Shown here in pieces: positions 1 through 64,000 of a stretch of DNA of 64,000 nucleotides. Numbering within the stretch: the stretch's first letter is position 1; the number at the start of each line of letters is the position of its first letter. The DNA is from Pelosinus fermentans JBW45 (GTDB taxonomy: Bacteria > Bacillota > Negativicutes > DSM-13327): NCBI RefSeq assembly GCF_000271665.2, contig NZ_CP010978.1, positions 4,060,501-4,124,500 on the forward strand, written 5' to 3'. A program made the translations under genes and the position numbers. The notes under the pieces are model-generated. The model searched no databases. It was not told the DNA's origin and was given only the letters and a program-made list of their open reading frames with translations.

Positions 1-5
1 AACCC

Positions 6-1280
6 ATGCCAAGAACCTACAAAAAAAGAGTCAGCAAGAACTCTACGATTAATAAGGCTATTTTGCCTCAAATAAATAGCAGCGCTGTTGCTACCAAAAT
101 ACTGTCTGCAATTCGCACCACTCCATTGGGAATTATACTGATCGCCGGAATCGCATTCTTTCATCTTGATGATCTGCCAGGTTCCTTTATCTCTGCCATA
201 CCGACCACTTCTTATATGATACTTCTTTTCGGAATTGCAATTACCTCCTGTTTTAACCGAAGTCGTGCATTTTTCATCTTATTGATTCTATTTTTAAGCC
301 AGTTAGGAATGTCCATCCCGATTCCTACACATTTAGATAAAACCGTTGCCCTGCATGGCATTTATTTAACAGTTAGTCTGCTGCTTCCTTTAAATTTGCT
401 CTTTTTTGCATCTTGGTCAGAACGAGGAATTCTTTCAAGCTGGGGAAAAAGATGCTTTTTATTCATTTTTCTTCAAATGGTTTTTGTTATGGGTTTAGTA
501 TTATCAGGAGATAGAGAGCTTTTCAACGAAATCAGTAAAAAACTGTTTGCTTTCTCTTTTATGCCCGAAACACCCATTCCTGATGCTGCTCTAGCTGCCT
601 TTTTTCTGTCAGGCGTTTTACTATTGATCAAACGTCGAAGAAATAATACCCACTTTAAAATAACTATTTTTGGTGTCTTAGCAGCAGTCGCTTTTGCCCA
701 TCATTTTAATGCCGCCCAGATTGCAATTCCCTTCTTTTATGCTGTTGCCGGATTAATGATCATCGTGTCGGTGATTCAAGACTATTATGTTAAAGCCTAT
801 TTAGACGAGCTAACAGGTTTACCCTCGCGCCGTTCCTTAAACGAAGATATGTTGAAACTTGGCAGCAACTATACCATTGCGATGGTCGACGTCGACTTTT
901 TCAAAAAGTTTAATGACACCTATGGGCATGATGCAGGTGACGATGTCCTTCGCTTAATTGGTAAGGTTATGAAAAACTTTAAAGGTGGTAAAACCTTTCG
1001 ATACGGCGGTGAGGAATTTACGGTATTATTCCCTGGTAAAAGCCTCAGTGAAGCAATCCCTTATTTAGAAGTGCTGCGAGAGGAAATCGCAAAAAGTAAA
1101 TTTGTATTGCGCCAGGATAGTAAACGCAAAAAAAATACCAATAAAAAGCTAAGTATTACCGTCAGCATCGGCGCAGCAGACTCCAATCATAAAGAAATCA
1201 GCCCTGATGAAGTTATTAAATTAGCAGATAAAGCCTTGTATCGAGCCAAAGAAAATGGCCGTAATTGCGTCAGTCAATAA
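6..1280 (+). CDS. membrane-bound GGDEF diguanylate cyclase
   Basis: This predicted enzyme makes cyclic di-GMP from two GTP at the inner membrane. The first ~260 residues form about eight hydrophobic segments, and a GGDEF domain follows from about residue 265. It starts with DELTGLPSRR and carries RYGGEEF, a GGEEF active-site variant that is normally active. I see no clear RxxD inhibitory site just before the GGEEF. The start lies only five bases inside the window, so a longer N-terminus or the RBS cannot be judged. It converges on a minus-strand HD-GYP gene, so synthesis and degradation of the same second messenger are adjacent. The sensory N-terminus matches no named family that I recognise. 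Confidence 0.85.
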   Translation: MPRTYKKRVSKNSTINKAILPQINSSAVATKILSAIRTTPLGIILIAGIAFFHLDDLPGSFISAIPTTSYMILLFGIAITSCFNRSRAFFILLILFLSQLGMSIPIPTHLDKTVALHGIYLTVSLLLPLNLLFFASWSERGILSSWGKRCFLFIFLQMVFVMGLVLSGDRELFNEISKKLFAFSFMPETPIPDAALAAFFLSGVLLLIKRRRNNTHFKITIFGVLAAVAFAHHFNAAQIAIPFFYAVAGLMIIVSVIQDYYVKAYLDELTGLPSRRSLNEDMLKLGSNYTIAMVDVDFFKKFNDTYGHDAGDDVLRLIGKVMKNFKGGKTFRYGGEEFTVLFPGKSLSEAIPYLEVLREEIAKSKFVLRQDSKRKKNTNKKLSITVSIGAADSNHKEISPDEVIKLADKALYRAKENGRNCVSQ

Positions 1281-1428
1281 CAAAAGACGGAGTCATCTTT
1301 TTGTCATTATCAAGAACCCCCCCCTAAAAAAAGACATAAAAAATGCGTGGGGGAAAAAAAGGGTTAAAAATTCCCCTCTGCGTCTCTGCGGTTAAATCGT
1401 TCTATTTACTCTGTTTGCCATTATTAAG

Positions 1429-1476
1429 AAAAGCCCTCCTAGATGTAAAATCATTTCTACATCTAGGAGGGCTTTT
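1429..1476. terminator. bidirectional rho-independent terminator
   Basis: A perfect 19-bp inverted repeat (AAAAGCCCTCCTAGATGTA and its complement) surrounds a 10-nt loop, with an A-run on the left and a T-run on the right. It lies between the convergent diguanylate cyclase and HD-GYP genes and can end both transcripts. Confidence 0.9.
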
Positions 1477-1494
1477 CATCACTTCCGATATTGA

Positions 1495-2577
1495 TTACAT
1501 GACAAGCCCGACAATTTTTACTTCCTTATCTTTTATCATATCTATAAATTCATCATCAACTTGCAAGATAGGATATGTGGGCGTTACATTCGGCAAGAAT
1601 GCTACCTTCGCCTTGCGCCCATCTTCGAGGATTACAGAACTACTAAGCAGATAGTCATTAATACGACGGGAAAAAACATCACATACCGTTGGGTCTAGCT
1701 TTGTGAACATTTCCAGCTTAATTGCTTGCAAAAGCATAAACGGATTAATGCTTTCCGATTCCGCTATCATATTGCTTAAATGATTCACCACTCCGATCAC
1801 TCGGGCGAAGACATGAATATTTTCTCCAGATAATTGCTGGGGATACCCGCTGCCATCCATATATTCATGATGTTGAACAATTGCTGTTAAAATAGTAGGG
1901 GAAAGGGCTCTGCTATCTTTTAATAATTTGAAAGTTAAAAGTACATGAGTTTGTATCTTTTCCGAATGTGCCGTAACAGAATCTTTATCCATAAATAATT
2001 CAAGAGGAAGCTGGGTTTTTCCCACATCATGCAACAATCCTGCAAAGATAATTTCCTTAATATCCTTAGAAGAAAAATTCATCCACTCCGCAAGCATGCC
2101 TGATAAAGCTGCCACCATAACCGAATGGTAAGCCAATGAGTTATGAGGCGTTAAGCTAAATAACAAACGATTTACTGCCTCTGAAGGATAAATGAGATGC
2201 TCAAAAATTCCCGACGCTATCTTATGAAAATGTTTGATATCAATCTTCTTATTATTTCTGATACTATTAAATAGTGCATCTACTTGGTCTACAGAATCTT
2301 GTAAAGTATGATCAAAATCCATTGCTTTTTTAATTAATATTGGGGGCAATTCAGAGGGAGAAGAGGCTTCTTCAGGTCCTTCTTCTATGATCTCGGCCCC
2401 TGTATCAGTATGGCTTTCAATTCTAACATAAGCAATATCCCAATTCTTTATATTCTGAATGGTTTTATTCGTTAAGGTTCCTCCCTTTGGAAACAAAATT
2501 TGTTTCCCATTCAGAGAGTGAATCGCTTCAGCTACAATCATACCTGGCTGCAGATCAGCAATAGCTATTTTTTTCAT
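1495..2577 (-). CDS. HD-GYP domain cyclic di-GMP phosphodiesterase
   Basis: This is a 360-aa protein predicted to hydrolyse cyclic di-GMP. The N-terminal ~60 residues (PGMIVAEAI, then KGGTLTN) are the small domain that often precedes HD-GYP. The HD-GYP core has LLHDVGK for the metal-binding HD, then HHEYMDGSGYP, which carries the GYP signature. I start it at the ATG at 2577, which has GGAGG nine bases upstream. The longer reading to 2652 adds 25 residues that do not look like family sequence. No membrane segment is visible, so it is probably cytosolic. It faces the diguanylate cyclase at 6-1280. Confidence 0.88.
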   Translation of the reverse strand: MKKIAIADLQPGMIVAEAIHSLNGKQILFPKGGTLTNKTIQNIKNWDIAYVRIESHTDTGAEIIEEGPEEASSPSELPPILIKKAMDFDHTLQDSVDQVDALFNSIRNNKKIDIKHFHKIASGIFEHLIYPSEAVNRLLFSLTPHNSLAYHSVMVAALSGMLAEWMNFSSKDIKEIIFAGLLHDVGKTQLPLELFMDKDSVTAHSEKIQTHVLLTFKLLKDSRALSPTILTAIVQHHEYMDGSGYPQQLSGENIHVFARVIGVVNHLSNMIAESESINPFMLLQAIKLEMFTKLDPTVCDVFSRRINDYLLSSSVILEDGRKAKVAFLPNVTPTYPILQVDDEFIDMIKDKEVKIVGLVM

Positions 2578-2755
2578 TAATGAATTCCTCCAATGTTTCC
2601 ATATCTTTACTAATAAATTTGCATTTCTTATGAACAGGCAATAAAGTGGCACTATAATCTGTTTATTATCTATAGGATAAAGGATTTGGAAGATTTATAC
2701 GACTACCAAAAGGTATAGAAACATACATTTATTTTCATAAATGAGTTTAATATAA

Positions 2756-2802
2756 AAACCGCTCCTCTAATGATGCTTACTTCCATCTTAGAAAAGCGGT
2801 TT
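2756..2802 (-). terminator. terminator downstream of the SYLF gene
   Basis: AAACCGCT at 2756-2763 pairs with AGCGGTTT at 2795-2802, with further pairing inside. On the minus strand the stem is followed by a T-run, so it ends the transcript of the gene at 2857-3423. Confidence 0.7.
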
Positions 2803-2856
2803 GTTCTTATCATCTATTTTCTTCTTAAACTAACCCCACTAGTACGATTAACGATT

Positions 2857-3423
2857 TCAATTTAAATCTTTATCTTTAAAGTAGCGAATTCCCCGGATGG
2901 TCAAACTGGCTTCTAGCCCCTTATCTGTCAATTGATACATCCAAGTGTCCTTACCCGCCGAAACAGCACCTTCCAAAGATCCTCCGCTTACACTATCTGT
3001 TGCTGCCACGGTAGCCTGTCCACCTACAGCCCATCTGTCATTGATAAAATCCAAATACGCTTCTTGCGTTTGGAATCCTAAAACCACATCAAATTTTTTT
3101 ATGCCAAGTCCAAATCCAACCTGTACATCACCTGTTCTCATAAAGGTTTCTTCCTTGGTAGTATTGTGAATAGCCACCCCTTTGCCACCCCCGCCTCCTA
3201 AGAAGACAACTTTAACGTCAGTAATACGAAATACAGCATATCCTACAGCATTCTCAACGGCTTGTCTGGCACCCGGATGAATCGTATAAAGCTTATCCAA
3301 GGTTTCCTGGGCTGAACTTCGTATGGATTCACGCTTTTCTTCCTTACTTGCCGCGCTTACTACAGAAGCCGTCAAACCTAATATAATCATTAAAATCGTA
3401 ACAATTCTCATAACTTTATTCAT
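2857..3423 (-). CDS. secreted SYLF/YSC84-domain lipid-binding-type protein
   Basis: This 188-aa protein has a clear signal peptide (hydrophobic residues 4-22 ending in VSAA) followed by a SYLF (YSC84) domain. The family features seen are AVGYAVF near residue 60, the glycine-rich FLGGGGGKGVA, and VQVGFGLG. Characterised SYLF proteins bind phosphoinositides or actin in eukaryotes; bacterial members are poorly understood envelope proteins. A good RBS (GGAAGAGAG) precedes the ATG. The gene sits just upstream of its terminator at 2756-2802 and downstream of a small membrane gene on the same strand. Confidence 0.8.
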   Translation of the reverse strand: MNKVMRIVTILMIILGLTASVVSAASKEEKRESIRSSAQETLDKLYTIHPGARQAVENAVGYAVFRITDVKVVFLGGGGGKGVAIHNTTKEETFMRTGDVQVGFGLGIKKFDVVLGFQTQEAYLDFINDRWAVGGQATVAATDSVSGGSLEGAVSAGKDTWMYQLTDKGLEASLTIRGIRYFKDKDLN

Positions 3424-3515
3424 ACTCTCTTCCTCCCTTATCCTGATAATTCTTTTTAAGGTCCATATTTCTTTTGCTGCTACAATTATGCATTGCCCAA
3501 ATGTAGACTTCCATT

Positions 3516-3848
3516 TTATTTACCTTTAAAGAAAATAGCTCTTACAATCTGACCAACGGCCTTTGCATAGATGATTAACGTTTCCCACTCAACTTTCACA
3601 TCATACATCACATCATTTGCCTGACTAGCTGTTTCCTTTACACTTGCTGCTATTTGATTGACATTTTCTAATACGGTAGGTAATAATGATATCGTTTCTT
3701 TTAACCCCATCTCATTGGCATTGAGAATTCGTTTGATATCATCAAGTATGAATAATATTTTTCGTATGACATGAATTAAATAAATGCCAATCGCCACTAC
3801 AATCAAAAAAACAATTCCGATTGCTATATCGTATATTGATATATACAT
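3516..3848 (-). CDS. small membrane protein, DUF948-like
   Basis: A 110-aa protein with one N-terminal transmembrane helix (about residues 5-25) and a long amphipathic helical region rich in N, V and Q spacings. This layout is typical of DUF948 general-stress/envelope proteins. The ATG at 3848 has GTAGGG upstream and is preferred; a TTG at 3866 would add six residues. It precedes the SYLF gene by about 90 bp and may be co-transcribed. Its function is unknown; the family call rests on architecture and overall feel only. Confidence 0.55.
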   Translation of the reverse strand: MYISIYDIAIGIVFLIVVAIGIYLIHVIRKILFILDDIKRILNANEMGLKETISLLPTVLENVNQIAASVKETASQANDVMYDVKVEWETLIIYAKAVGQIVRAIFFKGK

Positions 3849-3954
3849 ACATATCCCTACTTTCAAAATGGTTTAATCGGTGATCTAAAACAACAAGGCT
3901 GCTACTATCACTAAACTCACTGCTCACTCCTTCCTTTAGTCTTAAGCACCTTCA

Positions 3955-4125
3955 CTAAATGTTACTACCACATTGCATTTGACGATCGTTTACGGTATCG
4001 ATTTCAACATGACTTATCACTTGATATGACCTATAATTATGTATTTCACTTAAATGTCCTTTTTTTCCTGCAATACATACAATAAGCTTTTCTATATCCA
4101 TCTCACCAATTTGTTCTTCTTTCAT
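3955..4125 (-). CDS. possible 56-aa small protein, unrecognised
   Basis: An open frame of 56 codons begins MKEEQIGEMDIEKLI and ends RQMQCGSNI. It has no strong ribosome binding site and no recognised domain. It lies directly downstream of a PAS-domain fragment and an RlmD fragment, so it may be another piece of decayed coding sequence rather than an expressed gene. Confidence 0.25.
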   Translation of the reverse strand: MKEEQIGEMDIEKLIVCIAGKKGHLSEIHNYRSYQVISHVEIDTVNDRQMQCGSNI

Positions 4126-4132
4126 CAGCTTA

Positions 4133-4240
4133 CTAACCTATTTCTGCAGAAACGCCGATTACTTCCTCTCGCCTATATCCCAGCCATTTTAGTTCTGTAT
4201 CATTGATGTAAATAAAAATTCCATCAAAAAACCATCCCAT
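4133..4240 (-). pseudogene. PAS-domain fragment
   Basis: A 35-codon frame reads GIFIYINDTELKWLGYRREEVIG, which matches the usual PAS-domain core pattern (a strand, then N-E-x-W-L-GY-x-REEVIG). Only this stretch remains; no kinase, GGDEF or MCP output domain follows. I read it as debris of a sensor gene, lying two bases from the end of the RlmD fragment. Confidence 0.5.
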
Positions 4241-4241
4241 A

Positions 4242-4499
4242 CTAACAACTAGTTAGGATGGAATGGTTTACAACTCGATCTAGCACTTCTCTTTTATAAT
4301 CTAAGTCTTCTAACACCACAGCATTGCCTAATGCAAAATCACGTCTCACAAAACAAAGTTTGTGCACCTTACTTGTTTCACTGAACATATCAACTGGTTG
4401 AATTTCTTTAGCGACATAGCCAAATTCTGATAATATCGCAATATCTCTAGCTAGGGAAGCTGGATTGCAGGATACGTAGACGATGCGTTTTGGGGTCAT
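4242..4499 (-). pseudogene. C-terminal fragment of a 23S rRNA uracil-C5 methyltransferase (RlmD/RumA type)
   Basis: An 85-codon frame starts PKRIVYVSCNPASLARD, which is the class I methyltransferase motif carrying the catalytic-cysteine-associated SCNP. It continues GYVAKEIQPVDMF, the hallmark end of the TrmA/RlmCD family. A whole enzyme is about 450 residues, so roughly the first 370 residues are missing, including the TRAM domain and most of the SAM-binding fold. The last ~30 residues also depart from the family. It is a non-functional remnant. Confidence 0.75.
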
Positions 4500-4563
4500 G
4501 TGGGCGAAGTAATTTTCAACCGTAATTGTTTGGATATATTTCTTTTAATGAAACTAATCCCAG

Positions 4564-6032
4564 TTAAAACTTACTTAGATTTAAGTCTTCATATGTTACA
4601 TCACTATTTATGGAAAAAATCCCCCATTGATTATTTTGTAAAGCGTACATGCGTGTACTTAACGCTACTTTATCATTTATATACAATACTGCAACTGAGT
4701 CATCAATCAATAACGTAAAATTTAAACTTTCATTATCATTAACATCCAGTGGAACTGTTAACTCTGGTTTTGCAGTTGCAATTTTATCTGTGGATACATT
4801 AAAAAACTTGACCTCTTTCGATTTAGGGCTAAATGCAATATTCAAAGATGCAAGATTGTATTCTTCTACATTAAACATAAATCCAAACATGCCTTCTTTT
4901 GATTTTTTAGTTATTTTTCCCGTTATCTTATTTACTCCCTGTATTTTAGGAAATGTTACCACTTCATAGCCTTTTGCTGAAAAAGTATACTTTTCATTGG
5001 AAGCCGTTACTGTTTCTGTCTGAGTGATTGGCTTTAGCTTAATGTTATTATTTAAATTCTCAACAACCTGTTCAACTGGTGTTGGATAAAGTTCTCCGTT
5101 TTCCTTCTGTTTAATTTGATGTACTACCAGATTTCCTGCCCAGTCAGTTTTATTATTATCGGAATGTCCTTCCTTTGTCGGTGTCCATCCACATAAATAA
5201 AGGTTCTGAGAATCTTTTACAAGTTTTCCGGCATAAAAACCATTGCTATCAAAAAAATCTAGTTGAGGTTTAGTAAATGGTCCCTTTGAATCCTTTGCTA
5301 TTCTGTAATGAACAACACGATTTGGCCATTGGTCAGAAAAAGTCAGGTACCAATATTCCCCATATTTAATTAAGGTAGGGCATTCCATATTGGCAGTAGT
5401 TCCCATATCATTGTCAAAAAACACACCGTTATCAGCCCAATTTTTCAAATCCTTTGATGTATATAGTGCTATTACGCCCTTATCATTTTTGGTTCTAGTT
5501 GTTATAAGCATCCAATACTCTTTATAATCATCATTATAAAAAACATGTGGATCTCTGAAATCGTTGTGTAAGTATTTTGCTGAAGCAAAAAATTTATCCC
5601 CAGGTATCTTGGTCCAATTTATTAAATCCTTGCTGGTTGCATGCATAATTGCTTCTTTTGGTACTTTCCTCCAGTTAAATCCTGTATAGAAAGCATGATA
5701 TAATCCGTCTTTCTCCTGCATTACGGACCCAGTACCTAATGCAGAATCTTGAGCAAATTCATTTTGAGAATATCGAATAACAACACCTTCATTTTTATAG
5801 TCGTAGAAATTATTTGTTGTAAATAAACTCCATGGATGAAATCCAACATCGCCATCCGTAAATCTTCTAAATAAAATACTTGAAATTTATTACCGTCGTA
5901 ATACGGCATAGGATCTCCCACCCAACTGTATCCTGTTCTTGGAAATATTGTTAATTGATAAAATGCAGACGTAACACTCATTCCAAAAAACAGACTCAGA
6001 AGTGCTATAAAAATAGAAATTAATTTCTTCAT
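4564..6032 (-). pseudogene. secreted GH32 fructan hydrolase split by a frameshift
   Basis: Two reading frames join into one ~485-aa glycoside hydrolase family 32 enzyme. The upstream part (5856-6032) has a signal peptide and WVGDPMPYYDG, which holds the predicted nucleophile Asp. The downstream part (4564 to about 5855) has FRDPHV (transition-state Asp) and MECPTL (acid/base Glu), then a beta-sandwich domain. The frame breaks near 5855-5859, where reading one base over restores DGDVGFHPW. A single missing base would explain it. The start has AAGGAATGG upstream. It is the last gene of the fructan locus, 88 bp after the porin. Either it is a recent pseudogene or the break is a sequencing error, since nothing else is damaged. 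Confidence 0.8.
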
Positions 6033-6119
6033 TTTGTAACCATTCCTTTCGCTTCACTCAAGGCACAGAAAGAAGTGAAACCCTTGTGCGACAACTACAC
6101 TTCTTGTCACCAAACCCCT

Positions 6120-7517
6120 TTAGAAATAGAATTCCCATTGAACACGAGAAAATTTAGCGTCTTCCTGAACATTATTATAAATATTTCCAGGATCAAATTT
6201 ATTAGCTTTTCCAACTGTATAATAACAAATTAGCTTCGTACTTCTTACTGGTACATACTCAAAACCAATGCGAATGCCTTTGAATTCATTATATCTGGCA
6301 CTCCAATCTTCATTATTCGACTTAAGATCATCTAGGAAAATATTTGTGAGGCTAGAATGGCCTTGTATAAAATACTTTTTAACATAAATATCATAAGAAC
6401 CCGGTATACCAGGATCACATGATTTATATTGAAGACTCATGATATTAGCCTTATTCTTATAACTGAAATCGGATTTAGCATATGCAGCGAAGAAACTGAG
6501 GTCCTCGCTAAGTTTGGTATTAAAACCGATTTCATAGGATTTGAAACCTTCTCCAGTTTGTCTCCGAGTCACTTTACCATAGCTACCTTTAATGTTGGTG
6601 GTTGGATTTACTGGCGCTTCAACTTCAACAGAAGTAACACGATAGTTAGTACTCCCGTCTTCCCATACACCATCAGGATTACCACTATAACCATACATTA
6701 TGTGACTATAAGTATTACCCGAATTCAGAGTGGCTTTTATCTTATCGCCATAGCTAATTTGAAAGCCGTCAATTTTGTCATCAAAAGTGAGGCCATATGG
6801 AGAAAGATGATAATATCTACCAAGTTTCACTTTAGTTTCTCCAATAGAACCATCCGCATACAGCTGTAAAAATGGCCGTTGATAATCATTTGAAGTATAT
6901 GCTCCGGTATTGTTAGTTATATCGTTTTCAAATTCATTCTCACTTCTAAGAGACCAAGTATCATTTATTTTGAAGTTGGTATTTATGTTAACCCACATCG
7001 TCCAATTATCTTGATAAGGCCTAGTACCGAAGTTATCTCTATCGTATCTAATACGAGAATAACCATACATAGAAAGTCGAGGATTAGCCGTCTTATCTTC
7101 GAGCTTCTCTAAACGCCTATCGAAACTTTGGAATTGATCCTTGAATTCTTCTTTGAATTCTTCTTCATGTTCAATCCTCTCTACACGCCTATCGAAACTT
7201 TGGAATTCATCCTTGAATTCTTTCGCCAATTTCTCGATCTCATCTTTTTGAGCATCATTAGCTTTGTCGAACCTAGCCATAGCTTTAAGTACAAGTGAAG
7301 CCATTTTATTACGAGTGATAGCTTTTGTACCATTGAAAATTCCATCACTGGTATTAATATCAATAATGCCAGCTTTAACTAAATCATTTACTGCTTTATA
7401 AGCCCAAGAATCAGGCTTAACGTCTGAAAGATGATCAACTGTAGCAGCAAGGGAGGTACCAGCTATGCTAAGTACCATAGTTGGTATCAATAAAAAAATC
7501 ACTAAATCTTTTTTCAT
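6120..7517 (-). CDS. SLH-domain outer-membrane porin
   Basis: This 465-aa protein has a signal peptide ending at SLAA, then one SLH domain (about residues 30-85, with HLSDVKPDSWAYKAVNDLV and ITRNKMASLV). A short coiled coil follows, in which an EFQSFDRR/QFQSFDRR module is repeated, and then a ~300-residue beta-barrel of alternating polar and aromatic residues that ends in Phe (WEFYF). This architecture is the typical porin of Negativicutes, where SLH ties the outer membrane to peptidoglycan. The ATG at 7517 has AGGAG upstream; a longer frame to 7574 lacks a signal-peptide start. It sits between two secreted GH32 genes, so fructo-oligosaccharide entry is a plausible role, by context only. Confidence 0.88.
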   Translation of the reverse strand: MKKDLVIFLLIPTMVLSIAGTSLAATVDHLSDVKPDSWAYKAVNDLVKAGIIDINTSDGIFNGTKAITRNKMASLVLKAMARFDKANDAQKDEIEKLAKEFKDEFQSFDRRVERIEHEEEFKEEFKDQFQSFDRRLEKLEDKTANPRLSMYGYSRIRYDRDNFGTRPYQDNWTMWVNINTNFKINDTWSLRSENEFENDITNNTGAYTSNDYQRPFLQLYADGSIGETKVKLGRYYHLSPYGLTFDDKIDGFQISYGDKIKATLNSGNTYSHIMYGYSGNPDGVWEDGSTNYRVTSVEVEAPVNPTTNIKGSYGKVTRRQTGEGFKSYEIGFNTKLSEDLSFFAAYAKSDFSYKNKANIMSLQYKSCDPGIPGSYDIYVKKYFIQGHSSLTNIFLDDLKSNNEDWSARYNEFKGIRIGFEYVPVRSTKLICYYTVGKANKFDPGNIYNNVQEDAKFSRVQWEFYF

Positions 7518-7756
7518 ATTTAAAACACTCCTATGTAATCTTGTGTTTTCTTCAAACACTCTTGATAAATCCAAATCTCTATATTTGAAATTTTTCGTAA
7601 AGTAGACCGCTGTTTTTTCAGGATTACATTTTTATTTCGAAGTTCACGAATCTCATTTTTTATATGGGCTTAGCATTCTTATTTTTTGATTTTACTATAT
7701 ATTGTGAATATTATTAAAATAACATTTTGTCGTGACTTCCGCCAATACTCTCTAGA

Positions 7757-9334
7757 TCAATTAATCCAGCCATTGAGAAGTTTCCATGCCTGCAATTTTT
7801 CTACTTGAACTGATACTCCTTCTGCAAAAAGATCATAGTGAATACTAGTGCTGTTAGGATATATTCTGTTTGACATAACAACCTCACCATCATTCACAAA
7901 TACTTCAATAGATGAACGATCTATAAAAATCTGCAAATCGAGATAGCGATCATCTTTTAGATCTACTTTTGCTCGGCTTTGACTGTAGTCTTCACCTGTC
8001 TCTTTGTTCCAATCATTTATTCCTGACTCAGACCGATCAACCACAAATTCTCGTTTGCCTACATCATAGTATAGTAATGTTTTTTCTTTCCCATCGTCTG
8101 ATTCACGTGCGATGAGCCCAAATCGTCCATTTCCCTTTAATAGTTTAATTCTTGCCTTTATTTCTAAAGAATCCCCGTTAACCTTCTTCAAATATCCTTT
8201 CTGACCTTCGCTTACATTCAGGTTTTTATAGGAAACTTGCGTATCACGCAGTTTCTGCATCTCTTCAACAGGAACAGATAGTACTTTAGATCCGTCTTTG
8301 CTAAGTTTTAGCTCCCTAGGTACCGTTAACGCACCTGCCCAACCATCGTTGGCAGTAGGAAACTTACTACCCCATCGATTCATCCAACCAATCATAATTC
8401 GTCTGCCTTTATTATCCTGGAAAGTTTGACCAGCATAAAAATCCTGACCATAGTCTACCTGCTGAACATTCTGCTGCGTAAATTTTTCCGTCTGATAATT
8501 CATGTTTCCAACAATAAATATATTTTTTGCATCCTTCATATTCATCGGTGAAAGTAATAATACATCTTTTTCACCTAAAGAAAAAAGGTTCGGGCACTCC
8601 CACATATCTCCTTGCGTGCCATTACTTTCAGCAGCAACACCTTGATAGTCCCACTGGCGCAAATCGGTAGAACGGTATAATACAGCCCGTCCTTTGCCAT
8701 CTTTGCCAGTACCAACCAACATATACCACATATTCTCATGCTTCCATACGCTAGGATCACGAAAATCAGTGCTAGCATCGGGCGGCAATTCCCGAATCAC
8801 TGGATTTCCTTCATATTTTTTAAACGTAATACCGTCAGAACTAGTCGCCATACATTGCAATTCCTTGGTTGTACGATTGTCAGAATGAGCTGTATAAAAT
8901 AAAGTCATTACACCATTATCATCCACAGCGCTACCAGACCAGCAACCCGACTCGTAGTCTTGGTCAGGTGCTAAAGCGATCGGTTTATATTGCCAGTGTA
9001 CCAAATCTTTACTCACAACATGCCCCCAGTGCATGGGACCCCAATACGGTGCGTAGGGATAGTGCTGATAAAACACATGATACTGTCCTTTAAATTGGAT
9101 TAAGCCATTTGGATCATTGATCCAACCAGTAGGTGCCATAATGTGATAATTAAGCCTAAAGGGACTCTGCCGTACTTTTTCATAATCAGCCCAAACGGCT
9201 TTATTTGCTTTATCTAATGCATTATAGGCTCTATATTCCTGGGGTACATCAGTTGACGAATCTGCTGCCAGTACAATGCCGCTAGCACTAAGTGAAACCA
9301 GAAGAAACAACGTAGCAAATAAACTTTTTTTCAT
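7757..9334 (-). CDS. secreted GH32 levanase/fructan hydrolase
   Basis: This 525-aa enzyme releases fructose from levan, inulin or sucrose outside the cytoplasm. It has a signal peptide (residues 1-23, ending VLAA), a five-bladed propeller domain with WINDPNG (nucleophile Asp), FRDPSVW (stabilising Asp) and WECPN (acid/base Glu), and a C-terminal beta-sandwich with SIEVFVNDGE. All three catalytic residues are present and the length is normal. It lies 85 bp downstream of the permease gene and upstream of the porin. With a diderm envelope it could act in the periplasm or at the surface. Substrate preference (levan versus inulin) cannot be read from the sequence. Confidence 0.92.
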   Translation of the reverse strand: MKKSLFATLFLLVSLSASGIVLAADSSTDVPQEYRAYNALDKANKAVWADYEKVRQSPFRLNYHIMAPTGWINDPNGLIQFKGQYHVFYQHYPYAPYWGPMHWGHVVSKDLVHWQYKPIALAPDQDYESGCWSGSAVDDNGVMTLFYTAHSDNRTTKELQCMATSSDGITFKKYEGNPVIRELPPDASTDFRDPSVWKHENMWYMLVGTGKDGKGRAVLYRSTDLRQWDYQGVAAESNGTQGDMWECPNLFSLGEKDVLLLSPMNMKDAKNIFIVGNMNYQTEKFTQQNVQQVDYGQDFYAGQTFQDNKGRRIMIGWMNRWGSKFPTANDGWAGALTVPRELKLSKDGSKVLSVPVEEMQKLRDTQVSYKNLNVSEGQKGYLKKVNGDSLEIKARIKLLKGNGRFGLIARESDDGKEKTLLYYDVGKREFVVDRSESGINDWNKETGEDYSQSRAKVDLKDDRYLDLQIFIDRSSIEVFVNDGEVVMSNRIYPNSTSIHYDLFAEGVSVQVEKLQAWKLLNGWIN

Positions 9335-9418
9335 TGTTCATTTCACCCTTTTCTTATTGTTGTTATAACCTGCTGACTTAAAATAAAACTCAATGTGAGC
9401 ACAGTATTTTATATCTTT

Positions 9419-10654
9419 TTACACCTCAGTGTTGTTGACTGCAGAAGAACTAATATTACCTATGTTTTTATTATCTGAACGCAAGCTGAATAAGCCGAAT
9501 AAGGTAAAACTCCCAACGACCACACCAAGAAAAAGATATGTGGGGGGAAAGCCAATACTATCATAAAGAGATCCAACAATCGGAGAAAGTATAGCCGCAC
9601 CAACTTGATTAGAAAGTTGAAAGCCAACAAGATACATCACGGATGAAAGACGATTATCGAAATTTTTGGCTAAATATTTAAATACAGCAACTAACAGGAT
9701 AGAAAGTTCAATTGCATGCAACAACTTAATTGCGGAAATACCATAAGTATTTGTTACTATACCAGATCCAAGCATTCGAAAAGTCATAATTGTTGCTGCC
9801 AGAACCAAACCCTTTTTTGCACCGATTTTATTAACAATCCACGGTGCTATACACATACCACCAGCCTCTAAAAATACCTGAAACGAATTTAGATAGCCAA
9901 AAGCAGAATTGCCTTCGGCTTCAGTTGGAAATAACGATGCATAATAAATTGGGAATTGCTGATCAAATACACTATAAACACAAGCAGAACCAAGAATAAA
10001 TACCATAAAGCTCCATACATCTTTGCTCTTAAAAAGTTGTCGTACGTCCTTCAATGAAATGTTATTTTGCTTAGCAACTTCAACATCTGCTTCATCAAGT
10101 TTTACATTCATCAATACAATAAACATAACAGCCGAGCCTACCGATGCAAACCAAAAAATAATATTGGGATTTATATTAAACGCGATACCTGCAAAAAAAA
10201 TACCAACTGCCGCCCCCAGTGAGCCCCACATACGAGCACGTCCAAATTCAAAATTATATCTACGTCCAACTTTTTCAATAAACGATTCGACAACTGCACA
10301 ACCGGCTAAAAACACCAATGCCATAAAAATTGCCCCTACAACAACTCCTGCTGAAAAAAAAGATGTAAGTAACGGCCCATAAACAAAAATGAAAAACGGG
10401 CCAGTAAGTGATACCATCCCTGTAATAAAATACAGCAATGTTTTTTTCAAACCAATCCGATCAGAAATATATCCATAACAAGGTTGCATCATCATTGTAA
10501 AAATAGCATTTACTGAATAAATTGTACCAATTTCCGTTCCCGAAAGATGAAGTATCTGTTTAAACCATATTGGCATAAAAGCAAAAAATACTAACCAACA
10601 AAAGAAAAATGCAAAGAAGAACGCACTCAGCTTCCAATATAATGAATTTTTCAT
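9419..10654 (-). CDS. LacY/CscB-type oligosaccharide:H+ symporter (MFS)
   Basis: A 411-aa protein with about 12 membrane helices in the oligosaccharide:H+ symporter family of the major facilitator superfamily, to which LacY and sucrose permease CscB belong. The inter-helix loop GYISDRIGLKK between helices 2 and 3 is the MFS signature. I start it at 10654, where GGAGG stands five bases upstream; an in-frame ATG at 10666 overlaps that RBS. Placed between cytoplasmic sucrose hydrolase and secreted levanase, it most likely imports sucrose or short fructo-oligosaccharides without phosphorylation. That fits an intracellular GH32 acting on the free sugar. Confidence 0.85.
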   Translation of the reverse strand: MKNSLYWKLSAFFFAFFFCWLVFFAFMPIWFKQILHLSGTEIGTIYSVNAIFTMMMQPCYGYISDRIGLKKTLLYFITGMVSLTGPFFIFVYGPLLTSFFSAGVVVGAIFMALVFLAGCAVVESFIEKVGRRYNFEFGRARMWGSLGAAVGIFFAGIAFNINPNIIFWFASVGSAVMFIVLMNVKLDEADVEVAKQNNISLKDVRQLFKSKDVWSFMVFILGSACVYSVFDQQFPIYYASLFPTEAEGNSAFGYLNSFQVFLEAGGMCIAPWIVNKIGAKKGLVLAATIMTFRMLGSGIVTNTYGISAIKLLHAIELSILLVAVFKYLAKNFDNRLSSVMYLVGFQLSNQVGAAILSPIVGSLYDSIGFPPTYLFLGVVVGSFTLFGLFSLRSDNKNIGNISSSAVNNTEV

Positions 10655-10693
10655 AATAACCTCCATTTAGTCGCTATCGTATTGTTAAGTTAA

Positions 10694-10903
10694 ATGAAAA
10701 TTGAGGCATCGAGTCTTTCAATGGTACAATGTTTCTGCAGCAAAACACACCAATCGAAAGGACGATTCCTCATGCAGAAAATTTCATCCGTTATATGCCC
10801 GAAATGCAACAATTTTCACTACTTTCATAAGTCCGGCAAAGATAAATTCGGTAATCAAAAATATCTTTACTTTACATGTACTCACCAATGTTTAACTGCC
10901 TGA
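10694..10903 (+). mobile_element. insertion-sequence remnant, 5' end of a transposase
   Basis: On the strand opposite to its neighbours, a frame from the ATG at 10771 reads ICPKCNNFHYFHKSGKDKFGNQKY. This is the N-terminal zinc-ribbon that starts many DDE transposases, with the usual K-D-x-x-GNQKY spacing. It has AAAGGA upstream. The frame stops after about 44 residues at the 3' end of the sucrose hydrolase gene, so the catalytic domain is gone. The exact IS family is not determined. Confidence 0.55.
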
Positions 10904-12385
10904 TAATGAATAAAAGGCTACTTGAGTCAATCGTAATTTTCCTCCCCCTGGGGAAAATATAATCCCAGATGATTCTTTATTTGGATAAATTCGTGCCGAT
11001 AATACTGCCGCACCATCATTTAAAAAAATCTCAATGGAAGATTTATCTATAAAAATCCTTAATTTAAGACAATTATTCTGAAGTCCTATCTTTATCTCAC
11101 GTTGCCCTTTAGGCCCCTTTCCTGCACAATTGCGATCTAAACTAAATATCTGCTTTCTTTTGTCATAAGACAATACCGTCTCTTCCTCCGAAGAACATCT
11201 GAGATTAATCTGCATCGACTCCGTTTCTGAAAGATCCATTACCGTCAGCAATTCACCAAATTCTCCTGAAATCCCATCTAGAGAGTCTGCCTCGTAAAGC
11301 TCTATATTCTCATACACTCTACTTTGCTCTCGCAATTTTTCCAGTTCTTGTATTGGACAAATTTTTAATTTTCCGTTTTCCATATGCAATTCTCGTGGAA
11401 TCGTCATTATGCCAGCCCAACCATCTTCTTGTTCTGGCATTTCACTTTCCCACATAGCTAACCAACCAATCATAATACACCGACCATCAGGTGCTTGAAT
11501 AACTTGTGGCGCATAAAAATCAAAACCATAATCCAATAATTCAAAAGCACCATGATGAAATATACCATTTTCATAATCAAGCTTTCCTAGCATATAGCCC
11601 GACTGATGATGATTCAAAAATTTTTTATCCTCCGGTTCAATGCCTTGTGGTGAAAATATGAATACTTCTTGCCCATCAACCTCAACAAAGTTCGGACATT
11701 CCCACATATATCCCTCATTACCACTGCAACTTGCCATAATACTCTTAAAAGTCCACTGTTCTAAATCAGTTGACTCAAACAATAATACTTGTCCTCTTTC
11801 TTTTGAGTTCTGTGCACCGATAACAGTATAATAATGTTCATCATGCTGCCACATTTTAGGATCTCGAAAATGTCCTTTATGAATGTTATCACCGTTAGGA
11901 CAATGTATTACCGGATTTCGAGCTATTTTTTCAAAAGTTATACCATCATAACTTATTGCCAAGCATTGTGATTCAATGCGATCAACCTCTATCTTCTCAT
12001 CTAGAGGTAAATTAACATGCCCAGTATAAAGTAAATATAATTTTCCATCTTTAGATATTGCGCTACCGCTAAAGCAGCCATCTTTATCATATTCATCTAC
12101 GGGTGCCAAAGCCACACGCACATTTTTCCAATGAACAAGATCTTCGCTTATCACATGCCCCCAATACATCGGCCCCCATTGTGCCGAATACGGATGATAT
12201 TGATAAAATAAATGATATTTTCCAGCAAAGAAACAAAAACCATTTGGATCGTTTATCCACCCCGTTGGAGCTGCTATATGATATACAGGATACCATCTTG
12301 ACTTTGTAGAATGTTCACCCTTTTTTTTGATAAAATCCATAGCATGATCAATTGCTTTCTGCTGCTTATCTAATTTTTTTTCCAT
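10892..12385 (-). CDS. scrB: cytoplasmic GH32 sucrose/sucrose-6-phosphate hydrolase
   Basis: A 497-aa beta-fructofuranosidase without a signal peptide, so it acts in the cytoplasm. It has WINDPNG (nucleophile), FRDPKMW (stabiliser) and WECPN (acid/base), followed by the beta-sandwich with SIEIFLNDGAA. It is the first gene after the operator-bearing promoter at 12458-12511. The partner transporter is an MFS symporter rather than a PTS, so the substrate is probably unphosphorylated sucrose or fructo-oligosaccharide, although the ScrB family also takes sucrose-6-phosphate. The RBS GGAGG lies seven bases before the ATG. Confidence 0.9.
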   Translation of the reverse strand: MEKKLDKQQKAIDHAMDFIKKKGEHSTKSRWYPVYHIAAPTGWINDPNGFCFFAGKYHLFYQYHPYSAQWGPMYWGHVISEDLVHWKNVRVALAPVDEYDKDGCFSGSAISKDGKLYLLYTGHVNLPLDEKIEVDRIESQCLAISYDGITFEKIARNPVIHCPNGDNIHKGHFRDPKMWQHDEHYYTVIGAQNSKERGQVLLFESTDLEQWTFKSIMASCSGNEGYMWECPNFVEVDGQEVFIFSPQGIEPEDKKFLNHHQSGYMLGKLDYENGIFHHGAFELLDYGFDFYAPQVIQAPDGRCIMIGWLAMWESEMPEQEDGWAGIMTIPRELHMENGKLKICPIQELEKLREQSRVYENIELYEADSLDGISGEFGELLTVMDLSETESMQINLRCSSEEETVLSYDKRKQIFSLDRNCAGKGPKGQREIKIGLQNNCLKLRIFIDKSSIEIFLNDGAAVLSARIYPNKESSGIIFSPGGGKLRLTQVAFYSLSGS

Positions 12386-12406
12386 TATATTCCTCCTTAC
12401 GCACCA

Positions 12407-12429
12407 TTTATAAAACCGGTTCGATAAAT
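12407..12429. promoter_or_regulatory. LacI-family operator, copy 1
   Basis: A 23-bp sequence centred on AAAACCGGTTCGAT, with the palindromic core ACCGGT. It is identical to the copy at 12458-12480, 51 bp (about five helical turns) away. It lies in the 5' leader of the sucrose hydrolase gene. Confidence 0.75.
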
Positions 12430-12457
12430 TTTTAAAAAATTAAAACCATTTTATTGC

Positions 12458-12480
12458 TTTATAAAACCGGTTCGATAAAT
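12458..12480. promoter_or_regulatory. LacI-family operator, copy 2
   Basis: Identical to the copy at 12407-12429. It begins directly downstream of the -10 element at 12483-12488, so bound repressor would cover the transcription start. The divergent-looking 94 bp up to the lacI-type gene hold no third copy that I can see. Confidence 0.78.
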
Positions 12481-12482
12481 AA

Positions 12483-12511
12483 AGAATATTATACTATAAT
12501 AAATTTGTCAA
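12483..12511 (-). promoter_or_regulatory. sigma-A promoter of the fructan operon
   Basis: On the minus strand, TTGACA (12506-12511) and TATTCT (12483-12488) are separated by exactly 17 bp. It drives the gene at 10892-12385 and perhaps the whole block down to 4564. The operator at 12458-12480 follows at once. Confidence 0.75.
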
Positions 12512-12574
12512 CAGTTTTTTCTGAATTCATTTGTTTATTGTAAATTTTCTGCTTATTGAAAAAATAAGAGATCC

Positions 12575-13549
12575 TCAACAGGTATCTCCTTCTTGAAGGG
12601 TAACAGGTAAAGCATATAGTTTTTCTCCCGGTCTTCCATTAACCCATGATGTAATTTTTTCTGCAGCCATATACGCTAAATGACCAATTGGCTGTACTAC
12701 AGCGGTAATTACCTGCTGCCCCATACGCGTTATATAAGTTCCATCATACGCTACCAATTTTAAGTTTTCCGGTACACGAATTCCCCTCTGCGCAGCTACT
12801 CGCATGCAACTGCATATAGCTAAGTCTGGTCCAAAAATACCATCAACGTCCGGGTATTTATTAAAAAGTTGCTCCGCTGTCTGTAAAAAATCAATGGGGT
12901 CAAAAGCATTCCAAGCCATCTCCAGCGTATCGACCCGCGTCCCCGCTTCCGTCAAAGTCTCAATGAAAGCTTCATGATGCGCATTAGCTGGTGTAAGAAC
13001 TTCACGCGCCCCCATGATTTGCACGATATGATGACACCGATGAGGCAAGAAAGCCTTTGCTGCAAGTCGACCACCACTTTGGTGATCCGCATGAACAATT
13101 GGTATATTTTCATTGATAAAACGGTCAAAGGCTACAATCGGATGACTCAATCCATCGTAAATGTCAAGTTCTAGCGAATGCGCTCCCATAATAATACCAT
13201 CCATAGTCTGACGTCGAAGCATATTAACAAAAGCATGTTCCGCATTAGCCTTCTGCACGGTCGAGCAAACCATTGTTTTATAGCCACGCCTATAGAGTTC
13301 TACCTCTACCTCGCGAATAAACGTTGCAAAAAATGGATGCGAAATTTCTGGTACAATTACCCCTATCATATTAGTACGATTTAGGGAAAGATTTCGAGCC
13401 ATTTCACTTGGCACATATGAAAGTTTTGCCACTGCTTCTTCGACTTTTTTCCGCGTTATTTCTGACACATAACCCTTATGGTTAAGCACTAATGATACTG
13501 TGCTCGGTGCCACTTTTGCCAACTTTGCAACATCCTTTATACTAGTCAT
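12575..13549 (-). CDS. LacI-family transcriptional repressor of the fructan locus
   Basis: This 324-aa regulator has an N-terminal LacI helix-turn-helix (IKDVAKLAKVAPSTVSLVLN, then the hinge-helix region LSYVPSEMARNL) and a periplasmic-binding-protein-like sugar domain (from about residue 60, NMIGVIVPEISHPFF). It lies upstream of the sucrose hydrolase on the same strand, and the two identical palindromes at 12407 and 12458 are its probable operators. The effector is probably sucrose, fructose or a phosphate of these. The C-terminus (LQEGDTC) is a little shorter than in longer family members but the fold appears complete. Confidence 0.9.
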   Translation of the reverse strand: MTSIKDVAKLAKVAPSTVSLVLNHKGYVSEITRKKVEEAVAKLSYVPSEMARNLSLNRTNMIGVIVPEISHPFFATFIREVEVELYRRGYKTMVCSTVQKANAEHAFVNMLRRQTMDGIIMGAHSLELDIYDGLSHPIVAFDRFINENIPIVHADHQSGGRLAAKAFLPHRCHHIVQIMGAREVLTPANAHHEAFIETLTEAGTRVDTLEMAWNAFDPIDFLQTAEQLFNKYPDVDGIFGPDLAICSCMRVAAQRGIRVPENLKLVAYDGTYITRMGQQVITAVVQPIGHLAYMAAEKITSWVNGRPGEKLYALPVTLQEGDTC

Positions 13550-13572
13550 ATATTATATCCTCTTTACCATCC

Positions 13573-13597
13573 TTAAGTGTAAACCTATCGCACTTAA
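13573..13597. promoter_or_regulatory. inverted repeat upstream of the lacI-type gene
   Basis: TTAAGTG (13573-13579) and CACTTAA (13591-13597) are perfect 7-bp arms around an 11-bp spacer, between a TATAAT-like box and the start of the regulator. It differs from the ACCGGT operators, so a different protein would bind, if any. Confidence 0.3.
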
Positions 13598-13879
13598 CTT
13601 ATTTACATATCTTATATCTTATATTATACCCAATCTACAAAATCAAGAAACTATTTATTTTCCTCTTACTAATCTATTCAACAATATCCATAATACTACT
13701 ATATCGTGCATCACAGTAATCCTGATCGATTTTTATCTATTAACATTGTTACATAATAAATAATTAACTTTCTAGCTAATTCTGTCAAACTCCTTGTGCA
13801 TAACCACCATTTTTGCTATTTTAAGCAAATTATTAGGTAGATTTAGCCGATACCTTTCAAAAAAGCACATTTCTATGAC

Positions 13880-14105
13880 TGCGGGTTGGTGGCATACCTT
13901 ACCAAATGGAGTGACAGTGATACCCTGATGAACGGTGCCATGAGTGTGCGATTCTTGAGAATTTTTTGGTATCTGAGATTGTCAAGAGCTATCAGAATTG
14001 CGGCTGGGAACCTATATTTATTACTATCGGAATAAAGATACTAAGGAAATTGACATTCTACTTTCGAATAAGACAAACTCAGCCAACTATTTATCAATCT
14101 TCTGA
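13880..14105 (+). pseudogene. decayed 3' fragment of a DUF4143 AAA-type ATPase
   Basis: Three frames read in turn give a DUF4143 C-terminus: GLVAYLTKWSDSDTLMNGAMS, then ENFLVSEIVKSYQNCGWEP, then YYYRNKDTKEIDILL. The pattern VSEI-KSY followed by YYYR-KD-EID-LL is the family hallmark. Two frameshifts (near 13950 and near 14020) and the missing ATPase half make it a dead remnant. No complete copy lies elsewhere in the window. Confidence 0.7.
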
Positions 14106-14270
14106 CGCTTTCCCTGTAAGATGTTCAATGGTCATTTCTAAAGCAGTTAGCTTTGAGAGGTATCCAGCGATAACTGAATCAACTACATCCAAGCGTTGGG
14201 GAATTTTTTTTTCACAAAGCAGGCGTGAAGCGCGAGTTATGTCCATTGGATCTTGCAGTATACGTACCGT
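14094..14270 (-). pseudogene. decayed unrecognised ORF downstream of adaA
   Basis: Reading from 14270 gives RILQDPMDITRASRLLCEKK. A one-base shift at an A8 run then gives IPQRLDVVDSVIAGYLSKL and ends TIEHLTGKASED-stop at 14094. The text is protein-like across the shift, so this is probably a gene remnant broken in a homopolymer. I do not recognise the family. It overlaps the end of the DUF4143 fragment on the other strand. Confidence 0.35.
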
Positions 14271-14837
14271 TCATCCCTTATCAGTACTGCTTTGTTTTCG
14301 ATATTCCTTAGGGGGTAATCCGACTTGCTTTTTAAAAAATTCATAAAAAGTAGAAAGGCTTCCAAATCCGCATAACAATGCAATGTTTACTATAGTTAAC
14401 TCCGTATTGACAAGCATCTGCTTTGCCTTTTCCACCCGCAGCCGATTAATGTATTCTACAGGTGTCATCTGAAATTGCTGGCGAAACAAATGGATAAAAT
14501 GATTTTGACTGACTCCTAGTTCTTTAATTTCGGCAGTAAGCCTGCCGCCATCAGCAAAATGCGTATCAAAAATATGTTTGGCTTTTTCAATTATATCCAG
14601 CATAGGTCGAAACTCAGTCAAATCCGGCCGGCATCTTTTGCAAGGCCGCAATCCGTAAGCATAGGCTTCTTTGATTTCATCAAAGAATTCAACATTATTT
14701 CGCTTTGGTTCTTTCGATTTACACGATGGTCGGCAAAAGATACCTGTTGTTTTCACACCATAGAAGAACATGCCATCATAGGAATGGTCACAATGAACGA
14801 CAGCCTTCCACTTTTCATCTTTAGTTAGTGCTGTCAT
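14271..14837 (-). CDS. adaA: AdaA-type methylphosphotriester-sensing transcriptional activator
   Basis: A 188-aa protein with the N-terminal Ada zinc domain (residues about 10-75: the four-Cys set FCRPSC and PCKRC) followed by an AraC-type double helix-turn-helix (residues about 85-180, LTAEIKELGVSQNHFIHLFRQQF and NIALLCGFGSLSTFYEFFKK). In this family the first zinc-ligand Cys accepts methyl groups from DNA phosphotriesters, which turns the protein into an activator. There is no methylguanine methyltransferase domain, as in Bacillus AdaA. It is divergent from an AlkD-like glycosylase gene, its probable target. Confidence 0.88.
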   Translation of the reverse strand: MTALTKDEKWKAVVHCDHSYDGMFFYGVKTTGIFCRPSCKSKEPKRNNVEFFDEIKEAYAYGLRPCKRCRPDLTEFRPMLDIIEKAKHIFDTHFADGGRLTAEIKELGVSQNHFIHLFRQQFQMTPVEYINRLRVEKAKQMLVNTELTIVNIALLCGFGSLSTFYEFFKKQVGLPPKEYRKQSSTDKG

Positions 14838-15036
14838 ATCGTTACCCCCACCGTTTATTTTTCATAACTTACTCTTTTATTATATCAAAAATACCCTTCC
14901 AGTCTTACGGTATTTCACTTTGTAATTTTAGGCACATTCACACCAAGGATATCAATATGATAAAATGAGCCGGCAGCTATAGAAAATTTGTCATCTACGA
15001 TTTTCATCGAACGCTTAAGTTGAAAAAGGAGAATGT

Positions 15037-15720
15037 ATGGAGAAAACGATAAGAGAGCGTATTTGCAGTCTGACAGATGACGAATATCGGCAGTTTCAAA
15101 GCAAGCTGGTACCAGGTGCAGACAATATTCTGGGGGTACGTCTTCCAAGTTTGCGAAAACTTGCAAAAGAGCTTGCCAAGGAAGACTGGCGCAATACGAT
15201 AGCAGTGATGCAGGACGAGTATTACGAGGAAGTTATGCTGCAAGGCTTGATCATCGGCTATGCAAAGGCGAATATCGAGGAAATCTTGCATTATATTGCC
15301 GCTTTTGTGCCAAAAATCAACAACTGGGCAGTATGTGACTGGTGCTGCGGCAGCTTTAAACTCACCAAGAACCATCTGGCAAGGGTTTGGGATTTTCTGC
15401 GACCCTATCTGCTGTCGCAAAAAGAATATGAGCTGCGATTCGGCATCGTGATGCTGCTGACTTTTTACATAGAAGATGCGTACATCGATCGGGTTCTGCT
15501 GCTTTTGAATACTGTAAAGCATGAGGGTTATTACGTTAAAATGGCAGTAGCCTGGGCCCTATCCATCTGTTTTGTCAGTTATCCTGAAAAGACTATGACC
15601 TACTTAAATAAAAATACGCTGGATGGCTTTACCTACAACAAAACGCTGCAAAAAATCACCGAATCCTTCCGTGTGAGCAAAGAAACAAAGATCATTATAC
15701 GCAAAATGAAACGCGGCTAA
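15037..15720 (+). CDS. AlkD-family DNA alkylation repair protein
   Basis: A 227-aa all-helical HEAT-repeat protein of the DNA alkylation repair family, which excises positively charged alkylated bases (3-methyladenine, 7-methylguanine). Family features seen are GVRLPSLRKLAKEL near residue 35 and NNWAVCDWCCGSFK near residue 95, where AlkD has its catalytic WD pair. AAGGAGAATGT precedes the ATG. It is divergently arranged with adaA, giving a compact adaptive-response pair. The intergenic region (14838-15036) should hold the Ada-controlled promoter, but I could not define a box. Confidence 0.85.
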   Translation: MEKTIRERICSLTDDEYRQFQSKLVPGADNILGVRLPSLRKLAKELAKEDWRNTIAVMQDEYYEEVMLQGLIIGYAKANIEEILHYIAAFVPKINNWAVCDWCCGSFKLTKNHLARVWDFLRPYLLSQKEYELRFGIVMLLTFYIEDAYIDRVLLLLNTVKHEGYYVKMAVAWALSICFVSYPEKTMTYLNKNTLDGFTYNKTLQKITESFRVSKETKIIIRKMKRG

Positions 15721-15754
15721 GAACACTGCGCGTTCTTTAAAACATGGCCGTTTC

Positions 15755-15765
15755 GAACCACAAAG
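15755..15765. repeat. dispersed repeat motif GAACCACAAAG
   Basis: The 11-mer GAACCACAAAG occurs here and again at 18020-18030, with its inverted form at 18079-18089. All are intergenic. It resembles the CCACAGAG-type extragenic elements scattered in many bacterial genomes. Confidence 0.4.
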
Positions 15766-15820
15766 CATTCCTGGTGTGTTCAGTGTTCCCTTTAAGAAAC
15801 TTACACTTTCTAGGCTTATA

Positions 15821-15857
15821 AAAATAAGCATTGCTCCATATGAGTAATGCTTATTTT
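15821..15857. terminator. bidirectional terminator
   Basis: AAAATAAGCATT (15821-15832) and AATGCTTATTTT (15846-15857) form a perfect 12-bp stem with a 13-nt loop and A/T-rich flanks. It separates the plus-strand alkD-like gene from the convergent phosphohexomutase gene. Confidence 0.8.
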
Positions 15858-15890
15858 AAACTTATTCAATTTGGTTTATGAAAGCTGCAT

Positions 15891-17396
15891 TTAGTCTAAC
15901 TTTAACGCATCATAGCCCTTTAAAATTGGTTTTAATATACCTAACATACTTTTTATCCCGCCCTCGGCGTCAGACTCAATATTCAGCACTAACAGGGGTT
16001 CATGCAAGGATATTCGCAGCATAAACCATCCATTACCTCTGAATTCATCAGCCGCTACTCGTATGCCATCATAATTCTCAGCAACGAGATTCCATCCTTG
16101 TATTTCCTGTACCTGTTTTTCTATATCTTCTAGAATAGCAGTTCCACATGCCCGAAATTCCTTATCCAGAATCGGAATTCTAACTTCATCACTCTCATAA
16201 GGCATCTGTAAGGTTTCGATAACACTCTGTATCTCTTTGTTATCCTGACGTAATATTGCCATTTTGATTAGTATCTTGGCAATCAGATAGGCACCATCAT
16301 CCAAGAAATAATTTTCCTTGCAGGCAGCATGACCGGAAGTTTCAATCGCCAAATGGCAGGCTTCTCCTGCGGCATTGAGCCGTTTTGCTTCGTTTATCAC
16401 GTTCTTATAACCCCGTTTAAAGCGTCGCTGTCTCCCCCCTTGCTCCTCAATAAACTTACGTAAGCCAGTAGAGGTGATAGAATCCGTAACGATCACCGAT
16501 TGAGGATGCTCGGCCAGAACAATAACAGAGAGCAAAGCGATCAGAGCATTGCGATTGATTTCCACACCATTACTGCTGACAATGGCAGCTCGATCCACAT
16601 CGGCATCAAAGATAATCCCCAAATCTGCCTTAGTGCCGAGCACTGCCGCTTTCAGTGAATCCATGGCAGCCTGATTTTCAGGATTGGGAGAATGATTGGG
16701 AAAGGTTCCATCCGGTTCTAGAAACTGACTTCCCATCGTATCCGCTCCTAATGGCTCCAAAACCTTTGCCGCGAAGAACCCTCCCGCACCATTGCCAGCA
16801 TCGACAATAATATGACAGCCTTGCAAAGGCTTTTCATAATTCTGCTGAGAGTTAACCCCCTTGCGAATCGTATGTACTAACAACTCGGAATACTCCGCAA
16901 TCAAATCCTTCTCATAGACAACGCCCTTACGCTCACTACAAATAGAATCAGCTTGTGATGCATTCTCTAAAATGGCTGCGATATCTTCCTTTTCACAACC
17001 GCCCTCTTTGGTAAATAACTTTAGACCATTATGATAAAAGGGAAGATGACTGGCTGTTATCATGACTGCCCCATCACATTGGTAGTTGTCTAAAATAGTT
17101 GTCATAAACATGGCTGGTGTTGTACTCATACCACAATCATAGACATCACAGCCTAATTCAGCTAACCTTTCAATCAAAGCCGTTTTTAATTCCGGACCTG
17201 ACAACCTTGAATCCATACCAATGGCAATCTTGCAGCTGGCTGCCTGTATGTTCTTTACCTCCAGCAGCCATTGTCTAAACCCAGAGCCAATCGCCCTTAC
17301 CATCGTTGATGTAAGAGTCACTGCATTCTCTGGTGTTGCAATAGCAATCCCTCGTATATCCGTGCCATTTTGCAGCCGTTTCCAATTCTCCATCAT
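15891..17396 (-). CDS. phosphomannomutase/phosphoglucomutase family enzyme
   Basis: A ~501-aa alpha-D-phosphohexomutase that interconverts hexose 1- and 6-phosphates. The phosphoserine loop ITASHLP, the metal-binding loop FDADVDR, and the sugar-recognition loop ETSGHAACKENYFLDDGAY are all present in order. The metal loop reads DADVDR where most members have DGDxDR, a minor known type of variation. I start it at the ATG at 17396, after AGGTAGG; a GTG at 17405 would add three residues. It begins ten bases after gmhB ends, so the two are almost certainly co-transcribed and probably make activated sugars for the envelope. Confidence 0.85.
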   Translation of the reverse strand: MMENWKRLQNGTDIRGIAIATPENAVTLTSTMVRAIGSGFRQWLLEVKNIQAASCKIAIGMDSRLSGPELKTALIERLAELGCDVYDCGMSTTPAMFMTTILDNYQCDGAVMITASHLPFYHNGLKLFTKEGGCEKEDIAAILENASQADSICSERKGVVYEKDLIAEYSELLVHTIRKGVNSQQNYEKPLQGCHIIVDAGNGAGGFFAAKVLEPLGADTMGSQFLEPDGTFPNHSPNPENQAAMDSLKAAVLGTKADLGIIFDADVDRAAIVSSNGVEINRNALIALLSVIVLAEHPQSVIVTDSITSTGLRKFIEEQGGRQRRFKRGYKNVINEAKRLNAAGEACHLAIETSGHAACKENYFLDDGAYLIAKILIKMAILRQDNKEIQSVIETLQMPYESDEVRIPILDKEFRACGTAILEDIEKQVQEIQGWNLVAENYDGIRVAADEFRGNGWFMLRISLHEPLLVLNIESDAEGGIKSMLGILKPILKGYDALKLD

Positions 17397-17405
17397 AATG
17401 AACAC

Positions 17406-17915
17406 CTACCTATTCTTCAAAATATCCTGAACAAAATCATATAAGTTGCCCTCGGAAAAGAGATATCCAGGTATGCCAGCGCCTTTGGCGGCATCAATAT
17501 CCCGCTGCCTATCGCCAATTAGAAAGGATGCAGTAAGATCAACGGGCCAATCCTGGCAAGCCTGCTCAATAAGTCCAGGGAAAGGCTTGCGGCACTTGCA
17601 TACTTTCGTATATTTTTCTGTGATCCCTTCCGGATGATGAGGACAGAAATAAAAAGAGTGAATGACACCACCGTGTTTTTCCAGTTCTCCCCCCATATAG
17701 CTATGAAGAGCATACACGTCTTTTTCCTCAAAAAATCCTCGGGCAATGCCGCTCTGATTGGTAACAACAAAAACAAAATAGCCCTGATCATTCAGCATTT
17801 TAATGGCATCTATCGCCCCAGGCATCCATTCAAACTCTTCTTGCTTATATAGATAGCCTCGATCAAGATTTAAGACACCATCACGATCAAAAAATATGGC
17901 TGGTCTTTTCTTCAT
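17406..17915 (-). CDS. gmhB: D-glycero-D-manno-heptose 1,7-bisphosphate 7- or 1-phosphatase, HAD-IIIA
   Basis: A 169-aa HAD phosphatase with FFDRDGVLN (catalytic Asp pair), VVTNQSGIARG (motif II) and LIGDRQRDIDAAKGAG (motif IV). The zinc site residues CPHHPEG and CKCRKP are typical of GmhB. It dephosphorylates heptose bisphosphate on the way to nucleotide-activated heptose for lipopolysaccharide or surface glycans, which agrees with an outer membrane. It is the first gene of a pair with the hexomutase. Upstream, a perfect 8-bp inverted repeat TTACTTAG/CTAAGTAA at 17952-17973 could be regulatory. Confidence 0.88.
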   Translation of the reverse strand: MKKRPAIFFDRDGVLNLDRGYLYKQEEFEWMPGAIDAIKMLNDQGYFVFVVTNQSGIARGFFEEKDVYALHSYMGGELEKHGGVIHSFYFCPHHPEGITEKYTKVCKCRKPFPGLIEQACQDWPVDLTASFLIGDRQRDIDAAKGAGIPGYLFSEGNLYDFVQDILKNR

Positions 17916-17951
17916 GTCCTCGCTCTCCCATCCAGAAATATCTTAAAATTA

Positions 17952-17973
17952 TTACTTAGCCATAACTAAGTAA
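17952..17973. promoter_or_regulatory. inverted repeat upstream of gmhB
   Basis: TTACTTAG (17952-17959) and CTAAGTAA (17966-17973) flank a 6-bp spacer, 37 bp before the gmhB start. Its position suits an operator, but no second copy or cognate regulator is evident. Confidence 0.3.
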
Positions 17974-18019
17974 ATTCCTGCAATTTTTTCAATCTTCAAT
18001 TTCTCTAAACAAAACTATT

Positions 18020-18089
18020 GAACCACAAAGTACACTATAGAGCGTACCCCTTAGTGTGATGCGCCAGCGTCATTGTGTCTTTGTGGTTC
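18020..18089. repeat. intergenic inverted-repeat element with GAACCACAAAG ends
   Basis: GAACCACAAAG (18020-18030) and its exact complement (18079-18089) bound a 70-bp element. Inside is a second nested pair, ACACTA and TAGTGT. The same 11-mer stands alone at 15755. It could fold into a cruciform or RNA hairpin; no coding content is apparent. Confidence 0.5.
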
Positions 18090-18097
18090 GTAAAAGG

Positions 18098-18214
18098 TCA
18101 AATCAATTCTTCCTCCCCGCGAACGGCCTCCACAGATAAATATACATCGTCACCAGTTCTTTCATAAAACAAAGCCGTGCCAAGCCTCAAGACGTTAAGA
18201 ATCAAATACACCAT
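18098..18214 (-). CDS. possible 38-aa small protein or gene remnant
   Basis: A frame from the ATG at 18214 reads MVYLILNVLRLGTALFYERT and ends VRGEEELI. The sequence looks protein-like, but there is no RBS and the start lies inside the terminator-like hairpin at 18209-18246. It is probably the tail of a lost gene; the family is unknown. Confidence 0.25.
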   Translation of the reverse strand: MVYLILNVLRLGTALFYERTGDDVYLSVEAVRGEEELI

Positions 18215-18246
18215 CATTTTGCTCATAAACGAACAAAATAATGGTG
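18209..18246 (-). terminator. hairpin downstream of the PEPCK-like gene
   Basis: CACCATCATTTTG (18209-18221) pairs with CAAAATAATGGTG (18234-18246) with one mismatch. It lies 22 bp past the stop of the gene at 18268-20034. Confidence 0.6.
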
Positions 18247-18267
18247 CATTCTAAAATTAAGATATAC

Positions 18268-20034
18268 CTAATTGCTCTCACTTAGAATCATTTGAAGCAG
18301 TACCCGTGCTGCCTCTTCTGGACCCTTGCGTTCCCAGCCTGCAATACTAAGCCTGGTACGCATTTGACCAACAAATATTCCTTGTTTAAAAAATGCATCA
18401 AAATATTTCTTGGCGATTACTTCATGCAATTGTCTATATTGGGATGGACCAAACACATTTGCAAAATAGGTCTGTACTAAACCTGTAGAGGTCGTAGTGC
18501 CTTTACTCATAACCGCCCCAGCTCTAAAGACATTAATCGCCTCTGTCGCATTCGGGAATTCTTCAATGATCGGATGATCTTCGTCAATCTGATCAAAATT
18601 ATTGCAGTATAATAAGAAATCAACTTTATGCCCTTTGACTATTTTATCATATGTCGTAACTGGCAAAATCGTCCGAGCGTTCTTCTGGCTTGGGTTCATA
18701 ATAATGGCTCTATCGATCTGACCAAAAGCATAGCCTGGGTTCAAATCATCTAACCTAACATATGCCCCTATTTCAGTGCCATAACCAATCACATCACCCT
18801 CGTCATTAATTGACAGAGAACCCATATCATCTGCGATGACAATGATATCTTGAATATACTCTTCCCCAAGGACACGAAAAGCCTCCAAGGTTTCGGATTT
18901 CCCTGCTCCTGTATCTCCCATGACAAGTATATTCGCTTCCTTATTACCCTTCAAGATAATTCTAGCCATGGCACCATGGAAAGGCATTTTGCCATTCTTC
19001 ATCATGCGTATATTATGCAAGGTGAGAACCATTTTTTTCAAATAGCCGAAATACCCAAACTCATCTCGGTTCGGGATGGCTGCTACTAATATTTCATTCT
19101 CATTATCCTCATAAAATACAGTCGGCAACAAGTTCGTCAGATCATCTAAGGTGTTTCCTGGCACGCCAAAAAGGAACACAGCATCTGGCTGTTTTTTGAG
19201 TTCATCATCATCCGCTATTTCAAATAGATTACACAAGGAAAAACCGAGTTCAAAAAATCTCTCATGAAAATAAATAGCAATAACTAAGGGTCCCACCTTC
19301 GCTGGATAACATAGCCATTCCTCTGCATTAATATCTACTACGTCCAGTGGATTTTTAGCAATTCTCTCAAATTTACCGTTCCGTTTATTCATGGGAGGAT
19401 CTAAAACCAAAGGCGGATAGATACAAACCTGACGAATCATCTGAATCTGATTCAGCTTATCATAGATTTGCCCCGAAAAAGGTATCTCTCCAATAGTGCT
19501 AATCGCTGCCAGTTCCGCACCAGCAGTAACCTGCCTAAACACCTTGGGGTGATGTGTAATATTGATTTGTAAATCTCTATACGTTTTTCTTACTAGATGA
19601 TTCAATTGTTCTATCGTAGAATGGAAGGTTCGATAAGGCCGAGTTTCCAAGCCATCATCTTCAGAATGACAAACGATAAATCGATTAAAATTCCGCCAAT
19701 AATTATATAAATATTGAACAAAATCATTCAGCAGTTCCGGATTCTTCGAAAATTGTTCAGACCCTTTTACAACCTGCCCAACAAGGCTGACAGGCATTTT
19801 ACATATATAGTGAAACGTATCGATTAAAAGCTTGATATCTTCCTCTTCAATATCGTCCTTATTCGCAAAAATGTCTAGTAAAATAGATTTTCGTTTTGAT
19901 AGTTCTTTGACAGCCATGGTAAGTACGGTAGCAAATAAATCACTACACAATAGCTCTTCCGATGTATCGCATACCCTATTCTTTAGTTTAATAATAATTT
20001 GTTTGTCATTAATTTTACTTGAAATCATACTCAT
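18268..20034 (-). CDS. PEP carboxykinase-like P-loop protein
   Basis: This 588-aa protein has a well-formed Walker A loop GDTGAGKSETLEAF at about residue 370, then IIVIADDMGSL (Walker B-like) and a C-terminal half with PEPCK/HPr-kinase-fold features (RTILPVTTYDKIVKGHKVDFLLYCNN). The N-terminal ~330 residues are not typical of PckA. True ATP-type PckA has GLSGTGKTT and is ~530 residues, so this is a divergent PEPCK-fold paralogue; the reaction cannot be assigned. A protein-kinase-like role, as for HPr kinase, is also possible. It is monocistronic, with a hairpin terminator downstream. Confidence 0.6.
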   Translation of the reverse strand: MSMISSKINDKQIIIKLKNRVCDTSEELLCSDLFATVLTMAVKELSKRKSILLDIFANKDDIEEEDIKLLIDTFHYICKMPVSLVGQVVKGSEQFSKNPELLNDFVQYLYNYWRNFNRFIVCHSEDDGLETRPYRTFHSTIEQLNHLVRKTYRDLQINITHHPKVFRQVTAGAELAAISTIGEIPFSGQIYDKLNQIQMIRQVCIYPPLVLDPPMNKRNGKFERIAKNPLDVVDINAEEWLCYPAKVGPLVIAIYFHERFFELGFSLCNLFEIADDDELKKQPDAVFLFGVPGNTLDDLTNLLPTVFYEDNENEILVAAIPNRDEFGYFGYLKKMVLTLHNIRMMKNGKMPFHGAMARIILKGNKEANILVMGDTGAGKSETLEAFRVLGEEYIQDIIVIADDMGSLSINDEGDVIGYGTEIGAYVRLDDLNPGYAFGQIDRAIIMNPSQKNARTILPVTTYDKIVKGHKVDFLLYCNNFDQIDEDHPIIEEFPNATEAINVFRAGAVMSKGTTTSTGLVQTYFANVFGPSQYRQLHEVIAKKYFDAFFKQGIFVGQMRTRLSIAGWERKGPEEAARVLLQMILSESN

Positions 20035-20302
20035 AGTTCACTCTCCCATATTTTTTGATGATCCATTCAACATGCTTTTTATATTTCACATCATCTTACT
20101 GGCTAATCGCATAACAATTGGATTATCCATTTAAGAATTTAGATGGTTGAAATCTGCTTTATACAAGTTACTTTCTTTCAAAAATTAATCACAAGAGAAT
20201 TACAATCATTTTACCGCAATTTATAGAATTGGTAAATACTTCTAATTGTTTTTTTGTAATATAATAATGTATACTGAAAAATTTTGCACATATGAAAGAG
20301 GA

Positions 20303-20362
20303 CAGCAAAAATTAAACAGCCTCAATTCGATAGAAGTTCGAACTAAAGCTGTTAATTTTGCT
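20303..20362. terminator. long hairpin with T-run
   Basis: AGCAAAAATTAAACAGC (20303-20320 region) pairs with GCTGTTAATTTTGCT (20348-20362), with an inner TTCGA/TCGAA stem. CTTTTG follows on the plus side. No gene ends just before it, so it may be the leftover terminator or leader of a lost gene. Confidence 0.5.
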
Positions 20363-20563
20363 CTTTTGTACTGTATCAAAAAACCTCACTTTTAAGTGTA
20401 TTTATTGATAAGCAACTAAAAGCTCGTGATGAGTAGCAAATCTATGAACATTGTATTTAAAAGTACTCCCGGACGTTTCTTATTTGGCACTATTTTGAGC
20501 ATCTATCGACTTATCAAGTTGACAATTAAGGAACATCCCTTAGTGTCTTCAGGGGTAGTATTC

Positions 20564-20635
20564 ATGCCGACGAAAGATACAAATATACTGATTGTAATTG
20601 AGACCAATGGACGTCAGGCTCTGATTATTTATTAG
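20564..20635 (+). pseudogene. truncated duplicate of the response regulator's first codons
   Basis: The first 11 codons (MPTKDTNILIV) are nearly identical in DNA to the start of the response regulator at 21118, including the leader GTATTC before the ATG. The copy then jumps to IETNGRQAL, which in the intact gene begins at 21217. A 66-bp segment (equivalent to 21151-21216) is missing, and both junctions read GTA. The frame stops at 20635. It is a decayed partial duplication. Confidence 0.8.
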
Positions 20636-20828
20636 GGAAAAATTGAATTGACGGTTTTTCATAAGAGCAGACATGAACCCATTTTCCATCGCAAATCAAC
20701 TCGATTTTTCCCAGTTGCCTGCCTTCCCAAATCCAGGACTTGATGACTTCTGCTACAATTATATTGGTTTTTTTCTGCGACAAGGTTGGATCCGCTACTA
20801 CTGGGATACCATGAATGATTGTACACAT
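20625..20828 (-). CDS. 67-aa conserved-looking small protein of unknown function
   Basis: The frame begins MCTIIHGIPVVADP and ends SIQFFPNK. A strong AGGAGG stands eight bases before the ATG at 20828, so it is probably expressed. It has no signal peptide or membrane helix and contains two Cys. Its 3' end overlaps the decayed response-regulator copy by 11 bp on the other strand. I do not recognise the family. Confidence 0.55.
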   Translation of the reverse strand: MCTIIHGIPVVADPTLSQKKTNIIVAEVIKSWIWEGRQLGKIELICDGKWVHVCSYEKPSIQFFPNK

Positions 20829-21117
20829 TATATAAGCCTCCTATCACTTATTTGCTAAAGAGTTGAATGATTAATTTCTATATAATGGATATATTTTGAT
20901 AACCAAACTCATGGCAAATATATAAAAGTTCTTTGCTATCCAAATTTTTCATCCTTTGTTAACAATTAGTACTACTCCATAGTAACCTACTATTATTACA
21001 GGACTCTTAAACAAAGATTAGAATTGGATTAAAAAGTTCAAATTTCTCTTCCTATCTGTACCAAAAAATGGTCTTATATATTTAAGAGGTTTGATTAAAC
21101 AATAAGGGGGTGTATTC

Positions 21118-21816
21118 ATGCCGACGAAAGATACAAATATATTGATTGTAGAAGATGAGTGGAAAATCGCCCGATTTATACAAATGGAACTGGAACACGA
21201 AGGCTTTAAAACCGTAATTGAGACCAATGGGCGTCAGGCTCTGGATCGAATTATCCAAGAGAACTTTGACCTCATTTTGTTAGATATTATGCTGCCGGAG
21301 ATGTCCGGCATAGAAGTCTGCCGCCGGGTTCGAGAGATTTCCCAAATACCGATCATCATGATTACCGCCAAAGGTGCAATTGAAGATAGAGTCATGGGGC
21401 TGGACATTGGCGCAGATGACTATCTAACCAAACCATTTGCAATACAAGAACTTCTGGCCAGAATCCGTGCAGCTGTGCGTAAAAAAAATAAGGCGAGTAA
21501 GTGCCAGATACTCGATCAAGGAAATTTACGCGTAAAAAATCTCGTTTTATTTTCAAAGCGTTTTGAAGCACAGGTCAACGGGCAGCCTATCGAATTAACT
21601 AAAAAAGAATATGGTCTCCTCGAATATTTAGTACGTAATAAGCACATTGTATTAGATCGCGAACACATTCTGCAGGATGTCTGGGGTTATGAATATGCAG
21701 GAAATACAAATGTAGTGGATGTTTATATTCGCTATTTGCGCAGCAAACTTGATGAACAGTTCGGGGAAAAATATATACATACAGTTAGGGGAATCGGCTA
21801 TGTGGTCAAAGATTAA
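21118..21816 (+). CDS. OmpR/PhoB-family response regulator
   Basis: A 232-aa two-component regulator. The receiver domain (residues 8-120) has the acidic pair ED at 12-13, the phosphoacceptor in LILLDIMLPEMSG, MITAK and the K of LTKPF. The C-terminal winged helix (residues 135-230) has LTKKEYGLLEYLVRN and VDVYIRYLRSKLD. GGGGGTG precedes the ATG. It overlaps the start of a sensor kinase gene that is itself broken, so the regulator is intact but its cognate kinase is not. The partial duplicate at 20564 shows that this gene has been copied and partly lost nearby. Confidence 0.9.
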   Translation: MPTKDTNILIVEDEWKIARFIQMELEHEGFKTVIETNGRQALDRIIQENFDLILLDIMLPEMSGIEVCRRVREISQIPIIMITAKGAIEDRVMGLDIGADDYLTKPFAIQELLARIRAAVRKKNKASKCQILDQGNLRVKNLVLFSKRFEAQVNGQPIELTKKEYGLLEYLVRNKHIVLDREHILQDVWGYEYAGNTNVVDVYIRYLRSKLDEQFGEKYIHTVRGIGYVVKD

Positions 21817-22523
21817 AAAATTCACCATATCAATGTCGATTCAATTGACGATATTCTACATTGGTATTTTGTTCTGCATTCTGTTCATCATGAGCTTTTT
21901 TACAGTCTGGGGGATACAATACATCATGTTTATGCAAGCAGAAAATGACATTATTTCTAGTGCCAATAACATTACCAGCTATCTAGCAGCAGGTCATCCT
22001 TTAGATCAACAATTATTAAGTGAAAATTTTCTTGCATCCGATGTTATTCTCAGGATCTATGTGAACAAAGTAACCTAATAATAGATAATGCTCCTTACAC
22101 GATTAGCACTAACAAACCTCAGATGAGAGAGCAAGAAGGCATTCAGCTTATTCCACGCCATGCCTACGAGGTAAACCATACTCATTTTTATTACTTACAG
22201 CAATTGGTGCAACAAAATGGTCATTCATACCAATTGTATTTCATGAAAATAATCTCGGAGAGAAATGCTGTTCTAAAGACCTTATCCAATGTTATGAAAG
22301 CAAGCAACCTCATCGCCCTATTGTTTATCATTACGTCTGGTATCTTTATCATTTGCTATATTCTGCGACCCATTCGAAATATAACGGCAATTGCTAAAGA
22401 GTTTGAGATTAATGACTTAAGCAAACTCAGCAGCATGACATTGAGATTCAATTGACAAGTATAGTAGATGAAGGTACTACAATTAGACTGCAGTTTCCCC
22501 TACCTTCCAAAATCAATGATTAA
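21800..22523 (+). pseudogene. sensor histidine kinase with frameshift and internal deletion
   Basis: The frame from the ATG at 21800 (MWSKIKKFTISMSIQLTIFYIG) encodes a first membrane helix and part of a sensor loop, and stops at 22076. Reading one base over from about 22070 continues with APYTISTNKPQMREQEG, a second membrane helix and the start of HAMP (ILRPIRNITAIAKEFEINDLSKLSS). The text then jumps to VDEGTTIRLQFPLPSKIND, the last strand of the ATPase domain, ending at 22523. The histidine-box and nearly all ATP-binding motifs are deleted. The gene overlaps the regulator by 17 bp, so it was its partner. Confidence 0.85.
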
Positions 22524-22534
22524 CTGATGCAAAT

Positions 22535-22660
22535 CAGCTCTCTTAGTGATGTCCGCTCAATAACCTTTGTACTGTTTTTTTCAATTCATCAAGCTTTCCA
22601 TACAAAAACTCTCTCAATAAACAACTGGACGTTCATCCACCTTGTCTACTAAGAGAGCTG
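22535..22660. repeat. 126-bp element with 13-bp terminal inverted repeats
   Basis: CAGCTCTCTTAGT (22535-22547) is repeated as a perfect complement at 22648-22660. Subterminal GATGTCC and GGACGTTCATC are also roughly inverted. It has no coding capacity. It could be a MITE-like element or a long hairpin at the end of the broken kinase gene. Confidence 0.45.
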
Positions 22661-22668
22661 CATATTGG

Positions 22669-23268
22669 CTATATCTTCAAGTAAATCTTTGGATCACTAT
22701 CGTCTTTAAGGAGAGCATTTGAATCTGCGATACTCTGGTTAATCTTTTTAATTCCAGCATCTGTTGCTTTTCTCACAGCTTCCTTCACTGGAGATCTCTT
22801 ACCAATGGAGGTATATGGGATCCACGTAGTGTTAGAGCCTCGGCCTATAACATCTTCAATTAAAGTATATTTCTGGGTAATGGCATTATATAAACGAACT
22901 CTAAGTGTAGCCACCGTTTTGATATTTTTATAATATAATATATCGCGATAATCGGATTTTACAGGAAGAATTTCCACAGTAAGTAAGGAATTGGTTCCTA
23001 ATTCTTTAGCCAAACTGTTTAAATCTTGCTGATCTTCTAGTTGTAGTTTTTCCAGCGTATTCTCCCTTAAGTCCTTACTTACAAATTCCCCACCTGGCAT
23101 CTGTTTGTTTAACTTCTCAGTAATTTCACTTTTCAGTTCATTTCCATACGTTTCTTTAGAACTATCCATTACTATAAACCTTATATTTTCGGGGTTCGCA
23201 GAAGATGCATGAACTGGGAATGTTAGCATAACAAACATTGTTACAAGTATACACAAACTCTTATACAT
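22669..23268 (-). CDS. secreted protein of unknown function
   Basis: A 199-aa protein with a signal peptide (hydrophobic residues 5-19, then VHASS). The mature part begins NPENIRFIVMDSS, has a helix-rich middle (ELKSEITEKLNKQM, DLNSLAKELGTNSLLTVEIL) and a beta segment (TVATLRVRLYNAITQKYTLIED). This pattern recalls lipoprotein-like domains that assemble at membranes, but I do not recognise the family. AAGGAGATAATATAC precedes the ATG. A tract of five 11-bp direct repeats lies 131-185 bp upstream, so it is probably controlled by an OmpR-type regulator. Confidence 0.65.
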   Translation of the reverse strand: MYKSLCILVTMFVMLTFPVHASSANPENIRFIVMDSSKETYGNELKSEITEKLNKQMPGGEFVSKDLRENTLEKLQLEDQQDLNSLAKELGTNSLLTVEILPVKSDYRDILYYKNIKTVATLRVRLYNAITQKYTLIEDVIGRGSNTTWIPYTSIGKRSPVKEAVRKATDAGIKKINQSIADSNALLKDDSDPKIYLKI

Positions 23269-23398
23269 GTATATTATCTCCTTATTGCCATCTTTAAATT
23301 ATTTTGATTATCATTACAATTGCTCTGAAGCTTATTTATGGCTTAAAGCTATTTTTTTCTCCTCTCAGTTAATCTTACCTTTATAATAGCCCTACATT

Positions 23399-23453
23399 AT
23401 TAGACTATCATTAGACTAAGATTAGAATTAGATTAAAATTAGATTAAAAATGA
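23399..23453. promoter_or_regulatory. five tandem 11-bp direct repeats, OmpR/PhoB-type binding tract
   Basis: Five contiguous 11-mers run ATTAGACTATC, ATTAGACTAAG, ATTAGAATTAG, ATTAAAATTAG, ATTAAAAATGA. The 11-bp period is the spacing used by OmpR/PhoB dimers on DNA. Downstream on the minus strand lie a TATAA-like box and the secreted-protein gene at 22669-23268. Confidence 0.65.
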
Positions 23454-23468
23454 TAACGCGTCCAGATC

Positions 23469-23514
23469 GTAAACAAAAGGTACTTTACACGAGCGTAAAG
23501 TACCTTTTGTTTAC
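23469..23514. terminator. perfect 20-bp hairpin
   Basis: Arms at 23469-23488 and 23495-23514 are exactly complementary (core AAAAGGTACTTT) with the 6-nt loop ACGAGC. It lies just upstream of the 11-bp repeat tract and about 235 bp past the truncated regulator at 23750. It could terminate that minus-strand transcript, although no long T-run follows. Confidence 0.6.
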
Positions 23515-23749
23515 AATCGGCGTCTCTTAGATTTCCCAAGGGACTTTTTCTCACATTATTGTTTAAGGGAACACTAAGGCACGTCAGAGTGTGCAAAAAT
23601 TTATGTCTCCAATACGTCCTGGCAGAGTATTTGAAAGATATCAAAATATTAAAAATGCTGTCGGGTTTGTATATAGAATTTCTTAACAACAACTCTTCAT
23701 ATCTGCATGTTGTACAGATGGCTTATAACGTCATCTGCTTTTGGTATGT

Positions 23750-23950
23750 TTAAATCATAATAATTTCAAATCGATCTTTTTGGGGCAGCATCAAATTAAC
23801 GGCAATAACATCATACATATTCGTCATTGCCTTTTTCAAACCTAACACTCCATCTTGGACAATCTCGGCTTTATAACTATTAAATTGTAGATAATCCCGT
23901 TCCAGTTCAGCAATGTCCATGTCGTCTTCAATAATTAATACACGTTTCAC
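23750..23950 (-). pseudogene. truncated response regulator, receiver N-terminus only
   Basis: The 66 codons encode the first part of a receiver domain (RVLIIEDDMDIAELERDYL). The phosphoacceptor position reads VIAVNLMLPQKDRF, with Asn at residue 52 where Asp is expected, and Arg where Gly is usual after KD. The frame stops at the next beta-strand, and no winged-helix domain follows. Its start overlaps the kinase stop by four bases (ATGA), so it was the second gene of a kinase-regulator operon. Confidence 0.8.
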
Positions 23951-25116
23951 GTTGTGCTCTCATCCCTATACTCTTGTAAAACTGGAAGCTTTATCGTAAA
24001 ACAAGTGCCTTGCTTCTCTTTACTCGAAACAGTAATTTCCCCACAGTGAGCCTCGATAAGTTCCCTCGCGATTGCTAGACCAAGTCCAGTACACATATAT
24101 TCTTTCTTGCGTTCTATATCAATACGATAAAAACGTTCAAAAATATGTGGTAGCTTATCTTCAGCAATTCCATATCCATTGTCTTCAATAGCAAGACAAA
24201 TAAAATCATTTTGTAGATACATCTTAATTCTGATAGATAAATCATTTTCCGGACCATGCTGAACAGCATTACTAATAATATTGTTAAAAGCCTGATGAAA
24301 TCTTTTGCCATCAAGGTTTACGCGATATTCTTGCTTTAGATCTGAGATATATTGGAACTGGATATTTTTTTCTTCTAGGTCAAATTTGTATTCTTCCATA
24401 AAATCATCCATAAAAGTACCAATTCCTACACTCTCAAAAGCGAAATCTAATTTTTGCATATCCAATTTTGAAAAAAGGAATAGATCATCAATCAATTTAT
24501 TGATATAAACCGTATTATGATGGATGGTTTTTAGATACTTGTCCTTGTCACCCTGAATTTTAATATTCTCATCCAGCAAGGCTTCAATATAGCCCTGAAT
24601 CGCTGTTATTGGTGTTTTTAAATCATGAGAAATATTAGCGACGAGTGTTTTTCGATTTTCTTCATACTCGTTTTGTATTTTTTCACTTTCATATAATTTT
24701 TGTGCCATTTCGTTAAACGAATAAATCAATAAACCTAGATCATTTGGGACATCACACTCAACTTTTACATTATAGTTTCCCTTAGAAATTTCATCTACAC
24801 CTAGCTTGAGTTTTTCAATTGGTGTAAATATTCGTTTCTCTAAACGCAGCATAAAAATAAAATGGACTATTTCTTTTATACTAATGACGACTGCGAAAAA
24901 AATACCAATCCCTTTAAAGCCTACCCAATTAAATAATAGGTACAAAATCAGGATATTAAACAGTACAAAAGCTGGTCTGAAATAGCGAAAGTATTGATGA
25001 TACTTATGAAATTCCCGATGATGGTGTAAATGAATTCTTTGGAAAGTTGAGAAACATTTATCGTCACATTGATTGTGCCTTTTAGAATTAAAATGACGTC
25101 TACTGGGCCTAAACAT
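23947..25116 (-). CDS. sensor histidine kinase, HisKA/HATPase
   Basis: A ~389-aa membrane kinase. After a His-rich cytosolic start (HLHHHREFHKYHQ near residue 35) come two close membrane helices (residues about 50-90), a HAMP domain, the H-box HDLKTPITAIQGY, the N-box FNNIISNAVQHG, and G-boxes DNGYGIAED and GLGLAIARELIEAHCG. All motifs are intact. With such a short outer loop it probably senses within the membrane or in the cytosol. I prefer the ATG at 25116 with AGGTG six bases upstream over a GTG at 25125. Its partner regulator downstream is truncated. Confidence 0.88.
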   Translation of the reverse strand: MFRPSRRHFNSKRHNQCDDKCFSTFQRIHLHHHREFHKYHQYFRYFRPAFVLFNILILYLLFNWVGFKGIGIFFAVVISIKEIVHFIFMLRLEKRIFTPIEKLKLGVDEISKGNYNVKVECDVPNDLGLLIYSFNEMAQKLYESEKIQNEYEENRKTLVANISHDLKTPITAIQGYIEALLDENIKIQGDKDKYLKTIHHNTVYINKLIDDLFLFSKLDMQKLDFAFESVGIGTFMDDFMEEYKFDLEEKNIQFQYISDLKQEYRVNLDGKRFHQAFNNIISNAVQHGPENDLSIRIKMYLQNDFICLAIEDNGYGIAEDKLPHIFERFYRIDIERKKEYMCTGLGLAIARELIEAHCGEITVSSKEKQGTCFTIKLPVLQEYRDESTT

Positions 25117-25171
25117 CAAAATCACCTGCTCTTTACGTAGTATTGCCTTATTATATTATAAATAATGAAAA

Positions 25172-25201
25172 GGGCGCAAACCATTCTTTCAGCTTGCGCC
25201 C
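25172..25201 (-). terminator. terminator of the His/Cys-rich gene
   Basis: GGGCGCAA (25172-25179) pairs with TTGCGCCC (25194-25201). On the minus strand CTTTTC follows. It lies 28 bp past the gene at 25229-25894 and before the kinase gene. Confidence 0.75.
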
Positions 25202-25228
25202 AGTAGTACAGTAACCTAGAGTTATGGA

Positions 25229-25894
25229 TTATTTATTAAGTTGCAACTCAGCGACTATGTCCAGTACGTGTTGCTCATTTTCTTCATTGCGTTGTGCGCC
25301 GTCAAAAGCGATCACGATTTTCTCAATGTCATAATTTTTACTGACGGTCATCGCAAATGAAAATTTACCTTTCTCTATGCAGCAAAACTCTCTCATAAAG
25401 CAGCAATGTCCCCGACCGTGGTCACTCTCAGTATGACTCATTCGTTCCTGGAGTAGTGTTTTGATATCTTCAGGTAGTTCTGCTACCTCCAATGTAACAA
25501 GAATTGTTTTATCTTCCTGTTCTTCTACTTTGATGCTGTTTAAAAGACTTAAAACAAAGGAGAGTTTTGTAAGTTTGTCCTTTATGCTCCCACATCTGCC
25601 ACCAGCATGATTCACATGTCTAAATAGTCTGTGATGCATTCCATGCATTTCATTTCCTGGGCAATGCTTCGTAAACTCGGTAGTACTCTGATGTTTGACT
25701 TGCTTTCCTTCATAATTCACTTCGGAAGTTATGCTTGCCTTAGTCTGCATTGTCACAAGATTTTTTTGAAATTCATTCTTTACATAAAAAACCTTTGCTT
25801 GGTCTTTATTCACTTCCACTGTTGCCACACCATTGATAACCTCTTTATCCCGTAACTTTTGGACCACATCATACAAAAATTTAAGTTTGTTCAT
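25229..25894 (-). CDS. His/Cys-rich protein of unknown function
   Basis: A 221-aa cytosolic protein without signal peptide or membrane helix. Two clusters suggest metal binding: HCPGNEMHGMHHRLFRHVNHAGGRCG (described by its key residues, seven His and two Cys at about residues 77-101) and HGRGHCCFMREFCCIE (about residues 158-173). The rest alternates strands and helices. A strong AAGGAGG precedes the ATG. It is transcribed towards the kinase at 23947, whose N-terminus is also His-rich, so the two may belong to one metal-responsive unit. I do not recognise the family. Confidence 0.6.
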   Translation of the reverse strand: MNKLKFLYDVVQKLRDKEVINGVATVEVNKDQAKVFYVKNEFQKNLVTMQTKASITSEVNYEGKQVKHQSTTEFTKHCPGNEMHGMHHRLFRHVNHAGGRCGSIKDKLTKLSFVLSLLNSIKVEEQEDKTILVTLEVAELPEDIKTLLQERMSHTESDHGRGHCCFMREFCCIEKGKFSFAMTVSKNYDIEKIVIAFDGAQRNEENEQHVLDIVAELQLNK

Positions 25895-26044
25895 CTTATT
25901 AATAAGCCTCCTTAATTTGTTATGAGCTTATTATAAGAGAAGATTTTAAACTACGTTTAAAGCAATTATAAAATTTTTATAAAGTTTTATAAAATGTTTG
26001 TAAAACTATATCTTTTCTAACATTATGATATCTAAAGTCACAGT

Positions 26045-26088
26045 GAAAGCCGCTAATTACCTTTTAATCTAGGCAATTAGCGGCTTTT
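26045..26088. terminator. terminator downstream of the MCP gene
   Basis: AAGCCGCTAATT and AATTAGCGGCTT form a long stem (26045-26088) with a ~14-nt interior. It lies about 80 bp past the MCP stop on the minus strand and has T-rich flanks in the plus direction. Confidence 0.7.
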
Positions 26089-26166
26089 CTATTAAAAAAT
26101 TGAGATTTAGATGACAGATGCGATTCGTGAACATTTAAATCTGCTTAATAACATACCCCCTGTAAT

Positions 26167-28134
26167 TTACAGTTTAAATTTCGCAATAGTATTTTGTAAT
26201 TTCTCAGACATCTTAACCAAGGATTGGCTGGCTGCTGCAATTTCTTCCATAGATGCTGCCTGCTCCTCAGTCGTAGCCGATACCGTCTGAGTATGTTCGG
26301 CTGCCGCCTTGCTTATTTTATCAATATCGTAGACTGCCCCTACAATTTGTTGACTTTCATCAGCCATCTGCTGCATGGCTGATGAAATGCACTTGAATTG
26401 CCCTGAGACCCCTTCAACCAGTCCTACAATTTCTTGAAAGGCTTGACCTGCAGTGTCAACAACTTCACCACCTATTTTAACTTCCCGTGTACCATCATTC
26501 ATAGCTACCACGGCTTTATCCGTCTCTGTCTGAACTTCAATAATCAATTCAGCAATTTGCTTGGTTGCCTCCTGAGATTGCTCAGCTAATTTCCGTACTT
26601 CCTCTGCTACCACGGCAAAGCCCCGACCCTGTTCGCCAGCTCTAGCTGCTTCAATAGCCGCATTCAGTGCTAACAAATTAGTCTGCCCGGCAATACCGGA
26701 AATTGTTTCGACAATCTGGCCAATTTTTAGTGACCGGTCTCCTAACTTGGTTACCGCCTCTGCCGAATTGGCGACTGTTCGCTCTATCGTATCCATCTGC
26801 AGCATAACAGCTTTAATCGATTTTCCGCCACGCTGCGCCGCAGTTGCGGCTTGCTCGGATATGGTACTTACAGAACTAGCATTTGCTGATACTTCCTGAA
26901 TACCCGCTGACATTTTTTGTACCACTAATGAGGTGGTATCAATAGTACCAACTTGCTGATCAGCCCCTTGTGCTAATTGACATATGGTATTTGCCACTAA
27001 TTGGGTGGCCTGTGCTGACTGATCAGCACTCGCTGTAAGCTGTTCAGAAGCAGCTGAAACTTGTTCAGCAGAAGACATAATATCAAGGATAATGTTCTGT
27101 AAATCTTTCCGCATTTTATCCAGCGATATCGCCAATTTATTAACTTCCGCCACGCCCTGCACTTGAACCTTTTGACTTAAATTACCACTGGCAATTTTAT
27201 CTGCTACCTGTACCAGTTCATTAAGAGGCTTAGCCATTCCTTTGGCTACATAAATCGCGGTCCCTGCCGCAATAAGCACAGCCAGTAAAATCAACACCGA
27301 CATCACCAGCAGACTATGCTTAATTTGATCGGTAATTTCTTTTTTCGGTAAATATGTAATTATACCCCAGTTGTAACTTTTAACAGGTGCAAATACAATC
27401 AAGGACTCCACTCCAGCTGACGATACAGCTTCTATATTACCAGCCTGACCAGCGATAACATCTTGAACATATTTCGCTTGTCCGATATTTTCTTGATTTG
27501 TCACTTTTTCTGAATGTATACTGGCCAACAATGTACCTTTATTATCTACTACGTCTAAATAGCCTGAATTACCAACCGAAGTTCGAGAAGCAATTTCTCC
27601 AATTGTTTTTAAGCTTACATCTCCAGCCAGTACTCCAACAATACTGCCACTTGAATCTTTTATCGGCGTTGAAATCGTAATAGTTGGCGCGTTGGTCAAC
27701 TGTGAGATATAAGACTCCGTAAGAAAAGTATTTCCCTGTAGGGCCTTTTTGAAGTAGTCTTTATCAGCTTTATTGTTTAGTGCTGATTTGGTAGTTTTTG
27801 CAATCTGCATACCAGTTGCATTCATAACATAGATTGTTTCAAATTCCGGATGCTTTTTTTGGGCCGTAATAATCATTTCCCGAAACTTGGCCGCATCCAT
27901 GGAATATGCAGTAGGCGATAAAGCCAGTATCTCTAATAATTTTGTGTCATCATTCATAAATTGTTCAATTTCATGGGCAGTTTGATTCGCTATTGTTTGG
28001 TTATTTCTTGTTATTTCTTCCCTGGTAGTATTAACATTCATGTAAGAACTGACACCACCAATGATTGCTGCCGATAAAAAAGAAAATAATACCAACAATA
28101 TAATCAACCGCATCTGCAATGTATTCTTTTCCAC
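26167..28134 (-). CDS. methyl-accepting chemotaxis protein with dCache-type sensor
   Basis: A 655-aa chemoreceptor. It has one membrane helix near the N-terminus, a ~245-residue extracytoplasmic Cache domain ([43 protein letters not shown]), a second helix near residue 280, HAMP, and a signalling domain with the conserved tip [29 protein letters not shown]. It relays ligand binding to CheA. The start is GTG at 28134, with GGGGAG seven bases upstream. The Cache motif pattern suggests a small organic or amino-acid ligand, unidentified. It stands alone with its own terminator. Confidence 0.92.
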
Positions 28135-28284
28135 GTTTAAGCTCCCCTTTATTTATTTCATTCATGACTGACTCTCTAATTGCAAGAACTAAAATATTCC
28201 TCAATATTAGGCACGATTCGATCATCCGAAAATAAGGTTATGCTGTCCAAAATTTGATTGTTGAAGCACTATGCAAGGAAATAT

Positions 28285-28322
28285 GTAATCACTGGTACCA
28301 GGAAAGCCTCACCAGTGATTAC
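28285..28322 (-). terminator. hairpin downstream of ridA
   Basis: GTAATCACTGGT (28285-28296) and ACCAGTGATTAC (28311-28322) form a perfect 12-bp stem, 39 bp beyond the ridA stop. A weak T-rich stretch follows on the minus strand. Confidence 0.65.
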
Positions 28323-28360
28323 AGTTTAAAGACATGGATAATGAATTAAGCTTTAATTAA

Positions 28361-28741
28361 CTACCTGTAAACTGCAATTACTTCAATCTCAACTAAAGCG
28401 TCTTTCGGCAACCGTGCGACTTCAATACAAGCACGAGCAGGAAAGTCTTTATTAAAGTACTCAGCATACACATTATTTACGACAACAAAGTCATTCATAT
28501 CTTTGATAAAAACGGTGGTTTTAACTACATCATCCAGCGTCGATCCCGCTTGAAATAAAATAGCTTTTACATTTTCTAACGATTGTTTTGTTTGTGCTGC
28601 AACCCCGCCTTCGGCAAATTCTCCGGTAGTAGGAACTACAGGTAATTGTCCAGATACAAATATAAATCCATTGGTTTTAATTGCTTGAGAATAAGGGCCA
28701 ATTGCCTTTGGTGCTTTATCCGTATTTATAACCTGTTTCAT
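28361..28741 (-). CDS. ridA: RidA family enamine/imine deaminase
   Basis: A 126-aa RidA (YjgF/YER057c/UK114) protein of normal length. It has AIGPYSQAI at the N-terminus, the active-site region [20 protein letters not shown] with the conserved Arg, and the closing Glu. It hydrolyses 2-aminoacrylate and similar reactive intermediates to ketoacids and ammonia. It lies 12 bp after the C-S lyase gene, whose beta-elimination passes through 2-aminoacrylate, so it probably clears that intermediate. Confidence 0.93.
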
Positions 28742-28752
28742 ATTTAACTCCT

Positions 28753-29919
28753 TTATCGTTTATTTATTGCTGCTTCCATTCTTTCCAGCGCCTCTATCAA
28801 CCGGGAACGAGGACAAGCAATATTCATTCTCATAAAACCTGCACCGCCAGGTCCGAAGGTAGCCCCTTCATTCATAGCAACTTTTGCTTCTTCTAAGAAG
28901 AAGCTATGTAACTCCTTTGGTCCCATATTCAGTTCCTTGCAGTTTAGCCAAATAAGATAAGTCGCTTGCGTTTTGCTAACTTTGATTTTAGGAATTCTCG
29001 TTGAAACGAAATTTTCAAGGTATTCAAGATTGCCCTGCAAATACTCTAATAATTGATCTGCATAGTAATCACATTCGTTGTAGGAAACTTCAATCGGCAA
29101 TGTACCAAACACAGTTCTGCCATATGCTTTGTTATTTTCAAGTGGAGCATAAAAAAGATTGTGATTATGCCGATTCGGAATAATTACAGCCCCAGTCCTT
29201 ACACCTGCGATATTAAAAGTTTTGCTAGGATTAACGCAAACCACACAGTTATCTGCTGCTTCTTGAGAAAGACTTCCAAAAGGAATATGCTTGCTCCCTC
29301 TATAAACAATATCAGAGTGAATTTCATCGGAAACAACAAATACATTATGTTTTAAACAAAGTTCGGAGATTCTTGTTAACTCCTCTCTCGTAAAGCACTT
29401 GCCAACAGGATTATGGGGACTGCATAGCAAAAACATAGTTGTTCTTTTTTTACTAAGTAATGCCTCCAAATTTTCGTAATCCACTTCATAGCTGCCATCT
29501 TCTTTTAAAATCAGGTTATTTCCAAGAATGTGTCTGCCGTTATTTGGAATGATATCATGGAAAGGATGGTACGCTGGCATCTGAATTACAATATTGTCAC
29601 CAGGATTTGTGAAGGCCCGCATTGCATATACAATAGCAGGCACTACTGCCGGTGTATACTCCACCCAATCAATGTCAACGTCCCAGTCGAATCTTTTTTT
29701 CTGCCAATTAATAATTGATTGCTCAAAAGTTTTACAATTTACTGGATAACCATAGATACCATGTCCCGCTCTTTTAACCATAGCATCAATAACAGGCTGG
29801 GGACATTTGAAATCAGTATCAGCGATCCACATCGGTATAACATCGTCTGCATAAGTATCCCATTTTTTACATTCGGTTCCCTTACGGTTAACAAGTTCGT
29901 CAAAATTATGTTTTAACAC
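28753..29919 (-). CDS. MalY/PatB-type PLP-dependent C-S lyase
   Basis: A 388-aa fold-type I aminotransferase-like enzyme of the MalY/PatB group. The PLP lysine is in [12 protein letters not shown], the cofactor Asp in [11 protein letters not shown], and the phosphate-binding [10 protein letters not shown] is present. Members split cystathionine, cysteine or related C-S compounds to a thiol, pyruvate and ammonia. It sits in a cluster with a DcuC-like carrier, DUF1847 protein and RidA under a GntR regulator. That suggests uptake and beta-elimination of a specific sulfur amino acid or similar substrate. Confidence 0.9.
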
Positions 29920-29945
29920 TGCAATCCCACCTTCACAATTTATAC

Positions 29946-30539
29946 TTAAACCTGATCACTAGGATTAATACCTAACTTTCTGCGCCAATAGCGGGAATAT
30001 ACAGCACCTAATGGATTATGGGCGAGTACTCTGTCTTTGGCAACCAGACAGGATGTAGGCACAGTACTGGCACCAGTAAACAATGCGTCATGGCCTACAC
30101 ACAAACCGATGGTAACACAAAATTCAATCCCTTTATCCTTAAGCACTTTAGCTTGCATAATAGGATTGCACATGGTTTCTCGCGCACCCTCTTTCAGTTG
30201 TTCCAAATCAAGATTTTCCTTGGCAATACCGCAAACTTTACAGCAAACCGAATAGACTTCAAAAAATTTAGAGAAATACTCTTCAATTAATTTTGCCTCT
30301 TGGTTAAGACCGATACAAAACGCCATACCAATTTTTTTATACCCCATGAGTTTACAAAATTCAACAGTTTCCTCCAAACGAGTAAGGTTGTTATAAAAAC
30401 GTCCTTCTGTACAGGCGGCAGCCTTCATAATATCGAGTTTATCGCCCACATAGGCTTTTTTAACATCCGCAAGGCCAATCTTAGTGCAATTTTGACCTTC
30501 TAAATAACATTTTCTATGAGTACATTTTGCACATTTCAT
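29946..30539 (-). CDS. DUF1847 metal-binding-type protein
   Basis: A 197-aa Cys-rich protein of the DUF1847 family. The N-terminus MKCAKCTHRKCYLEGQNC holds five Cys, and further Cys are in YSVCCKVCGI and CNPIMQ. These could bind an iron-sulfur cluster or zinc. The family has no known activity. It lies between the DcuC-like carrier (17 bp) and the C-S lyase (26 bp), so it is part of that operon. Confidence 0.8.
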   Translation of the reverse strand: MKCAKCTHRKCYLEGQNCTKIGLADVKKAYVGDKLDIMKAAACTEGRFYNNLTRLEETVEFCKLMGYKKIGMAFCIGLNQEAKLIEEYFSKFFEVYSVCCKVCGIAKENLDLEQLKEGARETMCNPIMQAKVLKDKGIEFCVTIGLCVGHDALFTGASTVPTSCLVAKDRVLAHNPLGAVYSRYWRRKLGINPSDQV

Positions 30540-30556
30540 AATAAAACAGCTCCTTA

Positions 30557-31912
30557 TTATTTCATTACTATAAATGCCACATTGATAAGTACAGCCACTG
30601 CCATAGGAATTGCAGTTCTTTTTACCACTTGAACAGGTGATACCCCTGCAACACCAGCTATAGCAACAATTGCTGCAGTAATTGGTGACACGACACGCCC
30701 AAAACTTGTCATAATTTGCATTGGCAGCAAGAGAGTAACAACATCAATTTTTAATGCTGCTGCAATCTTAGGAGCAAGGGCAGCAAAGGAAAAGAACGCC
30801 GCGTTACCTGACCCCATTAAAAATGCGCAGCAAGCAATTACTATACAGAAAAGAATGATTAAGGCATGAACGCCCAAACCAAGATTTTGAGCACTCGCAG
30901 TCACAAGATCTACAGCACCAATCTTCATTAATCCAGCAGCAAATACTTCACCTGCTACTATTAAACTCACTACCGTTGCAAAACTATTTCCCATTCCTTC
31001 ATATAAATATTTTAAGCTCTGCAAAGTAGTTCGAAAATCTTTAGTTCTTGCATATTCGAAAATCATACTGATGAAAGTGCTTAAAAACATTGCAGTAACG
31101 ACATCCATTTGAATTTTACTTTTAAAAATAGGACTGAAACCCAGAATAAATATCATCGGGATAATTGGAAGAACAGCATAGATCAAAGGAGGACGGCTTT
31201 CGTCTTCTTTAACAAAATCAGCAGAATTATCATAACCAACAAAACCCTCTTTTTTATCCCACCATTTTTGTGCATAGTAATGTACAACACCAAGAATCAA
31301 AGTTGTTGTAACGAATATTGGTAGTTGATACTCAACAAAATAAACTGCCGGGTCTACCTTACAGATATTAGCTGCAAGAATCGCATTGCCCGAACCAGGA
31401 CCAACATCCATGTATTGTGCACACCCAATTACACCAAGCGCAGATAATTTGCTAACGCCTGTTCTTATAAGAATGGGATACAGCGTTACCATAAGTAACA
31501 ACGCCAATCCAGCATGACTTGGAATAAACAATACCAAAAACTGACTCATATAAAAACTAAGAACAAGAAGAATATAAGGAGATTTAATATGTCTGAGAGG
31601 AGAAGCAACCACAGCAAATAAAGATTTACTTGCCCCGATATATTCCATATATTTTGCAAAGCCTGCTATTGACATGATAGTAAGTCCAAGACCGGCAACG
31701 CGGGAACTAAGCAATACCTTAATCGTATGGAAAATATCTAGCAAAGCGGAGCCAGAAGATTCTTTAGCGGAAAGTATAGGATTACTGCCGATAAAATAGG
31801 CGGCAAGAAGCAGAAAAATACCTGCAATCAAGAGAACAGCTTGTGGATAGTGTTTTTTTATAATCATATAAATAACCCAAGCAACCACTAAAATTGTAAT
31901 GATAATACCCAT
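30557..31912 (-). CDS. DcuC-family anaerobic carrier
   Basis: A ~451-aa protein with about 12-13 membrane helices, of the DcuC C4-dicarboxylate carrier family. The loop CAQYMDVGPGSGNAILAAN and the closing region with PITAAIVAIAGVAGVSPVQVVKR fit the family. Its substrate here may differ from fumarate or succinate, since it is grouped with a C-S lyase and RidA. The ATG at 31912 has GGAGGG six bases upstream and is preferred over 31918 and over the longer reading to 32014. A two-unit GGTATTCC/GGTATACC operator lies 113 bp upstream. Confidence 0.82.
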   Translation of the reverse strand: MGIIITILVVAWVIYMIIKKHYPQAVLLIAGIFLLLAAYFIGSNPILSAKESSGSALLDIFHTIKVLLSSRVAGLGLTIMSIAGFAKYMEYIGASKSLFAVVASPLRHIKSPYILLVLSFYMSQFLVLFIPSHAGLALLLMVTLYPILIRTGVSKLSALGVIGCAQYMDVGPGSGNAILAANICKVDPAVYFVEYQLPIFVTTTLILGVVHYYAQKWWDKKEGFVGYDNSADFVKEDESRPPLIYAVLPIIPMIFILGFSPIFKSKIQMDVVTAMFLSTFISMIFEYARTKDFRTTLQSLKYLYEGMGNSFATVVSLIVAGEVFAAGLMKIGAVDLVTASAQNLGLGVHALIILFCIVIACCAFLMGSGNAAFFSFAALAPKIAAALKIDVVTLLLPMQIMTSFGRVVSPITAAIVAIAGVAGVSPVQVVKRTAIPMAVAVLINVAFIVMK

Positions 31913-32024
31913 GTACATCCCTCCATTAATGTGTTGATATTGAAGCGTTCTCCTTTCAATAGTATTAGAACCACTTAACTCATCTATTTTGATTGGTGTT
32001 TGAAAATTCACCAAATGATTTTAT

Positions 32025-32042
32025 TGGTATTCCGGTATACCA
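32025..32042. promoter_or_regulatory. GntR operator in front of the dcuC-like operon
   Basis: An 18-bp near-palindrome reads TGGTATTCCGGTATACCA, made of two units GGTATTCC and GGTATACC. The same units occur in front of the GntR gene at 32903-32927. It lies between the regulator's stop and the carrier's start. Confidence 0.75.
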
Positions 32043-32087
32043 GTAAAAACAACCATCAATTTCATATTCTGTAAAGCAAAGAGATTT

Positions 32088-32819
32088 TTACTCAGAATGA
32101 ATCATTTTTTGAATCGCAATCTTAGCATTGTTTAAATGCTCTTGCATAACACAAACTGCCGCTTGCGCATTTTTTTCAATAATATACTGTAAAATGAGTT
32201 GATGATATCGTAGAGATTCTGTATGCCTTCTAACATCGCTTAAAGATTTTTGCCGTGAATAAGTCAACAGATCGGATAAAAATTCATTGACCTCGCTAAT
32301 AACTTCATTGTGAGCAGCCGCAATGACAGCCGTATGAAATTTAGTTGACACATCACAAACTGGTTTCCCAACGGAAATTAGAAATTCCATTTCCAACAAG
32401 GCTTGTTGTATCGCTTCAATATCAGCCTCATTCCTTCGCTCTGCAGCTAATCGGACAGCCTGAATTTCAAAAGCTTCACGCGCTTCAAATAAATTTATTA
32501 ACTGATCAGTCGGATCAGTCATAAAAAAATCAAGAGCATGCAAAATACGTTTCATTTCAATTTTTTTTACAAACACACCTTCCCCGCGTATGTACTGAAT
32601 AGCGCCTAAAAACTCCAATACTTTTAAAGCTTCTCTTACCGGCACACGACTGACATCAAACATTTCAGCTAATTCTCTCTCTGAAGGTAATTTGTCGCCT
32701 TCTTTCAAATGACCTTCGCGCATAAGCTGCTGAATGCGACTTACAATTTGCATATAAAGAGCGTCAGACGAATCTTCAGCAAATTTCTTTAACGGCGTTT
32801 CTACAAAAAAATTTTTCAT
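32088..32819 (-). CDS. GntR-family (FadR subfamily) transcriptional regulator
   Basis: A 243-aa regulator with an N-terminal winged helix (MREGHLKEGDKLPSERELAEMFDVSRVPVREALKVLEFLG) and a C-terminal all-helical FCD effector domain (from residue ~100, LFEAREAFEIQAVRLAAERR). I start it at the ATG at 32819 after GGGGAAACGAG. Matching 8-bp units GGTATNCC lie both upstream of this gene and upstream of the carrier operon, so it probably controls itself and that operon. The effector is likely the carrier's substrate. Confidence 0.88.
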   Translation of the reverse strand: MKNFFVETPLKKFAEDSSDALYMQIVSRIQQLMREGHLKEGDKLPSERELAEMFDVSRVPVREALKVLEFLGAIQYIRGEGVFVKKIEMKRILHALDFFMTDPTDQLINLFEAREAFEIQAVRLAAERRNEADIEAIQQALLEMEFLISVGKPVCDVSTKFHTAVIAAAHNEVISEVNEFLSDLLTYSRQKSLSDVRRHTESLRYHQLILQYIIEKNAQAAVCVMQEHLNNAKIAIQKMIHSE

Positions 32820-32902
32820 CTCGTTTCCCCTATATATTGTTCGTTTTATTTTTAAATCGCATCTGGCACGATATTCTACTTTCAAAACAAATATCAGCAA
32901 CA

Positions 32903-32927
32903 CGGAATACCGGAATACCGGTATACC
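32903..32927. promoter_or_regulatory. GntR autoregulatory operator, three 8-bp units
   Basis: On the minus strand three adjoining units read GGTATACC, GGTATTCC, GGTATTCC. They lie 84-108 bp before the regulator's start and match the operator at 32025-32042. Confidence 0.72.
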
Positions 32928-33193
32928 TAAAAATACGGATAAAAAGAATGTTATAGCCAGTTACACAGTTTCAATTCTGTATCTCTTAACATGATTATAA
33001 TTTTTTTAGAAAAACCTGTCAATAAATTTAATTTGCTCTCTTTAAAACTCTCTTTCCATAATTGCTAAATCCTGCTCCTTTCACGAAGAGTATGCATATT
33101 ATGAATATAGTCTATATAAATGAGAATTAAATAGGAAGACTCGTATGAAGTCTTATAGACTAATTCAATTCTATATCAAAGGAAAGTGACAAG

Positions 33194-34120
33194 ATGGAAC
33201 AACATGTAAGGCAGGTGGTCTTTGGTGCTATCAATGTACCATTGGCTATCTTTTGGTCTAATCCAGATGTTCAATATCGAAAGATCAGCTTAGCTGCTGC
33301 TGCCAATCCTACGTCATGGTCACAAAGCTTGGATGTACAACAAAGACTGTGGCTAGTTAATAGAGTAAATACCATGGCAATATACGGCGAAAGAGTCGCA
33401 ATACTAGATGGACAAAAAAACTGGCTGCAAGTAGCCGCAGTAGCCCAACGCACCAAAGATAATAAATGGGGTCAAGCCGGCTGGGTGCCGGAAAACCAGA
33501 TCAGCTATAATAGTGCTTATCTCGTAGAGCAATCCTGTTTACCACAGGCTGTAGTATCTGTCCCAAAGACAGCGTTATTTTGGGATACAACTTGTTGGAC
33601 CCAGCCCATTAACGAGCTCAGTTTCCAAGTTCGATTGCCCATCCTTTTAGAAAGGGAATCTGTTTTTAAAGTTCGCCTACCAGACGGCGGCACAGGTCAT
33701 GTCTCTCGATTAGAAACAAAAAAAGTCGCTGAGCTTTTCTTTTCTAGAGAATGTATTGTGGCACAAGCCAGGCAATTTTTAGGGTTGCGCTATTTGTGGG
33801 GCGGCACTTCCTGTTATGGGTTTGATTGCTCTGGATATACCTTTCGATTATATCAGTCCCAAGGCATATCTCTTTACCGCAACTCTAAACAGCAATCGCA
33901 AGAAGGTATCCCGATTGAGGAAAAGGATCTTCTGCCCGGTGATCTCGTTTTTTTTGCAAGTGAAGGCGGTAAAGGCAACATTCACCATGTAGGAATGTGT
34001 GTGGGAAATGGTGTAATGATTCATGCTCCATCAAGTAGATCTGCAATAGAAGAGAGTCGATTTGATATTGGTCACTACCATGAAGAATACTGGGGTGGCA
34101 AGCGTTATGTCTACTGCTGA
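33194..34120 (+). CDS. NlpC/P60 cell-wall endopeptidase with SH3-type domains
   Basis: A 308-aa peptidoglycan hydrolase. The N-terminal ~170 residues hold two SH3b-like segments (YGERVAILDGQKNWLQVAAV; a second around residue 150). The C-terminal NlpC/P60 domain has the catalytic Cys in YGFDCSGYTF, His in IHHVGMCVGNG, and the third residue in MIHAPSS. It cuts gamma-D-Glu-diamino acid bonds of stem peptides. No signal peptide is visible, which is unusual for the family; it may recycle muropeptides in the cytoplasm or use another route. AGGAAAGTG precedes the ATG. Confidence 0.87.
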   Translation: MEQHVRQVVFGAINVPLAIFWSNPDVQYRKISLAAAANPTSWSQSLDVQQRLWLVNRVNTMAIYGERVAILDGQKNWLQVAAVAQRTKDNKWGQAGWVPENQISYNSAYLVEQSCLPQAVVSVPKTALFWDTTCWTQPINELSFQVRLPILLERESVFKVRLPDGGTGHVSRLETKKVAELFFSRECIVAQARQFLGLRYLWGGTSCYGFDCSGYTFRLYQSQGISLYRNSKQQSQEGIPIEEKDLLPGDLVFFASEGGKGNIHHVGMCVGNGVMIHAPSSRSAIEESRFDIGHYHEEYWGGKRYVYC

Positions 34121-34229
34121 AACACTAGCATGTTTAACTAAAGGGACAAAGACTAGTTAATTAAAGTCAATCCCTAAATTTCAATAGGCCTAATCCCTCC
34201 AGCAGCATTATCTGCTTCAAATTGGCCGT

Positions 34230-35258
34230 TCACTTCGGTAACTGAATGATTATTCCTTCTTGTTTGTAACGCGCATAAATTCTCTTGATGAATTCGTGGC
34301 AGATGAGCTGCTGATCCGTTACGGCCTTTATCCGCAAGATAACATTGAAGTTAATACTGGTCCCGCCGAAACCACCGTATCGGATAAACGGTTCAAAATT
34401 TTTGATGCCGCCCTCGGTTTCTTGAAGAATTTCTTTAGCCACCATGCAAGTAACTTTTTCCACATGATCCAAATCACTTTCATAACTAACTCCTAAAGGG
34501 ATGGAGATAGAACATTCAGCAAACGGCTGAGCATAATTAGTGATTATAGAGGAAGCAATTGTTTTGTTGGGTACGACCGCCATATTCTCAGTGGGAGTTT
34601 TTATTGTGGTATTACGCCAGTTCATGTCCACTACATGGCCTTCTTCACCAGTCGACAGTTTAACAAAGTCACCCATCTTGATTTGTTTGGACACCAGAAT
34701 GTTGATGCCGGAAAATAAATTCGCCAAAGTGTCCTGCAGCGCCAAAGCTGTAGCCAAGCCGCCAACGCCCAAAGCGGTGATCAACGGAGAAATCGAAACT
34801 CCAAAAGATTCAAGCAAAATCAATATGCCAATGGCGTAAACGGTCAGGTCGATTGCTGTAGCTATGATCGAAGTGGAAGCATAGTTTTTGGATGTTTTCC
34901 CGAGCTTATGTTTAAGATAGCCTGAGCCCAGATGCGCGACCATGAGGGTCAGGCACAAAATGACATTAGCGCGGAATAACCTTTGGAGAAATAGTAGCGG
35001 CTGCGGCGGAATTGTAAGTATTTCCATGGCAGCGTAAATGCCAATGAGAATGCCCAACAACGTAGGTATTCCCTTAAAGGTTTGCTGCAGCAAGGGATAA
35101 GAGATTTTTGTTTTTGCTGCGATTATTTCGAGCAGTTTAGAAAACCCCAACCGGAGTATAATGATGCCTAACGCTAAACTAATGAAGAAAACTGCCAAAT
35201 GCGTTTTAAAGCCGCCGTTTGCGATTCTGATTCCTATTTCATTGAAAAATTCAAGCAT
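34230..35258 (-). CDS. MscS-type mechanosensitive channel
   Basis: A 342-aa small-conductance channel protein. It has four to five membrane helices, the pore helix with ALGVGGLATALALQDTLANLFSGI (key feature: Gly/Ala pattern followed by Q-D-x-L-x-N), then the beta domain (GDFVKLSTGEEGHVVDMNWRNT) and C-terminal alpha/beta domain. It opens under hypo-osmotic stress to release solutes. The ATG at 35258 has GGGAGG upstream and is preferred over 35288. Confidence 0.9.
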   Translation of the reverse strand: MLEFFNEIGIRIANGGFKTHLAVFFISLALGIIILRLGFSKLLEIIAAKTKISYPLLQQTFKGIPTLLGILIGIYAAMEILTIPPQPLLFLQRLFRANVILCLTLMVAHLGSGYLKHKLGKTSKNYASTSIIATAIDLTVYAIGILILLESFGVSISPLITALGVGGLATALALQDTLANLFSGINILVSKQIKMGDFVKLSTGEEGHVVDMNWRNTTIKTPTENMAVVPNKTIASSIITNYAQPFAECSISIPLGVSYESDLDHVEKVTCMVAKEILQETEGGIKNFEPFIRYGGFGGTSINFNVILRIKAVTDQQLICHEFIKRIYARYKQEGIIIQLPK

Positions 35259-35351
35259 TGTTTCCTCCCATAATACAGAAAAAATCATCTTTTACATAAT
35301 ATATATGGTTTCGTTAGCTACCCCTTTTTTCCCTGCCATTATACATTAACA

Positions 35352-35453
35352 TTATTTGTATATACGATGAAGTGATGGCTCACCTACTATTTTAATTCCT
35401 AACTCGTTGCTTAAATCAATCATCTGTTCTGCCCAGACTTGGGGCTCCTCAGC
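35352..35453 (-). pseudogene. 33-codon protein-like fragment
   Basis: From 35453 the frame reads AEEPQVWAEQMIDLSNELG and ends SLHRIYK-stop at 35352. An in-frame stop precedes it and there is no start codon. The text looks like the C-terminus of a lost gene; I do not recognise it. Confidence 0.3.
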
Positions 35454-35546
35454 TTATGAAATTGAAACAATTCCTTTTATTAGCAGCTGCCATCATCAAC
35501 ACTAAGCACTTTCAGCATATAGTTCTATTCTATTTACCATAAAAAT

Positions 35547-35597
35547 ACAAAATCCTGCAAAATGCACCCTATAGGGTATATTTTTGCAGGATTTTGT
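35547..35597. terminator. strong hairpin terminator
   Basis: ACAAAATCCTGCAAAA (35547-35562) pairs with its complement ending at 35597, with a further GCACCC/GGGT pairing inside. T and A runs on both sides allow use in either direction; the nearest gene end is the saccharopine-dehydrogenase-like gene at 35650. Confidence 0.8.
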
Positions 35598-35649
35598 CAT
35601 TATTATTTTAAACTAAAAGGGATTCGGGATTTTGAGTAAGAGCATATGC

Positions 35650-36753
35650 TCATTGTTGTAAGTGATAAATCTCATTTGTATCACTTTTATACTCCTCGAA
35701 ATGAATGAAAGTCTGGAGTTCATCAAACAAGTCTTCCCATTGAAACAATTCTTCAATATGAAAAATGCCTGGAGGATACTGTTTCGCGTAAATACGTTTA
35801 GCAACAAAAGCAGCAACTTTTCCTGTAATATAAGACTCTTTTTCTCCATAAATAGAACATTCGTAACGAATTGCTTGTTCCTTAATGATTCCTTCTGAAA
35901 TCACTTTAGCTACGTATATATCTGAGCCTAAATTAAGCTTCTCAAACAATTTAATAACCTGCCTGCGAAAAATTGGTTGATGCAGCAAAGATAGAACACC
36001 TATTTTTTTCAATAGAGCGATTAGATTGGTAATCATTGCTGAGTCAAAACAGATTCTTGTCGATACAGACGGAATTCCTAGAGTTTCAGGTAGAACATGT
36101 TGATCCGTAAAATTAAATCGGTAAGTACTTCTTTGACCAAGTCCGTCAGGGAAGATTATTTTTCTTTCGTCTTCAAAACTTCTTACCTGCTTCTTAACGC
36201 CTTTATCCCTTATAAAGAACACTGCATTCATGTTATCGATCATCCATTCAATCGCTGCCCTGCCGTGTTTTTCTCCTAACCCTAACATAAGGTAGATATT
36301 AGCAGAATGAACTTGTCCCAAATACTGTAAGCTATGTTTCACCAGCATATTTGTCACCCCTGGAGCTAAACCTACACTAAGCACAGCAGTAGATTCTATT
36401 GATGACATTCCGGAACTCATACTTCTTACTTTCAATAAAAATTCATGAGAAGCTGAGATATCGATATAATGAATCTTTTCTTTTAAACACCTTTCCATAA
36501 ATCTAGGACTCTGTTGGTCTAAGCACATTACCACAAGAAATACTTCTTGAAAGAAATCTTTAGATAGTTTATTTTCATGCACATCCATTTGCAATGGTAA
36601 AACCTTGCTATTTGTTTTTAAACAAAATTGTTTAGCTTTATCATAGCTTCTGCCGGCAGCAAAAATTTTTCCAGGAAATCGTTCTCCAAGATCTTTGCAG
36701 ATAATTTGTCCAACTTGACCATATCCGCCTACTACTACAATTTTATCTTTCAA
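35650..36753 (-). CDS. saccharopine dehydrogenase-like NAD(P)-binding protein
   Basis: A 367-aa oxidoreductase-like protein. The N-terminal Rossmann fold shows IVVVGGYGQVGQIICKDL, and the family's SVGLAPGVTNMLVKH follows near residue 130. The true reaction is unknown; relatives include saccharopine reductase and lyases. The start is TTG at 36753, with GGAGG ten bases upstream, because no ATG is available. It lies 54 bp downstream of the UbiB-type kinase gene on the same strand. Confidence 0.75.
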   Translation of the reverse strand: MKDKIVVVGGYGQVGQIICKDLGERFPGKIFAAGRSYDKAKQFCLKTNSKVLPLQMDVHENKLSKDFFQEVFLVVMCLDQQSPRFMERCLKEKIHYIDISASHEFLLKVRSMSSGMSSIESTAVLSVGLAPGVTNMLVKHSLQYLGQVHSANIYLMLGLGEKHGRAAIEWMIDNMNAVFFIRDKGVKKQVRSFEDERKIIFPDGLGQRSTYRFNFTDQHVLPETLGIPSVSTRICFDSAMITNLIALLKKIGVLSLLHQPIFRRQVIKLFEKLNLGSDIYVAKVISEGIIKEQAIRYECSIYGEKESYITGKVAAFVAKRIYAKQYPPGIFHIEELFQWEDLFDELQTFIHFEEYKSDTNEIYHLQQ

Positions 36754-36806
36754 GGTTTATCTATCCTCCTTTCTGTCACCTTTTTGCTATTATATCTCTA
36801 GCACCA

Positions 36807-38465
36807 TCACCGACGAGAATGACGATGCCAGCGCAGTACTTTTTCAGCCCGTTTGTAAAGATTATTTACCAATAGCAAGGCAAAAGCCCCCATAATATAT
36901 AGTAATGAAATGGCTACGTCTTTTTGCTCGCTACTCCAAAGCACAGCCGCTCCAATCCCTGTGCCTGTCAATAAAATAGTCCACACTAGTCGATTTGCTA
37001 AAGTCTCCTGAAACCGCAACTGTCTCAAAACAGGTCCCATTTCCACCTTGACTTGGACATCCCCAGCACGAAGATCTCTTAAAGTCTGCTCCAGTAAGGG
37101 CGGAACCTCCACCCCTGCCAAAACTACTTTTTTGGCTTTCTGCCAAATCAATTGCAAAGGTGAAAAGTCTTGACCAAGAACCTGTTTTGCATAAGGTTTT
37201 ATCACTGCCAAAATGTTCATGTTAGGATCTAGCCCTGTGGCAATCCCTGAAAGGGTCCCCACAGCTCTACCCAAAAAAGTATAATGTACGGGAATTTGAA
37301 AGGGCTGAGAATAAATGAACTCACGTAATTCTTCTAAAAGCCCATCAATTTTTAGTTTTCCTAGTTCTTCCAACTGCATATCCTGCAAACCAACCAATAA
37401 CAAGGCTATTGCCTTTTGCAAACTTAAGAGATTGGCAGCTGGCTTAATAAATCCCAATTCTTGCAAAGCATGGGACACTTCTTCAGCATTACTGTTGATT
37501 ACTCCACCAATCAATTTACGGACAGCCTTTTTGTTATGGTCTGTAATCCTGCCCACCATGCCAAAATCAATAAAAATAATGCCACCATCTGGCCTCACAA
37601 ACAAGTTACCTGGGTGAGGGTCGGCATGGTAAAACCCGTGTATTAAAGCTTGTTTAAGGTAGGAATCGACTAAATTTCCCGCCACGGTTTTTGGGTTAAG
37701 TCCTGCTGCTAACAAACCAGCACGATCTGTCACCTTGTACCCCGAGACGAACTCTAGTGTCAACACTCGCTGCCTTGAATATGTCGGATAAACAGCTGGC
37801 ACAGAAATCATTGGATCGCCTTGAAAATTTGTCCGGAACCGTTCAAGATTAGCCAGTTCCTGCCGATAGTCAAGTTCTTCGCGAATGGTAGCACTAAATT
37901 CAGCATAGATGGCATCAAAATCCGCATACTGCTCCCATTTAGTAAAGACCTTTAACATCCAGATCACGGTTCGAAAGGCAGTGAGATCGATTTCAATAAT
38001 CTTCTCAATCGATGGTCTTAGTACTTTGACCGCCACCACTTCTCCAGACAGCAAAACAGCTTGGTGTACCTGTCCAAAGGATGCTGCCGCGATGTGATTA
38101 TCATCAAACTCGGCAAATATCTCTTCCACCTTGCCTCCAAGTTCTAACCCAATCACTTCTTTGATTTGGTTACTGCTCACAGGCGGCACTTGATCTTGCA
38201 GCAGAGCCAATTCTGAAATATATTCCACAGGAAGTACATCAATACGGGTACTGAAGAACTGCCCTACTTTTATCATTAATCCCTGTAGAACTAAAGCAGT
38301 CTCCCGAAAACGAATGGCCTGATTACGATAAAGTTCAGGTAGTCGGACCTCTATTTTAGGCCCATATATTTTACGCAGAAAATTATACCAGGCAATCTCC
38401 GTGAGAAATCCTGCAAACAGCCTGAAAACGGCCCCTGTTCGTCGTATTTTAGAGTGAGATATCAT
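36807..38465 (-). CDS. UbiB/AarF (ABC1) family atypical kinase
   Basis: A 552-aa protein of the UbiB protein-kinase-like family. Signature features are KVGQFFSTR (the KxGQ motif), the Ala-rich nucleotide loop AAASFGQVH replacing the usual Gly loop, VAVKVLRP, HADPHPGN and IFIDFGMVG. Two membrane helices close the C-terminus (about residues 495-540). Members act in quinone or isoprenoid lipid metabolism and hydrolyse ATP; many Firmicute copies lack a proven substrate. Confidence 0.88.
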   Translation of the reverse strand: MISHSKIRRTGAVFRLFAGFLTEIAWYNFLRKIYGPKIEVRLPELYRNQAIRFRETALVLQGLMIKVGQFFSTRIDVLPVEYISELALLQDQVPPVSSNQIKEVIGLELGGKVEEIFAEFDDNHIAAASFGQVHQAVLLSGEVVAVKVLRPSIEKIIEIDLTAFRTVIWMLKVFTKWEQYADFDAIYAEFSATIREELDYRQELANLERFRTNFQGDPMISVPAVYPTYSRQRVLTLEFVSGYKVTDRAGLLAAGLNPKTVAGNLVDSYLKQALIHGFYHADPHPGNLFVRPDGGIIFIDFGMVGRITDHNKKAVRKLIGGVINSNAEEVSHALQELGFIKPAANLLSLQKAIALLLVGLQDMQLEELGKLKIDGLLEELREFIYSQPFQIPVHYTFLGRAVGTLSGIATGLDPNMNILAVIKPYAKQVLGQDFSPLQLIWQKAKKVVLAGVEVPPLLEQTLRDLRAGDVQVKVEMGPVLRQLRFQETLANRLVWTILLTGTGIGAAVLWSSEQKDVAISLLYIMGAFALLLVNNLYKRAEKVLRWHRHSRR

Positions 38466-38616
38466 ATTTTCGACTCCTATCCAGCATCAGCTATTGTTAT
38501 CTTTTTAAAATAACGAGACTGTCTTTTTGTCCCTTTCATCAATCATTTCATCAATCCCTTTAAATTGCATATTTAATATTTAGCATACAGAACTTTTTTT
38601 TGCACTTACAACTCTT

Positions 38617-38787
38617 TATAATTCCTTGCTCTTGCATACCATTATCATCCGCATTACAGATGTGCTGAGCCTATGGGCTACTATAATGGTGGTAGGATCT
38701 TTAAATAGTTTGTCCAGGGAAGCTTGAATATAATGCTCACTCTCCTTATCAAGTAGTAACATTTTCGAAGCTGATGATAATTCAGCA
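38617..38787 (-). pseudogene. C-terminal fragment of an ABC-transporter ATPase
   Basis: A 56-codon frame after an in-frame stop reads KMLLLDKESEHYIQASLDKL and TTIIVAHRLST. This is the Walker B/D-loop to H-loop stretch of an export-type ABC ATPase. The segment between Walker B and the D-loop (normally LLDEATSALD) is shortened, and everything upstream is missing. It is a dead remnant. Confidence 0.75.
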
Positions 38788-38842
38788 ACTTTTTACTGAT
38801 TCAGGGTGGCTTAAGCCAGCCTGTCTTTATTTTGTATAACAA

Positions 38843-38886
38843 TGACCAACTCCTGCAAAGCTAAGCAACTTTGCAGGAGTTGGTCA
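38843..38886. terminator. perfect 18-bp hairpin terminator
   Basis: TGACCAACTCCTGCAAAG (38843-38860) pairs exactly with 38869-38886 around an 8-nt loop. It lies 112 bp beyond the selO stop on the minus strand. Confidence 0.75.
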
Positions 38887-38997
38887 CAAGATTTCTCTTT
38901 TGCTCTAATGCTGTTGAAGAAAGTAAAAGAATCTAAGGTAAACTAAAATCATTCTTCTCAAGTGAGGGATAACATGAACCATTCTTATGCTTTTATA

Positions 38998-40461
38998 TCA
39001 AGTACCGCAAAAGGTTCGATAAGGATAAGCAGATGGCCCAGGCAGTGTGGAATAATCAGCCTGTTCGGGGGAGTGGGCGTAGGGGGTTGAAAGAACAGCA
39101 AGAAGCCGCTCCATCACGCTGTAATCACCTTGCACTGCGGCTTCTAGTGCGGCTTCTACACGGTGGTTGCGAGGGATTATCCCAGGATTGCTGTTTCGCA
39201 TCAATTGATTCGAAGCTGCTTTCGCTTCCTGCTGCCTGCCTAGTCTTGCCTGCCACCGCTCATGCCACTGAGCAAATTCTGTGGTTCCAAATAGTTCCAT
39301 ATCCTTTGGAGCATCAAAAGTTAATGCGCGGAAAGTATTAGTATAATCCCCACGATACTTATGCATCATATTGAGAAGGTCTTCAATAAGGGATTCATCC
39401 TGTAATTCTTCATTAAATAGTCCCAGTTTTGCCCTCATTCCCGCGAGCCAATTATAGTGATATAAGTCACTAAACTCTGAAATTGCGTCCTGAGCTATTT
39501 TGACAGCCTGCTCCCCATTGGCATGCAGCAGCGGTAATAGGGTTTCAGCAAATCTTGCGAGATTCCACCCGGCAATATGCGGCTGATTGCCATAGGCATA
39601 GCGGCCTCTCATGTCAATGGAACTGAATACCGTTCCCGGGTCATAGGCGTCCATGAAGGCGCAAGGACCATAATCAATCGTTTCGCCACTCAGGGCCATG
39701 TTGTCCGTATTCATCACTCCGTGTATAAAGCCAACCAACTGCCATTTGGCAATCAATGCTGCCTGACGCTTGATCACTTCCTGCAGGAGGAAAAGGTAGG
39801 GATTCTCAGCAGCGTCAGCACCCGGAAAATGTCGTTGCAAGGTATAATCGGCCAGAGATCGGAGATCTTCAACCGTTCCCCATTCCGAAATGTATTGAAA
39901 GGTACCGACACGCAGATGACTGGCAGCCACGCGAGTCAGAATGGCACCGGGCTGTTCGCTTTCGCGGATTACTGACTCACCGCTTGTCACCACCGCTAGG
40001 CTGCGGGTGGTTGCAATATCAAGTGCATGCATTGCTTCGCTGATGATGTATTCGCGGAGCATAGGTCCCAGTGCCGCTCGACCATCGCCACGACGGGAGT
40101 ATGGCGTTCTGCCTGAACCCTTGAGCTGAATATCAAATCGCGCTCCCAGGGGAGTGATCTGCTCACCAAGCAGCACAGCCCGGCCGTCCCCTAGCATGGT
40201 AAAGTTGCCAAATTGATGCCCCGCATACGCTTGAGCAAGAGGCAAAGCGCCTTTAGGAATCTGGTTGCCAGCGAGCACCGCAACGCCCTCTTTGCTTTGC
40301 AGCACCTGGACATTCAACCCCAGGGTTGCTGCCAGTGGATCATTGAGAATGATCAATTTCGGCGAACGTACAGCGGTTGGGCTCTGTCTGGTAAAAAATG
40401 ATTCTGGCAGATGGGTATAACTGTTGTCTAGATTCCATCCTGTTTCCATCTTTGTCATCAT
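38998..40461 (-). CDS. selO: SelO-type protein AMPylase
   Basis: A 487-aa pseudokinase-fold enzyme (YdiU/SelO) that transfers AMP to Ser, Thr or Tyr of target proteins. Seen motifs are [54 protein letters not shown] and the closing PYRTFCGT. The C-terminal Cys stands where some homologues carry selenocysteine. AGGAGAA lies directly upstream of two adjacent ATGs (40461 and 40458). The gene stands alone between an ABC fragment and sodA-type gene. The family links to redox stress, which suits an anaerobe. Confidence 0.92.
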
Positions 40462-40635
40462 TTCTCCTTTTCTTCTTTTGGTATTCTAGTACATTCCGTC
40501 ACCTAAAAGCCAATGGCAATTTTGCAGTCTTGCAAACTTATCCAATGTTTTAAATGACGCAATGTACTCGTTTTCCTTTTATATAACAACAATAGATATT
40601 CTATGCTTTTTTAACTTGCCTTATATACCAACACA

Positions 40636-40658
40636 AAGCAGACCCTTTTAGTGTCTGC
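40636..40658. terminator. small hairpin AGCAGAC/GTCTGCT
   Basis: A 7-bp stem with a 9-nt T-rich loop between selO and the superoxide dismutase gene. Its role is uncertain. Confidence 0.35.
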
Positions 40659-40706
40659 TCTTGCCAATTTATTATACCATCACATAGGATTGATCGTAAA
40701 AACAAG

Positions 40707-40735
40707 ACTCCGTGCTCAACAAAAGCACCGGAGCC
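40707..40735 (-). terminator. terminator of the superoxide dismutase gene
   Basis: CTCCGTGCT and AGCACCGGAG form a bulged stem; on the minus strand TCTTGTTTTT follows. It lies 44 bp beyond the stop at 40779. Confidence 0.75.
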
Positions 40736-40778
40736 TCACAATTTCTTGAATCGTGTTATTCATTTGTTCTCAAAACCA

Positions 40779-41399
40779 TTATGTAATCGACGCTTCGTAT
40801 AATCTAGCCACCTCTTTCCAATCAATTACTTGAAAGAAACCTTCGATATAATCGGGACGCAGGTTTTTGTACTTTAAATAATAAGCATGCTCCCATACAT
40901 CAATAGCGAGAATGGGTATCCATTTGCTGCCTGGTTCCATAAGAGGATTGTCTTGATTGGGAGTAGAGCTGATTGCAAGATTTCCTGCAGAATCGGTGGA
41001 AAGCCACGCCCATCCTGAACCAAATCGGCCAATAGCTGCAGATTTTATTTTTTCTTTAAAACCAGCAAAACTTCCGAATTCTTTCTCGATTTGTTTTGCC
41101 AGGAGCCCTGTCGGCTCTGTGCCACCTTCGGGTGACATGATTGTAAAATAGAGATTGTGATTATAGTATCCGCCTCCATTATTCTGGATAGCAGCTCGCA
41201 GCGTCGCATCAGAAATAGCAGGCAGATTTGCCAAAATTTCCTCTACGGTCTTGCCGGATAGCTCTGGGACTTTTTCCAACGCCACATTAAAATTATTGGT
41301 ATAAGCCGCATGATGCTTGGTATAATGCGTCCTCATGGTAAGTTCATCAATATGAGGCTCCAATGCCTCAAACCCATATTTTAATTCTACCTGTTTCAT
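40779..41399 (-). CDS. Fe/Mn superoxide dismutase
   Basis: A 206-aa superoxide dismutase that turns superoxide into oxygen and peroxide. The four metal ligands are visible: His in MRTHYTKHHAAY, His in GGGYYNHNLYF, and Asp and His in AIDVWEHAYYLKY. No signal peptide is present, so it is cytosolic. AGGAGG stands in front of the ATG. Fe versus Mn use cannot be decided from the sequence. Confidence 0.94.
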   Translation of the reverse strand: MKQVELKYGFEALEPHIDELTMRTHYTKHHAAYTNNFNVALEKVPELSGKTVEEILANLPAISDATLRAAIQNNGGGYYNHNLYFTIMSPEGGTEPTGLLAKQIEKEFGSFAGFKEKIKSAAIGRFGSGWAWLSTDSAGNLAISSTPNQDNPLMEPGSKWIPILAIDVWEHAYYLKYKNLRPDYIEGFFQVIDWKEVARLYEASIT

Positions 41400-41537
41400 C
41401 TTAGAAACCTCCTTTGATTATCTGTTTTGTATTTATATCATACTATCCTAGTAGGAAATAGTCAATATATTTTAGTGTTTTTAATTATTTAATAATTATT
41501 ATTTTGCGTATCGCTAAAACTGAAGATAGATAAAAAA

Positions 41538-41572
41538 AGCCCTCAGCTGAACGTTAACGTCAGCCGAGGGCT
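41538..41572 (-). terminator. terminator of the phage tail/lysis operon
   Basis: AGCCCTCAGCTGA pairs with TCAGCCGAGGGCT around ACGTTAACG. On the minus strand it is followed by seven T. It lies 96 bp after the amidase stop and marks the left end of the phage region; no integrase or attachment site is seen to its left. Confidence 0.85.
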
Positions 41573-41667
41573 CATGCTTCGACAACAAAGCTTTGAAGTG
41601 ATCTTTGCAGTTAAAAATATGCGCAGCCATGAACTAAGTCCTATTATACGTGCACAAAGGGAGTCTG

Positions 41668-42195
41668 CTATCTCCAATAATCACTAATGCCACGAGCTAT
41701 AGCTCTGGCATATTCATACTGAAGCGCAGCATCTCCCAAACAGCCTGCCTCTTCATCATTGGAAATAAAGGCTATTTCTACTAAAGCCGCAGGTGCATCC
41801 GTATTCTTTAGGACATAAAAATTTGCTGTTTTAATGCCCCTGTCAATAAATCCACTCGCATCAACCAGTTGCTGTTGAATACAACTCGCCAGCTTGCATC
41901 CTTGTACACTTCTATCCATATAGTAGGTTTCCGTGCCCCTTGCCATGAGATTTGCAGCACTGTTGCAATGGATGGATATAAACAAGTCTGCGCCCCACTG
42001 ATTGGCTTGATCGCAGATATAGGACAGACTGTCATTTTGCACTACACACGTTGCATAGCCCACCTGCCCTAAAAGATCACTAACGTGCTGGCCGATCGTT
42101 CTTACAACATCAGCCTCCTGCAGCTGTGTGCGCTGGTTAACTGCACCAGGATCAATACCTGGTGCATGTCCGGGATTAATCAATATTTTAGCCAT
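41668..42195 (-). CDS. phage endolysin, N-acetylmuramoyl-L-alanine amidase
   Basis: A 175-aa amidase_3 enzyme that cuts the bond between muramic acid and L-Ala. It has ILINPGHAPGIDPGAV (first zinc His), FISIHCNSA (zinc His) and ALVEIAFISN (catalytic Glu). No signal peptide is present, so export would depend on the holin. The ATG at 42195 follows AGGAGG by nine bases and lies one base after the holin stop. The longer frame to 42288 overlaps the holin and is unlikely. It is the last gene of the operon. Confidence 0.88.
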   Translation of the reverse strand: MAKILINPGHAPGIDPGAVNQRTQLQEADVVRTIGQHVSDLLGQVGYATCVVQNDSLSYICDQANQWGADLFISIHCNSAANLMARGTETYYMDRSVQGCKLASCIQQQLVDASGFIDRGIKTANFYVLKNTDAPAALVEIAFISNDEEAGCLGDAALQYEYARAIARGISDYWR

Positions 42196-42196
42196 C

Positions 42197-42541
42197 CTAT
42201 TGATCCTCCTCATGAAAGTCCGGCGTATTCGCTGACTGCTGCATACGTCGAATAGCCGCAACCTCAGCATCAATGATCCAGCCAACAAGAACCGCGGGTA
42301 TCAAAACTTTCCGCCAGCCCAAAATCTCGCAGATTTGCTGAATGGCCGCCCGGCGCTTTTCTGAGTTCTCCATATTGTCAGCCAAGCGGTCCAGTTCAAA
42401 AATTACACTGCGGATAAAATCACGCAGCGGACTGTCTGATAGTGCCTTATACAAAAAATGCAGGACAACGGCCAAAACATTAACCGCCAGGATAACCCCG
42501 GCGGCCCATGCGAAGATTTGTGATTCTGTTGTTGATAACAT
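42197..42541 (-). CDS. probable phage holin
   Basis: A 114-aa protein with an N-terminal membrane helix (residues ~8-30, WAAGVILAVNVLAVVLHFLY), a charged helical middle and a second hydrophobic segment (KVLIPAVLVGWIIDAEVAAI). The layout and its place just before the amidase fit an LLH-type holin. It starts directly after the XhlA-like gene stop. Confidence 0.65.
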   Translation of the reverse strand: MLSTTESQIFAWAAGVILAVNVLAVVLHFLYKALSDSPLRDFIRSVIFELDRLADNMENSEKRRAAIQQICEILGWRKVLIPAVLVGWIIDAEVAAIRRMQQSANTPDFHEEDQ

Positions 42542-42802
42542 CTAACGTCCTCCCCGTTGAATAATAAACGCAATTACTTGCAAAATAAAACCTATTCCAG
42601 CCGAGATGTACCCGGCTGTACGGTATACGTTATCAATTCGTTTATGCGCTGATTTTGTAGACTCATCAGCCTTTGCCAAAGCGATCTCATGAGCCTGAAT
42701 GCGCGCCTGACATGGCGGGCACTGTGCAAGTACAATATCCATCTTAGTTTCAAGTCTGATTAATCGGTCAGATAGTTCTCTCTCAAATTCTTTTTCTCCC
42801 AA
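42542..42802 (-). CDS. XhlA-like lysis accessory protein
   Basis: An 86-aa protein with a helical, charged N-terminus (EKEFERELSDRLIRLETKMD) and a C-terminal membrane helix (YISAGIGFILQVIAFII). This is the haemolysin XhlA layout, common next to phage holins. I choose TTG at 42802, with GGTGGGAG upstream. An ATG at 42874 adds 24 residues encoded inside the hairpin at 42846-42893, which makes it less likely. Confidence 0.6.
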   Translation of the reverse strand: MGEKEFERELSDRLIRLETKMDIVLAQCPPCQARIQAHEIALAKADESTKSAHKRIDNVYRTAGYISAGIGFILQVIAFIIQRGGR

Positions 42803-42845
42803 GCTCCCACCCCCAAATAAGAGATGCCTTACGTTCCGATGACCA

Positions 42846-42893
42846 AGTCGCTCTAAGACTCCCATCTTCTCCAAGTGGGAGTTAAGAGCGACT
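42846..42893. repeat. long hairpin between tail fibre and lysis genes
   Basis: AGTCGCTCTAAGACTCCCA (42846-42864) pairs with TGGGAGTTAAGAGCGACT (42876-42893) with minor bulges. It lies just upstream of the XhlA-like start and may limit or control read-through into lysis genes. Confidence 0.55.
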
Positions 42894-42917
42894 AAGTCCC
42901 TGGATAAGTGCGGCTAA

Positions 42918-42949
42918 GATTCAGATGGAGTTAAAACTCCACCTGAATC
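42918..42949 (-). terminator. hairpin directly after the tail fibre gene
   Basis: GATTCAG-TGGAGT and ACTCCA-CTGAATC form a stem with a TAAA loop, nine bases beyond the fibre stop at 42959. With the neighbouring hairpin it forms a double structure before the lysis cassette. Confidence 0.6.
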
Positions 42950-42958
42950 AAGTCTTCT

Positions 42959-45900
42959 TTATCCAAGGATAGAAACCGTCGGACTGGGATTACTTGCCTT
43001 GCCAAACCAATTTTGGGTGGTCGTATCAGTTGGCGGGCAATTAAGCAGGCTTATCTTTGCTTCACTGCCGGTAAAGCTTGTCGTTAATCCGGTATTTTCT
43101 TCAAAAACTGCCGCCCACACAATATCCACATTCGTAGTGATTTGCTGAAAGCTGGCTAATTTGAACATATGCAGCTCTTCATGATAAGCTCCCTCGAAAT
43201 GCATATAATAGAGTGCTCTTCCTCCAATTATTTTAGCTGTGATATTACGGAATCGTAGTTCTGGGAGCTTAAAATCAAAGACTTTTGGCGGAACAGGATT
43301 TTGATGAAATAAACCATATACCAGGGAAAAGGCATGAACCGACTGATGTGAGACAATATGAATATTCTCTGCTATAATCGTTCCGGTAAATGGTCTTCCA
43401 AAAGTGTTGTTTAACTCGATCATATTATTTCCATGTGTCATGCTGGATACGTTCTGATAATGGAAGGTGCAGTTAGTAATTGTCACCAATCCATTACCCG
43501 AACCAATCTGAACCCCAATATTATGGAAGATTACCCGGTCGATAAACAAATTGCTGAAATAATGGTGAACGTCAATTCTGTTGATCTCACAAGCCGTAAA
43601 ATGAATATCTTTTACACACTCCATAGCCGTTGCTCCCCAGTATCCATTGATCCTGCAGCCATGAACCCGTACACCCATGCAGTTTCTCATGCGCAAAAAG
43701 TAACCGGACGTTCCTTTTGTCTGCCAGTTGGTATCACGTCCAGCAGTGTTGAAACCATTAACATTTTGAATATCAACATTGTAAGAGTCCCAAATATAGA
43801 ATATAGCATTTTTAAACACGCTGTTTCGTAAAGAATTCCTATGGGGACGAATTGTAAAATCCTTAATTAACGTATTGTGCCGATTTACGTTTAATAGATT
43901 TAAATAGACGTCATTGGAAGTTTCAATGCTTACATCACACCCTATGAAGGTAAGCCTCTTTTCCGGTATAAAAGTGTAGGTAAAGACGAAGGTGGAAGTT
44001 ACGGTTTCACCGTTGACAACAACAGGATTTCCTCCCGCGTTGCTCCATTCGGCTGTCAGCGGTCCTGTACAAATACCGTGCATATCGTGTACTAATAATT
44101 CTTCTCTGGGTACACTGTATAATTCACCGTAGTTGTCTCGTACACAATAAGGGTCTTCGGTCAGTTTTATTACCGTATTGGCCGGCAGACTGTTATCGAT
44201 CATTTCAAAATACGATGAACCTTCCAAAAGCTGCGCCTTCTGCTCGGCACTCACGGGATATGCATAATAAACATCACGGCTGTCTCCCACCACATACCAT
44301 CGGGAATTATTTGCATCTGTCATCTTGATTGTGCTTCCGGACAAATCAACGTCCGTCATCACAGAAATGGCATTTTGGGAACCTTTATAGATAATTCCCC
44401 CGTGCTGTTCCACCCGGACATGATTGGCATTCGCATAGGTATGAGCCTGACTGATTGCTATTTCATCATCGGTAGTGCCATCAAGGGCGGCCCCGAACAT
44501 TTTGTAAGAGACAAAATCTCTATTGTCAATAAGAGCAAACAGACTATTGTCAAGCCGGATTGCCCAAGCTTTTCCTTCGTCAGTGCCTGCTATTCGGTAT
44601 AAAGCGCCCCCTCCGTCATGAACGGTTTCTCTGCCTAACGTCTTGACCCGTAAGCCGGCCTTCAATGTAATATCGGCTTTCATATATCCAATATTTTCAT
44701 AGTATGCAAGTGTTGCAGGCAAAAGAGAGTATGAGAGTTTCCCTTGGGAATTCAGGGCAGCAATTTTTCCTTCATCAACCGCTCCCTGTGACTCTTGAAT
44801 AATATCAGGCAGTTTTCCTCTGCCGCCGTCTCCGCCCTTCTTTAAAGCCAAATCAGCCAGGCTGAAGAAGCAGGCAGCATCTGAGACCGTCATAACCGGT
44901 GAAGCATAGAACAGATGATGTTCTTCCACGCGTTTGAGTATGTCAAGCAGCACAGATACGCTGTTGACGTAATAGGCATAACCCAGATGCGCTCCCAGAG
45001 ATGGAGCATTCGCAATATCATTTCTGGACCACCACTCCGGAAACTGCTCGTTGGCCCATCGAACGGCTCTGGCATAGTCTTTTGCATCCAAAGGTACAGA
45101 CCACAAGGCCGGCCATAACTGCGTCATGATCCACGGATGAAACGGTGCCGGTTTCAGATTTTCATCCATTTCTGCATTTACTTCATATTTATAGCAGCCT
45201 TCATATTCATCATATATTGTGCCTAAGACGGCAAGCAGCTCATCCTTTATTGGAAGTAAGGTATCCGCATAAGCTTTGTCCTTCAGATAGTTAGAAAATA
45301 TATTGATAGCGCTTACCAGTCCGGCATAACTTTCACAGTTATTCATCAAATACCTTGCTGCATATTCCTCGCCGCTTGGATGCTGATCATTCTGGAAAGC
45401 TTTTGTTAATCCCCGATCCAGCTGCGATGTTAAATTTTGCTGAATGATCTCTTTAATGACCTGTCCATACGTATACTCTTCATGAGGAGATGGAAATCCC
45501 AGCCATTTGCTATCATTCGTGGCTGACAAATATTGATCAATGGCCCACACCAAGCGTGCCGCATAAGAATCATGAGCACTCTCGTCGCGCGTTGTACGAA
45601 AATCAGGGCTGCTGTCTTTCCAAAACCACTGCGCTGTTCCATGATACTCACCCACGCATTTCCATAGGATGTCATGATCCTGGCATGTGTCTCCTAATAC
45701 GGCATTCTCTGAAAATACAGCGGTATCTCCGGCAATACCGGCATGCCGGCACTCCCACACCCGTCCTTTCGTATTCGGTCCGGCTACTTTCATTCCAACC
45801 TGATAGGCTTTTCCTGCTACCCACAAGCGGATGCAATGCTTTATAGCAGTCCGTATATACTGCCCGGCTTCTATCGGAAATTTAGCTGCCATTAAACCAC

Positions 45901-47086
45901 ACGCCATACTACCTGAACGCCATTCTATACCAGTTGCCGGTGATTGCCGCCATGCCCCTTCATAGCCTTGGCATCCGGCATAGCGCAATACTGCCGTCCC
46001 TGACTTTACTTCTGCATCAACTTGCACTTCCGGTTCTTTATTGTCCAGCATGCCTGAAGTAACAACTCTCCATAAATCCCCTGTGGAAGTCAAAACGACG
46101 TCGCCTCTCTTCTGATCGGCAGCTGACCAGGTATGACTGGCTTCCGGTATGATATACCGGTCTTTAAACAAATCTATTGTAAAGGGTACTTTCGTTTCTT
46201 GGGCTTTAACTGCATACCGTGTGCCCCTGGCATAAATCTCCGTTACTTTTTCTGCTCCGGCTGCAATCCGGCACAAATGCAGCTTATCGCTATAACGGGG
46301 CAAAGAATCCTCCTGACCGGCTGCACGCTTTTCATAAAAGAGATTTCCTGAACGCTCCAGCCAGACATCCGTAATGTTTGAAGCTTCAAAAGTTTTCGAC
46401 CAGGGCTGGATTTCCACCCGTAAGGGAATGGCTGTCAGTGTGGGAAACATGGCAACCAGAAAAGGAAAGTTCACGGCTAAGTTTTCCGGATCTGGAATGG
46501 CATCCCAGGCAACGATGTAAGGATGAAACTCTCCTTCACTGAACAGTTGATCGATCGTTGCGATTTCCTCACCCCTCTTGCCCCCGACGGTTTCAGCATT
46601 GCCGCCATTAGCAGGAAGCGCTGCCGGCGTATTTTTCAGATCATGATAATCACCGGTTAATGCAACGTCCGAGAACGCAGGAAGGTCCTCTTTGGTGTGC
46701 GTATGCCTGGCAGGCGCGGCTCCCGCTTCCTGTGGAGTATGGGTATGGGCAAAATCAATAATGTGCGTTTTAGTATGGGTGTGTTCAGCAGTGGCAAAGT
46801 CAGTGTCATGTTTGCCGTTCAGCATATCGGCATTACCGCCATTGGCCGGCAGCGAAGAAGGTTTGTTGCGCAAATCATTATAGTCGCCTGACACTGCGAT
46901 GTCAGCAAGCACAGGAAAATCAGTAATCTCTGCTTTCTTATGGCTATGGGCGACCGGGGCAAAATCACTGGCGTGTTTACCTTCCAGCGTCTCTGCGTCA
47001 CCTACACCCTTGGGTATATTCTTAAGATCCAGGTAATCGCCGCTTGTAGCAACTTTTGCTAACTCGGGTAATATTCTACATTTCAT
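42959..47086 (-). CDS. giant tail fibre/receptor-binding protein with beta-helix
   Basis: A 1375-aa putative host-recognition fibre. Residues 1-165 hold repeats of the type GDYxDLKNxPxxLPANGGNAxxxxGK and HTHTKxxxIxDF, a known phage fibre pattern that also ends the smaller fibre at 53995. The middle (~480-780) is helical and Trp-rich (SAHDSYAARLVWAIDQYL, PAPFHPWIMTQLWPAL), like an alpha/alpha-barrel glycan-binding or hydrolase domain. From ~850 to the end it reads as a right-handed beta-helix (VFKNAIFYIWDSYNVDIQNV, ITNCTFHYQN). It could bind or cut a surface polysaccharide. It lies downstream of the radical SAM cassette, 108 bp after it. Confidence 0.8.
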   Translation of the reverse strand: MKCRILPELAKVATSGDYLDLKNIPKGVGDAETLEGKHASDFAPVAHSHKKAEITDFPVLADIAVSGDYNDLRNKPSSLPANGGNADMLNGKHDTDFATAEHTHTKTHIIDFAHTHTPQEAGAAPARHTHTKEDLPAFSDVALTGDYHDLKNTPAALPANGGNAETVGGKRGEEIATIDQLFSEGEFHPYIVAWDAIPDPENLAVNFPFLVAMFPTLTAIPLRVEIQPWSKTFEASNITDVWLERSGNLFYEKRAAGQEDSLPRYSDKLHLCRIAAGAEKVTEIYARGTRYAVKAQETKVPFTIDLFKDRYIIPEASHTWSAADQKRGDVVLTSTGDLWRVVTSGMLDNKEPEVQVDAEVKSGTAVLRYAGCQGYEGAWRQSPATGIEWRSGSMACGLMAAKFPIEAGQYIRTAIKHCIRLWVAGKAYQVGMKVAGPNTKGRVWECRHAGIAGDTAVFSENAVLGDTCQDHDILWKCVGEYHGTAQWFWKDSSPDFRTTRDESAHDSYAARLVWAIDQYLSATNDSKWLGFPSPHEEYTYGQVIKEIIQQNLTSQLDRGLTKAFQNDQHPSGEEYAARYLMNNCESYAGLVSAINIFSNYLKDKAYADTLLPIKDELLAVLGTIYDEYEGCYKYEVNAEMDENLKPAPFHPWIMTQLWPALWSVPLDAKDYARAVRWANEQFPEWWSRNDIANAPSLGAHLGYAYYVNSVSVLLDILKRVEEHHLFYASPVMTVSDAACFFSLADLALKKGGDGGRGKLPDIIQESQGAVDEGKIAALNSQGKLSYSLLPATLAYYENIGYMKADITLKAGLRVKTLGRETVHDGGGALYRIAGTDEGKAWAIRLDNSLFALIDNRDFVSYKMFGAALDGTTDDEIAISQAHTYANANHVRVEQHGGIIYKGSQNAISVMTDVDLSGSTIKMTDANNSRWYVVGDSRDVYYAYPVSAEQKAQLLEGSSYFEMIDNSLPANTVIKLTEDPYCVRDNYGELYSVPREELLVHDMHGICTGPLTAEWSNAGGNPVVVNGETVTSTFVFTYTFIPEKRLTFIGCDVSIETSNDVYLNLLNVNRHNTLIKDFTIRPHRNSLRNSVFKNAIFYIWDSYNVDIQNVNGFNTAGRDTNWQTKGTSGYFLRMRNCMGVRVHGCRINGYWGATAMECVKDIHFTACEINRIDVHHYFSNLFIDRVIFHNIGVQIGSGNGLVTITNCTFHYQNVSSMTHGNNMIELNNTFGRPFTGTIIAENIHIVSHQSVHAFSLVYGLFHQNPVPPKVFDFKLPELRFRNITAKIIGGRALYYMHFEGAYHEELHMFKLASFQQITTNVDIVWAAVFEENTGLTTSFTGSEAKISLLNCPPTDTTTQNWFGKASNPSPTVSILG

Positions 47087-47172
47087 TTTCTTGCCTCCTA
47101 TGATATTCTTGCTCCTAATATTTGGCTGAAATGGACTTGCTGCAAAAACGGATAAGCATTTTTATATGCAGG

Positions 47173-47209
47173 ATGGAACGAATGCTGTGTTAAATCACAT
47201 TCGTTCCAT
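47173..47209 (-). repeat. 12-bp hairpin at the end of the radical SAM cassette
   Basis: ATGGAACGAATG and its complement flank a 13-nt loop. One arm is the last four codons (MERM) of the gene at 47195-48406. It may mark the 3' end or a processing site before the fibre gene; no T-run follows. Confidence 0.5.
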
Positions 47210-48406
47210 TAGAAGGTATTTTAGACTGGCCATATGGCGAAAACTTTCGAAGTGCGGTGCATTAAAATCAATGTATTCTTTGATTTGCTGCATTTCAATA
47301 GAACAGTGTGCACCGATTCCTGCCGCAGTGGTATGCATCGCAGCACAATACTGGGATTGTAATACTGCTGGAGAACTATTGAAATCGGCAGTTATTGCTT
47401 TCTCACCTGCACTCATATGCTCAAGCGCGATCTTTTGCGGAAACTCGGGAATTTTACACTCTACAATGTGCCGGTATTTTGTCACCATTTGCAGGTAATA
47501 CATTGTCCAGCGATCATTTAGATAATTAAGTGCTTTAACGCTTTGTTCACGGTTATCTGGGGTAAACGACCGGTTGATCATTTCTACAATCATTCCCAGG
47601 GTCTCAAAATATTTCTCACTTCGTAAATCAAAGAAACATTTAGCAATTGCATCCAGCAATTGCAGCTTGTAGTAATTGAACTTAGAATATTTAAATGTAT
47701 TGGCCGTAAAAATTGGCACAACCTCTTCTTCAACTACTGTAACCAGTTCTTGACAAGGTCCGAAATAATCTAGCATAGTAGCAAAAAAATCAAACATTTG
47801 AAATACTTTGCAGTGCCGCATCAAATTCACAATATAATCCGTATGGCCAAACAGCGTGCAAATCCCTTCAATCATGACATCCATTTGCTTACAATAGTCC
47901 TGGAACATACCTATTGTAAGACGCCTATCCGGATGATTAAACTCTTCATGCTTGATTAAGAAGCATTTGTATGTGAAATATTCTTCATGAAGTTTCTCGG
48001 AAAAAACTTGTTTACTTTCTTCTATCAGCCTGATAAATTCCTCGATGTATTGCAACACTGCCGGCTCAGTTGATAGATAATGAACAATACCGATCAAATT
48101 CTGATAAATGAATAGTTTATTCTCTAAATCTGTTTCGGTCTTCAGCATTTCCATCAGAACCGTTTCATCATTGGTTTCCATTATTTGGGCATTGCGCAAT
48201 AATACCGGCGACAGTACCCGGGTAAATATCACCTCTCTCTTCGCTAACAACTCTATACCGCCATTATCGTTAATTTCCTCTTCTTTAACGATGCGTTCTA
48301 CGAAGTCGTCTGCTTGCAAGGCATTATTGAGAGCAGACTCCCACTCTTGATACTCCGAATCCTCTTTAAGGATTCGGTATACGCGCTCAGGAAGAAAACC
48401 GATCAC
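47195..48406 (-). CDS. unrecognised helical protein of the radical SAM cassette
   Basis: A 403-aa protein, mostly helical, with no signal peptide and no motif that I recognise. It starts four bases before the stop of the radical SAM gene upstream (ATGA overlap), so translation is coupled. The C-terminus (AGEKAITADFNSSPAVLQSQYCAAMH and AGIGAHCSIEMQQIKEYIDF, by key residues) is less acidic and could be a separate small domain. Possible roles are a leader-recognition partner, a scaffold that holds the fibre for modification, or a tail protein. None is supported by a motif. Confidence 0.6.
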   Translation of the reverse strand: MIGFLPERVYRILKEDSEYQEWESALNNALQADDFVERIVKEEEINDNGGIELLAKREVIFTRVLSPVLLRNAQIMETNDETVLMEMLKTETDLENKLFIYQNLIGIVHYLSTEPAVLQYIEEFIRLIEESKQVFSEKLHEEYFTYKCFLIKHEEFNHPDRRLTIGMFQDYCKQMDVMIEGICTLFGHTDYIVNLMRHCKVFQMFDFFATMLDYFGPCQELVTVVEEEVVPIFTANTFKYSKFNYYKLQLLDAIAKCFFDLRSEKYFETLGMIVEMINRSFTPDNREQSVKALNYLNDRWTMYYLQMVTKYRHIVECKIPEFPQKIALEHMSAGEKAITADFNSSPAVLQSQYCAAMHTTAAGIGAHCSIEMQQIKEYIDFNAPHFESFRHMASLKYLLMERM

Positions 48407-49554
48407 TTTCCATCACTCCTTGGTAAGCTATAGTTTAACGCCCATCGTTGATACTTCTGAAGGTATCCCGCCAGCATTGTCTTTTCTTCTAGAGTCAAAT
48501 GATTTATCCATGCAGAGATCTCATGGTAAAAAACTTGGATGGTTTCGCATTGATGCGGACAATAATAATCATCAAAATGTTCCCCCTGCTGGATATAGCG
48601 CTCATAACGGCAGCCCCCGTCACAAAGGCAATCTACAGGGCATCTTTGACAATCATCATGACTGCACTTTCTTTTAATGACATCAAAAACCTCATTGTTT
48701 ATCCCGTTTTCGCAAATATTGCCGACTTTATAGCGGCCATAATCCAACTGACTGAAAATGGTGCATGGATACAAATCTCCATTGGGACGCATGACAACAT
48801 AATTGCCGGCATCACAAGAGGAGATATTATTATCCTTCACCATGACAGCAATGATCTTGTTCATCCAGTCCCTTGGTATATACGGTGTGGTTTTGCGAGC
48901 TAGATCCTCACCTATGGTGTATAGCGCACTGCGTAAGCCCAATCCCAGCTTACTTGAAAAGCCTGAACGGAATTCTTTCTGGTGCGCTACGACAAAATCG
49001 CCATGCACCAATCCGGGATACTCGCCCTGCAATGCCTTAAAGCCGAGATAGGTGTTTAACAGATTGGCCACATTATCATCATTGATCACGCATTTAACAT
49101 CAATAGCTACCTTGTGATCCAACGTCCAGATAATCTTCTTAAAAACCTCATCTTGTATATCTTCTCCATTCAAACGGGGACGGTTGGTATTGCCTGTACC
49201 GTCCCAGGAAAGTTGTATTTCGGGGATAGGATATGCCGGATATATCTCTTCAATAAAACGTTCATAGTTTACAGTGGCGCTTGTAACCATTTGAAAGCGG
49301 CATGTATTCCAGTACTTTGCCAATACCTTTTCCATAAGCTCCAGCTCTACCAGAGGCTCACCGCCAAAAAAGATTATACGCGGCTGTTCAAAGGCAAAGG
49401 AAGCAATCAGTTTATCAATATATTCCATGGGCATAGTCTCCCGCCGCTCCCGGTTCCTGATATAGCAATATACGCATCGGTTAGGGCAGAACTCGGTTAA
49501 AATCAGGAATATATCACGGAAGCGCCTATTGAACATTGGTTTCACCGGACACAT
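48403..49554 (-). CDS. radical SAM/SPASM-type protein (fourth of the cassette)
   Basis: A 383-aa radical SAM protein. The 4Fe-4S motif is CPNRCVYC (Cys 23, 27, 30), followed by FFGGEPLVE. The C-terminal SPASM-like set has CDAGNYVVMRPNGDLYPC, CSHDDCQRC, CLCDGGC and YCPHQC. This is a typical peptide- or protein-maturase architecture with two auxiliary clusters. It is not a close copy of its two neighbours: the GGE motif is GGEP rather than GGEL/GGEV. It overlaps the previous gene by 13 bp and the next by four. Confidence 0.82.
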   Translation of the reverse strand: MCPVKPMFNRRFRDIFLILTEFCPNRCVYCYIRNRERRETMPMEYIDKLIASFAFEQPRIIFFGGEPLVELELMEKVLAKYWNTCRFQMVTSATVNYERFIEEIYPAYPIPEIQLSWDGTGNTNRPRLNGEDIQDEVFKKIIWTLDHKVAIDVKCVINDDNVANLLNTYLGFKALQGEYPGLVHGDFVVAHQKEFRSGFSSKLGLGLRSALYTIGEDLARKTTPYIPRDWMNKIIAVMVKDNNISSCDAGNYVVMRPNGDLYPCTIFSQLDYGRYKVGNICENGINNEVFDVIKRKCSHDDCQRCPVDCLCDGGCRYERYIQQGEHFDDYYCPHQCETIQVFYHEISAWINHLTLEEKTMLAGYLQKYQRWALNYSLPRSDGK

Positions 49555-50729
49555 CCCCCCTCTCTGCCAAAAGGTAGATTTTCAAGATCATAAATGGATA
49601 CAACCCTGTTGTTTGCTGGTGTTGTCGGGCAGAGTTCGTTATATACCTGCCACTCACAATGGCGCATGGCGCAGGTCACACAATCAGCAGGATCGGCATT
49701 AATTATTTTTTTTATATTATCACCTTGGCAATCAAAGCAATGCAGCAGCGGATTTTGACATTGCATTGGCTTGTTGAAAATCGTAAAGTCACAATGTCTC
49801 CGGAGCTTAGCAACTGATTCAGCATTAAGACCCGTTTTGATATATCCGATACGAAACTCTTTTTTAATGAACTCGTCGTCGAGGTACTTGCTGCAGGGGT
49901 ATATATGACCATCAAAGTCAATATAAAGCACTTTGCCCATACTGCTGCAGCCAAGCTTACGTACTAGATTCGAAGCCGAACTAAGCACCTCTTTGGCAAA
50001 ATTCATTGGCTCCCAGTTGAGATATGTCCAGCGCTGCCCAGGATACGCATATCGTTTAAGATACTCTTTGCCGACATATCTTAATTGATCTTTGAATGTT
50101 TCAATGAAAACAGCATTTTGATACTTTTCATTGCATTCCTGATAGTCAAAAATAAAATAATACTCAAACTTCAAGCAATTGCTGTCCAGCAAAAACAACA
50201 GACTATTGTAGAGATTATCCATGGTATCAGGTGTAATGGCATATCGTACAATGACCTGCCTGTTCCAGCGGCTTTTGCCAAGCAGCTTAATTTTCTCGTT
50301 AAAAAAACTGTCGTCAAATTGCGGATTGTCGGAACGCCTTGTTGCTGTCACCGAATGGGTGCCATCCCAAGACAGCTTTGTTCCATTGGCATTTAAAAGT
50401 CCCAGGTCAATCCAGTCCATAATTTTTTCAAGATAGGTTCCATTCGTTGTCAGCCGGATCGTCAATTTCATATCGCGCTTCTTTTCAATTTTTCTGATTT
50501 GTTTAAGCCCGTGCATTACTTCATCACTATGGAGAGAGAGTTCTCCTCCGCACAGATTGATCCAAAGTTCATCTCCTAGCGGAAGCATGTAAAGTAAACG
50601 TGACAAATCATCGAAACTATGTTCCGTTCGTTCTTTGCATTTGCCGTAAAGAGGGAAAAAACAATAGCTGCAGTTCAGATTGCATAAGGATGATACCGCA
50701 TATTCGATTCCTGTCACCTGCTCATACAT
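49542..50729 (-). CDS. radical SAM protein (third of the cassette)
   Basis: A 395-aa radical SAM protein with CNLNCSYC (Cys 16, 20, 23), NLCGGELSLH, and TKLSWDG. The C-terminal Cys set differs from SPASM: CSSMG...YPCSKY, then CDFTIF, CQNPLLHCFDC, CVTCAMRHCEW and CPTT. Its closest relative is the neighbour at 50730: both share the LGKS(K/R)-x-x-x-VxVRxAxTPDT-x-(D/N)-NLY stretch. The two genes are adjacent (stop and start touch), so they are a tandem duplication that has diverged, perhaps to act on different residues. Confidence 0.85.
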   Translation of the reverse strand: MYEQVTGIEYAVSSLCNLNCSYCFFPLYGKCKERTEHSFDDLSRLLYMLPLGDELWINLCGGELSLHSDEVMHGLKQIRKIEKKRDMKLTIRLTTNGTYLEKIMDWIDLGLLNANGTKLSWDGTHSVTATRRSDNPQFDDSFFNEKIKLLGKSRWNRQVIVRYAITPDTMDNLYNSLLFLLDSNCLKFEYYFIFDYQECNEKYQNAVFIETFKDQLRYVGKEYLKRYAYPGQRWTYLNWEPMNFAKEVLSSASNLVRKLGCSSMGKVLYIDFDGHIYPCSKYLDDEFIKKEFRIGYIKTGLNAESVAKLRRHCDFTIFNKPMQCQNPLLHCFDCQGDNIKKIINADPADCVTCAMRHCEWQVYNELCPTTPANNRVVSIYDLENLPFGREGGCVR

Positions 50730-51968
50730 TTATTCACCGCCTTTCCGAAGGGGAAGCTGATGATAATTGCCAGTGCTTAACCGTTCAAAATTCCAGTCTT
50801 GTACAAAATCATAGCGATCCGCAAACATTTTCTGTTCCTCTTCTGATAATCGGATATCCCCTTTGCGAAGCTCAAAGGCGCAGCGCTCCATGCCCCTCAT
50901 TACACAGGTCTGACAATTCCTCGCATTCAGTTGCCCTGATCTGGCCTTATTTAGCGCAGGGCATTCAAAGCAATGCAAATTATTGCATGACAGATAATCA
51001 CAACTGGGAGCGTGCATATAATCATCAATGAATTGGCAGACAGTTTTTTCATCAAATCCGGTATGGATATCCCCTAGCACATAGGGAGCAGCCGCACTGT
51101 TTTTCATTGTATAATCGCAGTTCGAATAGGGATCAAAATATCCGCAGGGGAAAATACGGCCATCATAAGCAATGTAGAGAGACCGGCCAAGATGGCGGCA
51201 GCTTACCGAACGTTGTTTATTATCAGTGGTCTTCCTTACATGATCGACAAAGTAAAGGCTGTCCCAATTAGAAAACGTCCAGCGATTCTGCCGATTATGA
51301 TAACGCCTGCAATATTCACCGATAATCATTTGCAGCTGTGCATGAAACTGTTCCGCAAATTTCTGGCTTTTATATGCTTCACACTCAGTGAGAAAGTAAT
51401 ATTCCCATTTCGTACAGCCGGTATCAAGCAGATATAAAACCGCTTCGTACAAATCATCCACCGTGTCAGGAGTTACCGCTGTGCGTACCAATACCGATTG
51501 ATTGTATTTGCTTTTTCCCAGCAGCCGAATCTTACTGTTAAAAAACTCGTCGGTAAACAGCGGATTCTTGGGCTTCCTCGACCTGGAGGCAGAATAGATT
51601 CCGTCCCATGATAATTTTGTGCCGTCAGGCTCCAGCAATCCCTCGTCCATCATGTCGATAATGCCTTCCATGTTGGTACCATTCGTGATAACGGTAAAAT
51701 TCATTTTTAAATCTTGTTTTCGCTCCAGCTTTTTCAACTCTCTTATTCCGTAACGCATCTCATCCAAAAATAAAGAAACTTCTCCGCCGGTAAGCTTTAT
51801 TTCCAGCGAATCCCGGAAAGGCAGCTGACTCAGAAAGCATGCCAGTGCATCAAAGTCTGTAAAGATGTCGTTGCGTTCTTTAATTTCTTTGGTTTGAAAA
51901 CAATAGACACAGTCCAGGTTGCAGTAGGACGACACTTTATAAGTAATTTCTTTGATTAGTGAAAACAT
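50730..51968 (-). CDS. radical SAM protein (second of the cassette)
   Basis: A 412-aa radical SAM protein with CNLDCVYC (Cys 16, 20, 23), KLTGGEVSLF and TKLSWDG. Additional Cys are in CRHLGRSLYIAYDGRIFPCGYF, CDYLSCNNLHCFECPAL and CQTCVMRGMERCAFE, enough for two auxiliary clusters. It starts 21 bp after the Cys-rich protein gene. It is paralogous to the protein at 49542-50729, with the same spacing of the first motif and much of the middle. The likely role is thioether or C-C bond formation in a ribosomal peptide; the substrate is inferred from position. Confidence 0.85.
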   Translation of the reverse strand: MFSLIKEITYKVSSYCNLDCVYCFQTKEIKERNDIFTDFDALACFLSQLPFRDSLEIKLTGGEVSLFLDEMRYGIRELKKLERKQDLKMNFTVITNGTNMEGIIDMMDEGLLEPDGTKLSWDGIYSASRSRKPKNPLFTDEFFNSKIRLLGKSKYNQSVLVRTAVTPDTVDDLYEAVLYLLDTGCTKWEYYFLTECEAYKSQKFAEQFHAQLQMIIGEYCRRYHNRQNRWTFSNWDSLYFVDHVRKTTDNKQRSVSCRHLGRSLYIAYDGRIFPCGYFDPYSNCDYTMKNSAAAPYVLGDIHTGFDEKTVCQFIDDYMHAPSCDYLSCNNLHCFECPALNKARSGQLNARNCQTCVMRGMERCAFELRKGDIRLSEEEQKMFADRYDFVQDWNFERLSTGNYHQLPLRKGGE

Positions 51969-51989
51969 AGAGCTCCCTCCCGTGCTGTA

Positions 51990-52640
51990 TTAGCTCCATC
52001 CTCCACAGTTTTGATTATGGCAGGTATTATTATTACAACCCTGACAAGCCAGCTGGCAGGAAGTCTGACAGCTCACCTGGCAGGTACGAGCGCATAAGTC
52101 ACCATTCCACCAGATGTTTTTGCCATCAAGATAAGCATTAAACCTCACCAGATTATCACGAACTGTGTTAATCGTATTTGCTGCAGCTTTGCTCCCTGCC
52201 GCCTGATTGGCAACCGCTGCCAGACCCAATGAGGCGGTATCTCCGGGGATCATGCTCTGACTGGCTGCCTGCAGGTTCTTATACGAATTAATAAAATTGT
52301 TAATATTATTAATACTTAAACGCTGCTGTCCACCAGTAAAAAAGGTTTTGGTAGAATTATATAAACTTTGACTGCCGCTGTCATAGCCGGGCAGGCGGGG
52401 AGCTTTTAAGTTGTCAGGTACAGGCTGCCTCAGGCTGCCGCTGTTGTTCACACGGCCCCCACCCTGAGGAACAGCAGGATTATAATAGATCGAGGTCACA
52501 CCGCATAGTTCATTATGAACCACCAGAATGACATCGATAATTTGTTTGATTTCAAAGGGTGTAACTTTAGTCGTATTAGGAACGGCAGCGTCAGGAATCG
52601 TATATTGCGCACTGCCTCGCCTAGCATAAATCGGCATCAT
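51990..52640 (-). CDS. Cys-rich-tailed protein, candidate radical SAM substrate
   Basis: A 216-aa protein. Residues 1-175 are Gly/Asn/Ser/Gln-rich with little helix-breaking hydrophobic core (NNINNFINSYKNLQAASQS) and one isolated Cys at 46. The last 34 residues carry eight Cys at 183, 187, 191, 195, 199, 202, 207 and 212: C-X3-C-X3-C-X3-C-X3-C-X2-C-X4-C-X4-C, ending GGWS. This regular spacing is like thioether-crosslinked RiPP cores, while the long N-terminus is unlike a normal leader. It starts in an ATGA overlap with radical SAM gene one, and AGGGG stands upstream. A structural tail component with a modified tip is an equally fair reading. Confidence 0.75.
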   Translation of the reverse strand: MMPIYARRGSAQYTIPDAAVPNTTKVTPFEIKQIIDVILVVHNELCGVTSIYYNPAVPQGGGRVNNSGSLRQPVPDNLKAPRLPGYDSGSQSLYNSTKTFFTGGQQRLSINNINNFINSYKNLQAASQSMIPGDTASLGLAAVANQAAGSKAAANTINTVRDNLVRFNAYLDGKNIWWNGDLCARTCQVSCQTSCQLACQGCNNNTCHNQNCGGWS

Positions 52641-53977
52641 GATTCCCCTTTCGTATTTTGTATAATGTCCAACCACGTATAAAGCGGATATAACTTTTTC
52701 AGGAAATATTGCCGGAAGCTTGGCAGCAATATCTCTTCATACTCATCCATATATCCATAAAATTTAGTCAGACTAACCCCAAACTCCGGAGTTTCAATAT
52801 CCATATCGCACAGCTTGTCAAAATACTCTTTGATGGTCAGATTTGTCCTGAGGATATTTAACCGTTTACTGCGTAAATTAGCAGTATTCATCAACCGCTG
52901 CTGAAATGCTTTGGTCACTTGGAAACTGACAAGCAGCGTATCGCACCATGCTGAAGTCGGTGTATGCCAGTCGCCGCTTTGGGTCAGGTTTTCTGACGGA
53001 CAGCCGCCGCGACATACCGGTTTTGCTTCACAGTCCTTGCACCGCTGATTCTCTCTATGAATTTTGTACTCAGGATTGACAATTTTGGAGGGGTCAATCT
53101 TACCGCTTAAAATATTGCCAATCTTCAAGTGTTCATACTGGTCATCGATGGTATGACGCTGATGGCAAGGTAAAATATCCCCGTCGATGCCAATGGAACA
53201 CCATCGGCTTGTACCTGCCGTACAAGGTTCAATCTCTTCTTTTACAGGCTCCAGAACATGTTCGATGTAGTCGTCAATAACTTTGAAAGCAATATTCTTA
53301 CGGTTATTCACATCATTTGCAATCACCAGGAAATACTCGTATAGCTCTTGAAGAGAATTCCTGAATGCAAGCAGCTGTTCTTCGGGCCAGGCAACATCCG
53401 TTACCGGTACGGGAGCAATATTGTAAATTCCCATACCAACAATATGCTCTACTCCCTTGGCCATATCGGCAGCATCTTCCGGCAGCACCGTCATGCGGGC
53501 CTCCAGTAAGTAGCCCAAATCCCGCTCAATCAGCCTTTTGATATTACCGGCAACGATATCGTAAGAATGGCTGCGATTCCGGTCATGAACTGCCTTAAGA
53601 CCATCAATTGATATTAGCACAAATATCTCATGTTCTTCGATATATTCCAGCATTTCCTCGGTCAACATGGTTAGATTCGTGGTAATACCCAGCCGGGCAC
53701 TGTATTTTTTTTCTTTGACGTGATCGGCGAGAGCTTTGATGACCGGCCAATTGAGCAGCGGTTCCCCGCCAAAAAGGTTAATCATAAAATATTTCATATC
53801 CGGATAATGCTGTTTAAAACCTTCATAGGCAATATCTACTATGCTGACAGCAGTTTCCGGCGTCATGAAGGCACTTTCCTTGCCTGTTTCAAAACAATAG
53901 GTGCAACTCAGATTACATGAGTTAGTAATGTTTAATGTAATGGCATTTAACTGAAAATGTTCTTGAAAAGTAGACAT
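52637..53977 (-). CDS. radical SAM/SPASM maturase (first of the cassette)
   Basis: A 446-aa radical SAM enzyme. The core motif is CNLSCTYC (Cys 21, 25, 28), followed by NLFGGEPLL and ISIDG. The SPASM region CTAGTSRWCSIGIDGDILPCHQRH, CKDCEAKPVCRGGC and WCDT gives the seven-Cys pattern of anSME/sactipeptide maturases (two auxiliary 4Fe-4S clusters). A C-terminal ~100-residue extension follows. It begins 17 bp after the fibre gene at 53995 with a GAGAGGAG RBS, and overlaps the Cys-rich gene by four bases. That close coupling makes the Cys-rich protein its best candidate substrate. Confidence 0.88.
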   Translation of the reverse strand: MSTFQEHFQLNAITLNITNSCNLSCTYCFETGKESAFMTPETAVSIVDIAYEGFKQHYPDMKYFMINLFGGEPLLNWPVIKALADHVKEKKYSARLGITTNLTMLTEEMLEYIEEHEIFVLISIDGLKAVHDRNRSHSYDIVAGNIKRLIERDLGYLLEARMTVLPEDAADMAKGVEHIVGMGIYNIAPVPVTDVAWPEEQLLAFRNSLQELYEYFLVIANDVNNRKNIAFKVIDDYIEHVLEPVKEEIEPCTAGTSRWCSIGIDGDILPCHQRHTIDDQYEHLKIGNILSGKIDPSKIVNPEYKIHRENQRCKDCEAKPVCRGGCPSENLTQSGDWHTPTSAWCDTLLVSFQVTKAFQQRLMNTANLRSKRLNILRTNLTIKEYFDKLCDMDIETPEFGVSLTKFYGYMDEYEEILLPSFRQYFLKKLYPLYTWLDIIQNTKGES

Positions 53978-53994
53978 TTTCTTCTCCTCTCTGC

Positions 53995-54753
53995 TTATAG
54001 ATAAATGGCTCCCAAAGCCTGCCAGCCGCTTATTTTATAAATTTTTGCAAGATTGTTTGCCGTATCAATCCAAATTTCTTTATCCACTGCAGGATTTGCT
54101 GGTGCAGCAAGACCAATCGTAATGCGCACCCCTCCAACGGTTGCTGCATTGCCGCCGTTAGCAGGCATCGTGGCTGGGAAATCTGTGATTTGGCTTATCG
54201 TATGCAGATGTATCGTCGGAGCTGCGCCTGCCTGCACTGCCGTCACATGATGAGGATTATTTTTGTCATTGATATGTTCCTTTAAATCCTGCCGCGTTGC
54301 AAACAGCAGCGTATCGTTAATGATAGCTGTCACATTAGAGGCCGTACCTACGACTGTAATCAGGTCCAAAATCAACTCGACAACCCGTGAACTTCCTTTT
54401 GGCGGCAGCCACTCACTTTGGCCTCCCGAATTGGTTATGCTGTATAATATTTCTCCTTCCTGAGGATCTTTGGCATAAACGCCGACTTCACGAATAAATA
54501 ACCCTGTATCGATGTCCTTATTATGCAGTACTACCCGGATACGGCTTGTTCCATCACCAATGACCGCCATATCCTGTATTATTAACGTCATTTTAGGCGC
54601 GATCAGCTGCGTTAAGGTATCAATACTTACCCCGTCTGCCAGTAATCCGTCGCCAACCATCACCTTAGTAAATTCAAGTTTAACCCCTGTTTGCGCTTTT
54701 GCTTGCAAAGCCCGGCCTTTTTTGGTTAGGGTCATCCCCGTATATTCTGCCAT
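53995..54753 (-). CDS. phage tail fibre/collar protein (P2 gpH-like N-terminus)
   Basis: A 252-aa protein with the N-terminal DUF3751-type tail-collar fold (MTLTKKGRALQAKAQTGVKLEFTKVMVGDG) found in P2 gpH and related fibres. The C-terminal part has TIHLHTISQITDFPATMPANGG and the ending WIDTANNLAKIYKISGWQALG. The same LPANGGNA repeat occurs in the 1375-aa fibre, so the two may share assembly or recombine. GGGAGG precedes the ATG at 54753. It is the last standard tail gene before the radical SAM cassette. Confidence 0.85.
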   Translation of the reverse strand: MAEYTGMTLTKKGRALQAKAQTGVKLEFTKVMVGDGLLADGVSIDTLTQLIAPKMTLIIQDMAVIGDGTSRIRVVLHNKDIDTGLFIREVGVYAKDPQEGEILYSITNSGGQSEWLPPKGSSRVVELILDLITVVGTASNVTAIINDTLLFATRQDLKEHINDKNNPHHVTAVQAGAAPTIHLHTISQITDFPATMPANGGNAATVGGVRITIGLAAPANPAVDKEIWIDTANNLAKIYKISGWQALGAIYL

Positions 54754-54820
54754 TGTATCGCCTCCCAAGGCTATATTATAATATTGCGAACTTGACCTTA
54801 AGTAAGCTTCTGCTGTGTCT

Positions 54821-55393
54821 TTACAGCACCGTCCCTTCCGGGTAAATCGTCATTGTCTTAGCAATTCGTTGTGCACCGCCAAAGTATAAATACATTTTCC
54901 TTTCCCGATACACAAAGATATCTTCCAGCCACGAGCGGACATTCTTTACTGCCGAAACCAATTCCGTCACCCGATCGAAAGTCGCTGTATCCTGAATAAG
55001 ATCCGTACATTCGATTCGAAAAAAATACGGCTTTCCGCCGTATTCAAACCACTCTGCTATTTTGGCAGAACCCAAAATAAGGCGGGCCATTTCTTCCACT
55101 ACCGCCGGCGTGCCTTTACGGCGATGCCAGGGAATGGAATTCTTCACAAGAGTGCGCTTGGCCGCAAGTGACAGACTGTCGTCCCAGAAATCAACATGCC
55201 ATTGCCAGGCCAACAATTCAACAATATCTTCGTCAGACCAGTCCATATTGGCAAGAATGTGCAGCAACTCTCGTTGTACATCAATACACTGTATCTGCTC
55301 ATTGGCAGCCTCAGCTACTGCGACCGTGCGTTCATCATTTTTTAAGCTGGAAGGCAGGAGATCAGCCATCGACACATCTTTAAAATCAGGCAT
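54821..55393 (-). CDS. phage tail protein I (P2 gpI-like)
   Basis: A 190-aa baseplate protein of the P2 gpI family, which helps to attach fibres to the baseplate. Family stretches are LLHILANMDWSDEDIVELLAWQWHVDFWDD and IPWHRRKGTPAVVEEM. The ATG at 55393 has GGAGGAGAGG upstream and overlaps the end of gene J by 8 bp. Confidence 0.9.
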   Translation of the reverse strand: MPDFKDVSMADLLPSSLKNDERTVAVAEAANEQIQCIDVQRELLHILANMDWSDEDIVELLAWQWHVDFWDDSLSLAAKRTLVKNSIPWHRRKGTPAVVEEMARLILGSAKIAEWFEYGGKPYFFRIECTDLIQDTATFDRVTELVSAVKNVRSWLEDIFVYRERKMYLYFGGAQRIAKTMTIYPEGTVL

Positions 55394-56501
55394 TTTCCTC
55401 TCCTCCATACAAGATGCTGCTCTCTTTTACGACAGCAATCTGAGGAATCAGCAGCTCTTTAAATGCCGGCTGTCTGACTTCCACCCGTTTTGCTCCTGCA
55501 TTTTCGATGCGCTTAACGAGTTCGCTGGGATTAATATCCCGGCCGATTCTGGAGCGCTGCCAAAGTACATACTCCTCAATTGCGGCATCGACCTGCTTTT
55601 TGATATGCCCTTTGAGGGGTATGTCTTCTTTGTATAAAAAATAGGTCAGATCAATGTTATACGCAATCACTTCAGGCGGCTCAACCTGAACCTTGTCGGT
55701 CAGCGGCCGCCTCTTTTTGTCATCGCATACAGACAGCACTTCATCCAGCAGCGCTTGGCCGGGAATTTCGCCTCCTGTCAGCAGCGGGCAAATTTTCACA
55801 ACACCAGGCTGAGGTGAATATACAGCCACATCCATAATTTCCTGAGAGGCTGTTTTACTCCAATATTCATATGCGCCCTCCGGCCCGGTCGTGGAAAATC
55901 GTTCAGGAGCCTGCCTGATACGTTGGCGGAAAGGCTCATCGGTTTCCCTGTCGGCTCCGCCTTCACTGACCGTTAGATTCGTCACCGACTGAAACCAGGG
56001 AAACGGGTCAACAATTTGACTGATCGTTCCTGGCAGGAAATCATTGCCGCCGCTGCCTTCTGTCAGGCTTTCGGCGGCGACTTCCATACTGGTCTGCCCG
56101 ATCGCCACAAGGGCATCTTCCAGCGTACTGAAAAACACATCGCCTCCGGGCGTAGCCCTTGTACCGGCCGGAATAGTCACAACCTTGTCGCGAGGTGCCG
56201 ACAGCATAAAGCGCATTGTCGTCTTAGCTCTGGATGCAGGCAGGCGGGTAGTATCGACTAAATAGCCGATATGGTCAAGAAAATCTCCGGTGGCATAAGC
56301 CAGCAAATTTTGTTTGGCGCTTTGATCCATCAATACCCGCTCCTGAGCCAGCATGGAAGCAATAGACAAAAGCAGCAATCTTACCGGATCGCCTTTCGCC
56401 AGTACCCTGCCGGTCTGTTCCTGATAAGCGGTGATGACATAGTTTTCCACATCGGAAGTAGCTGTATTGACAAACTGGATTTCAGGTATATTATTAGCCA
56501 T
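55386..56501 (-). CDS. baseplate assembly protein J
   Basis: A 371-aa baseplate J protein (P2 gpJ/T4 gp6 family), which forms the wedge that triggers sheath contraction. Family features are ETDEPFRQRIRQAPERFSTTGPEGAYEYW near residue 190 and the C-terminal VKRIENAGAKRVEV. It overlaps W by eight bases and I by eight, as usual in a P2-type operon. Confidence 0.92.
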   Translation of the reverse strand: MANNIPEIQFVNTATSDVENYVITAYQEQTGRVLAKGDPVRLLLLSIASMLAQERVLMDQSAKQNLLAYATGDFLDHIGYLVDTTRLPASRAKTTMRFMLSAPRDKVVTIPAGTRATPGGDVFFSTLEDALVAIGQTSMEVAAESLTEGSGGNDFLPGTISQIVDPFPWFQSVTNLTVSEGGADRETDEPFRQRIRQAPERFSTTGPEGAYEYWSKTASQEIMDVAVYSPQPGVVKICPLLTGGEIPGQALLDEVLSVCDDKKRRPLTDKVQVEPPEVIAYNIDLTYFLYKEDIPLKGHIKKQVDAAIEEYVLWQRSRIGRDINPSELVKRIENAGAKRVEVRQPAFKELLIPQIAVVKESSILYGGEENA

Positions 56502-56802
56502 TTACTCTAACCCTCACTTTCGGTGCAAGTTTCCCCTCCAGGGCATCCCCATCGTAGATAACCTCCACTACCTCGGCGCGCGGCTCATATTTGCCGACGG
56601 CAGCGATAATCTCGCCGGTCAGCTTGGCCTTGGCCGCAGGCAGCGGACTGTCCAGCAAAGCCAGATCGACGCCGAAACTGCGGTCAAGCGGCACAGAACA
56701 GCGCACGGTAGACAGGATTGTCCTGATATTCTGCAGGATCTCAGTCATTCCTTGGGCACCAAAATCGACCTTGTCCAGCGTAGCGGTAATATCAAACTCC
56801 AT
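56494..56802 (-). CDS. baseplate wedge protein W (gp25-like)
   Basis: A 102-aa protein of the gp25/gpW lysozyme-fold family. ILQNIRTILSTVRCSVPLDRSFGVDLALLD is the conserved core with the EPR motif later (KYEPRAEVVEV). It nucleates sheath assembly at the baseplate. It overlaps gene J. Confidence 0.92.
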   Translation of the reverse strand: MEFDITATLDKVDFGAQGMTEILQNIRTILSTVRCSVPLDRSFGVDLALLDSPLPAAKAKLTGEIIAAVGKYEPRAEVVEVIYDGDALEGKLAPKVRVRVNG

Positions 56803-56858
56803 GCAGTTTTCCCCTCTCTATCATGCTTGTTGACCCGCCCCAAATTCCTGTGGGTTCA

Positions 56859-57266
56859 TCAAGCACTGCTTCTTTTATCAATATATTCCTTCAGTGTCAG
56901 ATTGACGGTGGCAACAATTACATTGCCTTTGTTGTCAAGATAGTCATACGTTTCCGATAAGCTTTCCAATACCCATTTATCCTCACCTTGCGGCTTACCG
57001 CCAATAACCAGTCTTGCAGCCTGTCCGCCATTTAACATTTTCCGTAGTTTAGCCAACTCTTCCACCGGGTTGACCCCCAGTCCGGCGTTCAGTTTCATAC
57101 TGAAGCTGACCTGATCCAGCGCCGCTCCCAGATATTCCAGAATGGGCTTGCGACCCAGTACTTCATGGCTTGCATACCGCGCCTGCCCTTGCCGGTTATA
57201 ACCGTCAAAGGTTTTCACCCGTTCATCAGATACTTCAAATACAATATCGCCAAATGTCCCAAGCAA
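56859..57266 (-). CDS. phage tail protein U (P2 gpU-like)
   Basis: A 135-aa tail protein related to P2 gpU, the tail terminator/completion family. It begins MLGTFGDIVFEVSDERVKTF and contains YASHEVLGRKPILEYLG and LVIGGKPQG. In P2 this gene stands before D; here it lies between V and W, a modest rearrangement. Confidence 0.82.
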   Translation of the reverse strand: MLGTFGDIVFEVSDERVKTFDGYNRQGQARYASHEVLGRKPILEYLGAALDQVSFSMKLNAGLGVNPVEELAKLRKMLNGGQAARLVIGGKPQGEDKWVLESLSETYDYLDNKGNVIVATVNLTLKEYIDKRSSA

Positions 57267-57314
57267 AAGCGCTCCTCCTTTCCTGATATAACGTTTGCCG
57301 TCTAATCGGGCCTG

Positions 57315-57797
57315 TCAATGAGAATGGTGATTGGTATTGCCCCCTGAATCAATAATGCTGCCGCCGGCGTGAATATTGCCGCTCACGCTGACGTTGCCGG
57401 CAATGCTGATTCCCTGCGCTGCCGTAATATTGATCTTACCTGACGTATTGACAGTCATCGTCCTGGTTTGCCGGTCATATTCGACAACAGCCCCGTCGGC
57501 AAAACGGATCTGCCGCTTCTCGGGCGAACTGACAGCAGGACGGTCAACCTCAGAATAAACTGCTCCCAGCACAAATCCCCGGGAAATGCCATTCGGCAAA
57601 AAAATACAGATAACGCTTTCCCCGATATCCGGCATACAGTAATCCTTATTTTTAAGCGTATTGGCTACAATAACCGGCAAATCATGGGATACCATGTTGT
57701 CCCTGTCTTCAAATACTACCCTGACGGTTGCTTCTGCGGCATTAACCGAAGATACCCTGCCCAGGCGGATAAGATTTTGCAACGTATTGTCCATCAA
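57315..57797 (-). CDS. baseplate spike protein V
   Basis: A 160-aa baseplate assembly protein V: an OB-fold (LIRLGRVSSVNAAEATVRVVFED) and a C-terminal triple-stranded beta-helix spike of short repeats (KINITAAQGISIAGNVSVSG), ending in NTNHHSH. The final His residues can bind iron at the spike tip, as in P2 gpV. It pierces the outer membrane. It overlaps D by four bases. Confidence 0.9.
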   Translation of the reverse strand: MMDNTLQNLIRLGRVSSVNAAEATVRVVFEDRDNMVSHDLPVIVANTLKNKDYCMPDIGESVICIFLPNGISRGFVLGAVYSEVDRPAVSSPEKRQIRFADGAVVEYDRQTRTMTVNTSGKINITAAQGISIAGNVSVSGNIHAGGSIIDSGGNTNHHSH

Positions 57798-58846
57798 TAC
57801 CCCTCCAGAATTTTACGCAATTCCACACTGACCTGATAACCGGAAGAACCGTAATCATGTTTGGCTTGTTCAATAATGTACTTGCCGTCATACCGCCCCC
57901 AGCCCTCCAGCATCACCGTCTTGCCTGAAACCAGGCGGACATCGCCTGCAAGCGTCAAGCTGGCCTTGTTTTCTTCTTTGTTCTTCTGCCGCAATAATTT
58001 TTTTGCCAGCTTTTCCGCTTCCGCAGCACTGTCCACCTTTTCATTGATCACCAGAACCTGGCCCGTATCCGGGGAGTCGGGCGGTTTAAATTCATATGCC
58101 AGCGTGGCTTTCGTCTTTGCGTCGTAATAGGATACTTTGCAGGCTGAATAACAGTCCCTGGAATTAGAAGAAAAACTGTAATTGAGTATAGTGGAGCCGC
58201 GCTTTTTGATGGTCAGTAAGACCGGCTTCCCCTCATACATCTGCTCATCGAAGATAACGATTTTGGAATAAGTAATCTTAAGGGCCAGTCCGGCTTTTTC
58301 GCATAGCATTTGCAGGAATTCCAAATCCGACTGCTGATTTTGCTCCACTCGCGAATAAAAGGGATCCTCGGCACAGGCAAAGTACTTTTCCAGTCCTCCC
58401 TTGGCGGCAATTTCTCCAAGAATAACCGACAGCCTGACCGCCTCCCAGGCTTTGTCCTTTTTCTGACCGCGCAGCGAAGAGACCACCGGCACTGCTATGG
58501 CTTTGAGATTCAATACGTCAGGCGGACCGCTCAAACTTATCTCATCCACTTGAAAGGCCCCGCATTCCAGTCTTTGTTCTTTACCGGTTTCCTCCCCATT
58601 CTTGATAAGAAGTGCCACTTTTAGCGTATCGCCCTTTTTCGGCTTCCTGCTGGCCTGCCACTGTCCACGGCTGTCTTCCAGGGTGAGCTGCAAATCGTCA
58701 GCCTGACCGCTGGCGCTATCAGTATAAGAAAAACTTAAAATAAACAGTCCAATCCCTTTAGAAATGTCTTCTTCCTGCCCTACAGAGTCTTTAGCAAGAT
58801 ACTTGATTTCCAAAGCGGTACGGCGGGCATTCATAACACTGGTCAT
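57794..58846 (-). CDS. phage late control/tail hub protein D
   Basis: A 350-aa protein of the phage late-control D family, structurally the gp27-like hub of the baseplate. The core YSRVEQNQQSDLEFLQMLCEKAGLALKIT is the conserved region. The name reflects P2 gpD. It overlaps X and V by four bases each. Confidence 0.88.
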   Translation of the reverse strand: MTSVMNARRTALEIKYLAKDSVGQEEDISKGIGLFILSFSYTDSASGQADDLQLTLEDSRGQWQASRKPKKGDTLKVALLIKNGEETGKEQRLECGAFQVDEISLSGPPDVLNLKAIAVPVVSSLRGQKKDKAWEAVRLSVILGEIAAKGGLEKYFACAEDPFYSRVEQNQQSDLEFLQMLCEKAGLALKITYSKIVIFDEQMYEGKPVLLTIKKRGSTILNYSFSSNSRDCYSACKVSYYDAKTKATLAYEFKPPDSPDTGQVLVINEKVDSAAEAEKLAKKLLRQKNKEENKASLTLAGDVRLVSGKTVMLEGWGRYDGKYIIEQAKHDYGSSGYQVSVELRKILEGY

Positions 58847-59058
58847 CCTTCATCACCTGTCCGCCAGGGAGGAAGGTCTGCTGACTTCTCCGTAACCGCA
58901 TCGGGCAGCTCAAGCAAAATCCCGGCAGAAAAAATGACTACTTCCCGAAGAGCCGTATTGGCTTCAATGAGTGTAGTCATGTAACTTTCATCTTTGTAGT
59001 TTTTATAGGCAATCATATCCCAGGTATCACCCTGAACCGTTGTATAAACGTTAGCCAA
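58843..59058 (-). CDS. phage tail protein X (LysM-like)
   Basis: A 71-aa protein of the tail protein X family, a small LysM-like domain (VQGDTWDMIAYKNYKDESYMTTLIEAN) near the hub. It overlaps the tape measure and D genes. Confidence 0.9.
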   Translation of the reverse strand: MANVYTTVQGDTWDMIAYKNYKDESYMTTLIEANTALREVVIFSAGILLELPDAVTEKSADLPPWRTGDEG

Positions 59059-60496
59059 AGGAAACTCTCCTTTCCTGCCACTGCAATTCTTTAAGCTGCC
59101 GCTTTAAGTCCATCAGCGCAGCCTGAGCCGCCTGCTGCACCTGCTGTACGGTATTACTGTCCGCATTACCGTTGATGGTAATATTAATAGGAGCGGAGAC
59201 CACAATCCCCTGTTTGGCGCTATCCCCGCCAAACACCGGCAATGCCGACCCTAAACCCGGCTGCTGCTGCTGCCCTTCAAACATGCCCAGCATACGCCCT
59301 GCAGTATACCACAGCGACACCGCCCGACTGCTGCCATCTAAAGGAATCGCCGCTTCCGGCCCTTCCTCGGCAAAGGTGGTCAGTATCGGGTGCATTATAA
59401 TGCCGCCTCTGGCGTTGCTCTGCACATCGCCAGGTGCCTCACCAGCCATATTCCCTCCGCCGAATAAACCATTCCACGCTCCTTGTATCCAGCTGAATTT
59501 TTGGCTTAGCCAGTCAAAAGCGCTGCTGAACGCTCCGGTAATGATTTCGTAGACACTGCCCAAAGCAGCCATAATATTGTCCGGTAGCTGCGTCCAAAAC
59601 TCAATGATAACGCCCACATAAGTCTCGACAATCTTGGCCAGCCCCGGAAAGGTTTCTTGAAACTTAGCCCACACGCTGTCAAGTACAACTTTAATGGTAT
59701 CCCAATTTTCGTACAGCAAAGTGCCCAACTGAATTAATCTGCCGATAGGGTTGGCATTCATCACTGTATTTAGCATTCTTTGTGACCTAGTTAGGCCCTC
59801 TACTGCTTTAGCGGCTTTTGGCATTTGATTGGAATAGGCTATAAGGCTATTTGACGGTAAATTATTGCCAACTCTTTCCTGCTTCTGTGTGACATATCCT
59901 CCTTTTGGCACTAACCTTTCTTTAGCCTCGTTTATATTCTTATTCCTTACTTTATTAACAATAGGTAGTTTGTTCCCTGTCTTGTTATTCTGAACCAATT
60001 TTGCAAGACTTGTTTTATACGCACTTAAAGCGCTTTTTAGATTGTCCCTGAAATCATTCAAAGCCCTGCCAAAACTTTGATTGTACTTTTGAGCAATCGC
60101 TTCTAGATCTGATGATTTGTCGAAGCTATTATTTTTAGATGTAGGTAATCTAACTTGCTCACTTTTTTCTGTCTTCTTATTTAATCTTTCATTAACCCAC
60201 TTATAACTTTTTTTCCCAACATCATATACGTCCTTACTCTTTTTTCCCATTTCAACAAGCTTTACTAATAAAACCCAGCTTCCTGCAAGGGCAAGGAGCG
60301 CCTTACCTGCATCATTTAATAAGTTTCCTACTTCAGGTATCATATCAATACCTGTATATTTAATTAAAGCTGAGCTTTCACCTTTTTTATCATTATTCAA
60401 ATTTATCTTAATATAGCTTGCAATTTCGATTAAAGTATCCATCTTTTTTTCAATTCTGCTTAAGTCAGTTATTTTTTCATTACTTATTTCTGCCAT
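59051..60496 (-). CDS. tail tape measure protein (short, chimeric-looking)
   Basis: A 481-aa tape measure that sets tail length. The C-terminal half has the usual features (MNANPIGRLIQLGTLLYENWDTI, ARGGIIMHPILTTFAEEGPEAAIPLDGS, then Gln-rich coil). The first ~230 residues are Lys/Asn-rich, encoded by AT-rich DNA, and look unlike the rest. At roughly 1.5 angstrom per residue the tail would be only about 70 nm. The AT-rich junction lies beside the AT-rich moron gene, so both may have come in one exchange. Confidence 0.82.
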   Translation of the reverse strand: MAEISNEKITDLSRIEKKMDTLIEIASYIKINLNNDKKGESSALIKYTGIDMIPEVGNLLNDAGKALLALAGSWVLLVKLVEMGKKSKDVYDVGKKSYKWVNERLNKKTEKSEQVRLPTSKNNSFDKSSDLEAIAQKYNQSFGRALNDFRDNLKSALSAYKTSLAKLVQNNKTGNKLPIVNKVRNKNINEAKERLVPKGGYVTQKQERVGNNLPSNSLIAYSNQMPKAAKAVEGLTRSQRMLNTVMNANPIGRLIQLGTLLYENWDTIKVVLDSVWAKFQETFPGLAKIVETYVGVIIEFWTQLPDNIMAALGSVYEIITGAFSSAFDWLSQKFSWIQGAWNGLFGGGNMAGEAPGDVQSNARGGIIMHPILTTFAEEGPEAAIPLDGSSRAVSLWYTAGRMLGMFEGQQQQPGLGSALPVFGGDSAKQGIVVSAPINITINGNADSNTVQQVQQAAQAALMDLKRQLKELQWQERRVSFG

Positions 60497-60626
60497 TTGC
60501 TTTCTCCTAACTTTATAATGTCTAAAATAAAGAAAAATATAAAGCGAACAATCCCAGTTAATTACAAATCATCAAAATTATGTTATACTTAACTAAGTTT
60601 AATTTTTATACGAAAGAGGTTTTATA

Positions 60627-61196
60627 ATGAAATGTTATAAATGTGGTCAACCTCTTGATTTAGAAATGAATTATTGTTACAAGTGTGGAACAAAATTAAA
60701 CACCACTAATGCTTTAAATTCAAATCAAGAAAAGCCCGGTTTTTTCAAAAAAATTGCAAAAGCTTTATTTTCTTTGGGAGAAACGAAAGGCGCTATTATT
60801 CTATGTGTTACAATGACTTTAATAATATTTTTTTCATGGCAACTTTATTGGTATTTTAATTATTATAAAGTCGCTTATACAATGAAAGCTTCAGAACTTG
60901 CTTATGAGTATAAGACAAATCTGGAAGTTGCTGATAAAAAATATAATAAAAGCGTCATTAGACTTAATGGTGAAGTTAAAGAAAAAGGGCTTTTCAATGA
61001 TGGTGATATTTTTCTGTTACTTTATAACGAAGATAACACCTACGTTCGAGTCGTGTTTTCTGCAGATCAGTGGAATAAAATACTGAATATTAAAGAAGGA
61101 GATATTATCGACGTTCGAAGTATATGCCGTGGACTAGTTCCTCAAATGGACTTAAAAAAAATTGATATCCAACTACGGGCTGTAAAAGAAGAATAA
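60627..61196 (+). CDS. inserted zinc-ribbon membrane protein with OB-like domain (moron)
   Basis: A 189-aa protein on the strand opposite to the tail operon. It has an N-terminal zinc ribbon (CYKCGQPLDLEMNYCYKCG), one membrane helix at about residues 54-74, and a C-terminal beta-rich domain (NKSVIRLNGEVKEKGLFNDGDIFLLL) like the tRNA_anti/OB fold. GAAAGAGG lies upstream. It is clearly more AT-rich than its neighbours. It looks like a phage moron, perhaps giving the host protection or altering its envelope; function unknown. Confidence 0.7.
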   Translation: MKCYKCGQPLDLEMNYCYKCGTKLNTTNALNSNQEKPGFFKKIAKALFSLGETKGAIILCVTMTLIIFFSWQLYWYFNYYKVAYTMKASELAYEYKTNLEVADKKYNKSVIRLNGEVKEKGLFNDGDIFLLLYNEDNTYVRVVFSADQWNKILNIKEGDIIDVRSICRGLVPQMDLKKIDIQLRAVKEE

Positions 61197-61214
61197 GCAA
61201 TCTTGACCATATTT

Positions 61215-61669
61215 CTATAACCGATTCTCCCCCCTCATCTGCTCCTCAATCGCTGCAATCCAGTCCGCCCAATCGATCAGTGGCATTTCGAGCCAATAGG
61301 AAAGCGGAGTCTTTGTGGCCCTGGTCAGGGAGAGGCTGACTTGCCGAATGGTTTTACTTGTCTCTTTGCCCAGACCTATTCGAACAAAAAACTTTGCACT
61401 TCAACCGTCAACTGGGAGAATTCTTTGGCAGGCAAAGCCAGCACTAAATCGATAGGCACTTTTGCTGCTTTGGCCCCAACAACAGCGTAGTAGGATTTGG
61501 ATAGTTCCACTACCGGCGATGTTTCGCCAATGGTGCGGACTTCACGGCTTGCTTCTAATAGATCTTTGCCAGTAAGCGCCTCTAAATCCAAATTTAGTTC
61601 GGTATATTCTTTCTCTTCAAAGATAAACGGTTTATTAAAGGTGATTACCCGTGCTTTCGTATTTTCCAT
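61215..61669 (-). CDS. tail assembly chaperone with programmed -1 frameshift (E/E' type)
   Basis: The zero frame (61376-61669) encodes a 97-aa tail assembly protein (NKPFIFEEKEYTELNLDLEAL to VQSFLFE). Near its end, at 61385-61391, the minus strand reads T_TTT_TTG, a classic slippery heptamer. After a -1 slip the frame continues VRIGLGKETSKTIRQVSLSL to IDWADWIAAIEEQMRGENRL and stops at 61215, giving a ~151-aa product. This is the G/GT (lambda) or E/E' (P2) strategy for chaperoning the tape measure. The downstream part matches the usual small hydrophobic/Trp-containing extension. Confidence 0.85.
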
Positions 61670-61722
61670 CTGTTATTCTCCTTATCATTTTCAATTTATG
61701 TTTACAAAGCTTGCATAAAGAT

Positions 61723-61753
61723 GCTATGGCAGGGTTTAAGACTCTGCCATAGC
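61723..61753. terminator. hairpin between tube and chaperone genes
   Basis: GCTATGGCAG and CTGCCATAGC flank an 11-nt loop, with TTTTTTT on the plus-strand side. It lies between the abundant tube gene and the low-abundance chaperone gene; partial termination or mRNA processing may set their ratio. In the minus direction the U-run is missing, so strength is uncertain. Confidence 0.55.
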
Positions 61754-61800
61754 TTTTTTTCGCCTCGCCAGTATTCTACAGTTTTAAGGTTGTCAAGATA

Positions 61801-62322
61801 CTAGTTAAGCCCTAAAGCCGCTCGGACAGGAGCCAAGTAGTCCTCCCCGTCAATTTTGCAGACATAGTTATACTTATCAATCTCTACTTGTGATTTGCCG
61901 TTAATGGAAATATTGATATAGATTACCTCAAACTCATTGCTGGTTCCCATAACCGCGCTTGAATCCAGCTTGCCAAGGCCGGTCTTTTTGGGTCTGCAGC
62001 GAACTACCACTTTCACCGGCAAAACAACATACTCACCGGAGGTGGTATCAAAAGTCTGTATTGCACCGCGGATATCGAGATGATGGGCTTTCTGCTGAAT
62101 AAGGTGGACAGTGGATTTAGCCAGTGTCCTCCAGTTGAGTTTAAGGTTCATGCTGCCAAAATGCCCCATCACCGGGCTGTCAACCTCACCGGCAATGCCT
62201 GCGCCTTTAACAACATCTGTTTTAGCGTCAATGGACGGCAGCTCGACATCAGCAATGCCGAGTAAATCTTTGCCATCTTCATATACTCTGAAATTAATCA
62301 GTTTTTCAGGAATAAAATTCAT
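61801..62322 (-). CDS. major tail tube protein (P2 FII-like)
   Basis: A 173-aa tube protein of the contractile-tail FII family. Typical stretches are NFRVYEDGKDLLGIADVELPSID and VDSPVMGHFGSMNLKLNWRTL. It polymerises into the inner tube. It lies 18 bp after the sheath gene. Confidence 0.92.
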   Translation of the reverse strand: MNFIPEKLINFRVYEDGKDLLGIADVELPSIDAKTDVVKGAGIAGEVDSPVMGHFGSMNLKLNWRTLAKSTVHLIQQKAHHLDIRGAIQTFDTTSGEYVVLPVKVVVRCRPKKTGLGKLDSSAVMGTSNEFEVIYINISINGKSQVEIDKYNYVCKIDGEDYLAPVRAALGLN

Positions 62323-62340
62323 TTAGGCCACCTCCGTTTT

Positions 62341-63789
62341 TCACTCAAATAAGGTCTGTAAGTATTTGGGGTCATATTCAATAATGTTGTCGATTTCCCG
62401 CGCGGGGGCTGGCGGCGTAATATAGGTATGGAATTTGATAATACCACCCATCAAATCAGTCAGCGGGTTTTCATCTTTTTGGAATTCCACCCGGCCGCCC
62501 AAAATAAACTCTCTTGCTGCCAACCCATTAAGACGGATGTTTTCACTATCGACAACCGTTTCAATCAGACGGCGATTAACAGGAGCGTCAACCTTTTGCC
62601 AATAGGTAAGAATAAAGGTATTGGCCTGCCAATCAAACATCCGGCGCACAGCGATAAAGGCGTCTTTGGGATCGGTATTGGACGGGTAGACGGCTGTACG
62701 GTTGCCCCAAAGCTTCCAGCCGCCGATAAAGTTAAGCGCAGTAACAACGCCCTCGCCATTCAGATAATTGGCTTGCTGGTTGTCCAAAAAGACTTCAGTT
62801 CCGTCGGCCAGCACTGCACCATTAGCCTGCAGATTGTGGTTTGATGGCGAAACATACGGCACATCATCATTATCCGCATCGGTGCTGCACAAGACACCGG
62901 CCGCCTGAGTCGACAAATGATAGATGTCATCACCCAATTTCACCTTGGGCCAGCAAGCTACCTGCCTGTTGCTCATATAATTATTCTGATTTTTCCAATT
63001 AGGAACGTCATTGTATTTCTTTACCACGTCTGTGGGAATATCTGTAAGCGCTAACGCCTTAAAATGGCCGTTGATATTATCCGCCTTGGCGGCCATAACA
63101 GCAGCTACTGTGGGGTCCTGAGACCAGCCCGGCGCAACGATCAGGCCGGGTACCAGGCGAAAGTAAGGAAAGACGGAGTTGACCAGCTCCAGGCCTTCCA
63201 GTTTTCCTGTTCTCCAATCAATGCCACCGACGATATTATCACTGTCAACCAGACTAGGGTCGACTTCGTTGTAGCTGACTGTAAGTGAGGCCGAGTCTTC
63301 TGTAATTCCGCCGCCGTTAATCCGGCTGATGACAACATAACCGTCCTCATTATAGGCAGCATGATAATCCATGCCCGCCTTGAGTACGGTATTGTCGCTC
63401 TTTTTCACGCCTAGCGACTTCATGATGACCTCACTGCTCTCAATGACGCCTTTACCGCCCTGCAAGGTTACGATCTTGTTCGCCACCGCTTTTTTGTGGG
63501 TCTCGGGATCAAGCACATTGACAAACACAACCGGTGCAACATTAAACAGTGCGAAATGGCTTTTGATAAATTCACATAGGGTGTATTTTCCCCAGTCCTT
63601 ATGATAGCCAAACTGCTTTACTGCTTCATTGTAGGTGTAGCAAAGGACTGGCTTGTTGGTCCCTACAGGTTCCAGGGCAAGATGCACAGGGGCTGTGCCG
63701 AACACAACCGGCAACCCTGCACTGGTACTTACCGGTGGAACAATGGAGGTAGGCACCTCCGAAACATAGACTCCATGTCTGTAACTCAT
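62341..63789 (-). CDS. tail sheath protein (P2 FI-like)
   Basis: A 482-aa contractile sheath protein. It starts MSYRHGVYVSEVPTSIVPP and has FRLVPGLIVAPGWSQDPTVAAVMAAKA in the middle and NRRLIETVVDSENIRLNGL near the end, all typical of P2 FI. This shows that the tail is contractile. The ATG directly follows the stop of the upstream gene, with AAGGAG as RBS. Confidence 0.94.
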   Translation of the reverse strand: MSYRHGVYVSEVPTSIVPPVSTSAGLPVVFGTAPVHLALEPVGTNKPVLCYTYNEAVKQFGYHKDWGKYTLCEFIKSHFALFNVAPVVFVNVLDPETHKKAVANKIVTLQGGKGVIESSEVIMKSLGVKKSDNTVLKAGMDYHAAYNEDGYVVISRINGGGITEDSASLTVSYNEVDPSLVDSDNIVGGIDWRTGKLEGLELVNSVFPYFRLVPGLIVAPGWSQDPTVAAVMAAKADNINGHFKALALTDIPTDVVKKYNDVPNWKNQNNYMSNRQVACWPKVKLGDDIYHLSTQAAGVLCSTDADNDDVPYVSPSNHNLQANGAVLADGTEVFLDNQQANYLNGEGVVTALNFIGGWKLWGNRTAVYPSNTDPKDAFIAVRRMFDWQANTFILTYWQKVDAPVNRRLIETVVDSENIRLNGLAAREFILGGRVEFQKDENPLTDLMGGIIKFHTYITPPAPAREIDNIIEYDPKYLQTLFE

Positions 63790-64000
63790 CTAAATTGCTC
63801 CTTTCTGGCTAAACGCTTGGACTACCTGATACAGGCGATAAAAAATGGTCCCCGGCTGCTTTATCTCCGCCTGGACCTTTGCTAACTCTTGCACAGGTAT
63901 GAATAACTCTTTAATTTCGGGACACTTGGCAAACAAGGAATTTAAGTGTTCCGGCAATTCCTGTTTATAAATTACATATCGCAGCAATCCTTTGCTGCCC
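63790..64000 (-). CDS. small phage protein, 5' end beyond the window
   Basis: The frame runs to the right edge without a clear start (a TTG at 63987 has a poorly spaced RBS). The visible part reads GLLRYVIYKQELPEHLNSLF to YRLYQVVQAFSQKGAI. In P2-type operons a small gene of unknown role often stands before the sheath. It stops directly before the sheath ATG. Confidence 0.55.
   Translation of the reverse strand, partial: GSKGLLRYVIYKQELPEHLNSLFAKCPEIKELFIPVQELAKVQAEIKQPGTIFYRLYQVVQAFSQKGAI

What the first reader, a model, noticed from the sequence alone, without database searches (positions are those of the whole stretch)
47195..53977. Four radical SAM enzymes and a Cys-rich protein embedded in a contractile-tail operon
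Between two fibre-type tail genes, with overlapping or touching ends, lie four radical SAM proteins (CNLSCTYC, CNLDCVYC, CNLNCSYC, CPNRCVYC), a protein with eight Cys in its last 34 residues, and one unknown helical protein. All share the strand and translational coupling of the tail operon. Known families: SPASM-type enzymes make thioether or C-C bonds in RiPPs. Inference: the phage or tailocin carries a ribosomal peptide or tip that these enzymes crosslink, perhaps to make an adhesin or a toxic tip stable outside the cell. I know of no described system with this layout, but I could not search.
Basis: partly seen in the sequence, partly recalled or inferred. Interest (0 to 1): 0.95.

Follow-up and report, generated by a model that had tools for sequence, protein, structure and literature searches.

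The report
Radical-SAM cassette for Cys-rich phage-tail protein
A tailocin (a headless, phage-tail-like killing particle) carries, between its tail-fibre genes, a module of four radical-SAM enzymes, a helical-repeat protein and a protein ending in eight regularly spaced cysteines; the same module recurs in unrelated phages, which suggests that some phage particles carry chemically cross-linked Cys-rich parts, a use of this chemistry that I found described nowhere.

Summary
Four radical-SAM genes, a protein with 8 Cys in its last 34 residues and a helical protein lie coupled between two fibre genes of a contractile-tail operon. No head genes flank it, so it is a tailocin locus; sister species carry related complete prophages without the cassette. 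The cassette recurs in a podovirus-like prophage and five other distinct phage contigs at about 40% identity. In the tree the A, B/C and D enzymes form three supported clades, and A and D share a branching order. The end of the Cys-rich protein stays 59% identical while the rest falls to 19%. Enzyme A is closest to the SCIFF thioether maturase CteB, and the Cys tail resembles SCIFF. The helical protein models as a TPR-like solenoid. In 42 of 74 other viral loci with an A-like enzyme, a Cys-repeat ORF lies within 5 kb on the same strand; the cultured phage SPN3US has such a locus with its Cys-rich ORFs unannotated. Most likely the enzymes install thioether (ranthipeptide-like) links in a particle protein. 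The chemistry, presence in the particle and role are inferred, not shown.

The parts
53995..54768 (-). Short tail-fibre protein (257 aa), gene just upstream of the cassette
   Evidence: PF12571 4.9e-6 above cut-off; phrog_7037 tail fiber 7.6e-50
52637..53977 (-). rSAM-A, 446 aa radical SAM/SPASM enzyme, CteB/PapB-like, lacks CteB's N-terminal ~90 residues
   Evidence: PF04055; PapB model 208 bits, cut-off 340; 5wgg CteB 5.8e-26 over 95-436; clade of 7, 100/99
51990..52637 (-). Cys-rich protein (215 aa), proposed substrate; last 34 residues CARTCQVSCQTSCQLACQGCNNNTCHNQNCGGWS
   Evidence: eight homologues, C-terminal part 59% identical versus 19% for the rest; no Pfam/NCBIfam/PHROG match
50730..51968 (-). 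rSAM-B, 412 aa
   Evidence: PF04055; B/C clade 100/100
49542..50729 (-). rSAM-C, 395 aa, paralogue of B (39-41% identical)
48403..49554 (-). rSAM-D, 383 aa, with CPNRCVYC and CDGGCRYERY
   Evidence: PF04055; clade of 7, 100/99
47195..48406 (-). 'LPERIY' helical protein, 403 aa, predicted TPR-like alpha-solenoid
   Evidence: AlphaFold pLDDT 78.9, pTM 0.79; best PDB matches are TPR solenoids, none E<0.001; two phage structural homologues TM 0.74/0.68; homologues in all six full cassettes
47175..47207 (-). 10-bp inverted repeat around the stop codon of the LPERIY gene, without a T run
   Evidence: sequence
42959..47086 (-). 1375-aa tail-fibre-type protein downstream of the cassette
   Evidence: phrog_16586 1.8e-22, phrog_23059 1.2e-12, tail fiber
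41668..42288 (-). Endolysin at the distal end of the tailocin operon
   Evidence: phrog_435 3.5e-51
54821..63789 (-). Contractile-tail genes: tail protein I, baseplate J, spike, late-control D, LysM, tape measure, tube, sheath and others
   Evidence: phrog_48, phrog_28 tape measure; one-to-one homologues in sister prophages incl. sheath 56-61% identical; other names by reading the sequences

Best explanation
The cassette is a maturation module for a tail-associated protein of a contractile tailocin. Ribosomes make the Cys-rich protein, whose N-terminal ~170 residues anchor it or act as a long leader. Radical-SAM enzymes A, B/C and D, each using SAM to abstract a hydrogen at a chosen residue, link the tail cysteines to neighbouring residues as ranthipeptide-like thioethers (about -2 Da each), making a rigid, reduction- and protease-resistant C-terminal knob. 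Enzyme A lacks the N-terminal leader-binding region of its relative CteB; the TPR-like solenoid protein presents the substrate instead, as a recognition subunit or chaperone. The knob is then displayed at the fibre/baseplate end, where it most plausibly helps to bind or pierce the target surface. Shown: gene set, coupling, conservation, joint inheritance, relation to SCIFF/PapB enzymes. Inferred: chemistry, role of the solenoid, presence in the particle, function.
For: Six distinct phage loci hold A + CysR + B/C + D + LPERIY. A, B/C and D are separate supported clades, and A and D share the order (G086,(L004,L018)),(L016,(L020..)). Strongest conservation is the Cys tail: C182,186,190,194,198,201 plus Q187,Q191,Q199,H207,Q209,G212 invariant in eight sequences. 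CteB is the nearest solved structure with SPASM cysteines kept; the tail profile matches SCIFF peptides, hhalign probability 92%. SCIFF and PapA carry rSAM thioethers (PMC8172795, PMC9413430). Fibre-locus position and absence of the cassette from the matching site of sister prophages. Wider pairing of phage rSAM with Cys-repeat ORFs: 42 of 74 loci, 49 same-strand and 0 opposite-strand within 5 kb, 6 farther away; some Cys repeats lie within Hoc-like decoration proteins or in a nozzle-like 721-aa protein (by reading).
Against: No mass or biochemical data. All four enzymes are below curated equivalog cut-offs. Two of seven type-I loci lie by thyX, not fibre genes, and in L064 only A and CysR were found. 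The tail has no Asp/Glu acceptor, so the link type is open. AlphaFold gives no useful model of the Cys-rich protein (pLDDT 36), so virion anchoring is not supported by structure. Cys could instead hold metal or disulfides.
Confidence: 0.62

Rival explanations
1. The cassette makes a free RiPP (a small toxin or signal) that is only co-transcribed with the tailocin and released by the same lysis; the Cys tail is cut from its long leader and is not part of the particle.
For: RiPP-type enzymes and a Cys-rich C-terminal core after a poorly conserved N-terminal part fit a leader-core layout; the operon ends in lysis genes (endolysin).
Against: No protease, exporter or immunity gene in the cassette. 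N-terminal parts of about 160-490 residues are very long for leaders and vary freely. The same principle appears with Cys repeats inside full-size virion-type proteins, e.g. Hoc-like proteins in L143 and L155.
Confidence: 0.15
2. The Cys-rich tail is a metal-binding, Fe-S-binding or disulfide knob, and the rSAM enzymes modify something else in the tail (for example a fibre) or in the host.
For: Regular Cys and a conserved His could bind metal; in one L018 paralogue two Cys (C206, C211) are lost together, as expected of a ligand or bond pair.
Against: The nearest relatives of both enzyme A (CteB) and the tail (SCIFF) form an enzyme-substrate pair; CysR follows A directly in every type-I locus; Cys-repeat ORFs cluster near rSAM genes in 42 of 74 other loci. 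The paired loss fits a cross-linked pair equally well.
Confidence: 0.13
3. The enzymes are auxiliary metabolic or host-takeover genes (as proposed for the 11-12 rSAMs of Campylobacter phages), or a defence module (viperin-like), parked in the fibre locus.
For: Campylobacter phages CP220/CPt10 carry many rSAM genes, read as metabolic (PMC2853527). Weak viperin matches in PADLOC.
Against: Viperin matches cover only the shared rSAM core and are far below the NCBIfam cut-off (52 versus 180 bits for A). No metabolic partner genes. Constant pairing with a Cys-rich protein and a solenoid, and translational coupling inside a tailocin operon that has no genome to replicate.
Confidence: 0.07
4. Decayed or non-functional passenger genes.
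For: The cassette is rare: 2 of 380 genomes of the class, only the window's own of 398 in the phylum sample.
Against: All frames are intact; catalytic CxxxCxxC and SPASM cysteines are kept at 36-41% identity across phages; overlapping starts and stops are kept.
Confidence: 0.03

Closest known systems
SCIFF / CteA-CteB (thermocellin; TIGR03974 maturase, PDB 5WGG)
   Same: Cys-rich C-terminus with CQxSCQxxC core; A is nearest to CteB; SPASM enzyme beside its Cys-rich substrate
   Different: SCIFF is a short peptide of Clostridia with one maturase carrying an extra N-terminal region; here a 198-521 aa protein, 3-4 enzymes, a TPR-like partner, in phage or tailocin loci
PapA-PapB (freyrasin) ranthipeptide system (NF047865)
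   Same: Best NCBIfam model for all four enzymes; residues spaced by three
   Different: PapB links Cys to Asp/Glu in CX3D/E; the phage tail has CX3C and no Asp/Glu after the first Cys in 7 of 8 homologues; scores below the cut-off
CXXX-repeat target system (TIGR04114/TIGR04115)
   Same: rSAM beside Cys every four residues; gut phage locus L012 and SPN3US lie near it
   Different: Window enzyme A scores 100 (cut-off 350), window CysR has no match
QhpD maturase of quinohemoprotein amine dehydrogenase (TIGR03906)
   Same: Second-best model for A; precedent (PMC8172795 and family knowledge) for rSAM thioethers in a protein subunit rather than a released peptide
   Different: 166 bits against 453 cut-off; unrelated substrate and context
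R-type tailocins / PBSX-like elements
   Same: Contractile tail, sigma-like regulator, lysis genes, no head genes
   Different: No rSAM or Cys-rich maturation module was found described in tailocins
Campylobacter group II phages (CP220, CPt10, IBB_35)
   Same: Many phage-borne rSAM genes, one 34% identical to a wider-class enzyme
   Different: Interpreted as metabolic, with glycine amidinotransferase (PMC2853527); no type-I cassette found

Membership tests
Contractile tailocin | Sheath, tube, baseplate and lysis genes present | tested here: met
Contractile tailocin | No capsid, portal or terminase genes in the element | tested here: met
   tblastn with head proteins of two sister prophages against window plus 40 kb: only the tail terminator matched; host genes follow the regulator
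Contractile tailocin | Particles released and bactericidal | not testable with these tools
   needs induction and electron microscopy
Radical SAM/SPASM enzymes | CxxxCxxC motif and Radical_SAM domain | tested here: met
   PF04055 above gathering score for all four
Radical SAM/SPASM enzymes | Auxiliary-cluster cysteines of the SPASM region | tested here: met
   A: C252, C271, C313, C316, C322, C326, C345 invariant and aligned with CteB; B/C and D also keep C-terminal Cys sets; TIGR04085 above cut-off for D
SCIFF system | Maturase above TIGR03974 cut-off 425 | tested here: not met
   best 137.5 bits
SCIFF system | Short precursor with six Cys in 45 residues | tested here: not met
   215 aa, 8 Cys in 34; profile resemblance only
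PapB ranthipeptide maturases | Above NF047865 cut-off 340 | tested here: not met
   208, 88, 95 and 75 bits
PapB ranthipeptide maturases | CX3D/E motifs in the substrate | tested here: not met
   alignment
CXXX-repeat target system | TIGR04115 enzyme and TIGR04114 repeat | tested here: not met
   100 bits versus 350; no repeat match
Ranthipeptides (as chemistry) | Thioether from Cys to a non-alpha carbon | not testable with these tools
   needs mass spectrometry and NMR
Prokaryotic viperins | NCBIfam viperin above cut-off | tested here: not met
   52 bits versus 180; partial PADLOC matches only
TPR / alpha-solenoid proteins (LPERIY) | Significant fold match to TPR | tested here: inconclusive
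   all-alpha model; top PDB hits are TPR solenoids but E >= 0.02

The most novel reading that the evidence does not exclude
Radical-SAM cross-linking of Cys-rich segments is a widespread, unrecognised way of maturing phage particles: many tailed phages and some tailocins carry covalently stapled Cys-rich tips, fibres or decoration proteins made by dedicated enzymes, in several independent sequence styles (CxxxC tails, CTCNCNY repeats, CTCTC runs, CQxCQ repeats).
Probability: 0.5. Interest if true: 0.95.

Novelty: new variant of a known kind. Interest (0 to 1): 0.9.

Why it matters
Known thioether-forming radical-SAM systems act on small peptides or a few enzyme subunits. Phage particles carrying such links would be a new class of virion modification, could explain many unannotated rSAM genes in phage genomes, would offer natural stapled binding tips for study, and is directly testable in cultured phages whose Cys-rich genes were missed by annotation.

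Tried and rejected
Single-protein scans of viral and genome collections with CysR found nothing, and an alignment-based genome-contig scan also nothing: the N-terminal part is too variable. tblastn in deposited phages with CysR and rSAM-B gave no match. Matches of rSAM-A in 'Bacteriophage sp.' fecal records were followed: most carry SCIFF peptides (CGECQTSCQSACKTSC), so they are probably bacterial contigs and were dropped as evidence. Weak phylum-wide CysR hits were also SCIFF. Many hits of the Cys DNA pattern were low-complexity reading frames without rSAM and were dropped. AlphaFold of CysR failed. Defence (PADLOC) reading rejected. Campylobacter rSAM clusters examined as precedent: no type-I cassette. 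Papers on RiPPs in phages, tailocins with rSAM, phage tails with rSAM: none describes this; only open-licence PMC papers were searchable.
Full report
WHAT IS THERE. The order is fibre 1 (54768-53995), rSAM-A, Cys-rich protein (CysR), rSAM-B, rSAM-C, rSAM-D, a 403-aa helical protein ('LPERIY', after its conserved N-terminus), then fibre 2 (47086-42959). Junctions overlap, touch or are 17-21 nt apart, except a 108-bp gap before fibre 2. Pfam Radical_SAM is above its gathering score for all four enzymes. CysR has exactly eight Cys in its last 34 residues. CysR and LPERIY match no Pfam or NCBIfam family and no convincing PHROG.

THE ELEMENT IS A TAILOCIN. The operon holds sheath, tube, tape measure, spike and baseplate genes, endolysin and fibres. 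Beyond the window it ends with a tail-terminator-like gene and a sigma-factor-like regulator, followed by host genes. Terminase, portal, protease and capsid proteins of two related complete prophages in sister species (G005, G006; sheath 56-61% identical) find nothing in the window or 40 kb beyond it. Those prophages have homologues of nearly every tail gene, but no rSAM cassette between the matching fibre gene and the lysis genes. The cassette is therefore a variable insert at the fibre locus.

THE CASSETTE RECURS. One genome of another family in the same class (G086) carries the whole set, without C, in a podovirus-like prophage with terminase, portal and capsid-like genes (the virion genes were read from sequence, not by profile). 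IMG/VR gave further phages: L004, L016 and its near-identical L021, L018 and L020, and L064/L053. Counting near-identical contigs once, there are seven distinct loci including the window. Six have A + CysR + B/C + D + LPERIY; L064 has only A + CysR in its 110-kb record. L018 has two CysR and two LPERIY genes, and L016 has two LPERIY genes. L017 holds a lone D. A scan of IMG/VR with the rSAM-A alignment found 275 contigs with a relative, of which the best 80 were kept; there is a gap between the type-I set (37-41% identity) and all others (31% or less, apart from one 33% fragment), so the family boundary is clear.

INHERITED TOGETHER. A maximum-likelihood tree of 30 enzymes gives three supported groups: A (7 rows, 100/99), B/C (8 rows, 100/100) and D (7 rows, 100/99, plus the long-branched L016_11232, 97/93). 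A and D share the branching (G086,(L004,L018)) and (L016,(L020..)). That is what one module moving between phages would give.

CYSR. Pairwise identity among eight CysR proteins averages 59% in the last ~36 residues and 19% before them. Invariant: C182, C186, Q187, C190, Q191, C194, C198, Q199, C201, H207, Q209, G212. C206 and C211 are missing together in one L018 paralogue (to A and S), which would fit a paired link but is a single case. No Asp or Glu follows the first Cys in seven of the eight. The tail profile aligns with SCIFF peptides (hhalign probability 92%, E 6e-7 for this single comparison).

ENZYMES. The nearest solved structure to A is CteB, the SCIFF maturase (5wgg, E 5.8e-26), aligned from CteB residue 95 on, so A lacks CteB's N-terminal part; all seven C-terminal SPASM cysteines are kept. 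The best NCBIfam model is PapB for all four enzymes, always below cut-off; QhpD is second for A. SCIFF and PapA products carry Cys-Thr or Cys-Asp thioethers of -2 Da each (PMC8172795, PMC9413430). Acceptors in the phage tail must differ from PapB's, since Asp/Glu are absent.

LPERIY. AlphaFold gives an all-helical solenoid (pLDDT 78.9, pTM 0.79). Foldseek's best PDB hits are mostly TPR proteins, none significant; two phage proteins of unknown function (Myoviridae sp. ctYA416 and ctWb16) match at TM 0.74 and 0.68. A peptide-presenting or chaperone role is an inference from the fold and from the missing N-terminal region of enzyme A.

TAIL ASSOCIATION. By profile, the window cassette sits between fibres. 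L018 follows a weakly tail-like protein, and its phage has a cluster of tail-fibre proteins near by. L021 sits in a T4-like structural region with gp25-like and wedge genes. G086 and L004 sit among fibre-like genes by reading. L020 and L064 sit beside thyX, although L020's phage has a sheath gene.

A WIDER CLASS. Of the 74 more distant IMG/VR loci, 42 have a same-strand Cys-repeat ORF within 5 kb: 49 ORFs in 649 kb near the enzyme, none on the opposite strand, against 6 in 534 kb farther away and 5 in 249 kb of other loci held here. The loci are not all independent (several are near-identical contigs), and the set was selected by an enzyme, so this shows pairing, not frequency. Styles include (CTCNCNY)n, which belongs to PHROG 26958 of unknown function, CTCTC runs, CxxxC with Q/E, and CQNCEGVACQSCQ. 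Two Cys-rich segments head proteins matching Hoc-like decoration PHROGs (L143, L155), one heads a 721-aa protein that I read as podoviral nozzle-like (L141, L040), and one (L179) is followed by SDERLKTNI, which I recognise from memory as the start of fibre chaperone domains (Pfam found nothing). A second cassette style with a fibre-type N-terminus (YDELAPSLQ) lies in the same phage as L004 (L085). In the cultured Salmonella phage SPN3US, two CGGTC-type Cys-rich ORFs after a virion structural gene are unannotated or mis-framed, next to rSAM genes, and both are conserved in an Erwinia phage. These make the idea testable in laboratory phages.

HOW IT PROBABLY WORKS. CysR is made, held by LPERIY, and its tail cross-linked by A, B/C and D, giving a stapled knob assembled at the fibre end of the tailocin. 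Why several enzymes are needed is unknown; different links or sequential steps are the simple guess. Function as a binding or piercing tip is the least secure step.

NOVELTY. The chemistry and enzyme family are known; their use on phage or tailocin particles was not found in the open literature searched. Subscription papers and bioRxiv were not searchable. I therefore rate it a new variant of a known kind, with a categorically new reading (a general way of maturing phage particles) at about even odds.

Noticed in passing
L181:5142-5531 and 5545-5946 (SPN3US, NC_027402.1) and L182:3142-3952 (Erwinia phage pEa_SNUABM_29): Two conserved Cys-rich ORFs next to rSAM genes gp102/gp103; the SPN3US record annotates gp100 in the wrong frame and the Erwinia record annotates the opposite strand.
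   Followed up: partly
L085:7555-10793 (IMGVR_UViG_3300042922_000712, same phage as L004): A second cassette style: fibre-type N-terminus with CSGNCTGTCQTGCYTHCSGSC tail, a 199-aa protein and two rSAM genes; similar order to gut phage locus L012 (8442-11245).
   Followed up: partly
L158:6625-7155, L161:7892-8482, L173:13382-14254, L179:12080-12502: Phage proteins with (CTCNCNY)n repeats beside rSAM genes, PHROG 26958 of unknown function; L179 ends in SDERLKTNI, like a fibre chaperone start.
   Followed up: partly
L143:11163-12683, L155:11080-12780: Hoc-like decoration proteins with a Cys-rich N-terminal segment, just downstream of an rSAM/SPASM gene.
   Followed up: partly
L018:6613-8178: CysR paralogue that has lost the seventh and eighth tail cysteines together (C to A, C to S).
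   Followed up: no
L006:8935-11671 (phage Phass-1, OQ749652.1): Under code 15, two rSAM genes and a 174-aa Cys-rich protein; the record annotates fragments only.
   Followed up: partly
L180:15842-16210 (CP220 gp032): Hypothetical protein of CxxC repeats near the portal gene in a phage with many rSAM genes.
   Followed up: no
L063:1-3288: 1096-aa phage tail-like protein ending in CQTTCQ repeats, no rSAM in the stretch held.
   Followed up: no
47175-47207: 10-bp inverted repeat around the LPERIY stop codon, no T run.
   Followed up: no
L005, L008-L011 (MT83xxxx 'Bacteriophage sp.' fecal records): Several records deposited as phage carry SCIFF peptide systems and are probably bacterial contigs.
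   Followed up: yes

Follow-up and report, generated by a model that had tools for sequence, protein, structure and literature searches.

Bacteria are known to mature cysteine-rich peptides with radical SAM (rSAM) enzymes, in most cases to make a small peptide that is released or a subunit of an enzyme. Among the closest described systems, SCIFF, a short peptide with six cysteines that is widespread in Clostridia, carries a Cys-Thr thioether, freyrasin carries a Cys-Asp one, and QhpD makes its bridges inside a protein subunit (PMC8326336). CXXX-repeat systems (enzyme TIGR04115, substrate TIGR04117) place C-X3 repeats next to an rSAM gene, and none was described in phages in the literature that we searched. 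Here we analyzed 64,000 nucleotides of Pelosinus fermentans JBW45 (contig NZ_CP010978.1, positions 4,060,501 to 4,124,500; hereafter the window), in which a protein with a cysteine-rich end, CxP, is encoded among rSAM genes inside a cluster of phage tail genes.

The CxP gene (51990-52640, minus strand) encodes 216 residues that begin with MMPIYARRGS (from ATGATG) and end in CARTCQVSCQTSCQLACQGCNNNTCHNQNCGGWS. A first-pass annotation made from the letters of the window had pointed to eight cysteines in the last 34 residues, arranged as C-X3 four times and then C-X2-C-X4-C-X4-C ahead of a GGWS end, and the ORF translation reproduces this pattern exactly (residues 183, 187, 191, 195, 199, 202, 207 and 212). 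These last residues, 183 to 216 (51993-52094), are referred to below as the core; the 182 residues outside it contain a single cysteine, at position 47. Such a pattern is not due to chance, because the runner-up among the 93 stop-to-stop ORFs of at least 100 residues in the window has four cysteines in its last 34 residues. An upstream GTG would extend the protein to 228 residues, and the ATG that overlaps the rSAM-A stop codon (ATGA) is the likelier start. The N-terminal part, about 180 residues, far exceeds the usual length of a RiPP leader, as had also been remarked. No match to the window CxP was found in Pfam, NCBIfam or PHROG, nor did these collections place it in a metal-binding or disulfide-rich fibre family with no rSAM partner, the case that the annotation had named as speaking against its proposal. 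The AlphaFold model of the protein is unusable (mean pLDDT 33.6).

CxP belongs to a cassette of six packed genes, all on the minus strand and transcribed in the order rSAM-A, CxP, rSAM-B, rSAM-C, rSAM-D and PER. rSAM-A (52637-53977, 446 residues) is a radical SAM protein, probably of the SPASM type, nearest to the PapB, QhpD and ScfB maturases, rSAM-B (50730-51968, 412 residues) is the best-conserved enzyme of the cassette, with 52% and 47% identity to homologues, rSAM-C (49542-50729, 395 residues) is a relative of rSAM-B, and rSAM-D (48403-49554, 383 residues) combines a radical SAM with a SPASM domain. Neighbouring genes overlap by 4 bases (rSAM-A/CxP), 13 bases (rSAM-C/rSAM-D) and 4 bases (rSAM-D/PER), and rSAM-B and rSAM-C abut, an arrangement like that of an operon with translational coupling. 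Each of the four enzymes exceeds the PF04055 gathering cutoff of 29.5 bits (64.2 with an E-value of 2.2e-17 for rSAM-A, then 34.8, 31.2 and 49.7 for rSAM-B, rSAM-C and rSAM-D) and carries the CX3CX2C motif (CNLSCTYC, CNLDCVYC, CNLNCSYC and CPNRCVYC, in the same order), the cysteines of which are kept in homologues. SPASM assignment passes the TIGR04085 cutoff for rSAM-D (47.7 versus 27 bits); against PF13186, rSAM-A, rSAM-B and rSAM-C score 21.0, 17.1 and 19.4 bits, below the cutoff of 21.5, although the rSAM-A series C252-C271-C313-C316-C322-C326-C345 is kept in the homologues of this enzyme. The cassette contains no recognisable gene for a protease or a transporter. Recent transfer of the cassette, as judged by GC content, was considered and rejected, as 42.6% in the cassette and 46.1% in the tail genes do not differ clearly.

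In comparison with described maturases, these enzymes fall short of every curated maturase cutoff that we tested. PapB (NF047865), a ranthipeptide maturase, is the top NCBIfam match of all four, with 208.1, 88, 96 and 75 bits for rSAM-A to rSAM-D against a cutoff of 340, and the proposed substrate is unlike PapA. rSAM-A has additional sub-cutoff matches to QhpD, SCIFF, Nif11, CXXX-repeat and other maturases. With CXXX-repeat systems our locus shares C-X3 repeats next to an rSAM gene, but rSAM-A obtains 100.4 bits against a TIGR04115 cutoff of 350; the CxP of a prophage in genome G086 matches TIGR04117 weakly (15.2 bits, E 0.017, cutoff 50) and the window CxP does not match it. QhpD (TIGR03906) is comparable in that rSAM thioether bridges are made in a lasting protein subunit rather than in a peptide product (PMC8326336), yet the rSAM-A match (1.1e-48, 166.1 bits) falls under the cutoff of 453, and substrate and setting differ. 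Like the locus, SCIFF and its enzyme ScfB pair an rSAM/SPASM protein with a cysteine-rich stretch spaced as CQxSCQxxC (TIGR03974 match of rSAM-A: 5.9e-40, 137.5 bits, under the cutoff of 425). However, the SCIFF precursor has six cysteines in about 45 residues, whereas the window CxP has eight in 34, and the CxP family consists of proteins of 200 to 520 residues in phage tail loci, accompanied by several rSAM enzymes and PER. The CxP core resembles a SCIFF-like peptide of genome G064 beyond cysteine spacing: the score was reached by 11 of 2000 shuffles in which the cysteines were kept fixed, and the same test with three other cores gave 15, 36 and 39 of 2000.

The last gene of the cassette, PER (47195-48406), encodes an all-helical, TPR-like protein of 403 residues with an N-terminal FLPERxYxxLK motif and no family match. 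Its structure model, usable in part (mean pLDDT 65.7), is a TPR-like helical repeat; the best VIA-align hit is PlcR (Z 10.3, rmsd 11.2, 230 aligned), a likeness that may be just the common helical-repeat arrangement. TPR-like folds commonly serve peptide binding, and our guess from the model is that PER may hold CxP as a substrate-binding partner. A Foldseek search of BFVD at E <0.001 returned two uncharacterised proteins, from Myoviridae sp. ctYA416 (TM 0.69) and ctWb16 (TM 0.56), two phages that may carry the cassette given these proteins with the PER fold.

The cassette is located between two tail-fibre genes, in the same direction as the tail operon. Upstream of it on the minus strand are the contractile sheath (62341-63789) and tail tube (61801-62322; PF04985 2.9e-45 and phrog_23 4e-93 across the two genes), a tape-measure-like protein (59051-60496; phrog_28 2.6e-10), the baseplate hub (57794-58846) and spike (57315-57797; phrog_9992 2.4e-18, YQBQ 5.7e-11 and Phage_GPD 1.5e-6 across the two), baseplate protein J (55386-56501; PF04865 3.4e-59), baseplate/tail protein I (54821-55408; PF09684 9.9e-28) and, in the adhesin position, tail-fibre protein 1, which has a tail-collar fibre N-terminus (53995-54768; PF12571 4.9e-6, phrog_7037 7.6e-50). 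Downstream, also on the minus strand, are the 1375-residue tail-fibre protein 2 (42959-47086; phrog_16586 1.8e-22, tail fiber), two small ORFs and an N-acetylmuramoyl-L-alanine amidase (41668-42288), the lysis end of the cluster. Flanking genes are chromosomal: superoxide dismutase and SelO on the left, and on the right an ORF of 167 residues without known function, followed in our list by RsgA and a sigma-70 region 4 protein. The sigma-70 region 4 protein (L008 1462-1851, to the right of the window) adjoins the tail cluster and is a possible regulator of the tail genes. Because the window-locus proteins tested include no recognisable head, portal or terminase protein, the locus looks tailocin-like rather than like a whole prophage. 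At the gene level it resembles R-type tailocins in its sheath, tube, baseplate, fibres and amidase (lysis gene) and in having no recognised head genes; no tailocin with a component modified by rSAM enzymes turned up in the open-access literature that we searched.

Of ten genomes in the family, three encode protein I, namely our own and those of the congeners G005 and G036, and in these two congeners the tail genes stand in the same order and end in a longer fibre-1 gene. Identity to the window in G005 and G036, respectively, is 56 and 59% for the sheath, 49 and 47% for J, and 42 and 41% for I, and none of the rSAM, CxP or PER proteins has a BLAST match in the tail-cluster stretches of these two genomes. 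Since the congeners carry the tail cluster without the cassette, it is an addition at the fibre position.

Homologous cassettes were found in six other elements, one prophage (in G086) and five kinds of IMG/VR contig: L003 (3300042922_000712), L018 (3300031853_000025, with two CxP and two PER genes), L020 (3300028888_000164), L021 and L016 (3300027816_002956 and 3300008264_000842, one kind) and L032 (3300043077_000173, rSAM-A and CxP only). CxP immediately follows rSAM-A in all seven elements, and three or four rSAM genes surround it in six. The G086 cassette, in the order rSAM-A, CxP, rSAM-B, rSAM-D and PER, lies within a prophage: genes for terminase, portal and major head protein are located upstream of it, and downstream, with one small ORF in between, is a gene for a virion structural protein. 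rSAM-C is present in L003 too. In L032 (110 kb), whose record may be a fragment, the sole match to the rSAM-B profile (E 6.4e-22) falls on the rSAM-A gene. Fibre and tail genes near the IMG/VR cassettes were recognised in part, with PHROG tail matches in L036 (the same contig as L018) and in L032, which has a head-tail adaptor as well. Of the two CxPs in L018, the first (4613-6175, 521 residues) has an insert with a Gly_rich_2 domain, and the second lies elsewhere in the cassette (7378-7986) with all eight cysteines kept. Short proteins beside three cassettes (tail-fibre protein 1, L007 3292-3729 and L018 2594-3208) end alike, in RITIGxxAPxxPxxxKEIWxDT...W...GA, and may be a common partner. 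A small ORF after the L021 cassette (12817-13161), a candidate A-type Fe-S carrier by its CGCG motif, is possibly tied to the Fe-S demand of the rSAM enzymes. In L003, an ORF between CxP and rSAM-D (10385-11257), putatively HNH-endonuclease-like, may mark mobility.

Distribution of the cassette is rare and patchy. CxP occurs in two of 300 genomes of the class (our own and G086) and, in the wider sample, in three of 380, one of which is a SCIFF-like false relative; rSAM-B passes the limit of E 1e-40 in two of these 380, exactly the two with CxP, and in one of the 398 genomes of the phylum sample, our own. Genome-contig searches confirmed none of 187 stretches obtained with full CxP and none of 17 obtained with the core alignment, and a CxP query had no match in the phages collection; we suspect that low-complexity filtering hides cysteine-rich queries in such searches. 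rSAM-B had two weak matches in the phages collection and none in plasmids. For rSAM-A, the phages collection gave 18 records, 17 of them 'Bacteriophage sp.' from human faeces, which were left uncounted; three that were inspected are marked UNVERIFIED and may be bacterial. Two matches of the CxP profile were rejected as relatives, one (L005, G090) being a frame in a GC-rich locus without the cassette and the other (L111, G064) a SCIFF-like peptide next to its own rSAM gene. L017 contains a relative of rSAM-D and, across the 17 kb covered, no CxP.

Alignment of the homologues, which the first-pass annotation had proposed as a check on whether the tail alone is conserved, separates the two parts of CxP. 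Pairwise comparison of eight CxPs (28 pairs, aligned positions) gives 42-79% identity for the core and 19-36% for the rest, and the length outside the core ranges from 164 to 487 residues. In a seven-row alignment, the first six cysteines are invariant, as are the Gln that follows cysteines 2, 3 and 5 and, close to the end, one each of His, Gln and Gly. Cysteines 7 and 8 are replaced by Ala and Ser in the first CxP of L018; their joint loss hints that they are partners, and indicates that not every copy needs all eight. The pattern is that of a putatively modified core fixed to a changing carrier. As the least variable part, the core probably has one constant job rather than a part in host-specific receptor recognition.

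Similar pairings recur in unrelated phage contigs beyond this family. We examined 79 viral loci with rSAM-A relatives (from the best 80 of 256 confirmed stretches), forming 56 clusters at 70% identity, for ORFs of at least 100 residues with at least seven cysteines in the last 60; an earlier, looser list had used six. Among these clusters from the best 80 of 256, 21 of 267 ORFs on the rSAM strand within 1 kb were Cys-tailed. The controls gave 3 of 190 for the opposite strand over the same 1 kb, and 7 of 627 and 6 of 493 at larger distances. CxP itself, the search family, accounts for five of the 21, and two are doubtful, as L037 7625-8047 and L097 5792-7036 overlap rSAM genes in another frame. 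The other tails differ widely (for example CTCTCT, CNYCTC, CETGCEV, and CQTGCQVACQ at the end of a 1114-residue protein). Unrelated IMG/VR loci with rSAM/SPASM genes near varied Cys-repeat ends include L028, L030, L037, L049, L051, L057, L067, L073, L074, L084, L086, L088, L091, L092, L097, L103, L104, L107 and L108. By eye, the Cys-tailed protein of L030, listed under the looser six-cysteine rule, is tail-fibre-like. A baseplate-J-like gene (8.8e-7; 20.8 bits versus a cutoff of 21.1) lies directly upstream of a Cys-repeat-ending protein in L057, 2.4 kb from the rSAM gene; this protein has a sub-cutoff match to Pfam protein I (E 0.0057, 17.0 versus 20.6 bits), and no similarity emerged when it was compared by profile with three protein I sequences. 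In L088, the Cys ORF and the rSAM gene are separated by a tail-collar fibre gene, and L097 has a baseplate J gene. In phage phAss-1 (OQ749652.1), a protein of 174 residues with a cysteine-rich end (L011 13147-13668) directly follows an rSAM gene, both read with code 15 (TAG = Gln); the record annotates the rSAM as hypothetical and omits the Cys protein from its feature list, and the main text of the phAss-1 paper does not mention radical SAM.

Taken together, our results favor, with a probability of roughly 60%, a tail or adhesin protein whose C-terminus is modified by the neighbouring rSAM enzymes and stays attached to a large structural protein. This interpretation agrees with the initial suggestion of a likely maturase substrate and possible tail-tip protein, now supported by genomic evidence: core conservation, rSAM/SPASM genes in all seven elements and a tail-module locus. 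CxP, in adhesin or fibre position, would carry the 34-residue core as modification target, and we strongly infer that it is a substrate of the rSAM/SPASM enzymes of the same packed operon, which would modify this core. PER may hold the variable N-terminal part and so present the core to the enzymes; this part, phage-specific, would link CxP to each phage's own tail. Thioether bridges from cysteine sulphurs to carbons of other residues would be the likeliest product by family resemblance, because the nearest characterised relatives form thioethers and the core resembles the SCIFF-like peptide beyond cysteine spacing. A bridged end would be rigid and resistant to proteases and redox changes, and three or four enzymes for eight cysteines could mean that labour is split by position or bond type. 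We further infer that CxP is present in the particle, with a mechanical or chemical role; its place there is deduced from gene position, since no known family covers the window CxP. A receptor-binding tip would be expected to vary and the core does not, which speaks against a variable receptor-binding role.

An unlikely alternative is that the core is cut from CxP and released, the modified peptide acting against bacteria or as a signal; the tail locus would then be a mere parking site, or the peptide a payload of the particle. An rSAM/SPASM gene with a cysteine-rich core is the usual RiPP layout, the core resembles SCIFF, and tailocins, which the locus resembles, are bactericidal particles. 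However, the lack of a recognised protease or transporter makes a lasting modified end likelier than a released peptide, the remainder of CxP is long, with a glycine-rich domain in one case, the same cassette is found in a head-bearing prophage and in other phage contigs, and elsewhere Cys tails end tail-fibre-like or baseplate-like proteins. It is distinctly improbable that the Cys/His end instead coordinates a metal (Fe, Zn or an Fe-S cluster) or is held by disulfides while the rSAM enzymes target something else. Phage spikes with metal-bound tips are known and the spacing of cysteines and His (TCHxQNC) could hold a metal, but against this reading stand the three or four rSAM genes that surround CxP in six of the seven elements, and the recurrence of such pairs in unrelated phages whose Cys repeats look very different. 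Least probable of all is a lysogeny cargo (moron) that serves the bacterial host and is unrelated to the tail, which would fit the rarity noted above (two of 380 class genomes, our own alone in the phylum sample) but hardly a cassette placed inside the tail operon, in its direction and between two fibre genes, and also carried by viral contigs with other phage genes.

The modification of a tail protein with its C-terminus as target remains our preferred reading of CxP. The enzyme-substrate principle is already known. Its use by a virus or tailocin on a protein of the tail module appears new: the open-access literature searched, including passages of PMC10607447, PMC11118758 and PMC8326336, does not describe phage rSAM enzymes that modify a tail protein, and PMC7824862 gave no match. 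More tentatively, at odds somewhat short of even, tailed phages and tailocins may have repeatedly evolved a distinct class of virion proteins with post-translational modification, long tail or baseplate proteins whose cysteine-rich ends are made rigid by covalent cross-links from virus-encoded rSAM enzymes; the cassette would be one conserved family of this class, common to phages that otherwise differ, and the other phage pairs of Cys repeat and rSAM gene independently built ones. CxPs would be natural long substrates in which modified part and carrier part are separable by conservation. Several rSAM enzymes carried by a virus for a tail protein of its own would account for otherwise puzzling rSAM genes in phage genomes and represent a new use of rSAM chemistry, in which covalent bonds harden or functionalise a device for infection or killing.
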